This document shows, in pieces, positions 1 through 64,000 of a stretch of 64,000 nucleotides of DNA. The notes beneath the pieces were generated by a model, which was given only the letters and a program-made list of their open reading frames with translations, was not told the origin of the DNA and ran no database searches. Positions within the stretch are counted from its first letter, which is position 1. Each line of letters opens with the position of its first letter. The translations under genes were made by a program, and so were the position numbers. Source of the stretch: Rhodovulum kholense (GTDB lineage Bacteria > Pseudomonadota > Alphaproteobacteria > Rhodobacterales > Rhodobacteraceae); assembly GCF_003053725.1 (NCBI RefSeq), contig NZ_QAYC01000004.1:62001-126000 (forward strand). Direction: 5' to 3'.

Positions 1-737
1 GTGATCAGCGTCGGCACCCGGGCCGGGATACCCAGCATCGCCTGGATCCCGAAATTCCCGATCGACGAGACGAAGGCCAGCGCGGCCCCGGCAAAGACCG
101 CCCCGCGCACCAGCGGCAAAACGATGTCCCGGCTGAGCGCCAGAGGCCCGGCCCCGGCCGCCTGCGCCGCCTCGACCAGATCGGCGGGCAACCGGCGCAG
201 TCCGGCACGCACCGACAGGAAGACCAGCGGCGCGTTGCAGAACCCCAGCAGCAGAACGATGCCCCAGGCGGAATACAGCGGATGCCGCATCCCCGGCGGC
301 AGCGACAGGCCCAAGGGCCCCAACAGGGGGCTGGTCGGCGAAAACGCCTGTACCCAGGCCAGCGCGGTCACCTGCGGCGGGATCATCAGCGGCAGCACGA
401 AGCAGAAGACCCAGAGCGTGCGCCCGCGCAGGTCGGTCAGCCCCGCCAGCAGGGCCGCCAGCGTCCCCATCACCGTGGCCAGCGCCGTCGCGGCACAGGA
501 AATCCAGATGGTGTTGACCGTCGCCTCGGCGACCCGGCGGCCGCCCAGTACCTCGGCGATCCGGGCGGCATCGAACGTGCCTCCCGGGAACAGCGCCGCC
601 TGCACCAGCCGCGCCAGCGGCAGGATCGACAGCGCCCCCACGAACAGGACGAGCCCGGCCAGCACCAGCCACTCCCCCGGCACCCGGGGCAGGAGCGCCC
701 GTCGCGGGCGCGCCCCGGTCTCGACCGAAAGGCTCAC
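1..737 (-). CDS. Iron-type ABC transporter permease (partial, N-terminal part)
   Basis: Inner-membrane permease of a binding-protein-dependent importer; the gene runs off the left edge, so only about 245 N-terminal residues are present. I chose a GTG start at 735-737, whose product begins MSLSVETGARPRRALLP; it lies just downstream of the binding-protein stop at 742. A hydrophobic segment (LVLAGLVLFVGALSILPLA) follows a basic N-terminus. Near the edge the frame reads NFGIQAMLGIPARVPTLI, which matches the conserved loop of double-length AfuB/FbpB ferric-iron permeases. It is the third gene of a minus-strand operon after the ATPase and the binding protein. The substrate (ferric iron versus another oxyanion or metal) cannot be settled from this part. 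Confidence 0.82.
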   Translation of the reverse strand, partial: MSLSVETGARPRRALLPRVPGEWLVLAGLVLFVGALSILPLARLVQAALFPGGTFDAARIAEVLGGRRVAEATVNTIWISCAATALATVMGTLAALLAGLTDLRGRTLWVFCFVLPLMIPPQVTALAWVQAFSPTSPLLGPLGLSLPPGMRHPLYSAWGIVLLLGFCNAPLVFLSVRAGLRRLPADLVEAAQAAGAGPLALSRDIVLPLVRGAVFAGAALAFVSSIGNFGIQAMLGIPARVPTLI

Positions 738-741
738 GCGG

Positions 742-1707
742 TCAAAGCCCGAAGATCTCGGCGAATTTCGCGCGGACCGCCGCGTCGGTCCGGACCGCCT
801 CGTCGGCATTCAGCGGCAAAAGCGTCATCGAGGCGAGATCGGGGAACCCCTTGGGCCCCGCGACGCCCGGCAGGATCGGCAGGTTGCCCTGTTTCGCCAC
901 CAGTTCTTGGCCCTCTTCGGACAGCAGGAAATCGACGAAGGTCTTCGCGGCCTCGGGCTGGTCGGTGGTCGACAGGATCGCCACCGGTTCGGTGATGACC
1001 GAGACGCCATCCTTCGGCACGATATAGTCGATGGGCGAGCCGTCGGCCTTGGCGCGCAGCGCGTTCGCATCGACCAGGATCGCGTATTTCGCCATCCCCG
1101 AGGCCACCGCCTTGGTCGCCGGGCCGTTGCCGCCCTCGGGAACGATGTCCAGATCGTTGAGGCCCTCGTAGAAGGCCCAGCCAATCCCGGGGGCGTCGAT
1201 CAGCGTGTGCAGATGGCAAAGTGCGGCCCCCGAATACAGCGGGCTCGGCACCGCGATCTGGCCGCGGTTTTCCTCTTTCAGCAGATCGGCCCAGGTCTCG
1301 ACCGGCTCGGCGATCTCGGTGTTCCAGGCGATGCCGGTGGTGATCGCCTTGGTGCCGAAGAAGGTCATGTCGGGGTCGTACATGGTCGCGTCATAGGCCG
1401 CGACCGGAGCATCGGTGTAGGGCAGCAGGTGACCGCCCGCCTTCAGTTCGCCCAGGTTGATGACATCGGCCACCAGCAGCACGTCGGGCTGGACCTGACC
1501 GGCCTCGATTTCCGCGCGCAGCACGTTCATCAGCGCCGAGGTGCCGTTGCGGGTCCATTCGACCTTGATGTCGGGATGCGCGGCCTCGAAGGCATCGACG
1601 GTTTCCTGCGCCTGTTCGGGCGCCTGGCTGGTGTAAAGCGTGATCGTGGTTTCGGCCGAGGCGGCGGTCGCCATCAGACCGGCGGTGGCAAGGGCAAGAA
1701 GACGCAT
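742..1707 (-). CDS. Iron-type ABC transporter periplasmic substrate-binding protein
   Basis: Periplasmic solute-binding protein of 321 residues. The ATG at 1705-1707 gives a clean Sec signal peptide (MRLLALATAGLMATAASA, cleavage before ETTIT); the open frame continues upstream, but that part overlaps the ATPase gene and looks spurious. The mature N-terminus (ITLYTSQAPEQAQETVDAFE) and the LYSG, IAWNTE and KDGV segments fit the type-2 periplasmic binding fold of the FutA/AfuA/FbpA iron group. It sits between the ATPase and the permease with 2-4 bp spacing, the usual order for this importer class. Related families bind 2-aminoethylphosphonate or polyamines, so ferric iron is the most likely but unproven ligand. 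Confidence 0.85.
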   Translation of the reverse strand: MRLLALATAGLMATAASAETTITLYTSQAPEQAQETVDAFEAAHPDIKVEWTRNGTSALMNVLRAEIEAGQVQPDVLLVADVINLGELKAGGHLLPYTDAPVAAYDATMYDPDMTFFGTKAITTGIAWNTEIAEPVETWADLLKEENRGQIAVPSPLYSGAALCHLHTLIDAPGIGWAFYEGLNDLDIVPEGGNGPATKAVASGMAKYAILVDANALRAKADGSPIDYIVPKDGVSVITEPVAILSTTDQPEAAKTFVDFLLSEEGQELVAKQGNLPILPGVAGPKGFPDLASMTLLPLNADEAVRTDAAVRAKFAEIFGL

Positions 1708-1709
1708 CG

Positions 1710-2804
1710 TTACAGTCCTTGAGTGGGGAGGGAGGAGAGAGAGGGATCGGGAAGCACCCAGCCGTCGGTCAGCGCGACGGTCACGCGCTGGCCCCGCTCG
1801 ATCCGGGCGGGGGCGGCGACGTTGAGGCACAGCGAGACGCCGCCATCGGGCCCCGCCGCCAGTTCGGCGCGCAGGTGATGGCCGCGAAAGGTGGCGCGGG
1901 TGACGGTGGCGGGGACGCCCTCGCCCTCGGTCAGACGCAGATCTCCGGGATGAAGCGCGATCCGGGCGCGCGGCCGGGGCCGTTCGCCGGGATCGCAGCG
2001 CAGACGCACCGGCGCGCCCAGCAGCCGCGCCTCGGCCCGGCCATCGCCCAGGGGCGCAAGGTCGGTCACCTCGACCACCCGGCCGTCGCCGATGAAGCCC
2101 GCGACCATGGCGCAGGCCGGTTCGCGAAACAGCCGCTCGGGCGGGGCGAATTGCACGATCCGGCCCGCCTCCATCACCGCGACGCGGTCGGCCAGCGCCA
2201 GCGCCTCGGCCTGATCGTGGGTGACATAGACCATCGTCGCGCCGGAGCGGCGGTGGAAATCGGCGAATTCAGCTTCCAGCGTGTCGCGCAGATGCACGTC
2301 GAGATTGGCCAGCGGCTCGTCCAGCAGCACGACGCGGGCCTCCATCGCCAGACAGCGCGCCAGCGCGACCCGCTGACGTTGCCCGCCCGACAGATCGGCG
2401 GGCCGCCGCGCGGCCATCTCGCCCAGTCCGACCGTTTCCAGCACCGCCCGGGTGCGCGCCTCGCGCGGGGCCCGGCCCATGCCGCCGACCTTCAGCCCAT
2501 AGGACACGTTGCCCGCCACGCTCATATGCGGCCAGAGCGCATAGGTCTGGAACACCACGCCGACGCCCCGGCCTTCGGGCGGCAGATGCACACCCGGCCC
2601 CGAAACCAGCCGCCCGCCCATCCGGATGCTGCCCGCATCCGGCCGCTCGAATCCGGCCAGCAGCCGCAGCAACGTCGTCTTGCCGCAGCCCGAGGGACCG
2701 AGGATCGCCACGAATTCGCCCGCCCCGACCGCCAGGGACACCCCGCCCAGAACTTCGGTCCGGCCGAAGGACTTGCCGAGGTTCTGGATGTCGATGGCAC
2801 TCAT
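1710..2804 (-). CDS. Iron-type ABC transporter ATP-binding protein
   Basis: ATPase subunit of the importer, 364 residues, acting at the cytoplasmic face of the inner membrane. Starting at MSAIDIQNLGKSFG it shows Walker A (GPSGCGKTT, residues 36-44), a Q-loop (VVFQTYALWPHMSV), the LSGGQRQRVALARC signature, Walker B (VVLLDEPLANLD) and the switch histidine (YVTHDQAEALALADR). The last ~130 residues form a TOBE-type domain, as in FbpC/PotA/CysA ATPases. The open frame continues far upstream, but homology begins at this ATG (2802-2804). It is the first gene of the minus-strand operon and is divergent from the radical SAM operon. Confidence 0.9.
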   Translation of the reverse strand: MSAIDIQNLGKSFGRTEVLGGVSLAVGAGEFVAILGPSGCGKTTLLRLLAGFERPDAGSIRMGGRLVSGPGVHLPPEGRGVGVVFQTYALWPHMSVAGNVSYGLKVGGMGRAPREARTRAVLETVGLGEMAARRPADLSGGQRQRVALARCLAMEARVVLLDEPLANLDVHLRDTLEAEFADFHRRSGATMVYVTHDQAEALALADRVAVMEAGRIVQFAPPERLFREPACAMVAGFIGDGRVVEVTDLAPLGDGRAEARLLGAPVRLRCDPGERPRPRARIALHPGDLRLTEGEGVPATVTRATFRGHHLRAELAAGPDGGVSLCLNVAAPARIERGQRVTVALTDGWVLPDPSLSSLPTQGL

Positions 2805-3032
2805 CACGGGCTCCGGACGCGGGATTGCACAGCATTGCAACCACGCGCCCTTCCTGCCGCCCGAATGAAACGGTTTTGTGTATCCGCCCTGACAGACCGA
2901 TGAAATCTGCCCGGATCGGCCGCCGCGCCTGCAACCGCGCGTTGCGAATTGCAGTTTGCGAACGCCTTCGCGCCCCATTAAGATCGCACTCGAATACCGG
3001 GCACAAAACGTGCCGGGCTGAAGGAAACAGCC
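2805..3032. promoter_or_regulatory. Divergent intergenic region with TTGCGAA direct repeats
   Basis: This 228 bp gap lies between the divergent iron-transporter operon and the radical SAM operon, so it should hold both promoters. It contains two TTGCGAA repeats at 2942-2948 and 2956-2962, 14 bp apart, close to one helical turn and a half. An A+T-richer patch lies around 2865-2885. No known operator can be named with confidence. A purine-rich AAGGAAAC sequence precedes the TTG start at 3033. Confidence 0.4.
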
Positions 3033-4562
3033 TTGCGGATCTACCTGATCGCCCCCGCCCCGGACGATGCGTCCGACACCACTGCCGAGATCAGCATGGC
3101 TGGCGTCAAGACGCCCTACACGCTGTCGGCCGCTGCCGGGATCGTGTCGGTGGCAGCCCTCCTGCCGCAGGAGGCCCGGATCCGGCTGTGCGACGAGGTC
3201 GTGCAGGAGGTCGATCTGGAGGCCGAGGCCGATCTGGTGGGGCTGTCGATCAATGTCTCGCAGGTCGCGCGCGGGCTCGAACTGGCCGCCGCCTTCCGCC
3301 GCCGCGGCATTCCGGTGGTGCTGGGCGGAGCGCATGTGTCGCTGGCGCCCGAGCTTTTCCGCGGCAAGGCAGATGCCATCGTGATCGGCGAGTTCGAGAC
3401 CGCCGCGCCGCGCTTTGCCGCCGATCTGAAGGCGGGCGGATTGCAGCCCGAATACCGCTGCGGCCAGGCCGACATGGCCGACACGCCGCTGCCGCGCTGG
3501 GATCTTTACCCCAATGACCGGGCGATTTCGGGCGTGGTGCAGACCTCGCGCGGCTGCCCGTTCGATTGCACCTTCTGCGACGTCATCCAGTATGTCGGCC
3601 GCAAGCAGCGTCACAAGCCGCCCGAACGCGTGCTGGCCGAGCTGCGGCAGCTTTACGATCTGGGCTATCGCGAAATCTCGCTGAGCGACGACAATTTCAC
3701 CGTCTACCGCCAGCGGACCCGCGCGCTTCTTGAGGCGCTGATCGCCTGGAACGGGACCGACGGGCGCGACCCGGTGCGGTTCTCGACCCAGATCTCGATC
3801 GACGCGGCGCGCGATCCGGACCTTCTCGCGATGTGCAACCGGGCCGGGCTGCGCCAGGTCTTCGTCGGGATCGAGACCGGCAACCCCGAATCGCTGGCCG
3901 AGGCCAACAAGCGGCAGAACCTCAGGATCGACCTCGGCGACGCCTGCCGGACGGTGGTCGGGGCGGGCCTGACGATCCGGGCCGGGCTGATCGTCGGCTT
4001 CGACCATGACGGGCTCGACTGTTTCGAGCGGCAGTTCGCCTTTGCCCAGAGCCTGCCCATCGTGGGCTTCAATGTCAGCGCGCTGGTCGCGCCCTACGCC
4101 ACGCCGCTTTATGCCGAGATGAAACGCGCGGGCCGGATCGTCGATGAAGACACCCACCGGCTGGCGGCAGGCACCCGGATGACCAACCTGATCCCCGCCC
4201 GGATGACCCGCGAACAGCTGACCGAGGGGCGCGACTGGCTGAAGGCCGCGCTGCTGGCCCCCGACGCCGCGATGGCGCGGTTCGAAAACTATGCCCGCAC
4301 GCTTGGCAGCCCCTGCCAGGACATGAGCCGGTCCGCCTGGGCTAAGGCCTCGGCGCGCCGCCATCCGCTGCACGAGCTGGTGCCGCTGATGATGAAGGAC
4401 AAGGGCGCGCGCCGGGTGATCGAGGGCGTGCGCGACCTGATCGCCGCGCGCCCCGAGATCGGCTATGACCTGACCTCGATCCTGACCCTGCACCTGTCGG
4501 AATGCGCCCGCGCGGCGGGGCACCGGCCGAGGATCGGCCGGCAACTCGAGGCCGTTCCATGA
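3033..4562 (+). CDS. B12-binding-domain radical SAM protein
   Basis: Cytoplasmic radical SAM enzyme of 509 residues. An N-terminal cobalamin-binding-like Rossmann region (residues ~1-140, with VVLGGAHVSLAPELF and IVIGEFE) precedes a radical SAM core with CPFDCTFC, giving the [4Fe-4S] ligands Cys175, Cys179 and Cys182. The C-terminus (NLIPARMTREQLTEG) resembles the DUF4070 tail of the HpnJ/HpnR-like class B group. The chosen TTG start (3033) has AAGGAAAC just upstream; internal starts would cut the B12 fold. The stop overlaps the next start as ATGA. Substrate unknown; the context suggests methylation or rearrangement of a lipid or acyl intermediate. Confidence 0.85.
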   Translation: MRIYLIAPAPDDASDTTAEISMAGVKTPYTLSAAAGIVSVAALLPQEARIRLCDEVVQEVDLEAEADLVGLSINVSQVARGLELAAAFRRRGIPVVLGGAHVSLAPELFRGKADAIVIGEFETAAPRFAADLKAGGLQPEYRCGQADMADTPLPRWDLYPNDRAISGVVQTSRGCPFDCTFCDVIQYVGRKQRHKPPERVLAELRQLYDLGYREISLSDDNFTVYRQRTRALLEALIAWNGTDGRDPVRFSTQISIDAARDPDLLAMCNRAGLRQVFVGIETGNPESLAEANKRQNLRIDLGDACRTVVGAGLTIRAGLIVGFDHDGLDCFERQFAFAQSLPIVGFNVSALVAPYATPLYAEMKRAGRIVDEDTHRLAAGTRMTNLIPARMTREQLTEGRDWLKAALLAPDAAMARFENYARTLGSPCQDMSRSAWAKASARRHPLHELVPLMMKDKGARRVIEGVRDLIAARPEIGYDLTSILTLHLSECARAAGHRPRIGRQLEAVP

Positions 4563-6268
4563 CCGGCGCCGCCGGAAATTCCCCCGAAACCGGTCTGGCC
4601 CGGGCGCTGGTCCGGACCTTTGCCGACCGCCCCGGGCGCGAACGGATCGTGATCCGGTCCCGGCAGGGCGCGCGCGATGTCTTCACCGGGGACCGGCTTG
4701 CCGCCGAGGCCGGGGCGGTCGCCGCCGCGCTCAGGGGCTGGCTGGGGCCGGGGGCGCACAGTCTGGTGCTGGCGCTGCCCGCCGGGGCCGAGTTCGTCGT
4801 GACCCTTCTGGGCGGGCTTCTGGCCGGCGTGACCCTGGTGCCCGTGCCCGTGCCGCGCCCGGGCAGCCATTCCGACCGCTTCCGCCATATCGCCGCCGAC
4901 AGCAGGGCCGCCGCCGTGCTATGCCCGCCCGCCCATGCCGAGGCGGTCGCGGCCGCGCTGGCGCTGGACGGGACGCCGCCCTGCCCGGTCGCGACCCTGC
5001 CGCTCGACCCCGCCCGGCTGCCCGACCCGGTGCGGCCCGCCGCCGCGCCGGATCTGCCGGTGGCGGTGATCCAGTATACCTCGGGCTCAACCCGGCTGCC
5101 GCGCGGGGTGCGGGTGACCCCGGACAACATCCTGGCCAATGCCGCGCTGGTCGCCCGCTGCTGGGGCATGGACGAGCAGGCCCGGTTCGTGAACTGGCTG
5201 CCGCACTATCACGACATGGGGCTGATGGGGGGCATCCTCTATCCGCTGCTCTGTGGCGGGTTCTCGGCGCAGATGTCGCCTCTGGACTTCATCCGCCGCC
5301 CCGCCCTGTGGCTCGAGGCCATCGCAGCCGAGCGCGCCGGTTTCAGCGGCGGACCGGCCTTCGCCTTCGCCGACTGCCTGCGCCGGATCTCGCCCGACGC
5401 CGCCGCCGCGCTGGACCTGACCTGCTGGCGCCGCGCCTTCATCGGGGCCGAGCCCGTGCCCGCCGGGCTGCCCGCGGCCTTCCACGCCCATTTCGCCGCC
5501 GCCGGGCTGGCCCACGAGGCGGTCTTTGCCTGCTACGGCATGGCCGAGATGACCCTCTTCGCGGCCGGGCTGCCGGGCGCCGACCGCCCGCCGCCCGCGC
5601 CCCCCGCCGCGCGGGCCGTGGCGCCCTGCCGCCTGACGCCCGAACTTGGCGCGGGCCTCGCCATCGTCGACCCCATCGCCCGGACCCGCCGCCCGGAGGG
5701 TGCCGAGGGCGAAATCTGGCTGCGCGGCCCGTCCCTGGGCGCGGGCTATCTGGGCCTGCCCGGCGACACCGCCGAAACCTTCGGCGCGGCGCTGGACGAC
5801 CCGTCCGACGGCTCGGGCTGGCTCCGCACCGGCGATCTGGGCGTGATCGCGGAGGATGCGCTTTATGTGACCGGGCGGATCAAGGATGTGGTCTTCTGCA
5901 ATGGCCGCACCCTCGCAGCACCGGAAATCGAGTGGCTGGCCTGCGGCAGCTCGGACGTCCTGAACCCGATGGCCGCCGCGGTCTTCATGCCCGACCCGGC
6001 CCGGGGCGGGCAGGCGGTGCTGCTTGCCGAACTGCGCCTCGGCGAGACCCCGCCCGACCCCGACACGCTGCGCCAGACGATCCGGCGGGCCGTGACCGGG
6101 GAATGGGGGCTCGATCTGGTCGAGATCCTGTTCCTGCCGCGCGGACGGCTGCCACGCACCAGCAGCGGCAAGATCCGCCGCCGCGCCGCGGCCGAGCTGT
6201 GGCGGGACGGCGCCTGGCCCCCCGAGACTGTCCCATCCGTGAAGGAAATGCCCGAATGCCCGTCGTGA
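4559..6268 (+). CDS. Fatty acyl-AMP ligase (AMP-dependent synthetase)
   Basis: Adenylate-forming enzyme of 569 residues, expected to activate a fatty acid as acyl-AMP and pass it to an acyl carrier protein. Seen motifs: the P-loop-like TSGSTRLPRGVRVTP, the FVNWLPHYHDMGLMGG block typical of FAAL and related ligases, FACYGMAEMTLFAAG, and the LRTGDLGVI and TGRIKDVVFCNGR hinge region. The catalytic lysine region near the C-terminus reads PRTSSGKIRRR. The ATG at 4559-4561 overlaps the upstream stop. The next-but-one gene is a carrier protein, which supports ACP rather than CoA as acceptor. The FAAL-specific insertion cannot be confirmed by eye, so a CoA ligase role is not excluded. Confidence 0.86.
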   Translation: MTGAAGNSPETGLARALVRTFADRPGRERIVIRSRQGARDVFTGDRLAAEAGAVAAALRGWLGPGAHSLVLALPAGAEFVVTLLGGLLAGVTLVPVPVPRPGSHSDRFRHIAADSRAAAVLCPPAHAEAVAAALALDGTPPCPVATLPLDPARLPDPVRPAAAPDLPVAVIQYTSGSTRLPRGVRVTPDNILANAALVARCWGMDEQARFVNWLPHYHDMGLMGGILYPLLCGGFSAQMSPLDFIRRPALWLEAIAAERAGFSGGPAFAFADCLRRISPDAAAALDLTCWRRAFIGAEPVPAGLPAAFHAHFAAAGLAHEAVFACYGMAEMTLFAAGLPGADRPPPAPPAARAVAPCRLTPELGAGLAIVDPIARTRRPEGAEGEIWLRGPSLGAGYLGLPGDTAETFGAALDDPSDGSGWLRTGDLGVIAEDALYVTGRIKDVVFCNGRTLAAPEIEWLACGSSDVLNPMAAAVFMPDPARGGQAVLLAELRLGETPPDPDTLRQTIRRAVTGEWGLDLVEILFLPRGRLPRTSSGKIRRRAAAELWRDGAWPPETVPSVKEMPECPS

Positions 6269-8445
6269 ACAGTTCTGCCTGGGACACCCCCGACCGGTTC
6301 GTGACCGACCCCGATGACGTCGCCGCGCTGTTGCGCGACCCGCGCTTTACCGTGGGCCAGCTGGCCACCCATCTGGACCAGATCGCGGCACGCGGCGGGC
6401 CGCGCTTTCCGCATCTGACCGAGATGGCGCGCCACGCCTTCGCCTTCCAGACGGGCGAGGCCCATCTGGCAGCGCGCCGCGCCACCGCCGCCTTCTTCGC
6501 GGCCCCCGCCCTGACCGCCTGGGCACCGGTCGCCGACCGCGCCTTCGCTAGTGCCCTCGACCGGCTGGAGGCCGCCGAGGCGCCCGACGTCATGCGCGAC
6601 TATTGCGAGGCGGCGTTTCTCGACTTCGTCCGCGCCTTCGCCGGGTGTCCGGGCGGCGACGACGAGCGGGTGCTGGAGCTGATCCGGCTGGCCAACAACA
6701 CCACCCAGCCGATGCTGTCGCTGAAGACGCTGGGCCGGATCGACGCCGCGCTGGGCGAATTGCTGGGCTATCTTTCGACCGATCCGATGCCGGGGGTCGA
6801 CCCTTCTCTCGAAGGCTTCCCCGCCTTTCTTGCACGCCGCAAGGACCGGCTGTCCGATCCCGCGGCCGCGCCCTATATCGCGCTGTCCGCGCTGGTCGGC
6901 AGCCACACCGTCGCCCAGTCGCTGGCGCTGGCGCTGTACGGCCTGCTGCTGGGCGATGCCGAGCACTGGCGCGCCGCGGCCGAACCGGGCTGGACCGACA
7001 CCGCGCTCGACCGGGTGATGTCGCTGTACCCCTCGACGCTGACCCTGGTCAGGATGGCCGAGGACGAGGTCAACCTCGGCGGCTGTCCGTTCCACAAGGG
7101 CGAGGCTGCGGTGATGGACGTGGTCGCAGCCAATGCCGAACTGCGCCGCCGGGTCCCCGACGGATCGGCCCATCTGTCCTTCGGCGCGGGGCCGCATAAA
7201 TGCCCCGGCGCGCCGCTTTCGCAGCTTTTCCTCGGCCGGGCGATCCCGGCGCTGGCGCGGCGCTTCCCGCAGCTTGCGCTGCATCGGGACGGCGTGCGGT
7301 TCCACGTGACGCCGCTGGTGCAGTATCCCGTGGCACTGCCGGTGACGCGTGACGCGCAGTCGCGGCGGCTGACCGGGCGGATGGTCGAGATCCGCGATCT
7401 GGACGAGGCCCGCGCCATCGTCAACGACGACGAGACCTGGTCGCCGCCCCGGATGGAGCCCTATCTGACCGCCCTGGCAGACCGCAGCGGCCGCGACTTC
7501 GGGCCGGCCCGACTGGTGGCCCGGAACGCGATGTTCTTCATGTCGGGCGAACGCCATGCCGCGATCCGCCGCGCGGTGGCCGACAGCCTCGGCGGCAACC
7601 GGCTGGCGCGCTGGCAACCGCTGATCGAGGCCGAGACCCAGGCCGCGCTGGCCCGGCTGGCCGCGGCCCCCGAACCCGACCTGATCGCCGATTATGCCGA
7701 TCCGATCTTTCGCGGCATCGCCGGGCCGGTCCTTGGCATTGCCCCGGCCGATCCCGAACGGTTCGACGTGCTCGCGCCGATCCTGCAGGACGTGCTGGAA
7801 CCCTGGCTGCCGATCCGCGAACTCGACCGGCTGCAGGCGGTGATCGCCGAGATCCTCGACGGGCTGCGCCCGCCCGCGACCGACGGCCTGCCCGGCACGC
7901 CGCTCTTGACCCGGCTGATGGACGAGGACCTGCCCGACACCGACGAGACCGACATCAAGGCGCTGGTGCTGGTGATGTATGGCGCAAGTTTCAACATGGC
8001 CCATACGCTGGGCAACATCCTGCACCATCTGCTGACCCTGCCGCCCGAAGACCGCAAGGGCGCCGCCGATCCGGCCTGGATCGATGCCGAGCTTGAACGC
8101 CTGATCTCGCTCTGCGCCTCGCCCAAATACATCTATCGCATGGCCCGCGGCCCGGCCCGGATCGGCGAGATCGAAATCCGGCCGGACGAGACGCTGCGGC
8201 TGCAACTGCTGTCGATCGACCGGGGCGTCGGCACCGGCAATCTGGCCTTCGGCCACGGGCTGCACCGCTGCGTTGGCGCGGCGCTGTCCAAGCGGATGCT
8301 GCGGACCGCCCTGCCCGCGCTTTTCGCGCGCTTTCCGGGGCTTGCGCTCAAGCCCCAGCGCCATCGCTATTTCGAGATGACCCAGACCGTGGCACTGGCA
8401 ACGCTGCCTTGCCGGCTGGGCTCCACAGGAAAGGACCGACCGTGA
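6256..8445 (+). CDS. Tandem-fused cytochrome P450 (two P450 domains in one polypeptide)
   Basis: A 729-residue protein made of two consecutive bacterial-size P450 domains (about 1-355 and 365-729). Each has a heme loop: FGAGPHKCPGAPLS with Cys316 and FGHGLHRCVGAALS with Cys672. Aligning back from the conserved Arg before the beta-2 strand (VRMAEDEV; YRMARGPA), the K-helix ExxR is replaced in both domains: R253-V-M-S256 and R615-L-I-S618. The I-helix AGx(D/E)T reads G-S-H217-T218 in domain 1 and G-A-S578-F579 in domain 2. There is no fused reductase. The ATG at 6256 overlaps the ligase gene by 13 bp, and the stop overlaps the ACP start. Likely role: oxidation of an ACP-bound chain, or one or both domains repurposed. 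Confidence 0.86.
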   Translation: MPVVNSSAWDTPDRFVTDPDDVAALLRDPRFTVGQLATHLDQIAARGGPRFPHLTEMARHAFAFQTGEAHLAARRATAAFFAAPALTAWAPVADRAFASALDRLEAAEAPDVMRDYCEAAFLDFVRAFAGCPGGDDERVLELIRLANNTTQPMLSLKTLGRIDAALGELLGYLSTDPMPGVDPSLEGFPAFLARRKDRLSDPAAAPYIALSALVGSHTVAQSLALALYGLLLGDAEHWRAAAEPGWTDTALDRVMSLYPSTLTLVRMAEDEVNLGGCPFHKGEAAVMDVVAANAELRRRVPDGSAHLSFGAGPHKCPGAPLSQLFLGRAIPALARRFPQLALHRDGVRFHVTPLVQYPVALPVTRDAQSRRLTGRMVEIRDLDEARAIVNDDETWSPPRMEPYLTALADRSGRDFGPARLVARNAMFFMSGERHAAIRRAVADSLGGNRLARWQPLIEAETQAALARLAAAPEPDLIADYADPIFRGIAGPVLGIAPADPERFDVLAPILQDVLEPWLPIRELDRLQAVIAEILDGLRPPATDGLPGTPLLTRLMDEDLPDTDETDIKALVLVMYGASFNMAHTLGNILHHLLTLPPEDRKGAADPAWIDAELERLISLCASPKYIYRMARGPARIGEIEIRPDETLRLQLLSIDRGVGTGNLAFGHGLHRCVGAALSKRMLRTALPALFARFPGLALKPQRHRYFEMTQTVALATLPCRLGSTGKDRP

Positions 8446-8705
8446 CCAGAACCCTGACGCCCCCCGCCCCGGAAGTCGTCGACTTCCTGACCGCCGGCAT
8501 CGCCCGCTTTACCAAGCAGGACCCGGCCGCGATCCGCCCGGATTCGGTGCTGGTCGATCTGGGGCTGCAATCCATCGACGCGGTGCTTCTGTCGGGCGAG
8601 GTCGAGGATCATTTCCAGATCGAGCTCGATCCCGCCACGATCTTCTCGCACGAAACGGTCGGCAGTTTCGCCTCGGACATCACCAAGCGCCTCGGGGCGC
8701 GATGA
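8442..8705 (+). CDS. Acyl carrier protein
   Basis: Small carrier protein of 87 residues. The GTG at 8442 overlaps the P450 stop (GTGA) and has AGGAAAGGA just upstream. The 4'-phosphopantetheine site is DLGLQSID, with Ser44 as the attachment residue; Gln replaces the more usual Asp before Ser. Helix-like flanks (VVDFLTAGIARFTKQ; VLLSGEVEDHFQIEL) fit the four-helix ACP fold. It lies between the P450 fusion and the carbamoyltransferase, so it probably carries the substrate for both and is loaded by the upstream ligase. Confidence 0.9.
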   Translation: MTRTLTPPAPEVVDFLTAGIARFTKQDPAAIRPDSVLVDLGLQSIDAVLLSGEVEDHFQIELDPATIFSHETVGSFASDITKRLGAR

Positions 8706-10387
8706 CGACCTGGTATCTGGGCCTCTCGACCTCGGGCCACGATCCGGCGCTGGCGCTTGTCGACGAGACCGGGCGCGTGGTCTTCGCCGAGGCGACCGAG
8801 CGCTTCTTGCAGGACAAGCGCGCCTGGGGCGTGGTACCCGACCATGTGCCGCATCTGGCGGCGGCGCTGGCGGCCGTGGGCGCCGCGCCGGGCGACCGGA
8901 TCGTTCCCGCCACCAGCTGGGCCTCGGTCAAGGCCGATCTGGGGCTCAAGGTGCATGACGCGCTGCTGCCCGCCTCGGACACGATCTGGATGCAGGGATT
9001 GCAGGCGCAGATGCAGCAAAACGCGGGTGCCTCGCTTCTGCGGCTGGGCCTTGCCCGCGAGCGGCCCGAGCCCATGCGGTTCGATCATCACCTCTGCCAT
9101 GCCGTCGCCGCCTGCCATTTCGCACCGGTCGCGGACGCCGTCTGTCTGGTGATCGACGGCGAGGGCGATGTCGGTGCGGTGTCGCATTTCCGGCTGACCG
9201 ACCGGCGGCTGTCACGCGGCTGGCGGTCCTGGGGGCCGGGCAGCCTGGGCACTTTCTATGGCTGGCTCACCGGGCTGTGCGGCTTCGACTGGCGCGAGGG
9301 CGAAGAGTGGAAGGTGATGGGCCTTGCCGCCTGCGGCCGCGCCGATCCGGCGCTGGTCGAGACCCTGACCGGACTGCTGTCGGCCGATCGCGGGCGGTTG
9401 CGCTTTGCCGACGACGCCGCCATCGCGGCAATCCGCGCCGCGGTCGAGCCGCTGGCCCGCCGCCCGGACGCGCCGGTGACCGACGCGGCCGATCTGGCGG
9501 CAGCCGGGCAGGCTGCCTATGCGCGTCTGGCCGATCAGGTGCTTGAGGCCATCGCCGAAGACGGCCCGACGCTGATCCTGTCGGGCGGCTGCGCGCTGAA
9601 CTCGTCCTACAACGGCACCATCGCGGGCCGGACCGGGTTCGAGAGGGTTTTCGTGCCGCCCTGCCCGGCCGATGACGGCAATGCCATCGGCGCGGCCCTT
9701 CTGGCCTGGATGGCCGATACCGGGGCCGAGCGCATCGCCTTCGGCGGCGGCACGCCCTTCCTCGGATCGGCGCCCCGTGCGAAGACGCTGGAGGCCGCCC
9801 GCCGCGCCGCCGCCGCGGGCCACGCGGTGACCGATGTCGCCGGGCGGTCCGCCGAGGTAGTGGCCGGGCTCCTGGCACAGGGCCGCATCCTGGGCGTAAT
9901 GCGCGGCCGGGCCGAATTCGGGCCGCGCGCGCTGGGCAACCGATCCATCCTGGCCGATCCGAGGCCCGCGGGCATGAAGGACGCGATCAATGCGCGGGTG
10001 AAGGGGCGCGAGCCCTACCGGCCCTTCGCCCCGGTTCTGGCCGAGGCCGATCTGGCCGACTGGTTCGACCGCCCGCAACCCTCGCCCTACATGTCGATGA
10101 CGCTGCCCTGGCGGGCCGGGGTCCGCGACCGGGTGCCCGCTGTCGTCCATGACGACGGCACCGGGCGGGTGCAGACGGTCGGCCCCGACAGCGCGCCGTG
10201 GATGGCCGATCTGGTCGCGGCCTTCGGGCGCGAGACCGGCGTGCCGGTGGTGCTGAACACCAGCTTCAACATCATGGGCAAGCCGATCCTGCATTCGGTC
10301 GAGGATGCACTGGGGATGCTGGCGACGACCGGGCTCGACGCGGTGCTGATCGAGGATGTCCTGATCGAGAAGCCCGCGCACCCCTGA
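8702..10387 (+). CDS. Carbamoyltransferase, NodU/CmcH family
   Basis: O-carbamoyltransferase of 561 residues, expected to transfer a carbamoyl group from carbamoyl phosphate (via carbamoyl-AMP) to a hydroxyl of the product. The N-terminal Kae1-like ASKHA domain shows YLGLSTSGHDPALALV and the metal-binding HHLCHA motif near residue 128. The C-terminal domain has MRGRAEFGPRALGNRSI and NTSFNIMGKPIL, both hallmarks of the TobZ/NodU family. The start overlaps the ACP stop as ATGA. It is the last gene of the operon and ends 12 bp before the convergent FkbM-type gene. This family acts on sugars, polyketides and lipids; the acceptor here is inferred to be the ACP-derived acyl product. Confidence 0.9.
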   Translation: MTTWYLGLSTSGHDPALALVDETGRVVFAEATERFLQDKRAWGVVPDHVPHLAAALAAVGAAPGDRIVPATSWASVKADLGLKVHDALLPASDTIWMQGLQAQMQQNAGASLLRLGLARERPEPMRFDHHLCHAVAACHFAPVADAVCLVIDGEGDVGAVSHFRLTDRRLSRGWRSWGPGSLGTFYGWLTGLCGFDWREGEEWKVMGLAACGRADPALVETLTGLLSADRGRLRFADDAAIAAIRAAVEPLARRPDAPVTDAADLAAAGQAAYARLADQVLEAIAEDGPTLILSGGCALNSSYNGTIAGRTGFERVFVPPCPADDGNAIGAALLAWMADTGAERIAFGGGTPFLGSAPRAKTLEAARRAAAAGHAVTDVAGRSAEVVAGLLAQGRILGVMRGRAEFGPRALGNRSILADPRPAGMKDAINARVKGREPYRPFAPVLAEADLADWFDRPQPSPYMSMTLPWRAGVRDRVPAVVHDDGTGRVQTVGPDSAPWMADLVAAFGRETGVPVVLNTSFNIMGKPILHSVEDALGMLATTGLDAVLIEDVLIEKPAHP

Positions 10388-10399
10388 GCGGGGGCCCCC

Positions 10400-11092
10400 T
10401 CAGTGCCGCACCGCCACGATCAATCCGTCGGGCTGGTGCGCGGGCGCCGGGTCGCTGTGCACCACCTGCCAGTGCTGACCCATGAGTGCGCAGCACTCGG
10501 CGAAGAGATCGTCGCCATGGGTGCCGACGATCCAGCGCCGCACCCTCTCGGCCTGCCCGGCCTCGACGATCCGGCGCAACAGCGCCAGTTCGGCGCCCTG
10601 CACGTCGAGCTTGGCCAGATCGACCGGCCGGGCCTCGGCCGCGATCAGCGCCGCGATGTCGTGGGCCGCAACCCGCAAGCCCCCTTCGTCCGCCACATGG
10701 GACGAGAAATCGGCCGCCTCGAAGCAGACGTCGCCCTCGGCGACATGGGCGGCCGCCTCGATCAGCCGCACCCGGTCGGGCGCGATGCCGTTCAGCGCCA
10801 GATTCTCGCGGATCGCGGCGACATGCTCGGGCAGCGGCTCGAAGGCCACCGCCTCGGCGCCGGGCCGCTCATGCAGCAACAGCAATGTGTAATATCCGAT
10901 GCCGCAGCCGATATCGTAGACCAGCGGATCGGCGGCCGGGATCTCGCCCAGAAGCGTCAGGAACCAGTGTTCCTCGACCGGCTCGTGCAGATTGCCCGCA
11001 TTCGCCTTGACGTAGCGGTTGACCTGATGATCGAGCACATGGTGCCGGTGGACCCGCACGCCATTGCCGAAGCGGTAGATGTCGTCCTGCAT
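10400..11092 (-). CDS. FkbM-family methyltransferase
   Basis: SAM-dependent methyltransferase of 230 residues. Motif I is YDIGCGIGYYTLLLL, followed by VAFEPLPEHVAAIRENLALNG and LAKLDVQGAELALL, the pattern of FkbM-type O-methyltransferases that act on sugars or polyketides. The frame is open upstream, but the family-like part begins at MQDDIYRFGNG (ATG 11090-11092), and the upstream part overlaps the next methyltransferase gene. It is the last gene of the large minus-strand glycan cluster, so methylation of a sugar hydroxyl is the likeliest role. Confidence 0.82.
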   Translation of the reverse strand: MQDDIYRFGNGVRVHRHHVLDHQVNRYVKANAGNLHEPVEEHWFLTLLGEIPAADPLVYDIGCGIGYYTLLLLHERPGAEAVAFEPLPEHVAAIRENLALNGIAPDRVRLIEAAAHVAEGDVCFEAADFSSHVADEGGLRVAAHDIAALIAAEARPVDLAKLDVQGAELALLRRIVEAGQAERVRRWIVGTHGDDLFAECCALMGQHWQVVHSDPAPAHQPDGLIVAVRH

Positions 11093-11127
11093 GCGGATCT
11101 TCCTCGCGGTTCGGGCCCGGTCCGGGG

Positions 11128-11757
11128 TCAGAGCGGCGGCAGCGAAAACGTCACGACCTCGGAATGCGGCCAGTGAAAGGCGTTGTAGATCGTGACGTTC
11201 TCTGCCCCCACTGCGTCGAGGAAAGTCTCGTCGAAGCTGTGCAGATGTGCCGGGATCCGGGTTTCGGGATTTTCCCGGAACGGGGTCGAGATCACCACAT
11301 GCTCGCGCGCCAGACGGCGCAGCTGCGTCAGGAAGGGTTCGGGTTCGGGCACATGCTCGATGCAATGCGAACAGATGACGATGTCCCATTGCCGGTCGTC
11401 GATCTCGAAGATGTCGGCGACGAGGTATTCCATCTCGGGGCGCAGGACATGCGAGATCCTGGCCATCGCCGGATCGATGTCGAGCGCGGTCACCGTGCAT
11501 TTCAGCCGCGCATAGCTCGCGGGGTTCAGCACCGTCGCAAGAAAGGCGCTGCCCGACCCGGTCCGCGCGCCGACATCGAGCACCGTCTTGGTGTGGTAGC
11601 GGGCGGGGTAAAGCCTTTCCAGAAGCGGTAGCAGCTCGGCCATGAAGGCGATGCTCTGCGGGTTCTGCTTCTTGCTGTAGAAGTCGTAATCGATGCCGGC
11701 TTCCGCAAACAGCCGCTCGAGCTCGGTTCTTTCAAGGGTCTCTTCCATGTCGGTCAT
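11128..11757 (-). CDS. Class I SAM-dependent methyltransferase
   Basis: Methyltransferase of 209 residues with a Rossmann core: TVLDVGARTGSGSAFL (motif I), TALDIDPAMARI (acidic motif II), and DIVICSHCIEHVPEPEPFL with the His typical of Methyltransf_11/23 members. I chose the ATG at 11755-11757 (MTDMEETLERTE) because GGAAAGGA lies 1-2 bases upstream at the expected Shine-Dalgarno distance; a start 10 codons earlier is possible. It sits between the FkbM-type methyltransferase and the AGE-family epimerase. The substrate is unknown, probably a glycan component. Confidence 0.8.
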   Translation of the reverse strand: MTDMEETLERTELERLFAEAGIDYDFYSKKQNPQSIAFMAELLPLLERLYPARYHTKTVLDVGARTGSGSAFLATVLNPASYARLKCTVTALDIDPAMARISHVLRPEMEYLVADIFEIDDRQWDIVICSHCIEHVPEPEPFLTQLRRLAREHVVISTPFRENPETRIPAHLHSFDETFLDAVGAENVTIYNAFHWPHSEVVTFSLPPL

Positions 11758-11835
11758 TTCCTTTCCAATGTCGGCCGGGCGCCACATCCGGGACGGGGCA
11801 TGCGGCCAGGCCCGTGATCTGGAATCTAGGCAGGG

Positions 11836-13014
11836 TCAGGCGGTCGATGGTGCGCGGGTCTCCTCCTTGGCGACGGGCCGCGAGCGGTGGGCCTCCAGCG
11901 CCGCCAGTTCGTGATAGGCCCCGACGATGTGATAAAGGCTGCTGGTGCGCGCCGGTTCGGATCGTGGCGCGCCGCCGGGGGCGAGGTTCTCCCACCAGCT
12001 GCCGCGCAGCGGATGCACGAAGAAGCGCATCAGCCCCTGGCAGGCCTCGACCGCCTTCGCCTCGGCAAGGGTCGCGTCGGCAGGCCCGGTCGCCAGCCGC
12101 GCCCGAAGCGCCCAGGCCTTGATCCGCTCGGTCTGCGGCCAGAGCCGGGCGGTCGCATCGTCGATGGCAAGCGCGGGTGTCAGGAGGCTGGCCGCCAGCC
12201 CGTCAGCAGTCAGGCCATGCGCCTCGGCAAGGTCGATCAGCCGCCGCCCCGCAGCCTGCGCCAGAGCATTGTCGCGAAGCACGCCCCAGCGCAGGAGCAG
12301 CCAGCCCCATTCGTACTGGTGGCCCGGTTCGACCGCGTTGCCGGGACCGGCCGCGATCCGCCAGTCGCTGTCGAAAAGCTCGCGCTGCGCGCCGGTCCCG
12401 GGGTCGATGAAGCGCGCCAGGCAAAGCTCGGCAATCTCGTCGGCAAGCGCCTGAAAGCGCGGATCGCAGGGGCCCGAGACGATCCATTCGAGACAGGCCT
12501 CCAGCAGATGCATATGGGGGTTTGCGCGCAGCGGCAGCCGACGCGGCCGGGCCTCCTCGAACCCCGCCTCGGGGTGGCGATATAGCACGTCGAGCCGGGT
12601 CAGGATCCGGTCTGCCAGCGTCTCGGCGCGGGCGCGCGGCAAGACCGCTTCCGGGGCGGCGGCCAGCGCAAAGAGGCAGAAGGCGACGTCGTAAAGGCTG
12701 AACGCGGAGCCTCCCCCGGCAATGGGCAGCACCGCGCCATCGGGAGCCAGATGTTCGGCCAGAAGGACATCGCGGGCGTGGTTGGCAAGAAGCTCGGGCC
12801 AGGCGCCGCCCAGACCCGCCCCCATCAGGCGGGAAAAGGCGAAAAGCTGGCGTGCGGCCACCATCGCCCGGCGTGGCAGATCGACCGGGTCGCCCTCCGG
12901 TGAAAGACGTTCGCAGAACCCCGCCTCGTCGCGCACCAGCGCGGCCTGGACCGGCAGAACCTCCACCTCCAGCCAGAGCCGGAAGGCAGCCGTCGTCTCG
13001 GACAGATCTGTCAT
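11836..13014 (-). CDS. AGE-family (N-acylglucosamine 2-epimerase / mannose isomerase-like) protein
   Basis: Predicted (alpha/alpha)6-barrel sugar epimerase or isomerase of 392 residues. Recognisable family segments are ANPHMHLLEACLEW, EPGHQYEWGWLLLRW and WPQTERIKAW, which carry the histidines, glutamates and arginines of the AGE active site. The ATG at 13012-13014 overlaps the upstream gene's stop (ATGA). It lies inside a heptose-nucleotide operon that has no gmhA-type sedoheptulose-7-phosphate isomerase in this window. It may interconvert a ketose and an aldose here, or isomerise mannose; the family assignment is solid, the substrate is not. Confidence 0.82.
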   Translation of the reverse strand: MTDLSETTAAFRLWLEVEVLPVQAALVRDEAGFCERLSPEGDPVDLPRRAMVAARQLFAFSRLMGAGLGGAWPELLANHARDVLLAEHLAPDGAVLPIAGGGSAFSLYDVAFCLFALAAAPEAVLPRARAETLADRILTRLDVLYRHPEAGFEEARPRRLPLRANPHMHLLEACLEWIVSGPCDPRFQALADEIAELCLARFIDPGTGAQRELFDSDWRIAAGPGNAVEPGHQYEWGWLLLRWGVLRDNALAQAAGRRLIDLAEAHGLTADGLAASLLTPALAIDDATARLWPQTERIKAWALRARLATGPADATLAEAKAVEACQGLMRFFVHPLRGSWWENLAPGGAPRSEPARTSSLYHIVGAYHELAALEAHRSRPVAKEETRAPSTA

Positions 13015-14288
13015 GGCACTCCTCTCCGTTCCCGCAAAAGTCGTTGCACCAGCGCATCGAGATCGCCGCCCTGAAACAGCACGGCCTCCAGACCCGCTGC
13101 GCGGGCCGCTTCGATGTCGCTTGGCTTGTCGCCGATCATCACGCTCTGCGCCCAGTCGATCGGCCAGCGGTCTTTCAGTTCCAGCAACATGCCCGGGCCG
13201 GGCTTGCGCCGGTCCGACACCTGGCGCAACTCGGGATGCACCGCCTCGGGATGGGTCGGGCAATAGCGTTCGTCGTCGATATGCGCGCCCGCCGCCGCCA
13301 GATCGCGCGCCATATGCGCCCGAAGCGCCAGATAGTCGGCCTCGGTGTAATAGCCCTTGGCGATGCCTGCCTGATTGGTGGCGACAAAGGCGTACCAGCC
13401 CGCCTCGTTCACTCGCCGGACGGCGGCAATGGCGCCCTCTGTCCATTCCAGCCGGTCGGGATGGCCGACATGGCCGTGGTCGAGATTGAGCACGCCGTCG
13501 CGGTCGAAGACGATGGCCGGACGCCGCCGTTGCGCCGGAACGAGGTCCTGCGCCGCCCCGAAATCCTCGGGCACGCCGATATCGAGGAAGAAGCCCGCGC
13601 GCTCGACCCCCGCGAGCCGCCCCTCGGCCGCAAGCCGCGGCAGCACCTCGGCCTCGAGCGAACCGTCCTCGACCAGATGGGGAACGATCCCGCGCGACAG
13701 GCAATAGACGCCGCCATTGATCAGCGCCGGGCCGGTCTCTGCCCCACGCGGCTCGAAGGCCGTCAGCAAACCGCCCGCGACCCTGACCGTGCCAAAGCGG
13801 CCGCCGTCGGGCACCCGGCGGAGCGCCAATGCGCCCAGAAGCTCTGGCCGGGCGAGCTGCGCCGCCGCCACATCGGCCAGCAGGATATCGAACCAGCTGT
13901 CGCCATTGAGCAACAGGAACCGCTCGTCCAGCCTATCGCGCGCCTGCCAGAGCGCGCCCGAGGTCCCGGCGGGCCGGGCCTCGCGCGCGACCTCGATCCC
14001 GACCGGACGGGGCAGCGTCGCGGGCAGGTCGCGGGCGAAGGCCTCGATTTGATCGGCCTCGAAGGCGGCCAGCAAGAGGATGCGCTCGATCCCCTGCCGC
14101 GCCAGTTCGCCGATCAGTACCGACAGGAACGGCGCACCGCCGACCGGCAGCAGGGGCTTGGGACAGCGCGCGGTCAGCGGGCCGAGCCGGGTGCCCAGCC
14201 CGCCGCAGAGGATCACTGCCTGACGCGGCAGCAGGGGCTTTGCCCGGGCGGTGGCCGCCTCCGGCCCGGAGAGCGTCAGCGCGGACAT
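13011..14288 (-). CDS. Fused heptose-1-phosphate nucleotidyltransferase / heptose-1,7-bisphosphate phosphatase (HddC-GmhB type)
   Basis: Bifunctional protein of 425 residues. The N-terminal sugar nucleotidyltransferase domain (~20-250) has ILCGGLGTRLGPLTARCPKP and LLLNGDSWFD. The C-terminal HAD phosphatase (~258-425) has FDRDGVLN with the nucleophile and acid Asp262/Asp264, followed by ATNQAGIAKGYY, DRRKPGPGMLLE and MIGDKPSDIEAA, matching GmhB. Together they would dephosphorylate heptose 1,7-bisphosphate and activate heptose 1-phosphate, probably with GTP. The ATG is at 14286-14288, overlapping the kinase gene. These steps are usually separate proteins (HddC, GmhB). The nucleotide (GDP versus ADP) is inferred from the HddA-type kinase and the GDP-sugar dehydratase nearby. 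Confidence 0.87.
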   Translation of the reverse strand: MSALTLSGPEAATARAKPLLPRQAVILCGGLGTRLGPLTARCPKPLLPVGGAPFLSVLIGELARQGIERILLLAAFEADQIEAFARDLPATLPRPVGIEVAREARPAGTSGALWQARDRLDERFLLLNGDSWFDILLADVAAAQLARPELLGALALRRVPDGGRFGTVRVAGGLLTAFEPRGAETGPALINGGVYCLSRGIVPHLVEDGSLEAEVLPRLAAEGRLAGVERAGFFLDIGVPEDFGAAQDLVPAQRRRPAIVFDRDGVLNLDHGHVGHPDRLEWTEGAIAAVRRVNEAGWYAFVATNQAGIAKGYYTEADYLALRAHMARDLAAAGAHIDDERYCPTHPEAVHPELRQVSDRRKPGPGMLLELKDRWPIDWAQSVMIGDKPSDIEAARAAGLEAVLFQGGDLDALVQRLLRERRGVP

Positions 14289-15325
14289 GGCAGCCGCCAG
14301 CTCTGGCACCCGGACTCGGCGAAGACGACCGGCTCGGCATCGCCGCCGATCGCGCGCAGCGCCTCGATCAGCGCGAACCGGCGCGGCGGGTCGACGAGGA
14401 AGAACATGAACCCGCCGCCGCCCGCGCCCGACACCTTGCCCGCCTCGGCGCCATGGGCCAGCGCATGGGCGAACATCTCTTCGATATGGGGCGAGCTGAC
14501 GGTCGCGGCGGTGGCCTTCTTGGCTGCCCAGGAATGGTGCAGGATCGCCGCGAGCCCGTCGAAATCGCCGGTCATCAGCGCGCGCTTCATCTCGATGCTG
14601 TCGGATTTCAGGCTGTGCATCGCCTCGACCGCGGCGCGGTCCGACCCGCGCACGCTGGCGGTCTGCCGCTCGATGATGTCGGCGGAATGGCGCGAGACGC
14701 CGGAAAAGCAGGTCACCAGACGGCATTCCATCTCGTTCAGGATGTCGCGCGGGATGCGCAGAGGGTTCACGATCACCCGGTCGCCCGCGAGGAATTCGAT
14801 GAAGTTTACACCGCCGAAGGCCGCCGCGTACTGGTCCTGCTTGCCGCCCGCGAGGCCCAGATCGAGGCGCTCGATCTCGTAGGCCAGATGCGCCACGTCA
14901 TAGGGACCGAGCGGCGCGCCCAGATGCGTGCGGAACGCATCGACCAGCGCCACCACCAGCGCCGAGGAAGACCCGAGCCCCGACCCCGCCGGCGCCTCGA
15001 CATTGGTTTGGATGGTGGCGCCGAAGCGGTTGCCGCCGTTGAACTCGGCCACCATGCGGTCATAGACGCCCCGGTGCAGCGCCAGCGCCGCGCCCGACAA
15101 ATCGTCGTCGATGCCGAAGCTTTCGGTCCGGTCCAGATCGTTGGCGGCAAAGACGATGCGGCCGTCGTCGCGGGCCTCGATCGAGGCAAAGGCGAAACGG
15201 TTGATCGTCACGTTCAGCACCGCGCCGCCGTAAAGGTCGCAATAGGGCGACAGATCGGTGCCGCCCCCGGCAAGGCCGAGGCGCAGCGGCGCCCGTGCCC
15301 GGGTCGTCAGGCGCCGGTCGGACAT
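14276..15325 (-). CDS. hddA: GHMP kinase, D-glycero-D-manno-heptose 7-phosphate kinase type
   Basis: GHMP-superfamily kinase of 349 residues that should phosphorylate heptose 7-phosphate at C1. Motifs: RAPLRLGLAGGGTDLSPYC at the N-terminus, the ATP-binding EAPAGSGLGSSSALVVAL, GGKQDQYAAAFGG, and the C-terminal GKVSGAGGGGFMFFLV. These match the HddA/WcbL group. The gene overlaps the fused transferase/phosphatase downstream by 13 bp, and the sulfotransferase upstream by about 19 bp, so the cluster is translationally coupled. A related GHMP sugar kinase (for example fucokinase-like) is an alternative, but the neighbouring GmhB/HddC domains favour heptose. Confidence 0.87.
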   Translation of the reverse strand: MSDRRLTTRARAPLRLGLAGGGTDLSPYCDLYGGAVLNVTINRFAFASIEARDDGRIVFAANDLDRTESFGIDDDLSGAALALHRGVYDRMVAEFNGGNRFGATIQTNVEAPAGSGLGSSSALVVALVDAFRTHLGAPLGPYDVAHLAYEIERLDLGLAGGKQDQYAAAFGGVNFIEFLAGDRVIVNPLRIPRDILNEMECRLVTCFSGVSRHSADIIERQTASVRGSDRAAVEAMHSLKSDSIEMKRALMTGDFDGLAAILHHSWAAKKATAATVSSPHIEEMFAHALAHGAEAGKVSGAGGGGFMFFLVDPPRRFALIEALRAIGGDAEPVVFAESGCQSWRLPCPR

Positions 15326-16299
15326 GAGGCCTGCTCCTGGAAAGCGGCGAAGATCGGATGCGCGCGCACGCGCGGCAGGCTGTCGAGCGCGCCGAGGATC
15401 TGGCCCAGATCGGCCGCGAAGCCGGGGCTTTCGAAGGGCAGCGCTCCGGCCGAGAGGTCGGTCAGACCGACCTCGCCCACCAGTGCCTCAAGCGTCGCGT
15501 TATAGTCGCGCCGGGCGCGCAGATCCGCCTGCCGCTCGGGGCCGATGCGCCAGGGCGCCCGGAAGGCGGGGCGGCTTGCGGCCAGCGGGTCCAGCGCGCG
15601 CGCCAGCGGCAGAGAATGCAGCCCCGCCCCGTTCGCCATCAGCTTGAAGCCCAGCAGGCTGCCGCCGAGCCGCGGGTTTTCGCTTTGAAACCGGTCGCCG
15701 CCAAAATCGGGCAGATCGGCCGTCGTCAGGAAATCCTGCACCACATCGCCCTCGGCCAGCCGGGTGCGGTCGTAAAGCCGCCAGTGGCACCGATTGGCGA
15801 ATTCCTCCCAGCGGGTGACGAACCGCGCCAGTTGCGGATTGAACCCGCGCTCGAACTCGAAGAAGCCCGAATAAAGCCCGACTTTCTTGACCTCCTGCGC
15901 ATAGGCGCTGAGCGCATAGTCGAGATATTCGCGCAGGTAGCAGACGACCTCGACATAATGGTCGCGGCAAAGCGCGCGAAGCGCCCCGAAATCGGAACAG
16001 TTCTGGAACGCCTCGCTGGACAGGACCAGCGTATGCCCGCCCTCGGCCGCCTCGGCCAGCCGGGCGTGCCAGTCCGCCCGCGTTTCGGGCGGGGCGGCGG
16101 GCCCCGATCCGCAGTCGAGCGCGATCCGGTGATGCGCAGCGCGGTCGGCGGGCTCGGCCTCGGGATCGTCATATCCGCCGAAATCGGGCACCACGATCCC
16201 GGCCGCGGCGTAAGAGGCGCGATGCGCCGCCAGATAGCGCTGGACCGCCGAGGTCCCGGTCTTGTGCCGACCGATATGAAGGATCAGGCGCCGGATCAT
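15307..16299 (-). CDS. Sulfotransferase-like protein (paralogue A)
   Basis: Protein of 330 residues with a PAPS-binding-like 5' loop at the N-terminus (LILHIGRHKTGTSAVQRYL). Further segments (VLSSEAFQN, VVCYLREYLDYALSAYAQ, CHWRLYDRTRLAEGDVV, LLGFKLMANGAGLHSL) recur in the paralogue at 17941-18939. The ATG at 16297-16299 overlaps the upstream methyltransferase stop. The likely role is transfer of sulfate from PAPS to a hydroxyl of the surface glycan. The HxGxHKTGT loop is typical of sulfotransferase-fold proteins, although some members of this fold have lost activity. Confidence 0.72.
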   Translation of the reverse strand: MIRRLILHIGRHKTGTSAVQRYLAAHRASYAAAGIVVPDFGGYDDPEAEPADRAAHHRIALDCGSGPAAPPETRADWHARLAEAAEGGHTLVLSSEAFQNCSDFGALRALCRDHYVEVVCYLREYLDYALSAYAQEVKKVGLYSGFFEFERGFNPQLARFVTRWEEFANRCHWRLYDRTRLAEGDVVQDFLTTADLPDFGGDRFQSENPRLGGSLLGFKLMANGAGLHSLPLARALDPLAASRPAFRAPWRIGPERQADLRARRDYNATLEALVGEVGLTDLSAGALPFESPGFAADLGQILGALDSLPRVRAHPIFAAFQEQASCPTGA

Positions 16300-17072
16300 C
16301 GCGCTTTCCGGAACCACATCATGGTGCGTTTCATACCTGTGCCCGCAAGCACGCCGACCTCGAAACTGTCGACCTCCTGGCCCTCGGTGCAGCCGAATTC
16401 GGCGAACATGTAGCGGATCGTCTCGGGGCTCAGCGCCCAGAAATTGTTGTACCCCTTGGCGTGCCAGTTCATGAACTTGCAGTCGAACTTGTCGGCGCCC
16501 TCGTAGGTCGTCGTCTCCAGCAGCACCTCGCCGCCGGGCTTCAGCGACAGGCAGGTGTTGCGCACCGAACTCCAGACATCGGGCAGGTGATAAAGCAGGC
16601 CGCAATGCAGGATCACGTCATAGGTGGCGGGCGCCGAGAAGGTGTTGGCATCGGCGGTCCAGAAATTGCAGGGCGCGCCGCAGAATTCGGCGATGGCCGA
16701 CGTCCGTTTGACCGCAGCATCGTAGAACTCGATCCCGTCGACCTTGCAGCCCAGGTATTTCGACAGGAAGATCGAGTTGTAGCCCTCGTTGAACCCCAGA
16801 TCGAGCACGCGCTTTCCGGCCAGCCGGGACAGGTCGATCTTGGCGTGGAACCGCCGCAGCTTGGCCAGGCAGCGCGCATTGGGCACGTTCTCCGAGCGCT
16901 CGAAGCTTTCGGTCGTGACCCCGTTCGAGAAGCGGTAGACCGACCGCCAGGGCGCATGCAGGGCGCAGAAGGACTCGGTCTCTTCGACCGAGCGGTCCGT
17001 CTCGATATAGAGAACATCGTTCTTCAACCGTTCAGAGATCTCGTCGGCAAGGGTGTCGGCCAGGTCTGTCAT
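16296..17072 (-). CDS. SAM-dependent methyltransferase, CmoB/DUF1698-like
   Basis: Methyltransferase of 258 residues. Motif I is RVLDLGFNEGYNSIFLSKYL, then VDGIEFYDAAVKR and YDVILHCGLLYHLPDVWSSV, a signature shared by CmoB-like (DUF1698) and glycan-associated methyltransferases. I prefer the ATG at 17070-17072 (MTDLADTLADEIS) over an upstream TTG that would overlap the previous gene. The context (sulfotransferases on both sides) argues for a sugar methylation role rather than tRNA wobble modification. Confidence 0.75.
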   Translation of the reverse strand: MTDLADTLADEISERLKNDVLYIETDRSVEETESFCALHAPWRSVYRFSNGVTTESFERSENVPNARCLAKLRRFHAKIDLSRLAGKRVLDLGFNEGYNSIFLSKYLGCKVDGIEFYDAAVKRTSAIAEFCGAPCNFWTADANTFSAPATYDVILHCGLLYHLPDVWSSVRNTCLSLKPGGEVLLETTTYEGADKFDCKFMNWHAKGYNNFWALSPETIRYMFAEFGCTEGQEVDSFEVGVLAGTGMKRTMMWFRKAR

Positions 17073-17116
17073 GTCGTCCAATGCTCCAAAAGGCGCCGGG
17101 GGCGGCACGGGGAAAA

Positions 17117-17944
17117 TCAACGATAACGGTCGTAAAGTGCGTAATCCGACGCGTTCGCCATCACGGCGCGCGCCAGCAGATCGGCCGGAAGCGAGCGTTC
17201 GAGCGCGGCCAGCTCGTCCTGCCAGCTGTCCACCTGCTTGGTCTGGTTGGCCACCGCGCCGGACAGGCGGAAGCCGGGGACGTAGCGGCCGACGGCGGCC
17301 TCGATCCGGCGGGCGGAGCGGTCGAACTGTTCGACGATGCCGACCCCGGTCAGGCTGTTCACCTCGTCCAGCCGTTCCGCCGCGACGCGGATGTCGCCGA
17401 TATGGCGGGGATGGCCGTTGGTGAAGGGGCTGTGGGAACCGTCCTCCATCATCGACAGTACGCAGGTCTGATAGTTCTTGCCGTTATGCGACGTCAGGAA
17501 AGCATCGAGCCATTCGGGAAAGGGCAAACTTGCGGCCAGCCGACCCATTGGCGTGTCCCGGTGCGCTTTCGATGTCGGTTCGTAGCGGTAGATCGAGGCC
17601 AGCCGCAGCAACGGGTGGCGCAGGAAGACGATAGGCAGCACGGAAAAATCGCCGGCCCGGTGCGCCGTCGCGACGAAGGTGTGGCAGGAAAAGCCGCGCA
17701 TGCCGGGATGGGCGCGCAGGATCTGCCTGATCAGCGCGGTGTTGAATGCAGGAGCCCTGCGAAACCGGCGATCCTTGTCGAGTTCAATGAAATTGTCGGC
17801 ACCCACCGCTTCGCGGATCGCCCGGTCGACGCTGCTGCCTGCATTCTTGTAGAGGTGGTAATGGGCCAGGATAACCGGTTTAGGGTCGGTCCTGTTGCGG
17901 CCGGACCGAAGTGGGACCGACCAGGGTTGCCCCGCGCGCGTCAT
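17117..17944 (-). CDS. Sulfotransferase-family protein
   Basis: Protein of 275 residues. The N-terminal HYHLYKNAGSSVDRAI motif is the 5'-phosphosulfate-binding loop of the Sulfotransfer_2-like group (HxHKxAGSS), and IVFLRHPLLRLASIYRYE matches the 3'-phosphate-binding R...S region. These support PAPS-dependent sulfation of a carbohydrate. It belongs to a different subgroup from its two flanking sulfotransferase-like neighbours. The start overlaps the stop of the 17941-18939 gene (ATGA). The acceptor is unknown. Confidence 0.75.
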   Translation of the reverse strand: MTRAGQPWSVPLRSGRNRTDPKPVILAHYHLYKNAGSSVDRAIREAVGADNFIELDKDRRFRRAPAFNTALIRQILRAHPGMRGFSCHTFVATAHRAGDFSVLPIVFLRHPLLRLASIYRYEPTSKAHRDTPMGRLAASLPFPEWLDAFLTSHNGKNYQTCVLSMMEDGSHSPFTNGHPRHIGDIRVAAERLDEVNSLTGVGIVEQFDRSARRIEAAVGRYVPGFRLSGAVANQTKQVDSWQDELAALERSLPADLLARAVMANASDYALYDRYR

Positions 17945-18939
17945 ACCGCCATCCTGACGGAATCTAACTGCCCTCGTGCCAAGGAAGCAATGAACGGATG
18001 GCTGATGACCCGTTCGAATGCAGAGAATTCCGACAGAATCGTCTTCATGTCTTGCTCCAGAGAGGCCGGATCGAATATCCGGTTCCCTGCCTCGAAGTCG
18101 AATTCCGAAACATCGCTGAACAGCTCTGTCAAAACTCGGTTGCAGGAATTGCGGCTTCGCAGTTTCTGTTGCGTTGCGCTGTCCAGGAAGATCGGACCGC
18201 CGAAACCCGGATGCGCCAGAACCAAGGCGTTCATCGGAGGCCCGAATTCCGGCTGGTGCAGACCCAGCATGTTCAGAAGCAGCTTGAAGCCGAGCAAATT
18301 GCCCGAGATCGACAAGTTTGAATCGACCACGGCCCGCGAAGGCGCCAGTGGCAAACCTGCCGTGCTGACGAAATCCGCGATCACATTGCCATCGACCAAT
18401 CTCCTGCGGTCGTAGAGTCGCCAGTGGCAGCGCTTTGCCATATGTCTCCAGCGCGCAATGAAATCCGGTAAATTGAGACCAAAGCGCTCCTCGAAGAAAA
18501 AGAAATCCGAAGCCAGCCGCGACCCCTTGATTTCCTGAGCATAGGCGCTGGTCACATAGGCCAGATACTCGCGCAGATAGCCGACCACCTCGATCTCGAA
18601 CCCGTCGAGAAACTCGGCAAGCAGGTCGAGATGCAGCACATTCTGGAACCCTTCGCTGCTGAGGATCACGGTATGGGCGTCCTTGACCTCATCAAGAAAC
18701 AAAGGGCGCAATGCACTCAACCTCTGGCGCACGACGTCGCGCGGTCCGATCAGGGCACGGGCAAACCCATGATGCGCGGCGCGGTCTTCGCGGGACTGCC
18801 CCGGCGACTGGTCGCGCCCTGCCAAGGGATAGCAGAACCCTGACTTGGCCAGTTCCAAGCTCCCGCTTTCCAGAAAGAGCTGAAGACCTGTGGTCCCGGT
18901 CTTGTGCCGCCCGATATGCAGAATGACTTTTTTCGCCAC
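17941..18939 (-). CDS. Sulfotransferase-like protein (paralogue B)
   Basis: Protein of 332 residues, clearly paralogous to the 15307-16299 product: shared KVILHIGRHKTGTTGLQLFL, AHHGFARA, VILSSEGFQN, VVGYLREYLAYVTSAYAQ, CHWRLYDRRRL and LLGFKL. I chose a GTG start at 18937-18939 (MAKKVILHIG) because it places the PAPS-loop strand at the N-terminus as in the paralogue, and GGGAG lies upstream. The open frame continues upstream through the dehydratase gene and is a shadow there. The base composition looks less GC-rich than the neighbours, which may mean separate acquisition. Confidence 0.72.
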   Translation of the reverse strand: MAKKVILHIGRHKTGTTGLQLFLESGSLELAKSGFCYPLAGRDQSPGQSREDRAAHHGFARALIGPRDVVRQRLSALRPLFLDEVKDAHTVILSSEGFQNVLHLDLLAEFLDGFEIEVVGYLREYLAYVTSAYAQEIKGSRLASDFFFFEERFGLNLPDFIARWRHMAKRCHWRLYDRRRLVDGNVIADFVSTAGLPLAPSRAVVDSNLSISGNLLGFKLLLNMLGLHQPEFGPPMNALVLAHPGFGGPIFLDSATQQKLRSRNSCNRVLTELFSDVSEFDFEAGNRIFDPASLEQDMKTILSEFSAFERVISHPFIASLARGQLDSVRMAV

Positions 18940-18956
18940 GTTCCCAATCTCCCTAC

Positions 18957-19970
18957 TTACCGCACCAGCCGGACCGCGCCGTCGGCGACGCGGCCGCGCC
19001 AGTAGTCCAGGAGGTCGCGCATCGTCGTCTCGAAAGGTATTTCGGGCGCCCAGCCGGTATGGGCGCGGAACTTCGACGTGTCCGGTACCTGCAGATCGGC
19101 GTCGATGGGGCGCAGGCGGTCGGGGTCGGTCTCGACCCGGATGCTGTCGCGTGCCGGAGACAGCCCGATCAGATGGTCCAGCATCTCGCGGATGGTGCAG
19201 GTATGCTCGCCCCCGATATTGTAATAGGCGGCGGGCTGGGGGTTCACCGTCACCAGCATGTAATAGGCCCGCACCGCGTCGCGCACATCGGCGAAGGTGC
19301 GCAGGCTGTCGAGATTGCCGACCCGGATCACCGGCGGAATGGCATTGGCCTCGATCAGCGCGATCTGCTTGGCGAAGGAGGATTCCGCGAAGACGTCGCC
19401 CCGGCGCGGGCCGGTATGGGTGAACATCCGCGTGGTCATGACCTTCATGCCATAGGCCTCGCCGTAGAACCGGCCGATGAGATCGGTGCCGACCTTCGAG
19501 ATCGCGTAGGGCGAAGCGGGGTGGAAGGTGCATTCCTCGTCGATGGGCAGCTTGTCGCGCGGGACCCGGCCGAAGACCTCGGAGGAGGCGCAGACATGCA
19601 CGACGGCCTCGGGCACCGTGCGCTTGATCGCCTCCAGCAGGCGCGAGGTGCCCTCGACATTGGTGTCGTAGGTTTCCAGCGGCGCCTCGAACGAGGTCTT
19701 GGGATAGGATTGCGCGGCGAGGTGAAAGACGTAGTCGGGCCGGGCCTCTTCGACCGCGTGCAGCAGCGACAGGGAATCGCGCAGGTCGCCATGCACCAGC
19801 CGCAGCCGGTCGCGCTGGTTGATGCGGTCGGTCAGGTGAGCGATGTTGTCCATCGGGCTGCGCCAGCGGGCCATGCCGACGATATCCCAGTCGGTCCGGT
19901 CCAGCAGGAAATCGGTCAGGTGAGAGCCGACCATTCCGGTGATCCCGGTTATCAGGGCGCGTTTGGGCAT
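18957..19970 (-). CDS. NAD(P)-dependent GDP-sugar 4,6-dehydratase (GMD / GDP-heptose dehydratase type)
   Basis: Extended SDR of 337 residues. It has the nucleotide motif ITGITGMVGSHL, SSEVFGR as in GDP-mannose 4,6-dehydratases, and the catalytic pair in SPYAISKVGTDL (YxxxK). HTGPRRGDVF and DLLDYWRGRV complete the GMD-like pattern. It should form a 4-keto-6-deoxy sugar nucleotide. Because heptose-activation genes are in the same operon, the substrate is probably GDP-D-glycero-D-manno-heptose, as for WcbK/DmhA, rather than GDP-mannose. The next gene, a second SDR, would be the reductase or epimerase. GDP-mannose remains a real alternative. Confidence 0.84.
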   Translation of the reverse strand: MPKRALITGITGMVGSHLTDFLLDRTDWDIVGMARWRSPMDNIAHLTDRINQRDRLRLVHGDLRDSLSLLHAVEEARPDYVFHLAAQSYPKTSFEAPLETYDTNVEGTSRLLEAIKRTVPEAVVHVCASSEVFGRVPRDKLPIDEECTFHPASPYAISKVGTDLIGRFYGEAYGMKVMTTRMFTHTGPRRGDVFAESSFAKQIALIEANAIPPVIRVGNLDSLRTFADVRDAVRAYYMLVTVNPQPAAYYNIGGEHTCTIREMLDHLIGLSPARDSIRVETDPDRLRPIDADLQVPDTSKFRAHTGWAPEIPFETTMRDLLDYWRGRVADGAVRLVR

Positions 19971-20885
19971 TCAGGGCAACCTTCTTTCGACTGGTTCGGG
20001 AACGGAACGGGTGGCGGCGTCGAGCATCCAGCCCAGCGTGTCGGCCAGATCGTGGCGCGGCACATGGCCGAGACTTCTGGCGCGGGCGGTGTCGCAGGCC
20101 TGAAACCGCATGTCGCCCGCGCGGATGAACCGTTCGTCGCGACGGATCTCGGGGGCGTGGCCGCTGATGCGGGTCAGGGTGTCGAGGATCTCGGCAATGG
20201 GCGTGGCGCGGCCGCTGGAGACATTGATGGCCTCAAGGCTCCGGGCAGGCGCCTCCAGCGCGCGGGCAAGGATGTCGGCGGCATCGCGGATATCGACGAA
20301 ATCGCGGGCGATGGCGGTGTCGCCCATGGCGATCTCGGGGGCGCGCTCGGCAAAGGCCCGGACCAGTTTCGGCACCAGATAGCGCGGGTTCTGCCCCGCC
20401 CCCATGCAGTTCGAGGGCCGCGCGATCGTGATGTCGAGCCGGTCGCGATACCAGCCCGCGATCACCTCGGCCAGAAGCTTGGAGGCCCCGTAATGGTTGG
20501 GCGGGCGTTTCGGGTCGTCCTCGCGCTGGGGCGCGGGCCCGCTGTCGCCATAGACGCTGGTGGCGCTGACCAGCAGGAACCGCCCCGGCAGACCGGCCGT
20601 CGCGGCGGCCTGCAGCAGCCGTTCGGTCAGGAAGGCGTTGGTTTCGTAGAAGGCGCGGGTGTCGCCGCCGGCGGGGTTCGATTCCGCGGCCAGATGCACG
20701 ATGTCGGTGACGCCATGGCGGGCAAGCCATCCGGCCAGCGCCTCGGGGTCCGAGAAATCGGCATCGGCGCGGCCCATCGGCAAGGTCTGCCAGCCCCGCG
20801 CCGCCAGAACCGGCATGAGATAGCCGCCGACGAACCCGCCGGGGCCGGTCACGGCACAGACCCGCTTGCCCTCCGCCCCGCTCAT
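19971..20885 (-). CDS. NAD(P)-dependent sugar-nucleotide reductase/epimerase (extended SDR)
   Basis: Extended SDR of 304 residues. AVTGPGGFVGGYLMPVL is the cofactor loop; LLVSATSVYGDSG and NHYGASKLLAEVI hold the catalytic Ser/Tyr/Lys set. DFVDIRDAADILARAL and INVSSGRATPIAEIL follow the pattern of GDP-4-keto-6-deoxy-sugar reductases (RMD-like). The ATG at 20883-20885 overlaps the stop of the upstream fusion gene. It directly follows the dehydratase gene position (1 bp gap), so the two should act in sequence to give a 6-deoxy-heptose or 6-deoxy-hexose nucleotide. Confidence 0.82.
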   Translation of the reverse strand: MSGAEGKRVCAVTGPGGFVGGYLMPVLAARGWQTLPMGRADADFSDPEALAGWLARHGVTDIVHLAAESNPAGGDTRAFYETNAFLTERLLQAAATAGLPGRFLLVSATSVYGDSGPAPQREDDPKRPPNHYGASKLLAEVIAGWYRDRLDITIARPSNCMGAGQNPRYLVPKLVRAFAERAPEIAMGDTAIARDFVDIRDAADILARALEAPARSLEAINVSSGRATPIAEILDTLTRISGHAPEIRRDERFIRAGDMRFQACDTARARSLGHVPRHDLADTLGWMLDAATRSVPEPVERRLP

Positions 20886-22783
20886 CTGGGCTTTTCGGCC
20901 ACGAAGAGGGCCTGACCGGGCCCGAAATAGCCGAACTCGCGCGACCAGTAATGGAACAGGAAGGGCCGCTGGAACCCGGCCTCGCGCAGCATGTCCATGA
21001 GGTCCCAACCGAAATAGCGGAAGCACAACGCCCCGCCTTCCGGATCGACCGGGTTGCCATGGTATTCGGCGGGCAGGTTATGGATGATCCGGCCATCGGG
21101 CGCGAGCTCGGCGCGGATCGTGCTGGGGTAGCGGTCGAGATGGGCGGGCACGCTGAACATCAGGCGGCCGCCCGGTTCGAGCACCCGGAAAGCCTCGGCG
21201 AAGGCCCGCTCGGGATGGGGGACGTGTTCAAGCACGTCGAAGCTGAGCAGGAATTCGAAGCTCTCCGACTGGAAGCTCAGGTCTTCGAAATTCTCGTTGC
21301 GGACACCCTCGAACAGGCCGCCTTTCGGCACGCGGTTGCCGAAATATTCCGATCCGGTCAGGTTCGGGAAGCGGCCCGAGAGCCAGCCGAACAGCCGTGT
21401 CTTCTGTTCGGTGATATAGATCCGGCTGTCGGGCCTTGGCTCGAATTCCTGCAAGAACAGATGCATCGACGCGCGCACCCGGTTCGGCAGGCCGCAGGAC
21501 ATGCAGGCGACATGCTCGCGCCAGTTCGGAACCGGGGTGCCGTCGGGATAGGCCTCGCCGCTGTAGAGGAAACTGGTCACCATCGAATGGCGGCCGCCGC
21601 AGACGGCGCAATAGGCGGTGAACTCGAAGCCGTTGCGACCGTCCTCGCCCCTCGGCACCAGCGCGGCCTCGGTCGCGCGCCGGTTCTCGATCTCGCTCGC
21701 CTCGGCCGTCAGGAAGCCCAGATACTGCTCCATGGTGAAGGCCTGCCGGGCCAGCAGGAAGGTTTCGGGCCGACTCCAGGCGGTTTCGGCCTCGGCGCCC
21801 GGGCTGTGCGCGTTCTTGCCCCGCGCGCCGTTCCAGAAAAAGGCATAGGGCAGGCTTCGAAGCCGCCGGTTCTCGGGCGCGGTCAGACGCGCGCGATAGC
21901 GCTGCACCAGCGGTCCGTAGCCGAACGAGTTTGACACGTGGAACACGCCGCTATGCCGTGACAGCTGGTCGGTATCCTCGAGGATGATGCCGCTGTAGTG
22001 GACGAAGCGCAGCGGCTGGCCGTTGCATTGCAGCGCGCCTTCGGGACCGTGGATGCGCCGTTCGTGGAGGTTCCAGTAGGCGATATTGTAGCCCGGATGC
22101 CGGAGCACATGCACATCGTCCAGAAACGCCGGCAGCAGGTCCATCCATTTCTGGTCGACGAAGATCCCGCGCGGCAGGTCGATGATGCACTGATCGACCA
22201 GACGCCGCCCCCACCAGCGCATGACCTCGGCCACTTCCGGCGTGTTGCGAAGCGCGATGAAGCCCAGATTGTAGGCGCCGAAGCGCAGGAAATGGTCGTC
22301 CTCGAATTCCGCGCGTTCTGCCGGATGCAGGACATGCGGGGTCAGCACCGCCTGGGCGCCCGCATCCAGCGCCTCGGCGACCTCGTTCAGCGGGCTGAAC
22401 ACCTCGATATCGGGATCGAGATAGATCACATGCGGCGTCGGATCCTCGCCCCCCGCCTGCGCGAATTCCCGCAGGAAGCAGTAGGGTTTGATCGCGGTGC
22501 ACAGCTCGGTGATGTTGTAGCTGCGGATCATCCGCTCGAGCGCGGGGATACCGAGCGCCTCGAGCGGTTCGATGCGCATCCCGAGCGGCACCGGATCGTA
22601 CCCCATGTCCCGGTCGCAGAGATAGACGGTGAAGACCGCGTCGGGATGGGCCTGGCGCAGGCTTTCGCAAAGAAGCCGGGCGCTTGGCAGGAAGTTCCGG
22701 GCGCAGATGGTGAAAAAGCGCAGGGCGGTCGCCTTGCCCGCGACGACACGCAGATGCGAGGCGGGAGCGGTCTCGTGTTTCAT
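20882..22783 (-). CDS. Glycosyltransferase-methyltransferase fusion
   Basis: A 633-residue two-part protein. The N-terminal half (~1-300) looks like a GT-A glycosyltransferase, with FFTICARNFLPSARLLCESL at the start, the acidic metal motif HVIYLDPDIEVF, and WNLHERRIHG. After a linker, residues ~395-445 carry two paired cysteine motifs (CAVCGG and CMSCGL, zinc-knuckle-like). A class I methyltransferase domain follows (FLLSFDVLEHVPHPERAF, VLEPGGRLMFSVP). Such a protein could add a sugar and then methylate it. The gene overlaps both neighbours (4 bp each), so it is part of the glycan operon. Confidence 0.82.
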   Translation of the reverse strand: MKHETAPASHLRVVAGKATALRFFTICARNFLPSARLLCESLRQAHPDAVFTVYLCDRDMGYDPVPLGMRIEPLEALGIPALERMIRSYNITELCTAIKPYCFLREFAQAGGEDPTPHVIYLDPDIEVFSPLNEVAEALDAGAQAVLTPHVLHPAERAEFEDDHFLRFGAYNLGFIALRNTPEVAEVMRWWGRRLVDQCIIDLPRGIFVDQKWMDLLPAFLDDVHVLRHPGYNIAYWNLHERRIHGPEGALQCNGQPLRFVHYSGIILEDTDQLSRHSGVFHVSNSFGYGPLVQRYRARLTAPENRRLRSLPYAFFWNGARGKNAHSPGAEAETAWSRPETFLLARQAFTMEQYLGFLTAEASEIENRRATEAALVPRGEDGRNGFEFTAYCAVCGGRHSMVTSFLYSGEAYPDGTPVPNWREHVACMSCGLPNRVRASMHLFLQEFEPRPDSRIYITEQKTRLFGWLSGRFPNLTGSEYFGNRVPKGGLFEGVRNENFEDLSFQSESFEFLLSFDVLEHVPHPERAFAEAFRVLEPGGRLMFSVPAHLDRYPSTIRAELAPDGRIIHNLPAEYHGNPVDPEGGALCFRYFGWDLMDMLREAGFQRPFLFHYWSREFGYFGPGQALFVAEKPR

Positions 22784-25086
22784 GCCGGCACCCCGTCGAG
22801 GAGCGCGTTCAGCCGGGCGGCAACCGCCCGGCGGGAATAGCGGGCCTCGCAGAACTCGTACCCTGCCCGGCTCATCCGGGTCCAGAGCACCTCGTCGTCA
22901 TGCAGTCTCAGAACCGCATCGGCAAAGGCCTCGGGGCCGTCGGCGACCAGCAGGTCGCGGCCGTCCACAAGCCCCATGCCCTCGGCGGCGAGCGGGGTCG
23001 CGACGCAGGGCACGCCATGGGCGAGGCTGGTGCCGATCTTGCCCTTGATCCCCGCGCCATAGCGCAAGGGCGCCACGGTCAGGCGCACCCCTTCGAGTGC
23101 CGCGCCCAGATCGGGCACGAAGCCCAGCGCCTCGACCCCTTCGGGCAGCCGCGCCCGCAGCCGGTCGGGAAAGTGCGGTCCGACGATTTTCAGCACCATG
23201 TCCGGCGCCCGCGCCCGGATCGGCGCCCAAAGCTCGTCGATGATGTATTCGACCGCGTCGATATTGGGGGTGTGGCCGAAGCCGCCCACGAACATCAGTC
23301 CGGTACGTTCCGTAAAACCCGCGCGCGGTGGGCGGAACTCGTTGACCATCGGAATCAGGCGCAGGTCGGCATGGCCGAGCGTCGGCGACAACACCGCAAT
23401 CTCGGCCTCGGAAAGCAGGATCGTCGAGTCGCAGCGCTGGATGATGTCGCGTTCGCGGGCGAAGGTCGCATGCGCCGAAAACTCGCGCGCGGCGCTGCCC
23501 GCTCTCCGCGCCTCGCGCAGTTCGCGCAGGCCGTGCAGATCGACGGTGTTGAAGACCAGCCGGGCCCGGGGAAAGCGCGCGCGGGTGCGCTCTACAAAGG
23601 CACCCCCGGCATAGACCCGTGTCAGCAGGAAGGTCAGCCGGTCGTATCCGGCCGAGGCGATCCGGTCGCAGGCGCTGTCGTAGCCCTGCACCGCAGGATC
23701 GGCCAGGCACACCACGCCCCGCGCGGCCAGCGCCAGGGCATAGGGATCGGTCCAGGCACGCCGGGTGGTGCTGTAGAACAGAACCTCGGCGCCACGTTCA
23801 AGAAAGATATCGATGAAGTTCGACGCGGTGACCGAGCCGGCATCCTGGTCGGGCATCGGCGGCACGCTGTCGACGAAGACCACGGCCTCGACCGGGCCCG
23901 GATGGGCGGGAAGGCCCGCATCCTCGGGGGCGGCGGCCTGCGGCGGCTGGGCGGGCTCGCTCTCCGACAGGACCACCGCGCACCCCTGCGTGGCAAAGAC
24001 CGGCTGGCCGTCGCCGGCCAGAAGCGGCGCGAGCCCGGCCAGCGCCGCGACCAGATCCGGCGCACCGGTCGGCCGGGCCCGGGAGGCGGCCGCAGCCGCG
24101 CGCAAGGGCGCGACGCGCGCCAGACCGAAGACCGGGTCCAGAGCGACCGACGGCTTCAGGCGGAACTGGAAGGGATCGAGAAAATGGACGTCGCGGCCGA
24201 TCTCGGCCAGGGTCGTCTCGCCCGCGCGGTGGCGCCAGCCCGACCGCCAGAGCCGTCCGTCGGGCCGCGCGAGCGCCGCGCCGACATGGGCGAGACCGGG
24301 ATCGCGGACCATCGCCGCCTCGAGAAACAGCCAGGCCGACAGTGCAGGAGACAGCGAGACCTCCCAGAACCCCGCCAGTTCGGCGTCTAGCCCCTTGAGC
24401 AAGGCCCTGAGATCGTCCAGAGCCGTTTCGCCCTCCGCAGGCCAGACCCGCACCCGATCGTTGGCCGGGGCGGACCGCCGCGCACGGCCGCGACCGTCCC
24501 AACCCAGAACATGCACCTCGCCAGAGGTCATGGCCAGCGCCTGCTCGACACGCGCGACCGGAACCGCGCCCCCGCCATCCCGGAACAGAACGATCGGAAA
24601 GTCGACCGGCCCGGCCCGCATGCCATAGGGAAAACCGCGCCCAAGAACCGTGTCTGGCAAAGCCGCAAGGTCGAGCCGCCCCAGGACCGGCGCAGGAAGG
24701 TGATCCAGAGGCGTAAAGATCCCCGAAAAATCCATCACCGGCGGCGTGACGGCGCCAGAGCCCACCCCTCCCGCGCCGGCATCGCGCGCCGAAACGCAGA
24801 TCCGGCCTTCGGCGCGGCCGAAACGGATCCAGTGATAGAACGGGTTCATTCCGGCGGCGCGGACATCCGGATTGATCTCGAGATAGCTCACGCCATCAAA
24901 GTCGGACCGCGGGTTTCGGCCCTCTTGCGCCCCATAGCGAATGTAATGGGTCAGCGGGTCCACACCGGCCTGGGCGACATCGGTGTAATGCGACAGATAC
25001 CACCCCGCATCGAAGGCGGGCGCGATGACACGCTTTATGTGAAGACCACGGATCTCCGCTGCGACGCGGCCGAATAATGACGCCAT
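22780..25086 (-). CDS. Multidomain glycosyltransferase with N-terminal DV-repeat module
   Basis: A 768-residue protein, first gene of the minus-strand glycan cluster. The N-terminus has two copies of a repeat seen in large glycan-assembly proteins: FDAGWYLSHYTDVAQAGVDP...HYIRYGAQEGRNP and SYLEINPDVRAAGMNP...HWIRFGRAEGR (~30-110). The C-terminal ~330 residues form a GT-B domain of the GT4 group, with LMFVGGFGHTPNIDAVEYI, LGFVPDLGAALEGVRLTVAP and GIKGKIGTSLAHGVPCVATP. I use the ATG at 25084-25086 (MASLFGRVAAEIRG), with GAACGAAGG immediately upstream; an earlier in-frame start has no repeat support. The middle part is not recognised. Confidence 0.83.
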   Translation of the reverse strand: MASLFGRVAAEIRGLHIKRVIAPAFDAGWYLSHYTDVAQAGVDPLTHYIRYGAQEGRNPRSDFDGVSYLEINPDVRAAGMNPFYHWIRFGRAEGRICVSARDAGAGGVGSGAVTPPVMDFSGIFTPLDHLPAPVLGRLDLAALPDTVLGRGFPYGMRAGPVDFPIVLFRDGGGAVPVARVEQALAMTSGEVHVLGWDGRGRARRSAPANDRVRVWPAEGETALDDLRALLKGLDAELAGFWEVSLSPALSAWLFLEAAMVRDPGLAHVGAALARPDGRLWRSGWRHRAGETTLAEIGRDVHFLDPFQFRLKPSVALDPVFGLARVAPLRAAAAASRARPTGAPDLVAALAGLAPLLAGDGQPVFATQGCAVVLSESEPAQPPQAAAPEDAGLPAHPGPVEAVVFVDSVPPMPDQDAGSVTASNFIDIFLERGAEVLFYSTTRRAWTDPYALALAARGVVCLADPAVQGYDSACDRIASAGYDRLTFLLTRVYAGGAFVERTRARFPRARLVFNTVDLHGLRELREARRAGSAAREFSAHATFARERDIIQRCDSTILLSEAEIAVLSPTLGHADLRLIPMVNEFRPPRAGFTERTGLMFVGGFGHTPNIDAVEYIIDELWAPIRARAPDMVLKIVGPHFPDRLRARLPEGVEALGFVPDLGAALEGVRLTVAPLRYGAGIKGKIGTSLAHGVPCVATPLAAEGMGLVDGRDLLVADGPEAFADAVLRLHDDEVLWTRMSRAGYEFCEARYSRRAVAARLNALLDGVPA

Positions 25087-25410
25087 CCTTCGTTCCCAGA
25101 CGGCAGACGTCGCACTCCCGTGCCCCCGTCCCTGCCACCCCCGGCACACCGGCCGCGGATAAACCAAATAGACTTCTGAAAAGCAGGGTGAACTGTCTGC
25201 ATTTTTACCATCTTCTTCAACTCTCGTACACCTTGATGTTCACAAGTTCAACCTCTAGGTGCCCACGCCCCAGGCCTTTGCGATCTTCCGCCATCTCATT
25301 GATGAAACAGGCTGAAACCCGACGCCTTCCGGTTCTGAAATCGGATATGGGCCAGGGTCGGCGCAACGGCGTCCGCCGCCATACGGGGCTTGCCAGGGTC
25401 GCTGCAACGC
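25087..25410. other. Divergent intergenic region, no gene seen
   Basis: About 320 bp separate the divergent glycosyltransferase and TPR/acyltransferase genes. It includes a stretch of lower GC content around 25160-25260 (with TTTTTACCATCTTCTTCAAC) that may hold the promoters. A short open frame on the minus strand (25217-25417) has no recognisable protein features and I do not call it. Confidence 0.4.
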
Positions 25411-27798
25411 ATGACATTATACCCGAAGGGCCAGTACGGCCCAGACGTGGAACAGACGAACAGGATGCAGAACGCAGACGCAGAGATCGCGACGACCGCC
25501 GCCGCCCGCGAGGCGTCCGGCCAGGCGCTGACCCGCCCGCCGCAGGATAGGGCGCTGCGGCTACGAGAGGGCGTTCTGCTGCGCGAGGCGGGCAGGATCG
25601 AGGAGAGCCTCGCCCATCTTCTCAGGCTTGCCGCCGACGCGCCCGGGGCCCCATGGGTCGCCATCGAACTGGCCGCGACCCAGCGGCGCGCCTGGGCCTA
25701 TGACGCGGCGGCCGAAACCCTTGCCGGGTTGCTTGCGACCGATCCCCGCCAGCGTCAGGCGCTTTTGGCCCGGATCGACGCGGCGGCGCAGGAGTTGCGT
25801 CTCGACCTGGCGCTCGAGGCGGTCGAGGCCGCGCTGGACGTGCTGCCCGGCGATGCGGGTCTTGCGCTGCGCCGCTGCAACCTGACCCTTCAGCGCGGCC
25901 ATGTGCGCGCGGCGCGGGACCTTCTGGACGCGCTGGCCGCCGACCGGCCCGACGATCCGGGCGTAGATCTGGCCCGCGGCCAGAGCTTGCTGGCCGAAGA
26001 CCCCGAAACCGCGCTGGCGCTAGCCGGGGACGTGGTGGCCCGCGCGCCCGGCCTCGTCTGGGCCTGGCCCCTGCGGATCGCTGCGGCGCGCACCCTGTGG
26101 CGGTTCGACGACGCCGAGGCGTGGGGCCGCGAGGCCGAAACCCGCTTTCCCGGTCAGGCGCCGGTGCTGCAAGCCCGCGTCGCCACCCGGATGGCCCTGG
26201 AGGACCCTCAGGGGGCGCTGGCGCTGCTGCCCATGGCCACCGACACCCCGGCAATCTGGATCCTGCGCGGCACGACGCTGCTGGCCTTGGGTCGCCCCGA
26301 AGAGGCCGATGCCGCCTTCGCCACAGCGCTGGACACCGGCGGGCTGCTGCCCGGGGCCGCCATCGGCCGGATCGGCGCCGCGCTCGAGCTGGACCGGGTC
26401 GACGAGACCCGCGCCGGGCTGAGCGCGCTGATTGCCTGGCACGAGGCCCGCGGACACCGGAACGGCGACCGCATCCGGGCCGAGATCGCCGGCAGGCTTG
26501 GCGACTGGCCCGAGGCCGAGCGGCTTTCGACCCGGCTTCTGGACCGGCAGGGCCCCGACAGGGCGCTGCTTTATCTGCAGGCGCGCGCCCGGTTCGGCCT
26601 TGGCCGGATCGAAGGCGCCGAGACCGCGCTGGACACGCTTGGCGCGCTCGACCCCGACCATTCCGCGAGTGCGGAGCTGCGGGGCGAGCTGCATCTCGCC
26701 GCCGGACGCCCGGACGCCTATGTCGCCCACCGCCGCGCCCTGTCCCTGCGCCCCGAAAGTGCCCGCGCCCGGACCGATATCGACTTCGGGCGCGATCTCG
26801 ATGCGCTGGGCCTGCACGACGAGGCCTCGGCGCGGCTGCAACACCTGCTGGACCGGAACGGCAGCGCGCCGAACCTTTTCCTGTCTCAGGCGCTGATGAC
26901 CCGGGGCCGGGTCGAGGAGGCAACCGCGATCCTGCCCCGCTTTGTGCGCGGACGGCGCAATATCGCCGGCGGGGCCGACGAGGCGATCACCCGCGCGGCG
27001 GACCTGGAGCGGCTTTTCGATTTCGAGACGGCCCGGCCGATCCCGACGATGAGCATCTCACCGGCCGCATCGCTGGCCTGGCGGATGGCCCGCGACCGCA
27101 GTCTTGGTCAGGCCGAATGGACGCGGCGGGCGGAACGCGCCAGTGCCATCCGGCGCTGGCTGACCGCCGCCCCGGCAGAGCCCGAGGCGCTGCTGCCCTG
27201 GCTGCATCCGGGCGAGGCCGACAAGCTGCGCGCCCTGCCCCGGCCCTGCATCGTGGCGACGACCCATTTCGGCCCGCTGGTCTATTCGGTCCTGAGCGGG
27301 CTGAATGTCGGCTATCACTACCTGGCCGCCCGGTCGGCGGCCAATCCGGCCGCACGCGGGCTCGGCCCGATGATCGCCGCCGCGACCGCCCCGCGCGAGG
27401 CGGCGGCCGAGGCCTTCCGCGTGCTGCGCGGCAACGGCATCCTGATGGCCACGCATGACTCTCCGGCGCGGGTGATGCGGCAAGGCGGCCCCGGCGATGT
27501 CGCGCGCGGGCGGCTTTTCGGACGGCCGTTCGAGCTGATCGACACCCTGCCCAAGCTGGCAGCCGGGCTGCGCGTGCCCAGCCTGACGCTGCAGGCGCAT
27601 TGGCGCGACGGGCGCATCGCCTTCGAGATCGCGCCGCTTCCCACGCCCGAGGATGGCGAGCCGACGCAGCTTTGGCTCGACCGCTGGGCGCAGGCCTATC
27701 TCGACCGGATCGAATGGATCATGAGCGGGCCGCCCGAGAACCAGAACCTCGACGCCTTGAACTGGCGCGTGCTGCTGCTGGACCCGCCGCCCGCCTGA
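25411..27798 (+). CDS. TPR-repeat protein with C-terminal lysophospholipid-acyltransferase-like domain
   Basis: A ~795-residue protein. Residues ~40-560 are built of degenerate tetratricopeptide repeats (for example GVLLREAGRIEESLAHLLRL; LLALGRPEEADAAFATAL; LGRIEGAETALDTL). The C-terminal ~240 residues resemble LpxL/HtrB-like acyltransferases: CIVATTHFGPLVYSVLSG corresponds to the HxxxxD/E-type core in altered form, and RVLRGNGILMATHDSP to the second block. The start is uncertain: ATG 25411 is used, TTG 25390 and ATG 25465 (preceded by AGG) are alternatives. It is divergent from the glycan cluster, so a role in acylating or assembling envelope glycolipid is plausible. Confidence 0.68.
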   Translation: MTLYPKGQYGPDVEQTNRMQNADAEIATTAAAREASGQALTRPPQDRALRLREGVLLREAGRIEESLAHLLRLAADAPGAPWVAIELAATQRRAWAYDAAAETLAGLLATDPRQRQALLARIDAAAQELRLDLALEAVEAALDVLPGDAGLALRRCNLTLQRGHVRAARDLLDALAADRPDDPGVDLARGQSLLAEDPETALALAGDVVARAPGLVWAWPLRIAAARTLWRFDDAEAWGREAETRFPGQAPVLQARVATRMALEDPQGALALLPMATDTPAIWILRGTTLLALGRPEEADAAFATALDTGGLLPGAAIGRIGAALELDRVDETRAGLSALIAWHEARGHRNGDRIRAEIAGRLGDWPEAERLSTRLLDRQGPDRALLYLQARARFGLGRIEGAETALDTLGALDPDHSASAELRGELHLAAGRPDAYVAHRRALSLRPESARARTDIDFGRDLDALGLHDEASARLQHLLDRNGSAPNLFLSQALMTRGRVEEATAILPRFVRGRRNIAGGADEAITRAADLERLFDFETARPIPTMSISPAASLAWRMARDRSLGQAEWTRRAERASAIRRWLTAAPAEPEALLPWLHPGEADKLRALPRPCIVATTHFGPLVYSVLSGLNVGYHYLAARSAANPAARGLGPMIAAATAPREAAAEAFRVLRGNGILMATHDSPARVMRQGGPGDVARGRLFGRPFELIDTLPKLAAGLRVPSLTLQAHWRDGRIAFEIAPLPTPEDGEPTQLWLDRWAQAYLDRIEWIMSGPPENQNLDALNWRVLLLDPPPA

Positions 27799-27813
27799 CC
27801 GGACGACTGGCGC

Positions 27814-28173
27814 TCAGGCCTTGCCCGCGTGCGTATCGAGATAGATCCGCACGGCTTCCTGCACATGGCGGAACCGGTCGCCGCCAAGCGGCTTGCCGCC
27901 ATACCAGCGGGTGACTACCACGATATGGTCGCGCAGATCGGCCCGTTCGAGCATGCGCAGGATGATCGCCCCCGCCCCGGCCTCGCCACCGTCGGTCTTC
28001 ACCGGCCCTCCGGCGCCGAGAAAGGCCCAGCTGTGATGGGTGGCGCGGGCGAATTTCTTGCCGCGTCGCAGCTCGGCCAGAAAGGCCCGGGCCTCTGCCG
28101 CGCTGTGGCAGGGCCCGCCCGAGACCGCATAGCGCGAGCCCCGGTCGGTTAGGATATTTTCGAGAATGCGCAT
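27814..28173 (-). CDS. YigZ/IMPACT-family protein
   Basis: Small protein of 119 residues matching the N-terminal IMPACT domain of the YigZ family: AEARAFLAELRRGKKFARATHHSWAF, TDGGEAGAGAIILRMLE, and VVVTRWYGGKPLGGDRF, which parallel the DDGEPSGTAG and RYFGG signatures. The C-terminal domain of YigZ is absent, as in short alphaproteobacterial members. The ATG at 28171-28173 (MRILENILTDRG) was chosen because conserved sequence starts there. It is convergent with the TPR gene and next to the DUF2478 gene. Its cellular role is not well known. Confidence 0.78.
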   Translation of the reverse strand: MRILENILTDRGSRYAVSGGPCHSAAEARAFLAELRRGKKFARATHHSWAFLGAGGPVKTDGGEAGAGAIILRMLERADLRDHIVVVTRWYGGKPLGGDRFRHVQEAVRIYLDTHAGKA

Positions 28174-28219
28174 GGCGCACCCTGGGCCGGGCGGGACGCG
28201 GGCGCAAGCCCGGCCGCGC

Positions 28220-28747
28220 TCAGGCCAATGCGCAAAGCGCGTCGGGGTCCCGGACCGGAGCCCCGAGCCAGTCCAAAACCGCGCCCGCATCGGGAACAAG
28301 CGGCCGGGCGAGCCCCCCGGCGAACGTCTCGAAGGCCGCGAGGTTCAGGCCGTTGACGCCGGTCAGAACCGGCAGCCCCCGGTCGAGCGACTCGGCGATC
28401 AGCGGCACGAAGCCGTGGCCCGCCGCCTCGAGCTTGCCGAACTTGTTCACGATCAAGACCGACGCGCCGTCGAGATGGCGCGCGGCCTCGGCCGCTGCGG
28501 CCTCGACCGCGCCCGACTCCATCCGGCAGCCGCGCGAGCCCGAGCCCAGCGCCTGCGATATTCGCAGCACCGGCCCGTCGGGCAGGACTTGCAGATCGGT
28601 ATCGCAGGGATGGGCGTTGGGTGCGGCGGCGGCGCAGGGCACCACACCGGCTGGGCGCAGACCCTGCCCCTGAAGCAGCCGCGCCACCTCGGCCAGCACC
28701 GTGCTGGCCGCGCTGCGGTCCTCGGAAAGAAGATAGCCAAATCGCAT
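28220..28747 (-). CDS. DUF2478 family protein (putative NTP-binding, molybdoenzyme-associated)
   Basis: Protein of 175 residues. VLIVNKFGKLEAAGHGF, preceded by MRFGYLLSEDRSAASTVLAEVARLL and followed by GLPVLTGVNGLNLAAFETFAGG, matches DUF2478, a P-loop-like family often found near molybdenum transport or molybdoenzyme genes. Here it lies downstream of dorA on the same strand, after a likely terminator at 28764-28812. A role linked to molybdenum cofactor supply is inferred only from this neighbourhood. Confidence 0.7.
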   Translation of the reverse strand: MRFGYLLSEDRSAASTVLAEVARLLQGQGLRPAGVVPCAAAAPNAHPCDTDLQVLPDGPVLRISQALGSGSRGCRMESGAVEAAAAEAARHLDGASVLIVNKFGKLEAAGHGFVPLIAESLDRGLPVLTGVNGLNLAAFETFAGGLARPLVPDAGAVLDWLGAPVRDPDALCALA

Positions 28748-28763
28748 GGGCTGGCCTCCGCAA

Positions 28764-28812
28764 GAAAAAGGGAGGACAGGCCCGTCGGGGGGAGTGGGTG
28801 ACGGACCTGTCC
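28764..28812 (-). terminator. Rho-independent terminator downstream of dorA
   Basis: Read on the minus strand, an imperfect 13-bp stem (GGACAGG/CCTGTCC plus CCGTC/GACGG arms, at 28774-28786 and 28800-28812, one internal mismatch) with a 13-nt loop is followed by CTCCCTTTTTC. It lies 30-78 bp after the dorA stop, where termination is expected before the DUF2478 gene. Confidence 0.68.
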
Positions 28813-28841
28813 ATCCGCCCGGACCCGGATCAGGGTCTGGG

Positions 28842-31301
28842 TCAGGCGGGCTGGCTGAAGACCGTCACCGGCGGCAACGGACCTTCGAAACGTTCGACAT
28901 CGGCCATCGCCGTCTGGCCGCAATTGCCCTGCGCCAGCCGCGAGGTCGCGATGCCGGTGGTCAGGTTGTTGACGTCGCCATAGGCACAGAGGCTGCCGAT
29001 CTGGCGCGGATCGACCGGGTCGAACCAGCCGCCCTCGCTGACCCGGATCACCCCGGGCCGGATCACGTCGGTGATGACGAGCCCGGCAAGGATCTGTCCC
29101 CGGTCATTGAAGACACGCACCACATCGCCTTCCGACAGGCCGCGCGCGGCCGCATCGGCGGGGTTCATCCAGCAGGGCTCGCGCCCCTTGACCTCGTAGC
29201 CCTCGCGGATCTTGGTGCCGCAAAGCTGCGAGTGCAGCCGCATGTCCGGGTGGTTGGCGGCAATCGCCAGCGGATAGGTCGTGGTCGCCCCGCCCAGACG
29301 CTCGATCGGTTCCATCCAGGTGGCATGGGGCGGACAGTCGTCATAGCCGTATTTCTCGATGGCGTTCGAATAAAGCTCGAACTTGCCCGAGGCCGTGCCC
29401 AGCGCGTTCAACAGCGGATCGGCCCGGAAATCGGCATGGCGCACCCAGTCCTTCTGGACGTCGCTCAGCGGGAATGCCAGCGGCTCGTCGCTGTCCCAGA
29501 AGGACTCGAACACCGGCATTTCCATGCCCTTGCCTCGCGCCTCGATCCGGGCGCCTTCGTAAAAGCCGCGGATCCAGTCCATTTCCGACAGGCCCTGGGT
29601 GAACTCGTGGCCCTTGCCCAGACTGGCGGCGATGTCGGCGAAGATGTCGTAATCGCTGCGCGCCTCGAAGACCGGATCGACGATCTTCTTCATCGGCAGG
29701 ATGTGGCTGAGAGCATAGTCGCCCACCTGCGCGATGTCGTTTCGTTCATAGGAGGTCGTCGCGGGCAGCACGATATCGGCATGGCGCGCCGAGGCGGTCC
29801 ACTGGATGTCATGCACGATGAAGGTGTCGAGCTGGCGCCAGGCGCGCAGCATCTCGTTGCGGTCCTGATGGTGCGAGAACGGATTGCCGCCGACCCAGTA
29901 GGCCAGCTTGATCTCGGGCAGTTCGATCTCGTGGCCGTTGAACTGCATGGTCTTGCCGGGGTTCAGCAGGGTTTCGACCAGCCGCGAGACCGGGATCGAC
30001 ACCGCGCCGCTTTTGGCAAGCCAGGCCGCGCCCTCGACCACCACGCCGGAGGCATCGTCGATGGCCTTCAGGATCGGCGAGGTATGGGTCGGCGCGCCGC
30101 CCGAGGCATAGTGATAGCTGAGCCCGTAGCCGCCGCCCGGCAGACCGATCTGGCCCAGCATCGAGGCCAGCGTGATCAGCGCCCAGTGGATCTGTTCGCC
30201 ATGGTGCTGGCGCTGGGTCGAATAGCCAAGCGCCAGCATCGTCCGTTTCGACGAGAAGCGCCGGGCCAGGTCGCGCAGCTTGTCGGCCGGAACCCCGCAG
30301 ATTTCGGCAGCCCATTCCGGCGTCTTCGGCGTGCCGTCGCTGTCGCCCAGCAGATAGGGCAGGAACTTGTCGAAGCCGACCGTGTAGCGGTCGAGGAAGG
30401 CCTGGTCGTGCAGCCCTTCGTCATAAAGCGCATGCATGATGCCCAGCATCATCGCCACGTCGGTCTGCGGTGCGGGGGCGATCCATTCGCTGTCCAGCGC
30501 CTGCGCCGTCTCGGTGCGGATCGGGTCGATGCAGATCGACTCGGTGCCCGCCTCCTTCAGCAGATCGACGCCCCGGAACGACCCGTGATCGGCCACCGAC
30601 CAGCAGATTTCCGAGTTGTTCAGCGGGTTCGCGCCCCAGAACACCATCAGCTCGCAATTGGCAGCGAGGTTGTCCCAGGTGGTGCACTGTTCGTAGACCT
30701 CGATGGACCCGGAAACGTAAGGCAGGATCACCTGCGCCGCGCCGGTGGAATAGTCGCCGGTCGAGTTGGTGTAACTGCCCGTCAGGTTCAGCATCCGCCG
30801 CAGAAGGGTCTGGCAGTTATGCAGGTTGCCCGGACTCTTCCAGCCATAGGACCCGGCAAAGACCGCCGGATGGCCATAGGTGTCGCGCACCCGGGTGATC
30901 TCGTTCGCGACCAGTTCGATGGCCTGTTCCCAGCTCACGCGGACGAAGTCGCCCGAGCCGCGGCCGTCGGGATCGGCGCCGGGACCCTGTTCCAGCCAGG
31001 CGCGGCGCACCATCGGGTAGCGGATGCGCGATTCGGAATAGAGCGAGTCGAGCACGCCCGGCAGCTGCGGCGAGGGCGCGGGGTCGCCGGCCCAGGGCTT
31101 GAACTCGACGGCGCGGCCGTCCTCGACGATGCCGTGGAAGACGCCCCAGTGGCAGCCGGAAAGGATGCCGCCGCTCGCGCCTTCGGCTGCGGCCCCGCGG
31201 CCCAGCAGGGGCAGCCCGGCAAGGCCGAGCCCGGCGGCGATGGACCCCTTGAGGAAGCTGCGCTTGGACAGGGTCGGAGTGGTCATGGAATTCGCGGTCA
31301 T
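28842..31301 (-). CDS. dorA: DMSO/TMAO reductase, molybdopterin catalytic subunit
   Basis: Periplasmic molybdoenzyme of 819 residues that reduces DMSO or TMAO as a terminal electron acceptor. It follows DorA/TorA along its whole length: GCHWGVFHGIVEDGRAV, GSYGWKSPGNLHNC, the Mo-ligand region GDYSTGAAQVILP with Ser185, YEQCTTWDNL, PQTDVAMMLGIMHAL, and MLGQIGLPGGGYGLSYHY. There is no N-terminal [4Fe-4S] cysteine motif, as expected for this type. The Tat signal reads LSKRSFLKGS, with Lys-Arg in place of twin Arg. The start used keeps MTANSMTTPTLSKRS; MTTPTL is a possible alternative. Its chaperone and cytochrome genes are just upstream in the same operon. Confidence 0.93.
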   Translation of the reverse strand: MTANSMTTPTLSKRSFLKGSIAAGLGLAGLPLLGRGAAAEGASGGILSGCHWGVFHGIVEDGRAVEFKPWAGDPAPSPQLPGVLDSLYSESRIRYPMVRRAWLEQGPGADPDGRGSGDFVRVSWEQAIELVANEITRVRDTYGHPAVFAGSYGWKSPGNLHNCQTLLRRMLNLTGSYTNSTGDYSTGAAQVILPYVSGSIEVYEQCTTWDNLAANCELMVFWGANPLNNSEICWSVADHGSFRGVDLLKEAGTESICIDPIRTETAQALDSEWIAPAPQTDVAMMLGIMHALYDEGLHDQAFLDRYTVGFDKFLPYLLGDSDGTPKTPEWAAEICGVPADKLRDLARRFSSKRTMLALGYSTQRQHHGEQIHWALITLASMLGQIGLPGGGYGLSYHYASGGAPTHTSPILKAIDDASGVVVEGAAWLAKSGAVSIPVSRLVETLLNPGKTMQFNGHEIELPEIKLAYWVGGNPFSHHQDRNEMLRAWRQLDTFIVHDIQWTASARHADIVLPATTSYERNDIAQVGDYALSHILPMKKIVDPVFEARSDYDIFADIAASLGKGHEFTQGLSEMDWIRGFYEGARIEARGKGMEMPVFESFWDSDEPLAFPLSDVQKDWVRHADFRADPLLNALGTASGKFELYSNAIEKYGYDDCPPHATWMEPIERLGGATTTYPLAIAANHPDMRLHSQLCGTKIREGYEVKGREPCWMNPADAAARGLSEGDVVRVFNDRGQILAGLVITDVIRPGVIRVSEGGWFDPVDPRQIGSLCAYGDVNNLTTGIATSRLAQGNCGQTAMADVERFEGPLPPVTVFSQPA

Positions 31302-31312
31302 AGCCTGTCCTT

Positions 31313-31978
31313 TCAGATCTGAGCCGTCACGGCACGTGTCAGGGGTTCGGGACCGGGGTCCGTGGCGGCGGCCGCATCGGCCGCCAGCCGGGTTCTCAGC
31401 GCCAGCACCAGCCGGGCCAGCGCGCCGTAAAAGCCGGTGCGGTCCGCCCCGGTCAGGGCCGCCGCGAACCGGTCGGTCCAGCGCAATTCGTCCAGCACCC
31501 GCGCCGCGATGTCGGACCGGTCCTGGCGCAAGGCCTCGGCCAGCGCCGCCAGTTGCACCGCCAGGTGGTCGGCGGGTTCGCCGGTGACGTCCAGATGGAC
31601 GTCGAGATCGCGCAGGATGGCCTGGGCGCGGCCCGCCGCGGGGCCGCAGAGCCGGCCGGTCCCGTCCCAGGCACTGGCATAGGGCGGCAGGCTCCGCTGC
31701 CGGAAGATCCCCTCGAAGAGCGCGGTATGCCGACGCCCGAGGGCGGTGACGACCTCCTCGGCGGGGCCATCCGCCAGGATCTGGCGCAGGGCATCTACCT
31801 CGGATCCGGCACCAAGGATCTCTCCGATCCGGCCCAGCGCCACCTGACCCGGCATGCTGCGCAGGGCCTGCACCGTTTCAAGGTCCGGCGGGGCGAGGAA
31901 GAGGGAGGCCAGAGCCTCGGCCGTCTGGGCCAGATCGGCCATCTCGGCGGCGGTCAGTCTTTGGGAAAAGCTGCTCAC
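31313..31978 (-). CDS. dorD: TorD-family molybdoenzyme maturation chaperone
   Basis: Cytoplasmic chaperone of 221 residues, expected to bind the DorA signal and apo-enzyme during cofactor insertion. It is all-helical in appearance, with ALGRRHTALFEGIFRQRSLPPYASAW (the LF...G....PPYAS pattern near the TorD E-P-x-D-H region) and GEPADHLAVQLAALAEAL (EPxDHxxxxL signature). The GTG at 31976-31978 overlaps the cytochrome stop, so the two genes are coupled. It ends 11 bp before dorA, matching the torC-D-A/dorC-D-A gene logic. Confidence 0.87.
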   Translation of the reverse strand: MSSFSQRLTAAEMADLAQTAEALASLFLAPPDLETVQALRSMPGQVALGRIGEILGAGSEVDALRQILADGPAEEVVTALGRRHTALFEGIFRQRSLPPYASAWDGTGRLCGPAAGRAQAILRDLDVHLDVTGEPADHLAVQLAALAEALRQDRSDIAARVLDELRWTDRFAAALTGADRTGFYGALARLVLALRTRLAADAAAATDPGPEPLTRAVTAQI

Positions 31979-33600
31979 TCGACCACTCCCGCGCTGGTGT
32001 TGAGATCCTTCGAATGGTTCTGCAGATAGGCGAGGATCAGGCGGTACTGGTCGTCGGTGAAGGACGTGAAGCGCCGCATCGCCTTCAGCGTGCCGATCCA
32101 CTGGTTCGCGGTGAAATGGGTCTGCTGCGGCAGCACGTGGCAGGCGGCGCAAGCCTTCTGGAAGGTGTCTTGCCCATAGGCCCAGACCGCCGCGCGGTCG
32201 GTGTTCAGGCCATTGGCATCGGACCACAGCGTGATCTCGGCCGGAACCCAGCTTTGCCCGGTCTCGGGATCGGTTTCGGGCGCGCCACGGGTCACGGTCG
32301 CGGCCGCGGCATCGTCGAGAACCGCCATCATCACCCGCTGGCCGCGCGCCTGATAAAGGATCGAGGACGCCTCTTCGAGCTGCCAGCCCTTCAGCACCAG
32401 CTCGACCTTGTCGCCATTACGCCCGGCGACCTCGACCGCAGCCCCGCCCAGCAGCTTGCCTTCGGGTTCGTTCTCGGTCCCGACCATGTCGGCGCCCAGC
32501 CAGACATCCTTGGTTTCGACCACGGTGGCCGCCGTGCCCTTGACGATGGCGGAGGGGGACGAGACCGGCAGTTGCGGTGCGACCCCGATCGCCTGATCCA
32601 GCATCACCACGTGATTGCTGTAGTTCGGCTCGGGCAGGCCCGGCGCGCGATTATCGATCGGCGGCAGGGTCTTGAGATAGACGGCCATCGCCTGCACGTC
32701 CTCGAAAGGCAGCTGCGAGGTGTTCCGCACGACCTCGGCCATGTCGCCATCGGCCGTCCGCCCGACCGGGTTGACGCCGGTATGCAGGTAATTGGCGATC
32801 CGCGCCGCGGACCAGTAACCGATGCCGGTCTGATCGGGCGAGATGTTGGGGAACCAGCCGGTGCCCTCGGGGTTCGGGCCGCCGCCATAGCGCTTGGAGG
32901 CGACGACATCGCCCATCGGCCCGCGCGGCGAGTGGCATTCGGCGCAGTGGCCCGGGCCTTCCACCAGGTATTCGCCGCGATGATACAGATCGGCATCGAC
33001 GCCCTCGGGCACCGGACCGGGCGTGTAGCCGTCGCCGCCGAGGAAGGCCAGACGCCAGACGCCCACGCCGCGGCGCAGGTTGTAGGGGAAGTTCAGCTCA
33101 TGCGCGGGCACCTCGTTCGACACTGCGGGCAGCGACATCATGTAGGCGTAAAGATCGCGCACATCGGTCCCGGTCAGCTTGCGGTACGAGGTGTAGGGGA
33201 AGGCGGGATAGAGGTTCTGCCCGTCGGGCAGAGCGCCGTCGGGGCCGACCCCTTCGCGCAGCGCCCGGTCGAACTCGGCCAGGGTCCAGCGGCCGATGCC
33301 GGTCGCCTCGTCGGGCGAGATGTTGGGCATGTGGAAGGTGCCGAAAGCCGTCTCGAGGCTGCGGCCGCCGCCCAGATGGGTGTCGTCTTCAAGGCCGGGG
33401 GTCTCGTGGCAGGTGGCGCAGTCTGACGCCACGAAGACCGTGCGCCCGTTTGCGAGATCCGCGCCGTCGAGCGCGGGCAGATCCTGGCTGCCGTGAATCG
33501 CGGACCAGGTCCAGGGAGATGTCACGAGCAGAAAGCCTGCAACGCCCAGAAGCAGCGCGCCGCCCCCGAGTTTCAGCCACGAAGTTCCGTTCGATGTCAT
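31975..33600 (-). CDS. Membrane-anchored triheme cytochrome c, ADH-type diheme module fused to DorC/TorC-like C-terminus
   Basis: A 541-residue electron-transfer protein. An N-terminal membrane anchor (~9-26, LKLGGGALLLGVAGFLLV) is followed by three CxxCH heme sites: CATCH 61-65, CAECH 219-223 and CAACH 484-488. The first two lie in domains like alcohol/gluconate dehydrogenase cytochrome subunits (FHMPNISPDEATGIGRW; WFPNISPDQTGIGYW; PFEDVQAMAVYLKTLP). The last ~200 residues match the DorC/TorC C-terminal domain, ending CAACHVLPQQTHFTANQW. GGAGG lies 8 bases before the ATG at 33598-33600. It probably passes quinol-derived electrons to DorA, but has no NirT-type tetraheme part as known DorC has. 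Confidence 0.86.
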   Translation of the reverse strand: MTSNGTSWLKLGGGALLLGVAGFLLVTSPWTWSAIHGSQDLPALDGADLANGRTVFVASDCATCHETPGLEDDTHLGGGRSLETAFGTFHMPNISPDEATGIGRWTLAEFDRALREGVGPDGALPDGQNLYPAFPYTSYRKLTGTDVRDLYAYMMSLPAVSNEVPAHELNFPYNLRRGVGVWRLAFLGGDGYTPGPVPEGVDADLYHRGEYLVEGPGHCAECHSPRGPMGDVVASKRYGGGPNPEGTGWFPNISPDQTGIGYWSAARIANYLHTGVNPVGRTADGDMAEVVRNTSQLPFEDVQAMAVYLKTLPPIDNRAPGLPEPNYSNHVVMLDQAIGVAPQLPVSSPSAIVKGTAATVVETKDVWLGADMVGTENEPEGKLLGGAAVEVAGRNGDKVELVLKGWQLEEASSILYQARGQRVMMAVLDDAAAATVTRGAPETDPETGQSWVPAEITLWSDANGLNTDRAAVWAYGQDTFQKACAACHVLPQQTHFTANQWIGTLKAMRRFTSFTDDQYRLILAYLQNHSKDLNTSAGVVE

Positions 33601-33794
33601 GGTAAGTGCCTCCGATCCGCTCGGACTTGGGGAATGGACCGGCAGACCATACCCCGGCGGAAAGGCGCAAAGGCTTCGGGTTTGTAAGAATTTGTAAACG
33701 CGACGTAAACGAAGCCCGCGGCAAACTGGCGGCGGGCCGCCACCCGCAGCGAAGCCCGATTGCCAATTTGTCGCAGTTATGGTCGATTGCCGCC
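33601..33794. promoter_or_regulatory. Divergent control region between the reductase operon and dorS, with phased direct repeats
   Basis: This 194 bp gap holds a stretch with TTTGTAAGAA (33681) and TTTGTAAACG (33691) as two decamers in tandem, then GTAAACG again at 33705. The GTAA cores start at 33684, 33694 and 33705, one helical turn apart. TorR/DorR-type regulators bind tandem decamers, so these are candidate operators for the response regulator at 36149. The assignment is by position and spacing only. Confidence 0.5.
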
Positions 33795-36152
33795 ATGCCC
33801 CCGCCCCCGGACTCCCCCGCCGGGCCGCCACGTTGGCCCGTCGACAGACTGACAGATCACCTCGCGCGCGAAAGCGACGCCCTGGTCGACGAGATCCTGC
33901 GCCTTGCCGCAGCAGCCGGTTACACCGACCAGACCAGCTCGATGCGCGCTGCCTGGGTCGAGTCGGTCGAGCGCGTCACCGCCTGCCTTGGCGCCAGCCT
34001 CGGCGACCCGAACCATACGGGCGGCGCGAACGGGCACCACGATTATGGCAGCGATCCGCGCTTTGCCGGGCTGCGCGATGTCGCCTGGCGGCACCGGCGG
34101 TCGGGCGTGCCGCTGGCGCTGAACCACGGCCTTCTGAAATATTACCGCCGCGCCTATCTGGATCTTTGCGGCGTATTGTATCGCGATCCCGCGATCGCGG
34201 CCGGGCTTCCGCCGCGCGACCCGCTTATGGCGCGGCTCGATCTCTTCTTCGACGAGGTCGAACTGGTGATGCTGTCGCCCTGGTCCGAGACCGGCACCGA
34301 AGAGGCCGCGATGGCCGACCGCCTGCGGCGACTGGCGCGCGAGCGCGACCAGTTGTTCGGCGTGCTCGAAAGCCTGCGCGGCCCGGTCTTCATCGCCGAC
34401 GAGGAGGGGGTGCTGATCAGCGCCAACCGCGCCGCGCTGCAGACCTTCCTCGGGCTCGACGAGGCCGGAGCGCTGTTCTACCGGCTCGCGCTGCAATCGC
34501 GCCGCACCGAGTTGCAGCCCATCGTCGACGAGATCCTGGCCACCGAGGGCGCGCAATGGAGCGCGATCTGGCTGCAGACCCATGCGGGCAGCCGCTGCTT
34601 CGACATCCGCCTGCGGATGGTCGAGGACACGGTCTACAAGCTCGACCGCTGGCGCATCGTGCTGATGAACGACGTCACCGACCACCAGCGCGCGATCGAA
34701 CAGGCGCGCGAGGCCGAACGGATGATGTCGCTGTTCCTGGCGGCGATGAGCCACGAGATCCGCACACCGCTGCACAGCGTGCTGGGCGCCGCCGAGCTGT
34801 TGCGCGACCTGCCCCCCGGCGAGTTCGAAGAGCGTCGGCGGCTCAGCGAGCTGCTGGACATCTCGGCCCGCGGCCTGAGTGCGACGCTGGAAAACGTGCT
34901 CAGCTTTTCGCGGTTCGAACATCAGGCCCCGAAACCGCGCCCGGCCCCGGTGGCGCTGGCCGAGGCGCTGGAAAACCTCGTGCGCAGCCGCGAGATCCTC
35001 GCCCGCCAGCAGGGCGTGCCGCTGATGCTGTCGATGCCCGCCGACCTGCCCGACCCGGTCAGTCTCGACTGGTCGATGGTCCAGCAGATCCTCGGCAACC
35101 TGATCCAGAACGCGATCCGGCACGATGACGGGCGCGGCGTGGGGCTGGATGTGGCGCGGCAGGGGGACCGTCTGGTCTTTTCGGTGACCGATCACGGGCC
35201 CGGCCTGCCCGACCAGATCCGCGACATGCTGGCCGCGCCCCCGGCCGCCCTGCGCCCACGCCCGACCGGGCAGTCGGGGTCGGGGCTGGGCCTGGCCATC
35301 GCCCAGCGGATGACGCTGGCGCTTGGCGGCGAGATCGCCGTCGCCGGATCGAAGGGCGACGGCGCGCGCCTCGAGGTCCGGCTGCCGCTGATCGAGGCGG
35401 CGGTTCCCGTCCTGCCGGCCGCGCCGTCCCGGCCCGATGGCGCCTTGGCCAGCCAGAGCTGCCTGCTGATCGACGACGACCCGGTGGGCGTGCTGGTAAC
35501 CGTGGCGATGCTGGAACGGATGGGTCTGAGCGTCGACCATGCCCGTTCGCTGGGGCAGGCTGCGGCGCTGTGCCAGGCGCATCCCGAGAATTACGACCTC
35601 TTCGTCGTCGATTACCGCCTGCCCGACGGCAATGGCGTCGATTTCGCCCGCAGCCTGCAGAACAATCCGGCGCTGGCCGGACGACCGGTCTTTCTGCTCA
35701 GCGCCAATGTCGATCTCGTGCGCCACGCCGAGGGTCAGGCCAGTCTGTTCGCAGCGCTTCTGGAAAAGCCGCTCGATGCCGGGGCTCTGGGCCGGGCGAT
35801 CCGCAGCGGCACCCGCCCGGTGCGGCCCAGCGCGCTGCTGGACGGGATCTCGCCCGCCGCGCAGGCCCGTATGGCCGAGGCCTTCGCCGCGGGCTGGCAG
35901 GCGTTTCAGACGCGGCTGGCCGCGACCGGCGATGCCGACCCCGATGCCGCACTGGCGGGACAGGCGCACAAGCTGGCCAACGGCGCCGCGATCTTCGGCC
36001 GGACCGAGCTTCACGCCGCCCTGCGCAGGTTCGAGCAGATCTTCGAGGAGCCCGCCGCCACGCCGCAGATGCGCGCCAGCGCCCGGGCCCGGGTGCTGGC
36101 CGCCGCGCCGCCGACCGAACCGCCGCCTCCCCCTGCCGGAACCGGCCCATGA
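33795..36152 (+). CDS. dorS: Hybrid sensor histidine kinase, DorS/TorS type
   Basis: A ~785-residue hybrid kinase. Order of domains: an N-terminal helical region (~1-175) of unknown fold, a PAS-like domain (~190-300, LESLRGPVFIADEEGVLISANRA), dimerisation/phosphoacceptor MSHEIRTPLHSVLG with His320, an ATPase domain (NLIQNAIRHDD; SGSGLGLAIAQRM), a receiver with VVDYRLPDGNGVDF (Asp606), and an HPt domain with AHKLANGAAIFG (His725). That His-Asp-His order matches TorS-like phosphorelays. No clear membrane segment is visible at the N-terminus. The ATG at 33795 is used, without a strong ribosome site. It is divergent from the reductase operon and overlaps the regulator gene by ATGA. Confidence 0.85.
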   Translation: MPPPPDSPAGPPRWPVDRLTDHLARESDALVDEILRLAAAAGYTDQTSSMRAAWVESVERVTACLGASLGDPNHTGGANGHHDYGSDPRFAGLRDVAWRHRRSGVPLALNHGLLKYYRRAYLDLCGVLYRDPAIAAGLPPRDPLMARLDLFFDEVELVMLSPWSETGTEEAAMADRLRRLARERDQLFGVLESLRGPVFIADEEGVLISANRAALQTFLGLDEAGALFYRLALQSRRTELQPIVDEILATEGAQWSAIWLQTHAGSRCFDIRLRMVEDTVYKLDRWRIVLMNDVTDHQRAIEQAREAERMMSLFLAAMSHEIRTPLHSVLGAAELLRDLPPGEFEERRRLSELLDISARGLSATLENVLSFSRFEHQAPKPRPAPVALAEALENLVRSREILARQQGVPLMLSMPADLPDPVSLDWSMVQQILGNLIQNAIRHDDGRGVGLDVARQGDRLVFSVTDHGPGLPDQIRDMLAAPPAALRPRPTGQSGSGLGLAIAQRMTLALGGEIAVAGSKGDGARLEVRLPLIEAAVPVLPAAPSRPDGALASQSCLLIDDDPVGVLVTVAMLERMGLSVDHARSLGQAAALCQAHPENYDLFVVDYRLPDGNGVDFARSLQNNPALAGRPVFLLSANVDLVRHAEGQASLFAALLEKPLDAGALGRAIRSGTRPVRPSALLDGISPAAQARMAEAFAAGWQAFQTRLAATGDADPDAALAGQAHKLANGAAIFGRTELHAALRRFEQIFEEPAATPQMRASARARVLAAAPPTEPPPPPAGTGP

Positions 36153-36856
36153 TGCCCCCCGTCAAGGGCCGCGGGCCGGACCCCGCCGATATCCTGCTGA
36201 TCGACGACGACATTCTGGTCCAGGTGATGGTCGAGGACATCGTCACCCAGCTTGGCCACCGCTTCCATGCCGCGGGCGACGGCGACAGCGCCCGCGAGGC
36301 GCTGCTGCGGACCGGCTTCGATCTGGTGATCCTCGACCGCCGCCTCCCCGATACCGACGGGCTCTTGCTGGCGCCGCTCCTGCAGCAGGACCGCAAGATC
36401 CCGTTCATCGTGTTCTCGAGCCTCGACGCCCCCACCGACCAGGTCCTGGGTCTGGGCATGGGAGCCAGCGACTATGTCGGCAAGCCGGTCGAACCTGCGG
36501 TGCTCCGCGCCCGCATCCAGGCGCGGCTGAGCGCGCGCCGGGCGCCCGAGGAACAAACGACCTTCCGGCTGGGCGGATCGCTGCGGCTCGACACCCTGTC
36601 CCGCCGGTTGTGGGTCGCCGACCGGCTGGAGGTGCTGTCGCCCGCCGAGGCGCGGCTGCTGATCTGCCTGATCCGCAATCTCGGCAAGCCGCGCGACCGC
36701 ATGCAGATCAGCATGACCATCTGCGGCCGGGAATGGGTCTATGGCGACCGCACCATCGACGTTCTGGTCTCGCGCCTGCGGCGGCGCCTGAAGGGCAGCG
36801 ACGTGCATATCACCACGGTGCACGGGCTGGGCTATGTGCTGACCGTCGGCGACTGA
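36149..36856 (+). CDS. dorR: OmpR-family response regulator, DorR/TorR type
   Basis: Two-domain response regulator of 235 residues. The receiver (~15-125) has the acidic patch LLIDDD, the phosphoacceptor in LVILDRRLPDTDG, and the Lys in YVGKPVEPAVL. The C-terminal winged helix (~135-235) has LSPAEARLLICLIRN and the recognition-loop segment GDRTIDVLVSRLRRRLKGSDVHI ending in VHGLGYVLT. It overlaps the kinase gene (ATGA) and should receive phosphate from its HPt domain. Its likely targets are the repeats at 33681-33711 in the reductase promoter. Confidence 0.88.
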   Translation: MMPPVKGRGPDPADILLIDDDILVQVMVEDIVTQLGHRFHAAGDGDSAREALLRTGFDLVILDRRLPDTDGLLLAPLLQQDRKIPFIVFSSLDAPTDQVLGLGMGASDYVGKPVEPAVLRARIQARLSARRAPEEQTTFRLGGSLRLDTLSRRLWVADRLEVLSPAEARLLICLIRNLGKPRDRMQISMTICGREWVYGDRTIDVLVSRLRRRLKGSDVHITTVHGLGYVLTVGD

Positions 36857-37009
36857 CCGAAAGGGCGGCGCGCGGCCGCACGGCCCCTGTTCGCGGATCG
36901 GCGATGCCGGGCCGCCGCCCATCCCCTAGATCAGCGGCAACCGGCACGGGACATGCCGTCCCTGCCCATTCCGTATACCGGCCCTTTCCCAACGGAGGAT
37001 ATCGCCGCC

Positions 37010-38032
37010 ATGAAAAAGATCGGATTCCTCTCTTTCGGCCATTGGTCGCCCGATCCGGGCTCGGCCACCCGTTCGGCCGCCGACACGCTTCTGCAATCCA
37101 TCGACCTGGCGCAGGCCGCCGAGGACCTGGGCGCGGACGGCGCCTATTTCCGGGTCCATCACTTCGCCCGGCAACTGGCCTCGCCTTTCCCGCTGCTGGC
37201 CGCCGTCGGGGCGAAGACCAGCCGGATCGAGATCGGCACCGGCGTCATCGACATGCGCTATGAGAACCCGTTCTACATGGCCGAGGATGCCGGGGCCGCC
37301 GACCTGATTTCCGGCGGTCGGCTGCAGCTTGGCATCAGCCGCGGGTCGCCCGAACAGGTGATCGAGGGCTGGCGCCATTTCGGCTATGCCCCCGCCGAGG
37401 GGCAAGGCGACGCCGATATGGGCCGCGAGCACGGGCGGATCTTCTTCGAGCTTCTGAAGGGCGAGGGCTTCGCCCAGCCGAACCCCTACCCGATGTTCCC
37501 GAACCCGCCCGGTCTTCTGCGGATCGAGCCCCATTCCGAGGGGCTGCGCGACCGGATCTGGTGGGGGTCGGGGTCCAACGCCACCGCGATCTGGGCCGCC
37601 GAGATGGGGATGAACCTGCAAAGCTCGACCCTGAAGGACGACGAGACCGGCGAGCCGTTCCATGTCCAGCAGGCCAAGCAGATCCAGGCCTATCGCGCAG
37701 CCTGGGCGGCGGCGGGTCACGAACGCACGCCCCGGGTGTCGGTCAGCCGCTCGATCTTCGCGCTCGTCGACGACCGCGACCGGGCCTATTTCGGGCGCGG
37801 CGTGCAAAGCCGCGACTCGGTCGGCCAGCTTGACGAGACGACGCGGGCGATCTTCGGGCGCAGCTATGCCGCCGAGCCCGACCGGCTGGTCGCGGAGCTG
37901 GCAAAGGACGAGGCCATCGCCGCGGCCGACACGCTGCTGCTGACCGTGCCGAACCAGCTTGGGGTCGATTACAACGCCCATGTGATCGAGGCGATCCTGA
38001 CGCATGTCGCCCCCGCGCTGGGCTGGCGCTGA
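37010..38032 (+). CDS. LLM-class (luciferase-like) flavin-dependent oxidoreductase
   Basis: A 340-residue TIM-barrel flavin enzyme: GFLSFGHWSPDPGSATRSAADTL, DLAQAAEDLGADGAYFRVHHFARQL, IEIGTGVIDMRYENPFYMAEDAG and LQLGISRGSPEQVIEG are the family core. I prefer the ATG at 37010 (MKKIGFLSFGHW), where family similarity begins; GGAGG lies 11 bases upstream. It is monocistronic, followed by a terminator at 38044-38073. Members oxidise diverse substrates with FMNH2, and nothing nearby defines the substrate. Confidence 0.85.
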   Translation: MKKIGFLSFGHWSPDPGSATRSAADTLLQSIDLAQAAEDLGADGAYFRVHHFARQLASPFPLLAAVGAKTSRIEIGTGVIDMRYENPFYMAEDAGAADLISGGRLQLGISRGSPEQVIEGWRHFGYAPAEGQGDADMGREHGRIFFELLKGEGFAQPNPYPMFPNPPGLLRIEPHSEGLRDRIWWGSGSNATAIWAAEMGMNLQSSTLKDDETGEPFHVQQAKQIQAYRAAWAAAGHERTPRVSVSRSIFALVDDRDRAYFGRGVQSRDSVGQLDETTRAIFGRSYAAEPDRLVAELAKDEAIAAADTLLLTVPNQLGVDYNAHVIEAILTHVAPALGWR

Positions 38033-38043
38033 ATCCTGCCTCC

Positions 38044-38075
38044 GAGGCCCCGATCCCGGCGGATCGGGGCCTCTT
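38044..38075 (+). terminator. Terminator hairpin after the LLM oxidoreductase
   Basis: A perfect 12-bp inverted repeat, GAGGCCCCGATC / GATCGGGGCCTC, with a 6-base loop (38056-38061) starts 11 bp after the stop codon at 38032. The trailing T run is short (TTCG), so it may be a bidirectional or Rho-assisted terminator. Confidence 0.65.
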
Positions 38076-38470
38076 CGCGTCGGTCTACCGCCATCGAAGC
38101 GGCGATCCCCGGCCTGAAGGCGCGCCCGGCGGCTCTCGCCTGCACTGGCGCCGCGGCGGTTCGCGTCCGCCCCGGCCCTGGCCGCCTTCGGAAGGTTGCG
38201 CCGAAGCCGCGCGCGGTTCTCGGGTCTTTCGAAATCACACTGTCGAAGTCGGGCCGGCCCGCGGCGCGCTTGTCCGAGGGTCGGAGACGGACGGCCGCCA
38301 ACAGCGGAAGGGCCCGCGCCATTGATGACCCCCGGTCATGAACGCTTGTTTGCCCGTCCCTCTAATCGCATGGGCCCGGCGAGGATATCTGTCGAGGGTC
38401 CCTGAAATGCGAGCCCCTCCCGGCAGGCCCCGTGCCCCGGGTGCCGCTCGTCCAGACAGAAAGCCCCGCC
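38076..38470. other. Gene-free spacer before the pseudogene cluster
   Basis: About 400 bp of GC-rich sequence in which I recognise no gene, RNA or repeat. It precedes a run of truncated genes and may itself be eroded coding sequence, but no protein family can be read in any frame. Confidence 0.4.
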
Positions 38471-38800
38471 ATGACCGCGCAAGCGCCCTTTCCCGCCACG
38501 TTGACCGATTGGGAGCAAGAAGGCGAACGCCCGCTTTTGCGCGTCATGACATGGTGCTGGACGGGCTGCGGATCGGTCCGGGCGAATCCGCCCTCAAGCA
38601 TGGACGCACCCTGCGTGTTCGCAACGCGGACATTGGCGGGAAGTATCCGTTCTGGCATTGCGACGACGTCACGGTGGAAACCAGCCTGTTCCGTCCCGCC
38701 GCCCTCGCGGCGATCTGGTATTCCGAACGGATGACGATGCGCGACTGCGCCTTCACCGATGCCGCCGAAACGTTGTGGAACTGCGAGGCTGCGCCGTCGA
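38471..38800 (+). pseudogene. DUF3737-family protein remnant (frameshifted, internally deleted, truncated)
   Basis: The frame starts MTAQAPFPATLTDWEQEGER and, after a shift of one base near 38540 (ERPLL to ARHDMVLDGLRIG), continues GESALKHGRTLRVRN, GGKYPFWHCDDVTVETSLF, IWYSERMTMRDC and TDAAETLWNCE. GESxLK, KYPFWH, IWYS and ETLWNC follow the order of conserved blocks in DUF3737 proteins. The distance between IWYS and ETLWNC is shorter than usual, and the rest of the family's C-terminal half is absent. The fragment runs straight into MalY/PatB sequence around 38790, so it is a deletion junction. Confidence 0.68.
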
Positions 38801-39560
38801 GGAAAACGCGCTGATCCTGCGCGACGGCCGCTACGAGATGGATTTCGACGATCTCGAACGGCGGGCCGCGCATCGCGACTGCCGCGCGCTTCTGCTGTGC
38901 ACCCCGCACAATCCGGTGGGCCGGGTCTGGACCGCGGCCGAGCCGCGGCGCCTGCACGAGATCTGCGCCCGCCATGGCGTGACCGTCGTCTGCGACGAGT
39001 TCCACGCCGGCCTGACCCTGCCGGGCCATCGCCACCAGTGCTACGCCGCGCTGTCGCCCGACGTAGCGGCGGGCTCGGTCACCTGCCTTTCCGCCGCCAG
39101 CAAGGCTTTCAACCTTGCCGGGCTGCAGATCGCCACCATCGCGGCGCCGGACTCCGAACTGCGCGGGCGGATCGACAAGGCGCTGAACGTGCACGAGGTC
39201 TGCGACCTTAACCCGTTCGGAATCGTGGCCACCATCGCCGCCTGTACCGAGGGGGCGGACTGTCACGCGGCGCTGATCGACTATCTGGCCGGGAACAGCC
39301 GCCTTGCGGCGGCCCGTCTGGCCGACACCCGTCCCGATGCGGGCTTCACCCCGCCCGAGGCCACTTACCTGGCCTGGCTCGACCTGCGGGCCTTCGGTCA
39401 AAGCGCCGAGGCGCTGGTCGCCCAAGTGCGGGACACGGGGCGGCTGATCGCAGGCACCGCCTATGGCGCGGCAGGCGAAGGGTTCCTGCGCCTCAACATG
39501 GCCTGCCCGCGCGCGCGGCTGGAAGACGGGCTGAACCGGCTCGCCATGGCGCTGCGCTGA
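38801..39560 (+). pseudogene. MalY/PatB-type aminotransferase, N-terminally truncated
   Basis: C-terminal ~255 residues of a PLP-dependent MalY/PatB (cystathionine beta-lyase-like) protein: ENALILRDGRYEMDFDDLE, LLLCTPHNPVGRVW, VVCDEFHAGLTLPGH, and the PLP-lysine block CLSAASKAFNLAGLQIA. Full proteins of this family have about 390 residues; the N-terminal ~130, including part of the active site, are missing and replaced by a DUF3737 fragment. The remaining frame is open to a normal C-terminus (ends ...NRLAMALR), so the truncation may be fairly recent. Unlikely to be active. Confidence 0.78.
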
Positions 39561-39587
39561 CACTTCACCACAAGGAAAGGAAAGATC

Positions 39588-39725
39588 ATGACAGCATCTC
39601 CCGTTTGGTTCATCACCGGTTGTTCGACCGGTTTCGGGCGCGAAATCGCCAAGCTCGTGCTGGCGAAAGGCTGGCCCGTGGTCATGACCGCGCGGCGCAT
39701 GGAAACGCTGATCGACCGGCTCGGT
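39588..39725 (+). pseudogene. Short-chain dehydrogenase, N-terminal fragment
   Basis: Only ~45 residues of an SDR remain: MTASPVWFITGCSTGFGREI with the cofactor motif (TGxxxGxG), then LAKGWPVVMTARRMETL. After about 39725 the similarity stops and the sequence turns into an SDR C-terminal fragment on the opposite strand. AAGGAAAG precedes the ATG, so the ribosome site is intact. Not functional. Confidence 0.75.
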
Positions 39726-39729
39726 CGAG

Positions 39730-39955
39730 GGCGCCGTGATGCTGGTGCACTTGTCCGAGAATTCAGGCATCTCGCCGCCGCCCTCCTGCTCGCCCGCCGC
39801 CCAGGCGCGGACGGCATCGGTCTCGGTCACACCCGGCGCGATCGCGTTGCAGCGGATCTTCGTGTTTGACAGCCGGATCGCGATGTTCTTCGTCATCGTG
39901 TCGATTGCGCCCTTGGTCGACGTATGGGCGACGCCGCAGATCGGCAGGCCCCCGG
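39730..39955 (-). pseudogene. Short-chain dehydrogenase, C-terminal fragment (inverted)
   Basis: On the minus strand the sequence reads VAHTSTKGAIDTMTKNIAIR, then SNTKIRCNAIAPGVTETDAV and AGEQEGGGEMPEFSDKCTS, an SDR from just before the catalytic Lys (STK) onward. The NxIxPGxxxTD block is diagnostic. It lies head to head against the plus-strand SDR N-terminus, so an inversion or recombination between two SDR genes has occurred. On its other side it abuts an MFS fragment in another frame. Confidence 0.7.
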
Positions 39956-40275
39956 CGCCAGCGGAAGCGATGCCAGGACCGGGCTGAGCGCCACGCCGGC
40001 CCCCAGACCCGCCGCCCAGATCGCCGCGGCCCGCGCCCGCGCGGCGCCGTGATACACCTGCCCCAGAAGCCCCAGCCCGCGGCCATGATGTCGGCGCTAC
40101 CGAGGCCCTGCAGGATGCGCATGGCGATCCGCATCGGCCCGTCGCCCGACACCGTCGACCGACAGGGCCGCTCCGACCGATGCTGCGGCAGTCAGCCAGA
40201 GCCCGCCCAGAAAGGTGCGCCTGCGCCCGGTGGTGTCGCCCAGCGCCCCGGGGCCGCAGGCCGCGTCCAGGCGAG
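39956..40275 (-). pseudogene. MFS transporter remnant (frameshifted)
   Basis: Minus-strand fragments in successive frames give LGDTTGRRRTFLGGLWLTAA (loop 2-3 signature GxLGDxxGRR), then MRIAMRILQGLGSADIMAA (R-x-LQGxGxA), then AIWAAGLGAGVALSPVLAS. The order and spacing match transmembrane helices 2-5 of a DHA2-like MFS drug exporter, but at least one frameshift separates the parts and the C-terminal two-thirds are missing. Confidence 0.68.
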
Positions 40276-40521
40276 GCGTCGCCCGAGTCAGCAAGCAGTG
40301 CTGCGATGCGGGGAAACTCGCCGATCGTGCGGCAAGTCGGGGCATGCCGACAGGACAAGCGGGTCGCTATTCCATGAGACATCTCTCTGAGTGCGGGATG
40401 ACACGCGACAGACCACTCAGGAAATTCACGCAGGCTCTGAGATAACAGCGCCTTGCCGCCAGCTATGGCGCTCTCAAGAAAAGCCTTGTTTCCCGGTTTG
40501 TTGCCGCATAGACAGATCGGC

Positions 40522-40611
40522 GGAGACGTGGCCGAGTGGTCGAAGGCGCTCCCCTGCTAAGGGAGTAGACGGGAAACCGTCTCGTGGGTTCGAATCCCAT
40601 CGTCTCCGCCA
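40522..40611 (+). tRNA. tRNA-Ser(GCU)
   Basis: The acceptor arms GGAGACG and CGTCTCC pair fully, with discriminator G and an encoded CCA (40609-40611). The anticodon stem CTCCC/GGGAG encloses the loop CTGCTAA with anticodon GCT at 40556-40558. A long variable arm (TAGACGGGAAACCGTCT) marks a class II serine tRNA, and GGTTCGAATCC is the T-arm. A T-rich terminator follows. An accessory segment with a recombinase begins a few hundred bases downstream. Confidence 0.96.
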
Positions 40612-40637
40612 CTGGCCCCAGCGAAAGCGTTCTCCCG

Positions 40638-40665
40638 ATCCGGCTGCGGCCGGATTTTTCCGTTT
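40638..40665 (+). terminator. Rho-independent terminator after tRNA-Ser
   Basis: A 7-bp stem ATCCGGC/GCCGGAT with a 4-base loop is followed by TTTTCCGTTTT, 27 bp after the tRNA 3' end. Confidence 0.78.
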
Positions 40666-40896
40666 TATTTTAGGGTTATGCGGGAGGGGCTGAGCACCGT
40701 CCCTGTCGGCGGGAGGCCCGAAAGCGGTCTCTCAGGGCCGATATTCTCCGGACCTGTTGCCTTTGCCCTTTTGGTGAATTTCCTGCAAGCCACTAACAAG
40801 CAATCATTTATACGTCCGTGCAGGCTGTTGCCTTTGAACCGTCCAATTGCATGCCGACCGGAACCCGGATCGAACGACCCTCAGCCAATGAACGGG

Positions 40897-42063
40897 TCAC
40901 ACTGCCCACTGCGATGAGAGCGCTTCGGCCTGCCGGAGGACAGTTTGCACAGCGGCATCCTGTAGGTCTGACGGGAAGCCGTGCTTGCGCAATATGCGTT
41001 TCACGAGCACACGCATTCGTGCCCTAGCACTCTCGCGGTGTGACCAATCCACCGAAGCGCTGCCCTTGAGGCTGACCAAGAGCTCGTGCGCGATCACCTT
41101 GCGCGCCGCGATGATGGCCTGAGCCTTCCGAAACTGTTTCGGCCCGACGATGGCATCGAAGGCGCCGTCCGAACGGATCCACATCTCAGGACCGTTGGCG
41201 GCCGGCTTGTGTTTCAGTTTGAACGAGCGGCGGTTGTAGACGTTGTTGCCGGTGTAGTTCTCATTGGTCAGGATCTGATGGACGGTCGCACGGTTCCAAG
41301 CCCGCCCGAGATCGGTGAGGATGCCGCGTTCAGTCAGTTCTGCCGCAATTTCGCTTTCCGACAGCCCCTTCTTCAGAAACTGGCTGTAGATCCAGCGCAC
41401 CGTCCGGGCCTCCTCGTCTGGTCCGGGCACAAGGACGACCCGATCCGTCTGCAAGCTCTTGTGCTCGCCCCGCTTCAGTTCGGTTTTCACTTCGCCCCGT
41501 TCATTGAGAAGGGCGCGACGCAACCCGAAGCCCGCCGGGCCGCCCTGACGGTAGCCGAGCTTAGTCAGACGGCATTGGCCCGCGAAGACCTTAACTGAAA
41601 GCTCACGGCTGTATTCGCCCGCCATTGCCCGCTTGACGCTTTTCACGATGGTGGAGGCCGGAGCACCATCGTTCTCGAATTGCTCGGCGCAATAGGCGAC
41701 CTGCATTCCCGCCTTTCGGCAGCGATATTCGTAAAAGGCAGATTCGTCGGTGTCCTGAAAACGTCCCCAGCGGAAGACGTCGTAGACCAGAATCACGCTG
41801 AATTCGGCCACGCCGGATTCGACATCGGCGATCATCTGCTGCAATGCCATCCTGCCGCCGATGACCAGCCCGCTTTTCGCGCCGTCCGAATAGGTTTTGA
41901 CAATCCTGATGCCGCGACGTTCGGCGTATTCGCGGATCGTCTGCGCCTAGTTCTGGGTTGAGTACTGTTGATGCTCGGTCGACATCCGGACGTACTCCGC
42001 AGCCAGCAGCTGCTTGGACGGCTCGGCTTCTCCTTCGGATAATAGTGCTTTTCCCCGAGCCAC
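40897..42063 (-). pseudogene. Serine recombinase (resolvase/invertase N-terminal plus recombinase domain), interrupted by an amber codon
   Basis: Site-specific DNA recombinase of the large serine type. The GTG at 42061-42063 has GGGAGG 5 bases upstream and opens MARGKALLSEGEAEP, then YVRMSTEHQQYSTQN with the catalytic Ser (RMST). The next codon is TAG (41947-41949, codon 39). The same frame then continues AQTIREYAERRGIRIVKTYS and KSGLVIGGRMALQQMIADV to residue 388, with the recombinase domain (GFGLRRAL; VHQILTNENYTGNNVYNRR). One nonsense change breaks an otherwise intact ~388-residue gene. The catalytic serine lies upstream of the stop, so a protein restarting at an internal ATG (41850) would lack it. 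Confidence 0.85.
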
Positions 42064-42187
42064 GCCCGCCTCCCAAGAAATCATGTGGGCTGCTTCGAGC
42101 TGATGGCCCTCCACCGCAGATTGGGCGCAAATGCGAACTGCCGCTCTTCATGTCCTTCCCAGAGTATTATCGAAGGAGGACGCAGAG

Positions 42188-42574
42188 ATGCGGACCAAGA
42201 CGGGCACATTTGTGCCGAAAACGGGCACAAATTTGTACCTTGAAGCCAATGTCGCCGACTACCGGGCAGCCATTGCCGCGGCGGTTCGGGACGAGCTCGG
42301 CTTGACACATCGAGCAGTCAAGACGGCGATGCGCTGGACGGGTGCCAGCGAGCGGACCGTGAAGTACTGGATCGCGGGCGAGCGTGGGCCGAGTGGCGAG
42401 CATCTGATCGCGCTGGCCAGGCACTCGGATATCGTGTTCCACGTGGTCCTGCTGCTCGCCGATCGCACAACGACGCGGATGCCGAGTAAGGTCAAGCCGT
42501 CACAGAGGCGGCGGGGCGTCCAAATTGGTTCACCGCCGCCAGACTCGATGCGTAGTATTTTTTGGTTATATTGA
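42188..42574 (+). CDS. Hypothetical DNA-binding (helix-turn-helix-like) protein of the accessory region
   Basis: A 128-residue protein. The middle (DYRAAIAAAVRDELG, HRAVKTAMRWTGASERTVKYWIAGERGPSG, HLIALARHSD) looks like a helix-turn-helix unit: the GASERTVKYWIAGERGPS stretch matches the turn and recognition helix of XRE-like proteins often found near recombinases in alphaproteobacterial islands. AAGGAGGA 7 bases before the ATG (42188) fixes the start. It is divergent from the recombinase and could control it. Function not established. Confidence 0.66.
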   Translation: MRTKTGTFVPKTGTNLYLEANVADYRAAIAAAVRDELGLTHRAVKTAMRWTGASERTVKYWIAGERGPSGEHLIALARHSDIVFHVVLLLADRTTTRMPSKVKPSQRRRGVQIGSPPPDSMRSIFWLY

Positions 42575-42601
42575 ATACACGCCACGCCGCAGGAGCCTGC
42601 C

Positions 42602-42856
42602 ATGTCCCGCACCACGACCATGACTGTCCGCCTTAGCGGCGCGCTCAGCGACTTCGTTGCGGCCAATGTCGGCGAAAACGGCTCCTACGAGAACATCCGC
42701 GAATACGTGCGCGACCTGATCCGGCGAGACAAGGAGCGGGCCGAGCAGGAGACTTTTGATCGGTTGAAAGCCGAACTGACCCGCGCCTTCGCCGCGCCCG
42801 AAACCAGCTACAAGCCGCTGACGGCCGCCGAAGTCATCGCTCGCAATCGAGCCTGA
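42602..42856 (+). CDS. parD: ParD-type antitoxin
   Basis: Small antitoxin of 84 residues, ribbon-helix-helix type: MSRTTTMTVRLSGALSDFV, then NGSYENIREYVRDLIRRDKE, the usual ParD N-terminal DNA-binding and dimerisation region. The C-terminal ~35 residues should wrap the toxin. AGGAG precedes the ATG. It lies 4 bp upstream of the ParE-type gene, so the two form a type II toxin-antitoxin operon that would be autoregulated by the antitoxin. Confidence 0.86.
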   Translation: MSRTTTMTVRLSGALSDFVAANVGENGSYENIREYVRDLIRRDKERAEQETFDRLKAELTRAFAAPETSYKPLTAAEVIARNRA

Positions 42857-42860
42857 CCAG

Positions 42861-43172
42861 ATGGCGATCCGCGTTCAGGAGGCGGTGTCACTCCGCCTCG
42901 ATGACATCTACCGCTATACGCGCGACCGATGGGGCGAGGACCAACCTGATCGCCACATTACCGGCATGTTCCAAGCGTTCGAACGGATCGAGGCGAATGA
43001 CGTCGCCTCAAAGCCGATCCCGGCAGAGTTCGGCGTCGAAGGGTTCTTCTTCCGGTACGAGCATCACTTCGTCTATTGGCGCCGACTATCCGACGGCGAT
43101 ATCGGTATCGTCGCGATCCTGCATCAGCGCATGCATCAGATCGACAGGTTCAGGGAAGATTTTCGCGACTGA
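42861..43172 (+). CDS. parE: ParE-type toxin (RelE/ParE superfamily)
   Basis: Toxin of 103 residues: LRLDDIYRYTRDRWGEDQPD, then FRYEHHFVYWRRLSDGDIGIVAILHQRMH, the beta-strand core of ParE proteins, which act on DNA gyrase. Together with the upstream ParD-type gene it forms a complete-looking stabilisation module. The 3' end lies close to the broken IS481-type element, but the reading frame ends normally. Confidence 0.86.
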   Translation: MAIRVQEAVSLRLDDIYRYTRDRWGEDQPDRHITGMFQAFERIEANDVASKPIPAEFGVEGFFFRYEHHFVYWRRLSDGDIGIVAILHQRMHQIDRFREDFRD

Positions 43173-43194
43173 ATTGGCGGGCTGAACCGCCCCG

Positions 43195-44160
43195 GGTCTG
43201 TGACGTTGCCAGTCACTGAGGGGTCCGACGGGGGTTTGCCCCTTCAGGACTGATTGCGGGAGCTGCTTGTTGTAGAGGGGGACGTAGCGCAGGAGGGTCT
43301 GCTCAAGGTCCTCGCCACTCTGGACGCGATGGCTCTGCAGGACATCCTCGATCCTGCCGTTGAACCGCTCGACCATGCCGTTCGTCTGCGACCGCATCGG
43401 CGGCGCGAGACGATGCTCGATCCCGAGGTCCGCACAGAGGAGGTCAACTCGTGTTATCCGGTTGCAGCGCGTTTGCGCAGGCCGAAGAGGCGGTCGGTGA
43501 AAGCCTTGCCGTTATCGGTCAACACGCGGGCGATCTTCATCGGGGCCGCGCCCTCCAGATCGCGAAGGAAACGGCGGGCGTTGGCCGCGGTTTGTGCGGG
43601 ATAGATGCGCGGCGGCGACCCGCCGCGTCGCTCGGTCAATGGCAGCGAAGAGATCGCGGCGGCGGTCCTCGTCGGCCATCTGGGGCAGATACGTGATGTC
43701 GATGTGCAGATAGCCAGGCTCGTGGGCCATGAAGCTGCCATGCGCGGGCCTGGAGTCCTTGGGCTTCAGCGCCCGCAGGTTGCCCACGCCGTGGCGCCGG
43801 AAGCAGCGGTCGAGGCCCGAGCGCGAGACATGCGGGTTGCGGAATTCGCGCACCACGGCGAGCAGATCGTCGAGCGGCAGGACAAGCGCCTTGCGCCGCA
43901 CCACGGCGACGTTCTTCGCCACGATCGATCCACCGGATCGATCGTTAACCCTGCGCCGGCGTCAGCGTCGTCTGCAAGCGGTGCGGCGGCTGGCTCCGGT
44001 CGTGGACGTCGTCGCGACCCCGCCACTTCCAGACCGTCTGCCCGGAGATCCCGCAGCGCTCGGCAACCAACCTCGCCGGTTCGCTGCTCGCCTGGATCGC
44101 TCCCCGGATCTTCGGTGTCGTGCTGGCCTGCTTGCGCAGAGAGAAGAGAGATCAGCATGC
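43195..44160 (-). pseudogene. IS481-family transposase, multiply disrupted
   Basis: Minus-strand fragments in three frames line up as one transposase. N-terminal HTH: TTPKIRGAIQASSEPARLVA, ISGQTVWKWRGRDD, then TAA at ~43940. Central part: LPLDDLLAVVREFRNPHVSR and HGVGNLRALKPKDSRP, then HIDITYLPQM of the rve core. A frameshift near 43615 leads to ARVLTDNGKAFTDRLFG, then TAA (near 43454) and a one-base loss just after, before NGMVERFNGRIEDVLQ with the last catalytic Glu. At least two stops and two frameshifts are visible. The terminal inverted repeats of the element could not be identified. Confidence 0.8.
43921..43945. repeat. Perfect 11-bp palindrome inside the transposase remnant
   Basis: ACGATCGATCC, a 3-base loop ACC, then GGATCGATCGT form a perfect inverted repeat. 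It lies between the N-terminal HTH part and the catalytic part of the broken transposase and is directly followed by the in-frame TAA. It is not part of the expected protein sequence of the family, so it looks like a small insertion or excision scar. Confidence 0.7.
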
Positions 44161-44424
44161 TCCCGTCCCTTCCCGAACCTCGCGCAGGATCGACCTTGCC
44201 ATGAACAGGGCAGACCGGCGAGGGGCTATGTGATCATCCGGGATGGAACAGTTAGCTTACAAAAGCTTGAAATAACTTGTTGGTTTTCGACCGAGTTCCG
44301 AACACGTCGACGACCGGGGTGTTCGTGAGATGGAGCTGAAATCAAACCCGTCCCAGCGCGATGCAAACGCATGATACCAAGCGCGCGGGCGGGATCGAGC
44401 CGACCGATGCCGCCCCGAGCCAGG
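44161..44424. other. Spacer between the accessory region and mutT
   Basis: About 260 bp with no recognisable gene. It includes a lower-GC patch (44240-44290, with TTACAAAAGCTTGAAATAAC) that sets it apart from the flanks. It probably contains the right border of the acquired segment, but no repeat matching the tRNA-Ser end is visible. Confidence 0.4.
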
Positions 44425-44823
44425 CTAAAGCAGGTCCTGCAGCACCGGGATCAGCGGCAGGTCGGCGGGTGGCATCGGGAAATCGCGCAGATCCCGCGCA
44501 TGCGCCCATTTCAGCACCTGACCCTCGCGGGGCTGGGGCTGGCCTTGCCATTTGCGGCAAGCAAACAGCGGCATCAGCAGATGAAAGTCGTCATAGGAAT
44601 GGCTCGCGAAGCTCAGCGGCGCGAGACAGCTTTCCCAGGTGTCGATGCCAAGCTCTTCCTTCAGTTCGCGTTTCAGCGCGGCCTCGGGGGTCTCGCCCGG
44701 CTCGATCTTGCCGCCGGGAAATTCCCAGAGGCCCGCCATGGACTTGCCGACGGGGCGTTGGGCGAGCAGAACCCGCCCATCCACGTCGATCAGGGCCACC
44801 GCGGCCACCAGAACGATCTTCAT
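44425..44823 (-). CDS. mutT: Nudix hydrolase, MutT (8-oxo-dGTP diphosphatase)
   Basis: A 132-residue Nudix enzyme that removes oxidised nucleotides from the pool. The Nudix box GX5EX7REUXEEXGU is complete (GGKIEPGETPEAALKREL then KEELGI), and the N-terminal VAAVALIDVDGRVLLAQRP and LWEFPGG match the MutT subgroup. It overlaps the argJ stop by 4 bp, and this argJ-mutT order is seen in many alphaproteobacteria. Confidence 0.9.
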   Translation of the reverse strand: MKIVLVAAVALIDVDGRVLLAQRPVGKSMAGLWEFPGGKIEPGETPEAALKRELKEELGIDTWESCLAPLSFASHSYDDFHLLMPLFACRKWQGQPQPREGQVLKWAHARDLRDFPMPPADLPLIPVLQDLL

Positions 44824-46199
44824 GACCGGTAGTCGGCGTTGATCTCGATGTAGCGCTTGGTGAAGTCGCAGGTCCAGACCGTCGCGGCGCCCTTGCCAAG
44901 CCCCAGATCGACGCGGATCGCCAGCTCTTCGCGCTTCATGTAGGCCGCCCCCACCTCTTCGGCATAGTTTTCGGCCACCCAGCCCTTTTCGGCGACGAGG
45001 ATGTCGCCAAAGCGGATCGAGATCAGGTCGCGGTCGGCCCTGGCGCCCGACTTGCCGATGGCCATCACGATCCGGCCCCAGTTCGGGTCCTCGCCCGCGA
45101 CCGCGGTCTTGACCAGCGGCGAATTGGCGATGGCCATGGCCACCTTGCGCGCATCGGCCGGGCTGGCCGCGCCGGTCACAGCGACCTCGACGAACTTGGT
45201 CGCGCCTTCGCCGTCCTTCACCACCTGATGCGCCAGATCCAGCATCACGCCCTTCAGCGCCTCCTGGAATGCGCGCCCGGCCGAGCTGCGCAGATCGGTG
45301 ATCTCGGGCACCTTCGACTTGCCGGTCGCGGCCACGATCAGCGTGTCCGAGGTCGAGGTGTCGCCATCGACGGTGATGCAGTTGAAGGTCTCGTCGGTCA
45401 GCTTGCCCAGCATCTTCTGCAGAAGCGGCTGGCCGATCTTCGCATCGGTGAAGATGTAGACCAGCATCGTCGCCATGTCGGGCGCGATCATGCCGGACCC
45501 CTTGGCGATGCCAGCAATGCGGATCTGCTGTCCGTCGATCTCGACCGTGGCGGTCGCGCCCTTGGGGAAAGTGTCGGTGGTCATGATCGCGCGCGCGGCC
45601 AGCGGCAGCGCCTCGGGCGACAGCCGCGCCGCCAGATCGCCCAGAACCGCCGAGATCCGCTCATGCGGCAGCGGCTCGCCGATCACGCCGGTCGAGGCGG
45701 TGAAGACCCGCGTCTCGGGCACGCCGGAAGCCGCGGCCGCGGCCGTGCAGAGCGCCGAGACCGCCTCGGCCCCGGCGGCTCCGGTGAAGGCGTTCGAATT
45801 GCCCGAGTTCACCAGAATCGCCGCACCCTGTTTCGGCGCGGGCTTGGCCGCGATCTTGGCCTCGCAGTCCAGAACCGGCGCCGAGCGCGTCGCCGACCGG
45901 GTAAAGACGCCGGCCACGGCCGTGCCGGGCGCAAGCCGGGCCAGCATCACGTCAAGCCGACCCTTGTAGCGGACACCGGCCTCGGCCGCCGCGAATTCGG
46001 CGCCCTCGATCACCGGCAGCGCCGGAAACCCTGCCTCGGGAGCCAGAGGCGAGATCACCGGCTGCTTGGCGGGGACCTTTTCGGACACCGCCACCAGCTG
46101 CGCCCGCAGGCGTTCGATCTCGCGCTTCAGCGGCTTGATCTTGGCCTTTTTCTTCTTGGTCTCGCCCGTATCGACCTTTTTCTTCTTGTCCTTGGCCAT
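44820..46199 (-). CDS. argJ: Bifunctional ornithine acetyltransferase / N-acetylglutamate synthase
   Basis: A 459-residue ArgJ that recycles the acetyl group in arginine biosynthesis. Family signatures: LVNSGNSNAFTGAAG, STGVIGEPLPHERI, KGSGMIAPDMATMLVYI with the autocleavage nucleophile Thr244, and EDPNWGRIVMAIGKSGA. The ATG at 46197-46199 has AGAGGGAC upstream. The first ~45 residues are an unusual lysine-rich extension (KDKKKKVDTGETKKKKAKIK) followed by a short predicted coiled coil (LKREIERLRAQLVAVSEKV), absent from typical ArgJ proteins. It shares an operon with mutT downstream and the parvulin upstream. Confidence 0.92.
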   Translation of the reverse strand: MAKDKKKKVDTGETKKKKAKIKPLKREIERLRAQLVAVSEKVPAKQPVISPLAPEAGFPALPVIEGAEFAAAEAGVRYKGRLDVMLARLAPGTAVAGVFTRSATRSAPVLDCEAKIAAKPAPKQGAAILVNSGNSNAFTGAAGAEAVSALCTAAAAASGVPETRVFTASTGVIGEPLPHERISAVLGDLAARLSPEALPLAARAIMTTDTFPKGATATVEIDGQQIRIAGIAKGSGMIAPDMATMLVYIFTDAKIGQPLLQKMLGKLTDETFNCITVDGDTSTSDTLIVAATGKSKVPEITDLRSSAGRAFQEALKGVMLDLAHQVVKDGEGATKFVEVAVTGAASPADARKVAMAIANSPLVKTAVAGEDPNWGRIVMAIGKSGARADRDLISIRFGDILVAEKGWVAENYAEEVGAAYMKREELAIRVDLGLGKGAATVWTCDFTKRYIEINADYRS

Positions 46200-46220
46200 C
46201 TGTCCCTCTTGGATTGGCAC

Positions 46221-47066
46221 TTACTGGTCGAGCAGCGACTGGTCTTTCAGGATCGCGGGATCGACCTCGATCTCGGTCCGGGTGACGTCGGCCTCTTCGG
46301 TGTATTTTTCAAGCGCCTGCTCCATCGCGTCGCGCTGGATCTTCTGCACCAGATCGCCGCGGACATCGTCCAGCGCCGGGGCGTCCTTCAACCGGCTTTC
46401 GTAAAGCTTGATCACGTGCCAGCCGAACTGGGTCTGCACCGGGGCCGAGACCTCGCCGGGTTTCATCGCAACCACGGCCTCCTCGAAGGGCTGGACCATC
46501 ATGCCTTCCGAGAACCAGCCCAGATCGCCGCCATTCGGGCCCGACGGACCGGTGGATTTCTCCTTGGCGAGTTCGGCGAAATCGGCACCGTTCGCCAGCT
46601 CGGTCTCGATCGCCTTCGCCTCGTCCTCGGTTTCCACCAGGATATGCGCGGCATGGTATTCGTTGATCGGATGCGCGGCGCCATAGGCCGCGTCATAGGC
46701 GGCCTGCACCGCCTCGTCGGTCACGGCCTCTTCGGCGACGCGCGACAGCGCCTCGCCCGCCACGAAGGACCGGCGTTCGTTTTCAAGCGCGAGGCTCGCG
46801 CCCTTCGACAGGTCGGTCCCGATGGCCTCGCCCACCGCGGTCTGGCGGATCAGCTGGTCCAGCACCGCCTGATACAGCACGTCGTCGGGAAGCTGCTGAT
46901 ATTCGGCCGGAAGCTGGGCGCGCAGTACGACCATGTGCCCGATGGTGATCTCCTGATTGCCCACCCGCGCAACGACCGTGTCGGGGCCGATATCCTCGGC
47001 CAGCGCGGGCAGCGCCATCCCCGCCGCGAGGGTCAGCGCGGCAAGCGGTTTGAGGGCAAATGTCAT
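46221..47066 (-). CDS. Periplasmic parvulin-type peptidyl-prolyl isomerase
   Basis: A 281-residue PpiC/SurA-like folding catalyst. It has a Sec signal ([23 protein letters not shown]) and helical flanks. The parvulin domain (~135-230) has [59 protein letters not shown] and [10 protein letters not shown]. The ATG at 47064-47066 is preceded by AAGGAGAG. It is divergent from secA, which is fitting for a factor acting on exported proteins, and precedes argJ by about 21 bp. Confidence 0.9.
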
Positions 47067-47245
47067 GGGGCTCTCCTTCTCGCCGGGCACTTGGCGGCGT
47101 TGACACCATTCCGGCCTCCCCTTACATCGCAACTGGTTCTCGGGGTCGGCCTTATTTCCTTGGCCACTTCTATTGCCGCATTCTCAGGCGGGCAAGCGGT
47201 CCGTCGTACAAGATCCTGTCAGATACGCATCCGCGCGGAGAGAAC

Positions 47246-49981
<2,736 letters not shown>

Positions 49982-50084
49982 GACCGGCAGCCGTCCGCCC
50001 GGCCGGTTGAAACCCGACCGGTTGAAATCGGCGCTGACAGATCGGACACTCTGGCCCGACAACGGCAATCCGGTCCGGTTGAAC

Positions 50085-51665
50085 ATGCGCTGTCTGCCTG
50101 GCGCCCTGCTTTGCGCGGCGCTGTCCCTTCTGGCCGCCCGGCCCGCCCCGGCCGAGGAGGTGACGCTGATCTCGCGCGACGGCACGGTCGAGATTGGCGG
50201 CCGCCTGCTGGAGTTTGACGACGGGATCTATCGGCTCGACACGATCTATGGCCCGCTCGCGGTCAATGCCGATGCCGTGACCTGCGAGGGCGCCGCCTGT
50301 CCCGGCGCCGAGGCGCGTGTCGCCCGGTTCGCGCTTTCGGGGACGCCAGCGCTGGGCGATGTCGCGATGCCCGCCCTGATCGAGGGCTTTGCCGCCGCAC
50401 GCGGGATGACGGTCGAGCGGGCTGTCGACGGGCGGCGGGGTCTGTTCCGGCTGCGCGCCCCGGACGACGGGACGCTGCGTGCCGAAATCGCCCTGACCAC
50501 CGGCAGCACCGGCGAGGGCTTTGCCGATCTTCTGACCGGCGGCGCCGATATCGCAATGTCCGACCGCGCCATCCTGCCCGACGAGGTCGCCCATGGACGC
50601 GAAGCCGGGCTTGGAGACCTTTCCGCAAGCCACCGCCGCCGGCTGATCGCGCTCGACGCCATCGTGCCGGTGGTGGCTCCCGACACCCGAATGGGGGACC
50701 CGGGGCGCGGTCTTCCCTATGCGACCGTCCTGAGCCTGCTGACCGGCGAAATCGTCGACTGGTCCCGGATCGGCGGGACGAAGGCCCCGGTCACGGTGCA
50801 TCTGCCGCGACCGGACGGGGGGCTCGGTCAAAGCCCCGAGACACGGCTTCTGGAGGGACGGGCGGCGGTCCCCTCGGCGCGCCAGCATGCCGATGCGGCG
50901 GCGGTTTCGGCGGCGGTCGCGGCCGACCCGATGGGACTCGGGCTGACCCGGTTCTCGACGCTCGGCGGCGCGGTTCAGGTGCCGCTGGCCGCCGGATGCG
51001 GCACCCGTCTGCTGGCCTCGCGCCAAGGCATCAAGACCGGCGACTACCCCTTCGTGGTGCCGCTTTTCCTTTATGTGGGCGCGCCGCAGCTGCCGCCGCT
51101 TGCCCGGGCCTTCCTCGACTATCTCGCGACGCCCGCGGCCCAGATCGCGATCCGCCGGGCAGGCTTTGCCGATCTCATGCGCGAGGAGATTCCACTGGCC
51201 CGTCAGGGCGACCGACTGGCGCTCGCCATCGCCGAGGCCGCTCCGGAGTCCGGTCTGGCAGAGTTGCAGCGGATGGTCACGGTTCTGCGCGGCGCGGTGC
51301 GCCTGACCGAAACCGTCCGCCACGGCCCAGAAACGGACCAAGCCCTGTCGCAGGCAGGGATCGAGCCTCTGGCGCGGGCGCTGGAAACCGGAACCTTCGA
51401 TGGTCGCACCCTGATCCTTGCGGGCTTTGCCGATGACGCGGACGGTCCCGATGCCGACCGCGCGCTGGCCCGGAAGGACGCCGAGGCCGTGCGGGACGCC
51501 CTGCGTGCCGCGGCAACGGCCGCCGATTTCGGCCGGGTCCGGCTGGAGGTTGTCGCGTTCGGCGCCCTGCTGCCGCTGGCCTGTACGGGCGCGCACGCCG
51601 ACGACGCGCTCCCCGAAGCGGTGGCACACCGGCTCAACCGCCGGGTCGAGATCTGGCTGCGCTAG
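50085..51665 (+). CDS. PstS-like phosphate-binding domain fused to an OmpA-like domain, periplasmic
   Basis: A 526-residue exported protein. The signal peptide is MRCLPGALLCAALSLLAARP. A short domain (~25-70, VTLISRDGTVEIGGRLLEF) is followed by a periplasmic binding-like domain (~80-380, FALSGTPALGDVAMPALIEG; TTGSTGEGFADLLTGGADIA; LFLYVGAPQLPPLARAFLDY) of the PstS type. The C-terminal ~130 residues are OmpA/MotB-like (LILAGFADDADGPDADRALA; RLNRRVEIWLR). The OmpA domain could anchor it to peptidoglycan. It sits between secA and the lipid-remodelling operon. Confidence 0.78.
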   Translation: MRCLPGALLCAALSLLAARPAPAEEVTLISRDGTVEIGGRLLEFDDGIYRLDTIYGPLAVNADAVTCEGAACPGAEARVARFALSGTPALGDVAMPALIEGFAAARGMTVERAVDGRRGLFRLRAPDDGTLRAEIALTTGSTGEGFADLLTGGADIAMSDRAILPDEVAHGREAGLGDLSASHRRRLIALDAIVPVVAPDTRMGDPGRGLPYATVLSLLTGEIVDWSRIGGTKAPVTVHLPRPDGGLGQSPETRLLEGRAAVPSARQHADAAAVSAAVAADPMGLGLTRFSTLGGAVQVPLAAGCGTRLLASRQGIKTGDYPFVVPLFLYVGAPQLPPLARAFLDYLATPAAQIAIRRAGFADLMREEIPLARQGDRLALAIAEAAPESGLAELQRMVTVLRGAVRLTETVRHGPETDQALSQAGIEPLARALETGTFDGRTLILAGFADDADGPDADRALARKDAEAVRDALRAAATAADFGRVRLEVVAFGALLPLACTGAHADDALPEAVAHRLNRRVEIWLR

Positions 51666-51773
51666 GGCAATCCCTCAGGCCGCATGGCGGCGATTCCGCC
51701 GCAGGCCGACGCGGGCCCACGTCACATGGATGTTGCACGAACCGGGTATCCCAATCCGAATAGAATCTACATT
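51666..51773 (+). promoter_or_regulatory. Upstream region of the plcP-btaAB operon with a weak Pho-box-like site
   Basis: Just over 100 bp before the phosphoesterase gene. At 51719-51737 the sequence ACGTCACATGGATGTTGCAC gives two imperfect half-sites with 11-bp periodicity, recalling a Pho box (TGTCA repeats), but only about half of the consensus positions match. The A+T-richer stretch 51750-51773 may hold the promoter. Confidence 0.3.
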
Positions 51774-52595
51774 ATGGGTCCAGCCATGGAATGTCGCACC
51801 ATATTTATTTCTGACATCCATCTGGGAACGCGCGGATGCCAGGTCGGGATGCTTCTCGATTTCCTGTCGCATCACAGCGCCGAACGGATCTTTCTGGTGG
51901 GCGACATTGTCGATGGCTGGCGGCTCGAACGCACCTGGCACTGGCCCCAGACCCATAACGACCTGGTGCAGGAAATCCTCGCCCGGGCCCAGAGCGGGGT
52001 CGAGATCGTCTACATCCCGGGCAATCACGACGAGATGCTGCGCGCCTATCTGGGCACCCATTTCGGCGGGATCGAGGTCAAACGCCAGGCGGTGCATGTG
52101 GCGGCCGACGGGCGGCGCTATCTGATCACCCATGGCGACCAGTTCGATTCGATCGTCGTGCATGCCAAGTGGCTGGCGCATCTGGGCGACCGCGCCTACG
52201 GCGCCGCGCTGGGGCTGAACACCCTGCTGAACCGGGCACGGCGGATCTGGGGCGGGCCCTACTGGTCGCTGTCGAACTGGGCCAAGCAGCAGGTCAAGCA
52301 GGCCGTCAACTACATCAGCGAATACGAAAACGTGCTAGCCGCCGAGGCCCGCCGGGGCGGCTATGACGGCATCGTTTGCGGCCATATCCACAAAGCCGAG
52401 CTGTCGGCCATCGACGGGCTCGCCTATGTCAATTGCGGCGACTGGGTCGAAAGCTGCACCGCCGTGATCGAGCATCCGGACGGACGGTTCGAGCTGATCG
52501 ACTGGGCGGCCGAGATGCGGGCCCGGGCATTCCGCCGCGACCGGCTGCGCCTGCTGGGCGGGCGCCGCCGCGGCCAGGACCGCGAGGCGGCATGA
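51774..52595 (+). CDS. plcP: PlcP-like metallophosphoesterase (phospholipase C for lipid remodelling, LpxH-related fold)
   Basis: Calcineurin-like phosphoesterase of 273 residues. The metal motifs are all present: ISDIHLG (DxH), GDIVDGW (GDxxD), GNHDE, ITHGDQFD and GHIHKAE. Similar proteins are annotated as UDP-2,3-diacylglucosamine diphosphatases, but in rhizobia the relative PlcP cleaves phosphatidylcholine head groups under phosphate limitation to give diacylglycerol for phosphorus-free lipids. The stop overlaps the btaA start (ATGA), so diacylglycerol supply to betaine-lipid synthesis fits. Start uncertain between ATG 51774 and 51786. Confidence 0.8.
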   Translation: MGPAMECRTIFISDIHLGTRGCQVGMLLDFLSHHSAERIFLVGDIVDGWRLERTWHWPQTHNDLVQEILARAQSGVEIVYIPGNHDEMLRAYLGTHFGGIEVKRQAVHVAADGRRYLITHGDQFDSIVVHAKWLAHLGDRAYGAALGLNTLLNRARRIWGGPYWSLSNWAKQQVKQAVNYISEYENVLAAEARRGGYDGIVCGHIHKAELSAIDGLAYVNCGDWVESCTAVIEHPDGRFELIDWAAEMRARAFRRDRLRLLGGRRRGQDREAA

Positions 52596-53830
52596 GCGAT
52601 ATCTCTGTTCCCCCCGCATCGGTCGAGGCGCAGCTTGGCGCGGCCGTCCACCAGAACCACGCCCTGAGCGCGACCGGCCTGCTGGAACGGGCCTTCTCGC
52701 GGCTCTTTCAGGGTCTGGTCTATGTACAGATCTGGGAAGACCCGGTCGCCGACATGGCGGCGCTGGATCTGGCCGAGGGCGACCGGGTGGTCTGCATCGC
52801 CTCGGGCGGCTGCAACGTGATGTCCTATCTCACCCGCCGCCCGGCCGAAGTGGCCGCGGTCGACCTGTCGCCTGCCCATGTCGCACTTCTGAACCTCAAG
52901 CGCGCGGCGGCGCTTTACCTGCCGGATCAGGCGTCCTTCTTCGCCTTCTTCGGCGAGGCCGACCGCCAGTCGAACGTCAGGGCCTATGACCGGTATCTGG
53001 CGCCGCGGCTCGACGCAGCTTCCCGGGACTGGTGGGAGGGCCGCCTGTTCGGCCGCCGCCGGATCGAGATCTTTGCGCGCGGCGCCTATCGCCATGGGCT
53101 GCTGGGCCGGTTCCTGAGCGCGGCCGGGCTGGTGGCGCGGCTGGGCGGGGTCGATTTCGACCGGCTGCTGGCGGCCCAAAGCCTCGACGAGCAGCGCCGC
53201 TTCTTCGAAACTGAGGTCGGCCCGCTTTTCGACCGGCCGCTGGTCCGCGCGCTGGCACGCCGTCGGGCGGCGCTCTTCGGGCTGGGGATTCCGCCCGCAC
53301 AGCACGACAAGCTGGCCGCCGATGGCGGCGGCGACGTGATCCCGGTGCTGCGCGAACGGGTGCGCAAGCTTTTCTGCGACTTTCCCGTGGCCGAGAATTA
53401 TTTCGTCTGGCAGGCCTGCAAGCGGCGCTATGGCGGGGTCGCGGGCGGCGCGGTGCCGCCCTATCTGGACCCTTCAGCCTTCGAGACTCTGCGGGCAATG
53501 GCCGGGCGCGTTTCGGTCAGGAACCGATCTGTCACCGACTATCTGGCGGACCGGCCGGCGGGGTCGGTCGACTGCACGGTGTTGCTCGATGCGCAGGACT
53601 GGATGACCGATGCCCAGCTGACCGCGCTCTGGTCAGAACTGACCCGGGTCGCCGCGCCGGGCGCGCGGGTGCTGTTCCGCACCGGCGGCGAACCCGACAT
53701 CCTGCCCGGCCGGGTGCCCGACGCGATCCTGGGGCGCTGGACCTATGACACCGAAGCCTCGCGCCGCGCCTCGGCCGAAGACCGGTCGGCGATCTACGGG
53801 GCGGTCCATCTTTACCGCTTGCGGGGCTGA
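52592..53830 (+). CDS. btaA: SAM:diacylglycerol 3-amino-3-carboxypropyltransferase (betaine lipid synthesis)
   Basis: A 412-residue DUF3419 protein. It transfers the aminocarboxypropyl group of SAM to diacylglycerol to make diacylglyceryl-homoserine. The SAM-site segment is VCIASGGCNVMSYLTRRPAE followed by VAAVDLSPAHVALLNLKRAA; the domain continues YFVWQACKRRYGG and VLLDAQDWMTDAQLTALW. It starts on the plcP stop (ATGA), and btaB follows 4 bp later. The pair is known from Rhodobacter, where it makes DGTS under phosphate limitation. Confidence 0.9.
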   Translation: MSDISVPPASVEAQLGAAVHQNHALSATGLLERAFSRLFQGLVYVQIWEDPVADMAALDLAEGDRVVCIASGGCNVMSYLTRRPAEVAAVDLSPAHVALLNLKRAAALYLPDQASFFAFFGEADRQSNVRAYDRYLAPRLDAASRDWWEGRLFGRRRIEIFARGAYRHGLLGRFLSAAGLVARLGGVDFDRLLAAQSLDEQRRFFETEVGPLFDRPLVRALARRRAALFGLGIPPAQHDKLAADGGGDVIPVLRERVRKLFCDFPVAENYFVWQACKRRYGGVAGGAVPPYLDPSAFETLRAMAGRVSVRNRSVTDYLADRPAGSVDCTVLLDAQDWMTDAQLTALWSELTRVAAPGARVLFRTGGEPDILPGRVPDAILGRWTYDTEASRRASAEDRSAIYGAVHLYRLRG

Positions 53831-53834
53831 GGCC

Positions 53835-54488
53835 ATGACCGACACGACCGAGCACGCGGCGCTGATGGATGCCACCTACCGGCATCAGCGGCTGATCTAC
53901 GATGCGACCCGGGCCTGGTTCCTGCTGGGCCGCGACCGGCTGATCGCCGATCTCGACCCGCCCGCGCAGGGCCGGGTGCTGGAGATTGCCTGCGGCACCG
54001 GCCGGAACCTCGCCCGGATCGGCGCGCGCTATCCCGGCCGCCGGCTGTTCGGGCTCGACATCTCGCGCGAGATGCTGCGCACCGCCTCGGCTCGCCTGAA
54101 CGGTCGGGCGCTGCTGGCCGAGGGCGACGCGCGCCGCTTCGACCCCAACGCGCTGTTCGGCACCGGCGCATTCGACCGGATCGCAATTTCCTACGCGCTT
54201 TCGATGATGCCCGACTGGCCCGAGGCGATCCGCGAAGCAGTGCGCCATCTGGCCCCGGGCGGCACGCTGCACATCGTCGATTTTCACGATCAGGCGGAAC
54301 TGCCGGAGGCTTTCGGAAGGGGGCTTCGGGCTTGGCTTGCGCGGTTCCATGTGGAGCCCCGCACCGACCTCGCCGGGGTCGTAGGTCGCGTCGCGGCAGA
54401 GACCGGCGGCGCGGCGAGCCATCGCGTGCTCTTCCGCGGCTATGCCCAGATCGCCGTCATCCGGCAAACGTCCCGGGGCCTTCGCTGA
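53835..54488 (+). CDS. btaB: SAM-dependent N-methyltransferase (betaine lipid synthesis)
   Basis: A 217-residue class I methyltransferase: RVLEIACGTGRNLARIG (motif I), LFGLDISREMLRTA, and AISYALSMMPDWPEAIREAV, with LAPGGTLHIVDFHDQ. It should N-methylate diacylglyceryl-homoserine three times to give DGTS. The N-terminal YRHQRLIYDATRAWFLLGRD is typical of BtaB. ATG at 53835, 4 bp after btaA. Last gene of the plus-strand operon; convergent with flgI. Confidence 0.88.
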   Translation: MTDTTEHAALMDATYRHQRLIYDATRAWFLLGRDRLIADLDPPAQGRVLEIACGTGRNLARIGARYPGRRLFGLDISREMLRTASARLNGRALLAEGDARRFDPNALFGTGAFDRIAISYALSMMPDWPEAIREAVRHLAPGGTLHIVDFHDQAELPEAFGRGLRAWLARFHVEPRTDLAGVVGRVAAETGGAASHRVLFRGYAQIAVIRQTSRGLR

Positions 54489-54682
54489 GGATCGGCGCCG
54501 CCTTCTTCGCGCTGTCCTCTCGACGCCGGCGTCAAGGCGCAGGAATGGTCGCACCGATGGGCGATCATTCCGTCATCGGCCTGCTTGCCGTGACATCCCG
54601 ATCAAGCCGGCCCGCACCGAGCATCACGGCCAAAACCAGCGCCAAATGCAGAACGCCACGGGACAGGATCACGATACTGGGA

Positions 54683-55786
54683 TCACCGGACGACAAAATC
54701 CGCATGCAAAGCCCCAGCCGCCTTGATGCTCTTGAGAATGTCGATCATGTCGCGCGGAGAAACCCCCAAGGCGTTCAGCCCCGCGACCACTTCTGACAAA
54801 GATGTTCCTTCGTTGATCTCGGCCAGACCCGTTCCCGGATCTTCTTCAAGGGACGCCCTGGTCCGCGGGACGACGACGGTCTGCCCTTGCGCGAAGGGGT
54901 TCGGCTGAATGACCAGTGGCTCTTCCTGCACACGCAACGTAAGATTGCCTTGAGACACCGCCACGCGAGAAATGCGTACGTCTTCCCCCATCACGATGGT
55001 ACCCGATCGTTGGTCGACCACGACCGTCGCCTTCTGCTGGGGCTCGACCATGATCCCCTCGATGCGTTGCAGAGCATGCGCAGGCGACGCCGCGCGGGTT
55101 GCACCAATGTCAAGCACGACGGTGCCCGAATCGACCATGCGTGCAACACCGCGGCCGTAATCATTGTTGATCGCGGCTTCGATCCGCCCCGCCGTGGTAA
55201 AGTCGGGGTTGCGCAGCGCCAAGCGCAGGCGATTGAGCGACCCGAAATCGAAATCGATTTCACGCTCGACCCGCGCCCCGGACGGGATAACGCCCGATGT
55301 CGGAACGCCTTCGACGACCTTCGCGCCGTCGCCCTCTGCCGAAGCGCCGCCAGCGATCACGGCGCCCTGCGACACCGCATAGATCTGACCGTCGGCCGCG
55401 TTCAGCGGCGTCATCACCAGAGTGCCGCCCAGAAGGCTTTTGGCATCGCCGATGGCTGAAACGGTCACGTCGATCTGAGACCCGGCGCGGGCAAAGGGCG
55501 GCAGGCTCGCAGTGACCAGAACAGCCGCAACGTTCTTGGGCCGGAATTGCTCTCCGGTAACGTTAACGCCAAGCCGTTCGAGAATGTTGGACATGATCTC
55601 TTCGGTGAAGGGCGCATTCCGGATCCCGTCGCCGGTCCCGTTGAGACCGACGACAAGGCCGTATCCGACCAGATCGTTGCCCCGAACCCCATCGAACTCC
55701 ACCAGATCCTTGATACGGATCGGCGCCGAAAAGGCCGGAAAGGCGAGGATAAGGGCGGCAAGCAGAAGGGTCAGGCGGCTGATCAT
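54683..55786 (-). CDS. flgI: Flagellar P-ring protein FlgI
   Basis: Periplasmic P-ring protein of 367 residues surrounding the flagellar rod. The Sec signal (MISRLTLLLAALILAFPAFS) is followed by the family start (IRIKDLVEFDGVRGNDLVGYGLVVGLNGTGD). Conserved parts include NVAAVLVTASLPPFARAGS, VSAIGDAKSLLGGTL, and the C-terminal ALGVSPRDMIDILKSIKAAGALHA. Full length for the family. It overlaps flgL by 4 bp and is the last gene of the flagellar run here. Confidence 0.95.
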   Translation of the reverse strand: MISRLTLLLAALILAFPAFSAPIRIKDLVEFDGVRGNDLVGYGLVVGLNGTGDGIRNAPFTEEIMSNILERLGVNVTGEQFRPKNVAAVLVTASLPPFARAGSQIDVTVSAIGDAKSLLGGTLVMTPLNAADGQIYAVSQGAVIAGGASAEGDGAKVVEGVPTSGVIPSGARVEREIDFDFGSLNRLRLALRNPDFTTAGRIEAAINNDYGRGVARMVDSGTVVLDIGATRAASPAHALQRIEGIMVEPQQKATVVVDQRSGTIVMGEDVRISRVAVSQGNLTLRVQEEPLVIQPNPFAQGQTVVVPRTRASLEEDPGTGLAEINEGTSLSEVVAGLNALGVSPRDMIDILKSIKAAGALHADFVVR

Positions 55787-56793
55787 GACATGTAGTTCGT
55801 GAAGCTGAGGCGCGCCAGACGCGCCGTGACCGTATAGAGCGCATCGATCTGGGATTCGACGGCTTCCATCTGGGTGGCGGTTTCGTACGGATCGAGGCCA
55901 ATCACACCATCGCGGGCAAGCAAAAGCGTCTTCCGGTTGGCACTGTTTTCGGTCTCGATCGACTCAATCTTTTCCTGGCGGACCCCAAGCAGCGCCCGAA
56001 CGTCGGTCAGGGCGCTGTCGGCGGTCAGAAGACCTTCGCCTGCAGATTCGGCCAGAAGCGACCTCAGCACGGGGTTCCCTGAAAGAAGCGCCGGGTCTGC
56101 CAGAAGCGCACCTGTCGCCAAGGACTTCAGCACATCGCGGATGGCCGGGTCCATGGCGGTGACGTCAAGGCGGATGGTTTCTGTCTCGTTGAGGCGAACC
56201 GTCCCGACTGCCGTTGTGGAGCCCTGATAGGCAACGGTGTCGAAACCTCCGGGGGAGTTGAACCAGTTGTCAATCGCGGTTTCGATGTCGGTGACACTGG
56301 TCAGGCCGCTGATCGCACTCCCGATCGAAGACAGGATCGTATCGGCGCTTGCCAGCGCCGGTGCATCGGTCGCATCGCCGGCGAACAACGACCGCCCGGC
56401 AAACCGCGTGTTCAGGGCGGCAACGACCTGGCGGAATTGTTCATCCGCCTCCTGGCCCGCCGCGGCGATCATGTTCTCATGCTGCCCCGACGAACCGTTG
56501 ATCAGGGTCGAACCGATGTCCTTCGCCGTATCGCTGAGAACGCCCAGCGCCGCTTGCATGACCTCCGCCGTCGATTTGGTTTCGGATGTCGCAAGGTCAT
56601 AGGCGTCGAGCATCGTCAAGCTGCGCTCGATCGCGCCGAGAGGGCGGAAATCGCCCCGCACACGAGCGGCCGGATCAGAGGTCACCCCGCTGACCATTTC
56701 CTCTGTCAGGCGTGTGAATTGCGCCTTGACCTCGGCATTGCGCGTGCGAAGCCCGAGGCTCTGCGCCAGATCTCCCATAGAGATTAAGGACAT
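55783..56793 (-). CDS. flgL: Flagellar hook-filament junction protein FlgL
   Basis: A 336-residue hook-associated protein 3. The N-terminal helix region (LISMGDLAQSLGLRTRN) and the C-terminal one (TQMEAVESQIDALYTVTARL) pair as in flagellin-like proteins; SLTMLDAYDLATSETKSTAE and FAGRSLFAGDATDAPAL fit FlgL of the alphaproteobacterial type. It lies 3 bp after flgK and overlaps flgI, so it is part of one operon. Confidence 0.86.
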   Translation of the reverse strand: MSLISMGDLAQSLGLRTRNAEVKAQFTRLTEEMVSGVTSDPAARVRGDFRPLGAIERSLTMLDAYDLATSETKSTAEVMQAALGVLSDTAKDIGSTLINGSSGQHENMIAAAGQEADEQFRQVVAALNTRFAGRSLFAGDATDAPALASADTILSSIGSAISGLTSVTDIETAIDNWFNSPGGFDTVAYQGSTTAVGTVRLNETETIRLDVTAMDPAIRDVLKSLATGALLADPALLSGNPVLRSLLAESAGEGLLTADSALTDVRALLGVRQEKIESIETENSANRKTLLLARDGVIGLDPYETATQMEAVESQIDALYTVTARLARLSFTNYMS

Positions 56794-56796
56794 GAC

Positions 56797-58266
56797 TCAA
56801 AGCTCCATCAACATGTTGATCAGTTCGTCAATCGTTTGCATGACCTTCGCGTTGGCGGCGTACGCCTCTTCGAAGACCATCAGCATCTGCAGTTCGTAAT
56901 CTGTGTCGACACCGTCCGCGAGTTCGGCCTCCCGAAGCGTCGCGGCGCGGGCAGTGCTGAACGTGGACTGGTCGATGGCCGATTGCGCGCGAACCGAGAT
57001 GCCCGAAACCACTTCGGACGCGAGGTCGGCCATGGTGAAGGCCTGGGTCGTGTAGGAACCGGAGCTTGGGGTGCGGCTGGCCGTCAACGCATCGGACATG
57101 GAATTGAGCAGGCTCGCATCGCCAACCGAACCCGCCGACCCGGCCATCAACCCGCTGCGGAGCCGCCAGAGCGCGCCGCCCTGATCGGGGTCGACGAGTG
57201 CGTTCACGCCGATCCGCGTGGACAGGCCGGTTTCCGCATTGGGATCGGACACAAGATCGAAAGCGGCGCCGAAGTTGGTGAAGAGACCTGCATCGGTCGC
57301 CCCGAGCGAGGAGTCGACGGCCGGATCCTGGAAACGTTCGATCAGGTCGCGCGTGAGCGCATCCAGATCGGTCTGCGCCTGAACCGCCGTGATGTCACGT
57401 TGTTCGAACAGGGCTTCGAGACTTCCGCCGCCCATCGCCGCGTAGGTGCCCGACACCTTGACGGGTTTGCCGTTCATGTAGAGGCCATTGAGGGCCCCGC
57501 CTTCGACCGTCATTTGGGGAACGATCACGCCGGCGCTCGAGAAGGAGAATTCGGCCGGAGGGCCGTCGATCAGGGCAGCGCCGTTCTCGGTGTAAAGAGC
57601 CACCATACCATTGTCGCGCGGGATCTCCCGGATCGGGACGATTTCGGCGAGCTTGTCGATCAGGATCTGGCGTTGATCGACAAGCGCATTGGCGTCGTTG
57701 TTGTAGGAATATTGCTTGCAGATCTCGGTGTTGAGTTCGGAGATCTGCTGAAGCGTATCGTTCAGGGTCTGAACGCTCGATGCGATGCCGGATTCAGCAT
57801 CCATCCGCGATTGCTGGATGGCATCGGCCGCATCGTTGATCCTGTCGGTGAGGCTTTGTGCCGCCGACAGCACCGTGGCAAGCCGAGCGTCGCTGTCGGG
57901 TCTGCTGGCCGCCGCGGCGAGGGCCGATTCGAAGGCGGCAATGCTGCTGGAAATCGAATCGGCGCTGTCAGCCGTTCCGAGCGCAGCCTCAAGCTTCGAG
58001 AGACCGTCGGCGCGGGCTTCGGCCTCGGCCGAGGCCGCATCTGCGAGGCGCCGGTCGCCGATCAGCTGCTGGTTCACATCGCGGCGCACCCCGACGATCT
58101 TCACACCGCTGCCCGACGTCGAGACGGTGTTGGGCGTGGTTTCCAGAACGCGCCGGCCATAGCCTTCGGTCAGCGCGTTCGATACGTTCGACGAAACGAC
58201 CTGGGCACCGCGGGAAGCGGCATTGAGGCCGGATAGGGCGTTGGCTAGGCTCGCGCTCAGGCTCAT
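56797..58266 (-). CDS. flgK: Flagellar hook-associated protein FlgK
   Basis: A 489-residue hook-associated protein 1. It has the rod/hook-type N-terminus (LANALSGLNAASRGAQVVSS, NVSNALTEGYGRR) and the C-terminal helix (ELQMLMVFEEAYAANAKVMQ). The middle (YSYNNDANALVDQRQILIDK, then LAEIVPIREIPRDNG) is the conserved FlgK D1 segment. Length is short to typical for the family. flgE lies 32 bp upstream in the same operon. Confidence 0.92.
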   Translation of the reverse strand: MSLSASLANALSGLNAASRGAQVVSSNVSNALTEGYGRRVLETTPNTVSTSGSGVKIVGVRRDVNQQLIGDRRLADAASAEAEARADGLSKLEAALGTADSADSISSSIAAFESALAAAASRPDSDARLATVLSAAQSLTDRINDAADAIQQSRMDAESGIASSVQTLNDTLQQISELNTEICKQYSYNNDANALVDQRQILIDKLAEIVPIREIPRDNGMVALYTENGAALIDGPPAEFSFSSAGVIVPQMTVEGGALNGLYMNGKPVKVSGTYAAMGGGSLEALFEQRDITAVQAQTDLDALTRDLIERFQDPAVDSSLGATDAGLFTNFGAAFDLVSDPNAETGLSTRIGVNALVDPDQGGALWRLRSGLMAGSAGSVGDASLLNSMSDALTASRTPSSGSYTTQAFTMADLASEVVSGISVRAQSAIDQSTFSTARAATLREAELADGVDTDYELQMLMVFEEAYAANAKVMQTIDELINMLMEL

Positions 58267-58298
58267 GTGTCACCTCCTCTTCCCGCCGCCGGGACAGA

Positions 58299-59612
58299 TT
58301 ACCGTTTGATGTTGGTCGTTTCCTGGAGCATCTCGTCGACGGTCTGGATGACCTTCGCGTTCGATGAATAGGCCCGCTGAGTCTGGATCAGATCGGTCAG
58401 TTCTCCGGCAACGTCCGTCGCCGATTCTTCGAGCGCGAAGCTCACCACATCCCCGGTCGGCCCGTCGCCGGCATCCCACATGAAGAACGAGCCGCTGGTG
58501 TCAGACGGGCTGTAGCACTGGTTGTCATGGGCATAGAGACCGTTCGGGTTCGACACGTCGACGATCGGCACCTGATAGAGCGTGCGGGTAATCCCGGTGT
58601 CGAAGTTCGCCCTGACCATGCCGTTCGCGTCGATCTCGATCGAGGTCATATTGCCGACCGGGAAGCCGTTCTTGGTAATCGTGGTGGGACCGTAGCTGTC
58701 CGAGAGCTGGACCGTGACCGAACGGCTGTGCTGGGCGCCGATATTGATCGACATCGTGTCCCCGTTGGGACCCACCTGCACCGTCAGCACCCCGGTCGCC
58801 GGATCCCAGGCGCCGCCCGTATTGGCAGTAACGCTTTCCAGCGTCCCGCCATATTGCTGGGTATCGGAGAAGACGAGATCGTAATCGCCTACGACGGCCC
58901 CGGTCGCCGAGTCGGTCAACGTCACGTTCCAGCTGTTCGACAGGCCCGCGACCGAGGTATCGGGAGTATAATTGATCTCGATGCTCTGCGACGTACCAAG
59001 GTTGTCGAAATACTCGACCGACAACGGCAGCGGCGTGCCGGTGGGCGAAGCCGAATCGTAGGCCGTCTCGGTGGCGGGCAAGTTCACGCCAATCGTCATT
59101 TCGGTCGTCGGTTCGGTCGCGAACTGGTTGGTCTGGATCTGGATCGGCTGCAGATCGTCGGTGGTATCGCGCGAATAGGACGGGATCGAGCCATCGGCAT
59201 CGGCGGGCCAGCCCATGAGGACAAGCCCGGTCGACGTCTTCAGATATCCATCCTCGTCGGTGCGGAACGACCCGGTGGTGGTCATGTACATGGTGTAGTT
59301 GCCCGATTTCGAGATCAGCTCGGACTGGGTCATCACCGGCAGGAAACCGCGGCCGCGGACCGCGAGGTCGGTGGCATTCGCGGTAGTCAGGAGCGCACCC
59401 GGCTGATCGATCATCCGCGTCGTCGTCGTGCGGACACCGCCGGCGGAATAGGTCCCGCGCGACGAGTTGATCACCATCGAATGGAAATCGGCATTGGCCG
59501 TCTTGTAGCCGTAGGTCGATGAGTTCGCGATGTTGTCGGAGATCGTCGCCAAGCGAGTGGCGTTCGCCGCGAGACCGGCGACACTTGCGTTGAGCGAGGA
59601 AGAAATCGTCAT
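58299..59612 (-). CDS. flgE: Flagellar hook protein FlgE
   Basis: A 437-residue hook subunit. The N-terminus MTISSSLNASVAGLAANATR with ISDNIANSSTYGYKTANADF (the ANxxTxGYK motif) and the C-terminus IQTQRAYSSNAKVIQTVDEM are the paired rod-type helices. The central part has the FlgE beta domains (PLPLSVEYFDNLGTSQSIEI). It precedes flgK, flgL and flgI, the gene order of the Rhodobacter fla2-type set. Confidence 0.93.
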   Translation of the reverse strand: MTISSSLNASVAGLAANATRLATISDNIANSSTYGYKTANADFHSMVINSSRGTYSAGGVRTTTTRMIDQPGALLTTANATDLAVRGRGFLPVMTQSELISKSGNYTMYMTTTGSFRTDEDGYLKTSTGLVLMGWPADADGSIPSYSRDTTDDLQPIQIQTNQFATEPTTEMTIGVNLPATETAYDSASPTGTPLPLSVEYFDNLGTSQSIEINYTPDTSVAGLSNSWNVTLTDSATGAVVGDYDLVFSDTQQYGGTLESVTANTGGAWDPATGVLTVQVGPNGDTMSINIGAQHSRSVTVQLSDSYGPTTITKNGFPVGNMTSIEIDANGMVRANFDTGITRTLYQVPIVDVSNPNGLYAHDNQCYSPSDTSGSFFMWDAGDGPTGDVVSFALEESATDVAGELTDLIQTQRAYSSNAKVIQTVDEMLQETTNIKR

Positions 59613-59697
59613 TTGGGTGCGCCTCTTTGCTGCTGTTCCCGTTAGGCCAGAGGTACGACCCTTGTCTTTAACGCGGCCCTAACATTCAAAATTTTCC

Positions 59698-60570
59698 TTA
59701 GTTTCTCAGATCCGACCGGAGCAGGGTCAGTTCGATCCGGTTGTTGCGCACCGCCATCGGCCGCGAAACCGCGGGTTTCCGGTCGGCAAAGCCCGTGACA
59801 CGCTCGATCCGGGCCGGGGCCACGCCGTGGTCCTCCAGCATCTTGCGCACCGTCTGCGCACGGAGAGTCGAGATGTCCCAGACCGGGTTGTCCAGCAGAA
59901 CGACGGGGCGCGCGCTGACATGACCGGCGACCGACACCTTGTTGCGCACCACGCCAAAGGCGCCGCCGATCACCTCGGTCAGCTGTTCGAGGATCTCGGT
60001 AGGCCGGTCGTTCGCATCGAAGAGCGGGACCCCCTCGATATCGAACAGCTCGATGATCAGACCCTCATCGGTGAGTCGCGTCACGACGTGCCGCATCATC
60101 TGCTCGCTCAGGATCGTCTCGCCGCTTTTGCCGTTGATCATGTCCTCAAGCTTCTTGAGAGCCTGGGTCTCGGCCTCGGCATCGGCGGAATTGGTTCCCT
60201 TGTCGTCCTTCTGCTCGACCGGACCGCTGCCGATCTCGCCCTTCGCCTGACGGTCGGGCGAGGGGCTGGGCTGGGTCGCCCCCGTGCCCCGCTGGATCAG
60301 GGTTTCCTCGGAAAAGATCGAATCGCCGCCGAAAGCGCCTTCGCCGCCCCCGGACACACGGTTCACCGGAATTGTCGGATTGAAGTAATCCGCAATGCCC
60401 TTTCGCTGTTTCTCTGTCGTCGCGTTCAACAGCCACATCAGCAGAAAGAAGGCCATCATCGCCGTGACGAAATCCGCATACGCGACCTTCCAGGCACCGC
60501 CATGATGCCCGTCGCCACCGACAACCTTCTTTCGTTTGATGATGACCGGCGCGTTGGTTCCAACGGCCAT
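59698..60570 (-). CDS. motB: Flagellar stator protein MotB
   Basis: A 290-residue proton-channel stator subunit. One N-terminal membrane helix follows a basic segment: AWKVAYADFVTAMMAFFLLM, with the proton-carrying Asp33. A plug and linker region rich in Gly, Ser and charged residues comes next (~65-130), and then an OmpA-like peptidoglycan-binding domain (VAGHVSARPVVLLDNPVWDI, STLRAQTVRKMLEDHGV). I use the ATG at 60568-60570 (MAVGTNAPVIIKR), with GAGG upstream; an upstream ATG at 60588 is possible. It lies 85 bp upstream of flgE on the same strand. No motA is visible in this window. Confidence 0.93.
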   Translation of the reverse strand: MAVGTNAPVIIKRKKVVGGDGHHGGAWKVAYADFVTAMMAFFLLMWLLNATTEKQRKGIADYFNPTIPVNRVSGGGEGAFGGDSIFSEETLIQRGTGATQPSPSPDRQAKGEIGSGPVEQKDDKGTNSADAEAETQALKKLEDMINGKSGETILSEQMMRHVVTRLTDEGLIIELFDIEGVPLFDANDRPTEILEQLTEVIGGAFGVVRNKVSVAGHVSARPVVLLDNPVWDISTLRAQTVRKMLEDHGVAPARIERVTGFADRKPAVSRPMAVRNNRIELTLLRSDLRN

Positions 60571-60819
60571 AGCACCACCTCGATTCACCCGCCCCCAGCT
60601 TTAGAACGCGGACATGAACAGGGGCTTAACCCGCAAAAATGGCATAAATCGGGTAAGAGAAACCGCGGCGTCGGGAATTGCGAAACAACCGCCGGGGCAT
60701 TCCGCGCGACGCTCCCGAAGCACCGGATCGCAGGGGCGGGGGCAGCTTTGGGACGTGCGGGACGAACTCCGGCCCGCGAGCGCTCTGCCGGGTGGGCGGG
60801 AACCGGAGGGCCCTGCCGA

Positions 60820-61173
60820 CTATCGGGCGATTTCGATGCGGACCGGAACGCGGCCGCTTTTGAGAAGGGCGCCGAAGTCCCCGTCGAAGGCGCCAAGCCG
60901 GACAAGCCCCGGGGTGGCGCCGAAGGGTTTGACGAAGATCGCGAGATTGCCCCACGGAGCATGGGTCGCGATGTCGCCTGCGCGCGCGGCATAGCGCGCG
61001 GGTGGCTTCTCGGTCCGGAGCTTTCGCGGCAGATCCGACACCCTCTCGATGCCGTGATAGTCGCCCAGCGTCACCTCCATTGGCAGCAGCGACGCGAAGT
61101 CGTCGGCCCAGGGCGTGTCGTCCAGCGTGGCGGAAAGCACCGCGTCTCCGGTAATGAAAGTGATCCTGGTCAT
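60820..61173 (-). CDS. Cyclophilin-like fold protein
   Basis: A 117-residue protein with the cyclophilin-like domain pattern: ITFITGDAVLSATLDDTPWA, DFASLLPMEVTLGDYHGIER, DLPRKLRTEKPP, GDIATHAPWGNLAIFVKPFG and GLVRLGAFDGDF. Length is normal for the family, and the domain is complete. Proteins like this are commonly near flavodoxin, aldo-keto reductase, cupin and LysR genes, which fits the decayed locus next door. Upstream in the minus direction lies a broken Tat-signal sequence, so the ancestral protein may have been exported. Confidence 0.8.
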   Translation of the reverse strand: MTRITFITGDAVLSATLDDTPWADDFASLLPMEVTLGDYHGIERVSDLPRKLRTEKPPARYAARAGDIATHAPWGNLAIFVKPFGATPGLVRLGAFDGDFGALLKSGRVPVRIEIAR

Positions 61174-61694
61174 GTCTCGGCACTCGCCTTCCTGCGGGAT
61201 GTGGAACCGGGGCAGGCCTGAACCTCGGACGGTGCCAGCGCCGCGCCTCCGGTCTCCTGGGCACGGGCCGGACCGGCGAAGACGGCGGCGGCCAGCGGCG
61301 CGGTGGCCATCGCGGTGCCGGTTCGCAGGAAGGTGCGGCGGCTTTCGCCGCTTCAGGTCAGCAGTTCAGCCTTCGCATTGCAGGAATCGCACATTTTGGC
61401 TCCCTTGATGCAGTTTCGGTGACGTCGCACGCTGCCGAGGTCTGCAATGCGGACCACATACAGGGCGAAGACGGCGAAGATGCTGCCGCATTCCGGCACC
61501 AAGGATAATCGCGCAGGCGCTCAAGCCGCTCATGACCGGCTGTCATGAATATGCCGGTGCGGCATTTACGAGATCCAGTCGTGAAGCCTGCTAATGACCG
61601 GATTTGGCCCGCCGGGAATTATCCCGCGCGCCCGCCCCATGTCCGGGACACCGGCCTGACCGGTCGCCCCGAGCACAGCGAGGAGAGACCCAAG
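61174..61694. pseudogene. Fossil Tat-signal coding sequence and spacer
   Basis: About 520 bp without an intact gene. On the minus strand, about 61400-61190, a frame reads MCDSCNAKAELLT, then a TGA, then SGESRRTFLRTGTAMATAPL and AAAVFAGPARAQ, a clear twin-arginine signal peptide, before running out. A one-base shift then gives PRFHIPQEGECRDMTRI, which joins the cyclophilin-like gene. The remaining part (61400-61694) is divergent upstream sequence of the cupin gene and shows no recognisable features beyond AGGAGAG at 61680. Confidence 0.5.
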
Positions 61695-62237
61695 ATGAAA
61701 CGGACCCTGGCAACTCTGGCGCTCGTCCTCGCCGCCCCCGCGGCCCTTTCGCAATCGATGCAGATCACCCCTGCGGAAAGCCGCGCCGGCCAGGTCGGCA
61801 GCGCCGAGACCTTCTCGGGGACCGTTTATGTCGCCCCGGTCTTCGGTCCCGACATGGCCTCGGTCAGCGCCGGCGAGGTCACCTTCCTGCCCGGCGCGGG
61901 GTCGGCCTGACACCCCCATCCGGGCGGTCGGATGCTGATCGTGACCGCGGGCACCGGCTGGATGCAGGAACGCGGCAAGGACAAGCAGGTCATGCAGCCC
62001 GGCGACGTGGTCCGGTGCCCGCCGGGCGTCGAACACCGGCATGGCGCGACCGCGACGACCTCTGTGACCCATTATGCGGTGCAGGAGAACGTCGACGGGT
62101 CGGCGGTGACCTGCGGCGAGCGCGCCACCGACGTCGAAGGCGGTTTGCCTCCCACGACCGCCTTCGACGACCCCGATGGCAGGATAATGATTGGCCCCAT
62201 GAGCAGAGGCCATATATCGCGAGAACATCCGTCATGA
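61695..62237 (+). pseudogene. Cupin-domain protein with an in-frame stop (Trp72 to TGA)
   Basis: A secreted cupin. The first part has a Sec signal (MKRTLATLALVLAAPAALS) and QVGSAETFSGTVYVAPVF, ending FLPGAGSA at a TGA (61908-61910). The same frame continues directly HPHPGGRMLIVTAGTGWMQE, MQPGDVVRCPPGVEHRHGA, the second half of the cupin barrel. Family members read GSAWHxHPxGQ at this point, so one TGG-to-TGA change breaks the gene. AGGAGAG precedes the ATG. Otherwise intact to residue 180. The first metal-binding histidines lie after the stop, so the truncated product should be inactive. Confidence 0.83.
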
Positions 62238-62258
62238 TCCAAGATCCGGTCCTCTCAC

Positions 62259-63155
62259 ATGCTTCGCGAAAACATCACCGACCTCATCGCGCTTGCCGCT
62301 GTCGCGGAAGAGCGCAGCTTCACCAAGGCCGCCGCGCGCCTGAACGTTTCGCAATCGGCGCTGAGCCACACCATCAAGGGGCTGGAACAGCGGCTGGGCC
62401 TGCGGCTTCTGACCCGCACGACGCGGTCGGTGGCGCCGACGCTCGAGGGCGAAGACCTGCTGGCGACGCTGAACCCGTGTTTCGAGAAGATCGAGGCGCG
62501 GCTGATGGCGCTGAACGAGTCCCGCGACACGCCGACCGGCACCGTGCGCATCGTCGCCGTCGAATATGCCATCGAGTCGCTGCTCTGGCCCAAGCTGTCG
62601 CCGCTTCTGAAGAAATACCCCTCGGTCAATATCGAGCTGGTGATGGACTACGGCTATACCGACCTCGCCAGCTCGCAATGTGACGCGGGCGTGCGCTATG
62701 GCGAGCAGGTCAGCGAGGGCATGATCTCGATGCGGATCGGTCCCGACGAACGGATGGTCTGCGTCGGTGCGCCCGACTATTTCGCCGAGGCCGGGGTGCC
62801 GGAAACCCCGCAGGACCTGACCGGGCATCGCTGCGTGAACCTGCGGCTGTCGACCCATGGCGCGCTTTATGCCTGGGAATTCGAGGATGCCGACGGCACC
62901 GAGATCCGGGTCAAGGTCCAGGGCCAGGTCTGCTTCAACACCGTCAACCCGGTGCTGCGCGCCGCGGTCGACGGGCACGGGCTGGCGCTGGTGCCCGAAC
63001 GGCTGGCGGCCGAACATCTGGCGGCGGGGCGGCTGGCCGTTTGTCTCGAAAGCTACTCACCCTATTTTCCCGGTTTCCATCTCTACTACCCCAGCCGCCA
63101 GCGGCCGTCTTCGGCCTTCGAGGCGGTTCTGGAGGCCCTGCGGGACCGGAGATGA
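62259..63155 (+). CDS. LysR-family transcriptional regulator
   Basis: A 298-residue regulator. The N-terminal HTH (~5-65) is IALAAVAEERSFTKAAARLN, VSQSALSHTIKGLEQRLGLR. The C-terminal ~200 residues form a periplasmic-binding-like sensor domain (TGTVRIVAVEYAIESLLWPK; DAGVRYGEQVSEGM; AFEAVLEALRDRR). Full length for the family. It lies just downstream of the broken cupin gene and upstream of the broken decarboxylase/reductase pair, which are probably its former targets. Confidence 0.92.
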   Translation: MLRENITDLIALAAVAEERSFTKAAARLNVSQSALSHTIKGLEQRLGLRLLTRTTRSVAPTLEGEDLLATLNPCFEKIEARLMALNESRDTPTGTVRIVAVEYAIESLLWPKLSPLLKKYPSVNIELVMDYGYTDLASSQCDAGVRYGEQVSEGMISMRIGPDERMVCVGAPDYFAEAGVPETPQDLTGHRCVNLRLSTHGALYAWEFEDADGTEIRVKVQGQVCFNTVNPVLRAAVDGHGLALVPERLAAEHLAAGRLAVCLESYSPYFPGFHLYYPSRQRPSSAFEAVLEALRDRR

Positions 63156-63268
63156 CGGTCTGCCTATGAGTGTGTTGCATAAGTGGCGTGAAGAGTCCGG
63201 GTATTAAGCCCGGCCCGGATGGCGCCACATCTGCCGGGTAAACTGAAAATTCCCGACAGGAGCGCCCC
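63156..63268. other. Spacer with an IS-end-like motif
   Basis: Just over 110 bp. TGAGTGTGTTGCATAAGTGG (63168-63187) resembles the terminal sequences of some IS5-type elements, but there is no second end or transposase nearby, so this is only a resemblance. GACAGGAG precedes the next ATG. Confidence 0.25.
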
Positions 63269-63616
63269 ATGAAGACCCATATCCCGGTCTCGGGCCTTTC
63301 CCTGATCTCGTCCGTAGCCGCCGCCCAGGATGTCGACCGCGTTTCTCCCGCGCTCGAGGCCTATTCGAAGAACGATCTCTTCGGGTCGGTCTGGACCGGC
63401 GAAAAGCTTTCGGTCCGCGACCGCGCGCTGGTCACCTTCGCGGCGCTGATGACCCGGCACGAGACCGACACCCTGCAACGCCGTATCGAACTGGCGCTCG
63501 ACGCGGGCGTGACCCCGGCCGAGCTGTCCGAGACGATCACCCATCTGGCCTTCTACACCGGCTTGGACAACGCCACCGCCGCCGCCGAGGCCGCCGCGCA
63601 ACCGCAGGAGGGGTCC
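63269..63616 (+). pseudogene. Carboxymuconolactone decarboxylase-like protein, stop lost
   Basis: A CMD/AhpD-like domain: SPALEAYSKNDLFGSVWTGE, KLSVRDRALVTFAALMTRHE, VTPAELSETITHLAFYTGLD. A short N-terminal exporter-like segment (MKTHIPVSGLSLISSVAAAQ) looks shortened for a signal peptide. The frame does not stop but reads through QPQEGS into the next protein's MRIGIL. In related loci these are two genes, so a small deletion has removed the stop and the end of the domain. The CMD part itself may still fold. Confidence 0.7.
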
Positions 63617-64000
63617 ATGAGAATCGGCATTCTCGGATCGGGGCATATGGGGGCCGCTCGCGGCCACGAGGTCACCCTTGCCTGGCCCCGCGACCCCGAC
63701 CGGCTTGCCGCCATGGCCCGCGACTGCGGGGCAGCGTGGCCGAGGCCGTGGTTGGCGCCGCTGCGATCCAGCTGGCCCTGCCCTGGGCCTGCATCCCCGA
63801 AGTCCTGGATCAGGCCGGCGACCTGGCGGACCGGGTCGTGCTAAGCTGTTCGGTCCCGGACGAAAGAGCGATGCTTTTCGGCCCGACCGCCTCGGGCGCC
63901 GAAGAGCTGGCCCGGATGCGGCCCCACGCCCGCTGGGTCGCCTGCTTCAACACCAGCCCGTCGGAAAGCCTGCGGCCGGTCTTCGCCCGCAAGGGGCAGG
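63617..64000 (+). pseudogene. NADPH-dependent F420-reductase-like dinucleotide-binding protein, frameshifted (partial)
   Basis: The frame starts MRIGILGSGHMGAARGHEVT and continues LAWPRDPDRLAAMARDCG. In the usual Rossmann motif the GSGHMG loop is followed by about 10-12 residues before GHEV; here they are missing. Near 63735 a one-base shift is needed to continue the family sequence: GSVAEAVVGAAAIQLALPWA, VVLSCSVPDERAMLFGPTAS and WVACFNTSPSESLRPVFARK up to the window edge. Internal deletion and frameshift make it a pseudogene. Without them it would be an NADP oxidoreductase of the F420-dependent type. Confidence 0.75.

Follow-up and report, generated by a model that had tools for sequence, protein, structure and literature searches.

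How can two fused cytochrome P450 domains both dispense with the K-helix ExxR motif, and what would such a protein do? The question is raised by one gene of the window (the whole 64,000-nucleotide stretch of Rhodovulum kholense DNA analysed here). ExxR is near-universal in P450s, with known exceptions; it serves as a checklist motif when functional P450s are called, and in the accessible portions of two surveys, proteins without one of the two signature motifs are classed as fragments or pseudo-P450s (PMC6408508, PMC4633277). A conserved family that lacks ExxR in both fused halves, and has a shorter meander as well, offers a natural experiment on the function of the K-helix/meander lock and on how the heme is held without it.

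The fused frame and its heme-binding elements

The features of the twin P450 are as follows.

6256..8445, + strand: 729-residue fused twin P450 (open reading frame, alignment of 22 rows, model); N-half about residues 1-372, C-half about residues 373-729 (alignment and model)
6991..7026, + strand: N-half K-helix, residues 246-257, with R-V-M-S (253-256) replacing ExxR (model and alignments)
7180..7209, + strand: N-half heme loop FGAGPHKCPG with Cys316, preceded by a shortened meander (frame and alignment)
7978..7998, + strand: C-half I-helix, residues 575-581, with YGASFN (575-580) invariant (alignment)
8071..8115, + strand: C-half K-helix, residues 606-620, with R-L-I-S (615-618) replacing ExxR (model and alignments)
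8248..8277, + strand: C-half heme loop FGHGLHRCVG with Cys672, 54 residues beyond the Arg place of ExxR

The initial annotation had described one uninterrupted frame, and the interval indeed encodes 729 residues followed by a stop. A frameshift concealing two separate canonical genes, or a merger of two genes, is rejected because the fused frame is present in other species. The whole protein passes the PF00067 gathering score (33.6 bits, and 24.9 bits for the C-half, against a cutoff of 22.8), while a Pfam search with the N-half by itself was negative at E 0.01. The AlphaFold model (pLDDT 89.8, pTM 0.90) predicts a P450 fold for both halves, with VIA-align Z scores of 36.8 for the C-half and 33.7 for residues 2-368 against AurH; among the best 50 VIA-align matches listed, two AurH rows (3p3o, 3p3z) alone lie wholly within the N-half. 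The closest solved structure is P450BioI (CYP107H1): its chains from acyl-ACP complexes fill Foldseek ranks 1-9, it takes the top three VIA-align places (Z 36.5-36.8 over 347-351 residues, rmsd 2.4-2.6; PksS follows at 34.1), and it is the best profile match (E 1.9e-35).

Both claimed heme-thiolate loops (FxxGxHxCxG) are present, and equivalents of Cys316 and Cys672 occur in all 22 intact proteins of the alignment, as does the C-helix His-x3-Arg/Lys in both halves. When broken copies are added (27 rows), the heme Cys is found in 27 of 27 C-halves and 25 of 27 N-halves; the N-half loop is lost at loci L064 and L067, which retain the cassette described below, and the C-half loop is lost in none. 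In the meander, 67-69 residues separate the Arg place from the Cys in 29 comparison P450s, versus 59-67 in the N-halves (67 in one row) and 52-56 in the C-halves of the 22 rows, such that the full-length meander is absent from the twin P450 halves. The I-helix acid-alcohol pair is also absent. Of the 22 N-halves, 21 have kept Thr or Ser as the alcohol residue, while the acid place is taken by H, N, I, S, Y or V; C-halves have GASFN in 22 of 22 intact rows and YGASFN in all 27. In the C-half both acid and alcohol are replaced, and its I-helix is better read with Asn580 likely at the catalytic-Thr place; the N-half/C-half alignment is ungapped there, whereas hhalign against the comparison P450s opens a one-residue gap, which leaves this register uncertain by one residue.

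Loss of ExxR in both halves

The absence of ExxR noticed in the window protein holds throughout the family. Counting back 13 and 10 residues from R266 and R628, the Glu and Arg places fall on R253/S256 and R615/S618. In the model, these pairs sit in predicted helices spanning residues 246-257 in the N-half and 606-620 in the C-half, with a strand coming next in each case (263-268 and 625-630, respectively). Neither half of any of the 22 aligned intact proteins has ExxR, which is present in 29 of 29 other alphaproteobacterial P450s compared; in the 27-row alignment, Glu and Arg are never found jointly at these places, whether among the 27 C-halves or among the 26 N-halves that can be read there (the N-half of L067 is gapped). 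No displaced intact ExxR was found in the window protein. The one candidate, E612-L-E-R615 in the C-half, three residues upstream, was rejected because R615 is Gly in L003, an orthologue 85% identical to the window protein. Over the 22 rows, an E..R pair lies near the K-helix in two C-halves and one N-half. An Arg one residue past the expected place, absent from both halves of the window protein, occurs in five C-halves (L055, L056, L057, L068, L069) and two N-halves (L053, L059), where the salt bridge may have shifted by one residue.

What the halves share is the loss itself together with the shorter meander, and not, as had been suggested, one RxxS motif substituted twice, since the letters vary across the 22 rows. 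At the Glu place the N-halves have R in 9 rows, Q in 4, E in 4, K in 3 and L and A in 1 each, and the C-halves have R in 8, E in 5, Q in 3, G and A in 2 each and L and D in 1 each. At the Arg place the corresponding counts are S 12, G 5, R 3 and L 2 for N-halves, and S 9, A 7, P 3, G 2 and V 1 for C-halves.

The twin P450 was found in 27 alphaproteobacterial loci, the window included, with intact relatives 39-96% identical; two further copies of its cassette are on plasmids. Its distribution is patchy: at E <= 1e-30, no other fused member was found in a draw of 385 genomes of the class, of which 21 others had half-length matches, and none was found in 398 genomes of the phylum, of which three others had half-length matches. 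In a phylogenetic tree, the N-halves and the C-halves (14 of each) fall into two separate clades, which group together to the exclusion of 29 other P450s (branch supports 100/99, 99/98 and 100/100). Tandem P450s in genome G040 were considered as unfused precursors and rejected, both having ExxR and both falling outside the twin clade.

Pseudogene decay is rejected on the basis of whole-gene dN/dS values of 0.19-0.29 in three same-genus comparisons, which indicate purifying selection. Against L003, the N-half (dN 0.138, dN/dS 0.32) changes faster than the C-half (dN 0.056, dN/dS 0.21), whereas against R. visakhapatnamense both halves give 0.19. The window gene is neither a sequencing error nor a decaying copy, and the half-clades and purifying selection support the initial view of a duplicated, functionally distinct lineage. 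The two halves are unlike each other, with the invariant stretches in the C-half and the heme loop losses in the N-half. The K-helix/meander lock may have been abandoned before or around the fusion, in which case the heme must be held another way.

The surrounding cassette and its proposed role

The twin P450 lies among the following genes (gene-content counts are from tblastn at the 27 loci, which are related, so the synteny counts are not independent).

3033..4562, + strand: B12-binding radical SAM protein, encoded close to the cassette in 18 of the 27 loci
4502..6268, + strand: fatty-acyl-AMP ligase (FAAL), detected in 25 of 27 loci; judged from sequence, the likely start is at 4559, in an ATGA overlap
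8442..8705, + strand: acyl carrier protein (ACP), 27 of 27 loci; putative GTG start overlapping the P450 stop
8702..10387, + strand: O-carbamoyltransferase with Carbam_trans_N and Carbam_trans_C domains, 27 of 27 loci
25390..27798, + strand: TPR protein whose C-terminus resembles an LPLAT acyltransferase, some 19 kb away from the P450

The ACP and carbamoyltransferase genes adjoin the twin P450 in all 27 loci, the FAAL was undetected at L050 and L054, and the annotation of a plasmid record gives the identical gene order. Presumed modules for acyl delivery come in three types, of which 24 of 27 loci have exactly one (LPLAT-type in 11, MBOAT with a partner in 7, Cys-thioesterase-like in 6, none found in 3), and no locus has two types within the locus DNA examined. 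The TPR-LPLAT gene lies within about 6 kb of the P450 in 10 other loci. For the LPLAT domain of the window, all 14 matches with E <= 0.001 are LpxM and PatA. Its distance from the window P450 and its weak model (pLDDT 62) count against delivery by this protein here. The MBOAT partner, read by eye alone, may be an SGNH protein; its counterpart in the plasmid record is labelled 'hypothetical', and the 'MBOAT' and 'SGNH' labels of that record belong to a second pair.

On balance, we favor a reading in which the twin P450 carries out the oxidation in a cassette for acyl modification that also comprises the FAAL, ACP, carbamoyltransferase and delivery module. The FAAL would activate an acyl acid and load the dedicated ACP, the twin P450 would oxidise the ACP-bound chain, and the carbamoyltransferase would carbamoylate the newly made hydroxyl. 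Delivery would then fall to a module of acyltransferase type, here the TPR-LPLAT protein, with a glycan precursor or a lipid as acceptor and probably a surface glycan as the final destination. The C-half would be the main catalytic heme domain, and the N-half a duplicated P450 with a supporting or second-oxidation role, its heme loop lost in some lineages. What the data show is gene content, synteny, the shared losses and, by prediction, the fold; which molecule is oxidised, in what sequence the steps run, what is made and where it goes, and how the halves divide the work, are inferred. Action on an ACP-bound chain is the best reading of the predicted likeness to P450BioI and of the neighbouring ACP gene; that likeness comes with about 20% identity and is no proof of ACP use. 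Ferredoxins of bacterial P450s are often encoded elsewhere in the genome, and scanning frames of <160 aa by motif revealed no ferredoxin-like small gene beside 25 of 27 cassettes, which counts against the favored reading; the two loci with motif matches are L055 and L065 (the latter in another frame, overlying the carbamoyltransferase).

It is possible, if unlikely, that each half is a full P450 oxygenase in its own right and that the fusion lets the two oxidise one carrier-bound acyl chain in succession, by two hydroxylations or by hydroxylation and then cleavage. The heme Cys and C-helix motif kept by both halves, the N-half Thr/Ser and the equal dN/dS against R. visakhapatnamense speak for this reading, whereas the faster evolution of the N-half against L003 and the loss of its heme loop at two loci that retain the cassette speak against it. 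We consider it still less probable that the C-half is a heme isomerase, dehydratase or peroxide-using enzyme, as are CYP74 and the P450 domain of fungal Ppo proteins, and not a reductive oxygenase. This reading arises because Phe and Asn lie approximately at the acid and alcohol places of the invariant YGASFN and because no ferredoxin was recognised nearby; however, the ferredoxin may be encoded at a distance, and Asn242 of P450cin, which we take to occupy the Thr place, offers a precedent. According to the accessible part of one report, P450cin has this Asn in its active site and works as a conventional hydroxylase (PMC8398027).

It seems very improbable that the twin P450 has no catalytic role and serves as an activator or scaffold that descends from P450s, akin to the TIGR04515 glycosyltransferase activators. 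Among NCBIfam models, TIGR04515 matches the window protein best (E 2.1e-23) and also matches 22 of 22 members, but the score of 83.3 bits compares with a cutoff of 343, four other P450 models likewise match all 22 (TIGR04538 with a better best E), and the heme Cys is retained as described above. Within the favored reading of an oxidising step led by the C-half, the N-half may matter more than proposed because of the equal dN/dS against R. visakhapatnamense and its heme loop in 25 of 27 rows. More tentatively, the duplicated pair, having lost ExxR and part of the meander, could be a catalytic C-half permanently tethered to a P450 for which heme is becoming optional and which perhaps serves to dock the carrier protein or relay electrons. 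The product of the pair would be a carbamoyloxy-acyl group, attached to bacterial surface glycans or lipids by interchangeable acyltransferases. The cassette suggests that environmental Alphaproteobacteria have a route for oxidising and carbamoylating acyl groups in which three delivery modules can replace one another.

Comparison with known systems

No description of the twin P450 or its cassette was found in the literature searched, which is weak evidence of absence as subscription papers and preprints were outside its scope. P450BioI, the nearest solved structure to the model, has been solved with acyl-ACP and shares the P450 fold, but it is a single domain. The TIGR04515 activators provide the best curated sequence-model match, from which the window protein differs by its score far under the cutoff and by a heme Cys in both halves. 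The dlt operon consists of DltA-DltC-DltB-DltD, and the pairing of an adenylating ligase and carrier protein with a DltB-like MBOAT and partner follows the same logic in 7 of 27 loci; the cassette differs in adding the twin P450 and carbamoyltransferase and in its FAAL-like ligase, and the MBOAT partner is related to DltD by eye only.

VexE of Vi antigen synthesis, a TPR-LPLAT, acylates UDP-GlcNAc from beta-hydroxyacyl-ACP (PMC9597891, accessible part) and thereby resembles the delivery module in combining TPR with a putative LPLAT-type C-terminus and in the ACP-dependent transfer to a sugar proposed for the module. The TPR-LPLAT protein of the window, however, scores 47.3 bits against the VexE model cutoff of 1200, and the accessible part of the same report mentions neither a P450 nor a carbamoyltransferase for VexE. 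Two heme domains in one protein are also found, according to the available portions of two papers, in the P450-heme peroxidase/dioxygenase fusions CYP5619 and CYP6001 (PMC4486971, PMC4633277), but these are eukaryotic and only one of their two domains is a P450. Another paper in the literature searched describes, in its accessible portions, a CYP102A1 dimer. CYP157 of Streptomyces, as described in the accessible parts of two papers, is a natural family without the K-helix Arg (EVLW, EQSLW; PMC3599690, PMC3990721), as is the twin P450; it retains the Glu, has Trp in place of Arg and is conservon-linked. The twin P450 differs from CYP157 in its two fused halves, in having mostly Ser, Ala or Gly for Arg and in its shorter meander, and the absence of Trp at the Arg place in all 22 rows sets the two families apart by motif.

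The twin P450 and its neighbouring genes

The initial annotation had placed two P450 heme loops in one frame, and this was borne out: a 729-residue open frame holds both, with Cys316 and Cys672. The gene stands in the middle of a tightly packed, co-directional cassette in which neighbouring genes overlap by their stop and start codons, as read from the sequence with two of the starts inferred.

3033-4562, + strand: B12 radical SAM protein, upstream of the FAAL gene
4502-6268, + strand: fatty-acyl-AMP ligase (FAAL)
6256-8445, + strand: twin P450
8442-8705, + strand: ACP
8702-10387, + strand: carbamoyltransferase
25390-27798, + strand, apart from the packed cassette and about 19 kb from the twin P450: TPR protein with LPLAT-like C-terminus, weak match to the VexE model

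Past the cassette, the opposite strand resembles a surface-glycan locus: it carries genes for methyltransferases, a GlcNAc 2-epimerase-type protein, heptose-pathway proteins, sugar dehydratases/epimerases and a glycosyltransferase. This minus-strand stretch (10400-25167) includes FkbM and other methyltransferases and HddA/HddC/GmhB-like heptose genes; two of its proteins (15307-16605 and 17941-19533) look sulfotransferase-like by eye and gave no Pfam match at 1e-6. Also on the minus strand are a solute-binding protein and ABC ATPase directly upstream of the cassette (745-2900) and a large protein resembling, by eye, a molybdopterin DMSO/TMAO-type reductase (28842-31301).

Neighbouring genes were scored by tblastn across 27 unique loci, namely 24 from a scan of species genomes, the window, L033 and L044 (L032 and L043 repeat L046 and L047 and were not counted). 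ACP and carbamoyltransferase were found at all 27, FAAL at 25 (not detected in L050 and L054) and radical SAM at 18. Exactly one of three presumed delivery modules was found at 24 of the 27 loci, within flanks of up to ~10 kb except for the window's, such that modules farther out would escape: an LPLAT-type module at 11 loci (weak matches in L054 and L067), an MBOAT with a partner at 7, and a Cys-thioesterase-like protein at 6 (weaker in L064 and L066). No module was detected in L033 or L046, where the DNA examined was shorter than the window's P450-module distance, or in L048, where the cassette lies near a contig end. When small frames were scanned by motif, 25 of the 27 loci showed no ferredoxin-like gene. 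Rhodobacter sp. NTK016B carries two twin-P450 cassettes (L050, L057) with different delivery modules in one genome.

At 10 other loci a relative of the window's TPR-LPLAT protein is encoded no more than ~6 kb from the twin P450, and a structure search with its LPLAT-type domain, for which the query model was weak, returned LpxM and PatA as all 14 matches at E <= 0.001. The MBOAT protein is DltB-like (TIGR04091, E 8.1e-33, under the cutoff); its partner gave no family match and by eye may be an SGNH protein. Two consecutive MBOAT-partner pairs follow one cassette in L069 (14167-19566) and on plasmid CP049029 (L091, 13368-18567), where the annotation of the second partner reads SGNH/GDSL hydrolase. 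In the thioesterase-like proteins the shared motif is G-[NA]-C-Q-G, with Cys at the place where Ser is usual, and a PDB search with one of them gave weak matches (best E 0.22). In L064 (4080-6245), a protein of this type with the Cys nucleophile motif is apparently fused to a carrier-protein domain (by eye).

Absence of ExxR and predicted structure

The further claim that ExxR is absent from both halves also held. Glu and Arg occurred together at the ExxR places in 0 of 22 rows in either half of A2, an alignment of intact twin P450s (L054, L064 and L067 excluded; L033 and L044 not included), and in none of the 27 C-halves or 26 N-halves compared in a 27-row alignment. Arg is kept without Glu in three Brevundimonas N-halves, and Glu without Arg in four N-halves and five C-halves (A2). 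Arg lies one residue past the expected place in five C-halves and two N-halves of the 27-row alignment, in which a shifted salt bridge is possible. By comparison, ExxR was present 67-69 residues ahead of the Cys in 29 of 29 other P450s (non-identical frames, ~340 aa or longer and carrying a heme loop, from loci L004-L030, L041 and L042, leaving out L010, L015 and repeated copies in L026), and likewise in nine single-domain matches from the class and phylum searches. The corresponding spacing from the Arg place in twin P450s is 59-67 residues in N-halves and 52-56 in C-halves, and the shortfall sits in the meander.

An AlphaFold model from A2 (pLDDT 89.8, pTM 0.90) shows a predicted P450 fold. 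With this model, Foldseek ranks 1-9 were P450BioI chains from acyl-ACP complexes, and the top three VIA-align rows were again P450BioI (Z 36.8-36.5, C-half), followed by PksS at 34.1; AurH covered residues 2-368 (Z 33.7). Identity was 14-25% among the rows listed. The likeness to P450BioI hints at a carrier-bound substrate. Judged by its fold and heme loop the twin protein is a P450, and three features usual in P450s were looked for and not found in it.

Distribution and origin of the two halves

The distribution of the family is patchy. Within the genus, 3 of 16 genomes including the window's carry a twin P450 (identities 100, 96 and 85%). At E <= 1e-14, 6 of 394 family genomes matched: the window's own, two relatives with the fusion intact (53 and 42%), two P450s of the ordinary kind (24 and 27%) and one broken fragment (L040), at which the carbamoyltransferase is likewise in fragments. 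Two conserved peptides, used to scan 84,980 species genomes, yielded 24 loci (relatives without these peptides would escape), all in Alphaproteobacteria going by record titles, including Rhodovulum visakhapatnamense, Phycocomes, Roseovarius, Stappia, Roseibium, Breoghania, Brevundimonas, Rhizobium, Methylorubrum and Aurantimonas. No further fused member came up at E <= 1e-30 among 385 class and 398 phylum genomes drawn as samples. Two more copies lie on plasmids, annotated 'cytochrome P450' and 'hypothetical protein'.

Among the 27 loci, 24 are intact, L054 is frameshifted, and the N-half is eroded in frame, its heme loop gone and the C-half intact, in L064 (Methylorubrum, 9695-11419) and L067 (Halovulum, 9815-11710). 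Every one of the 27 rows has the C-half I-helix residues YGASFN and the C-half Cys; 25 have the N-half Cys. Whole-gene dN/dS was 0.19 between the window and R. visakhapatnamense, 0.28 between the window and L003 (the same-genus locus with 85% identity), and 0.29 between R. visakhapatnamense and L003. The rate argument for a faster-changing N-half is mixed, because the N-half evolves faster than the C-half against L003 (dN 0.138 vs 0.056, dN/dS 0.32 vs 0.21), yet dN/dS is 0.19 in both halves against R. visakhapatnamense.

When 14 N-halves and 14 C-halves were placed in a midpoint-rooted tree with the 29 other P450s, N-halves formed one clade (100/99), C-halves another (99/98), and the two grouped together (100/100), as a single duplication before the spread of the family would produce. 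A single-domain relative from another class of the phylum (genome G855, L085) keeps Glu and has Ile in place of Arg (hand count). In a second tree, which included the nine single-domain matches, it grouped with the twin-P450 halves at 100/100 and was placed outside N + C with weak support (85/53) on a long branch. It adjoins a TPR protein that resembles the LPLAT-type modules at its C-terminus (26% to the window's protein over 246 residues, E 9.8e-15 in a small database). Taken together, these features hint that Arg loss and the tie to this acyltransferase are older than the fusion. At L089 of the same genome (462-6034), the Arg-less P450 sits between an ExxR-bearing P450 and the TPR-acyltransferase, with a radical-SAM-like frame upstream (the ExxR-bearing P450 and the frame both by eye).

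Proposed pathway and comparison with known systems

Loss of the Arg of ExxR has precedents in CYP157 (PMC3599690, PMC3990721) and in single oomycete P450s (PMC4486971), and surveys class proteins that lack one of the signature motifs as fragments or pseudo-P450s (PMC6408508, PMC4633277). P450 fusions on record, in the excerpts consulted, join a P450 to a heme peroxidase or redox partners; the literature searched, as far as its accessible text goes, describes neither a fused twin P450 of this kind nor such a cassette.

In the pathway we propose, FAAL would load an acyl group onto the ACP, the twin P450 would oxidise it while ACP-bound, and the carbamoyltransferase, encoded next to the ACP at every one of the 27 loci, would carbamoylate the newly made hydroxyl; the delivery module may then hand the acyl group onward. 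For the window's TPR-LPLAT module the nearest precedent is VexE, itself a TPR-LPLAT, which acylates UDP-GlcNAc from beta-hydroxyacyl-ACP (PMC9597891).
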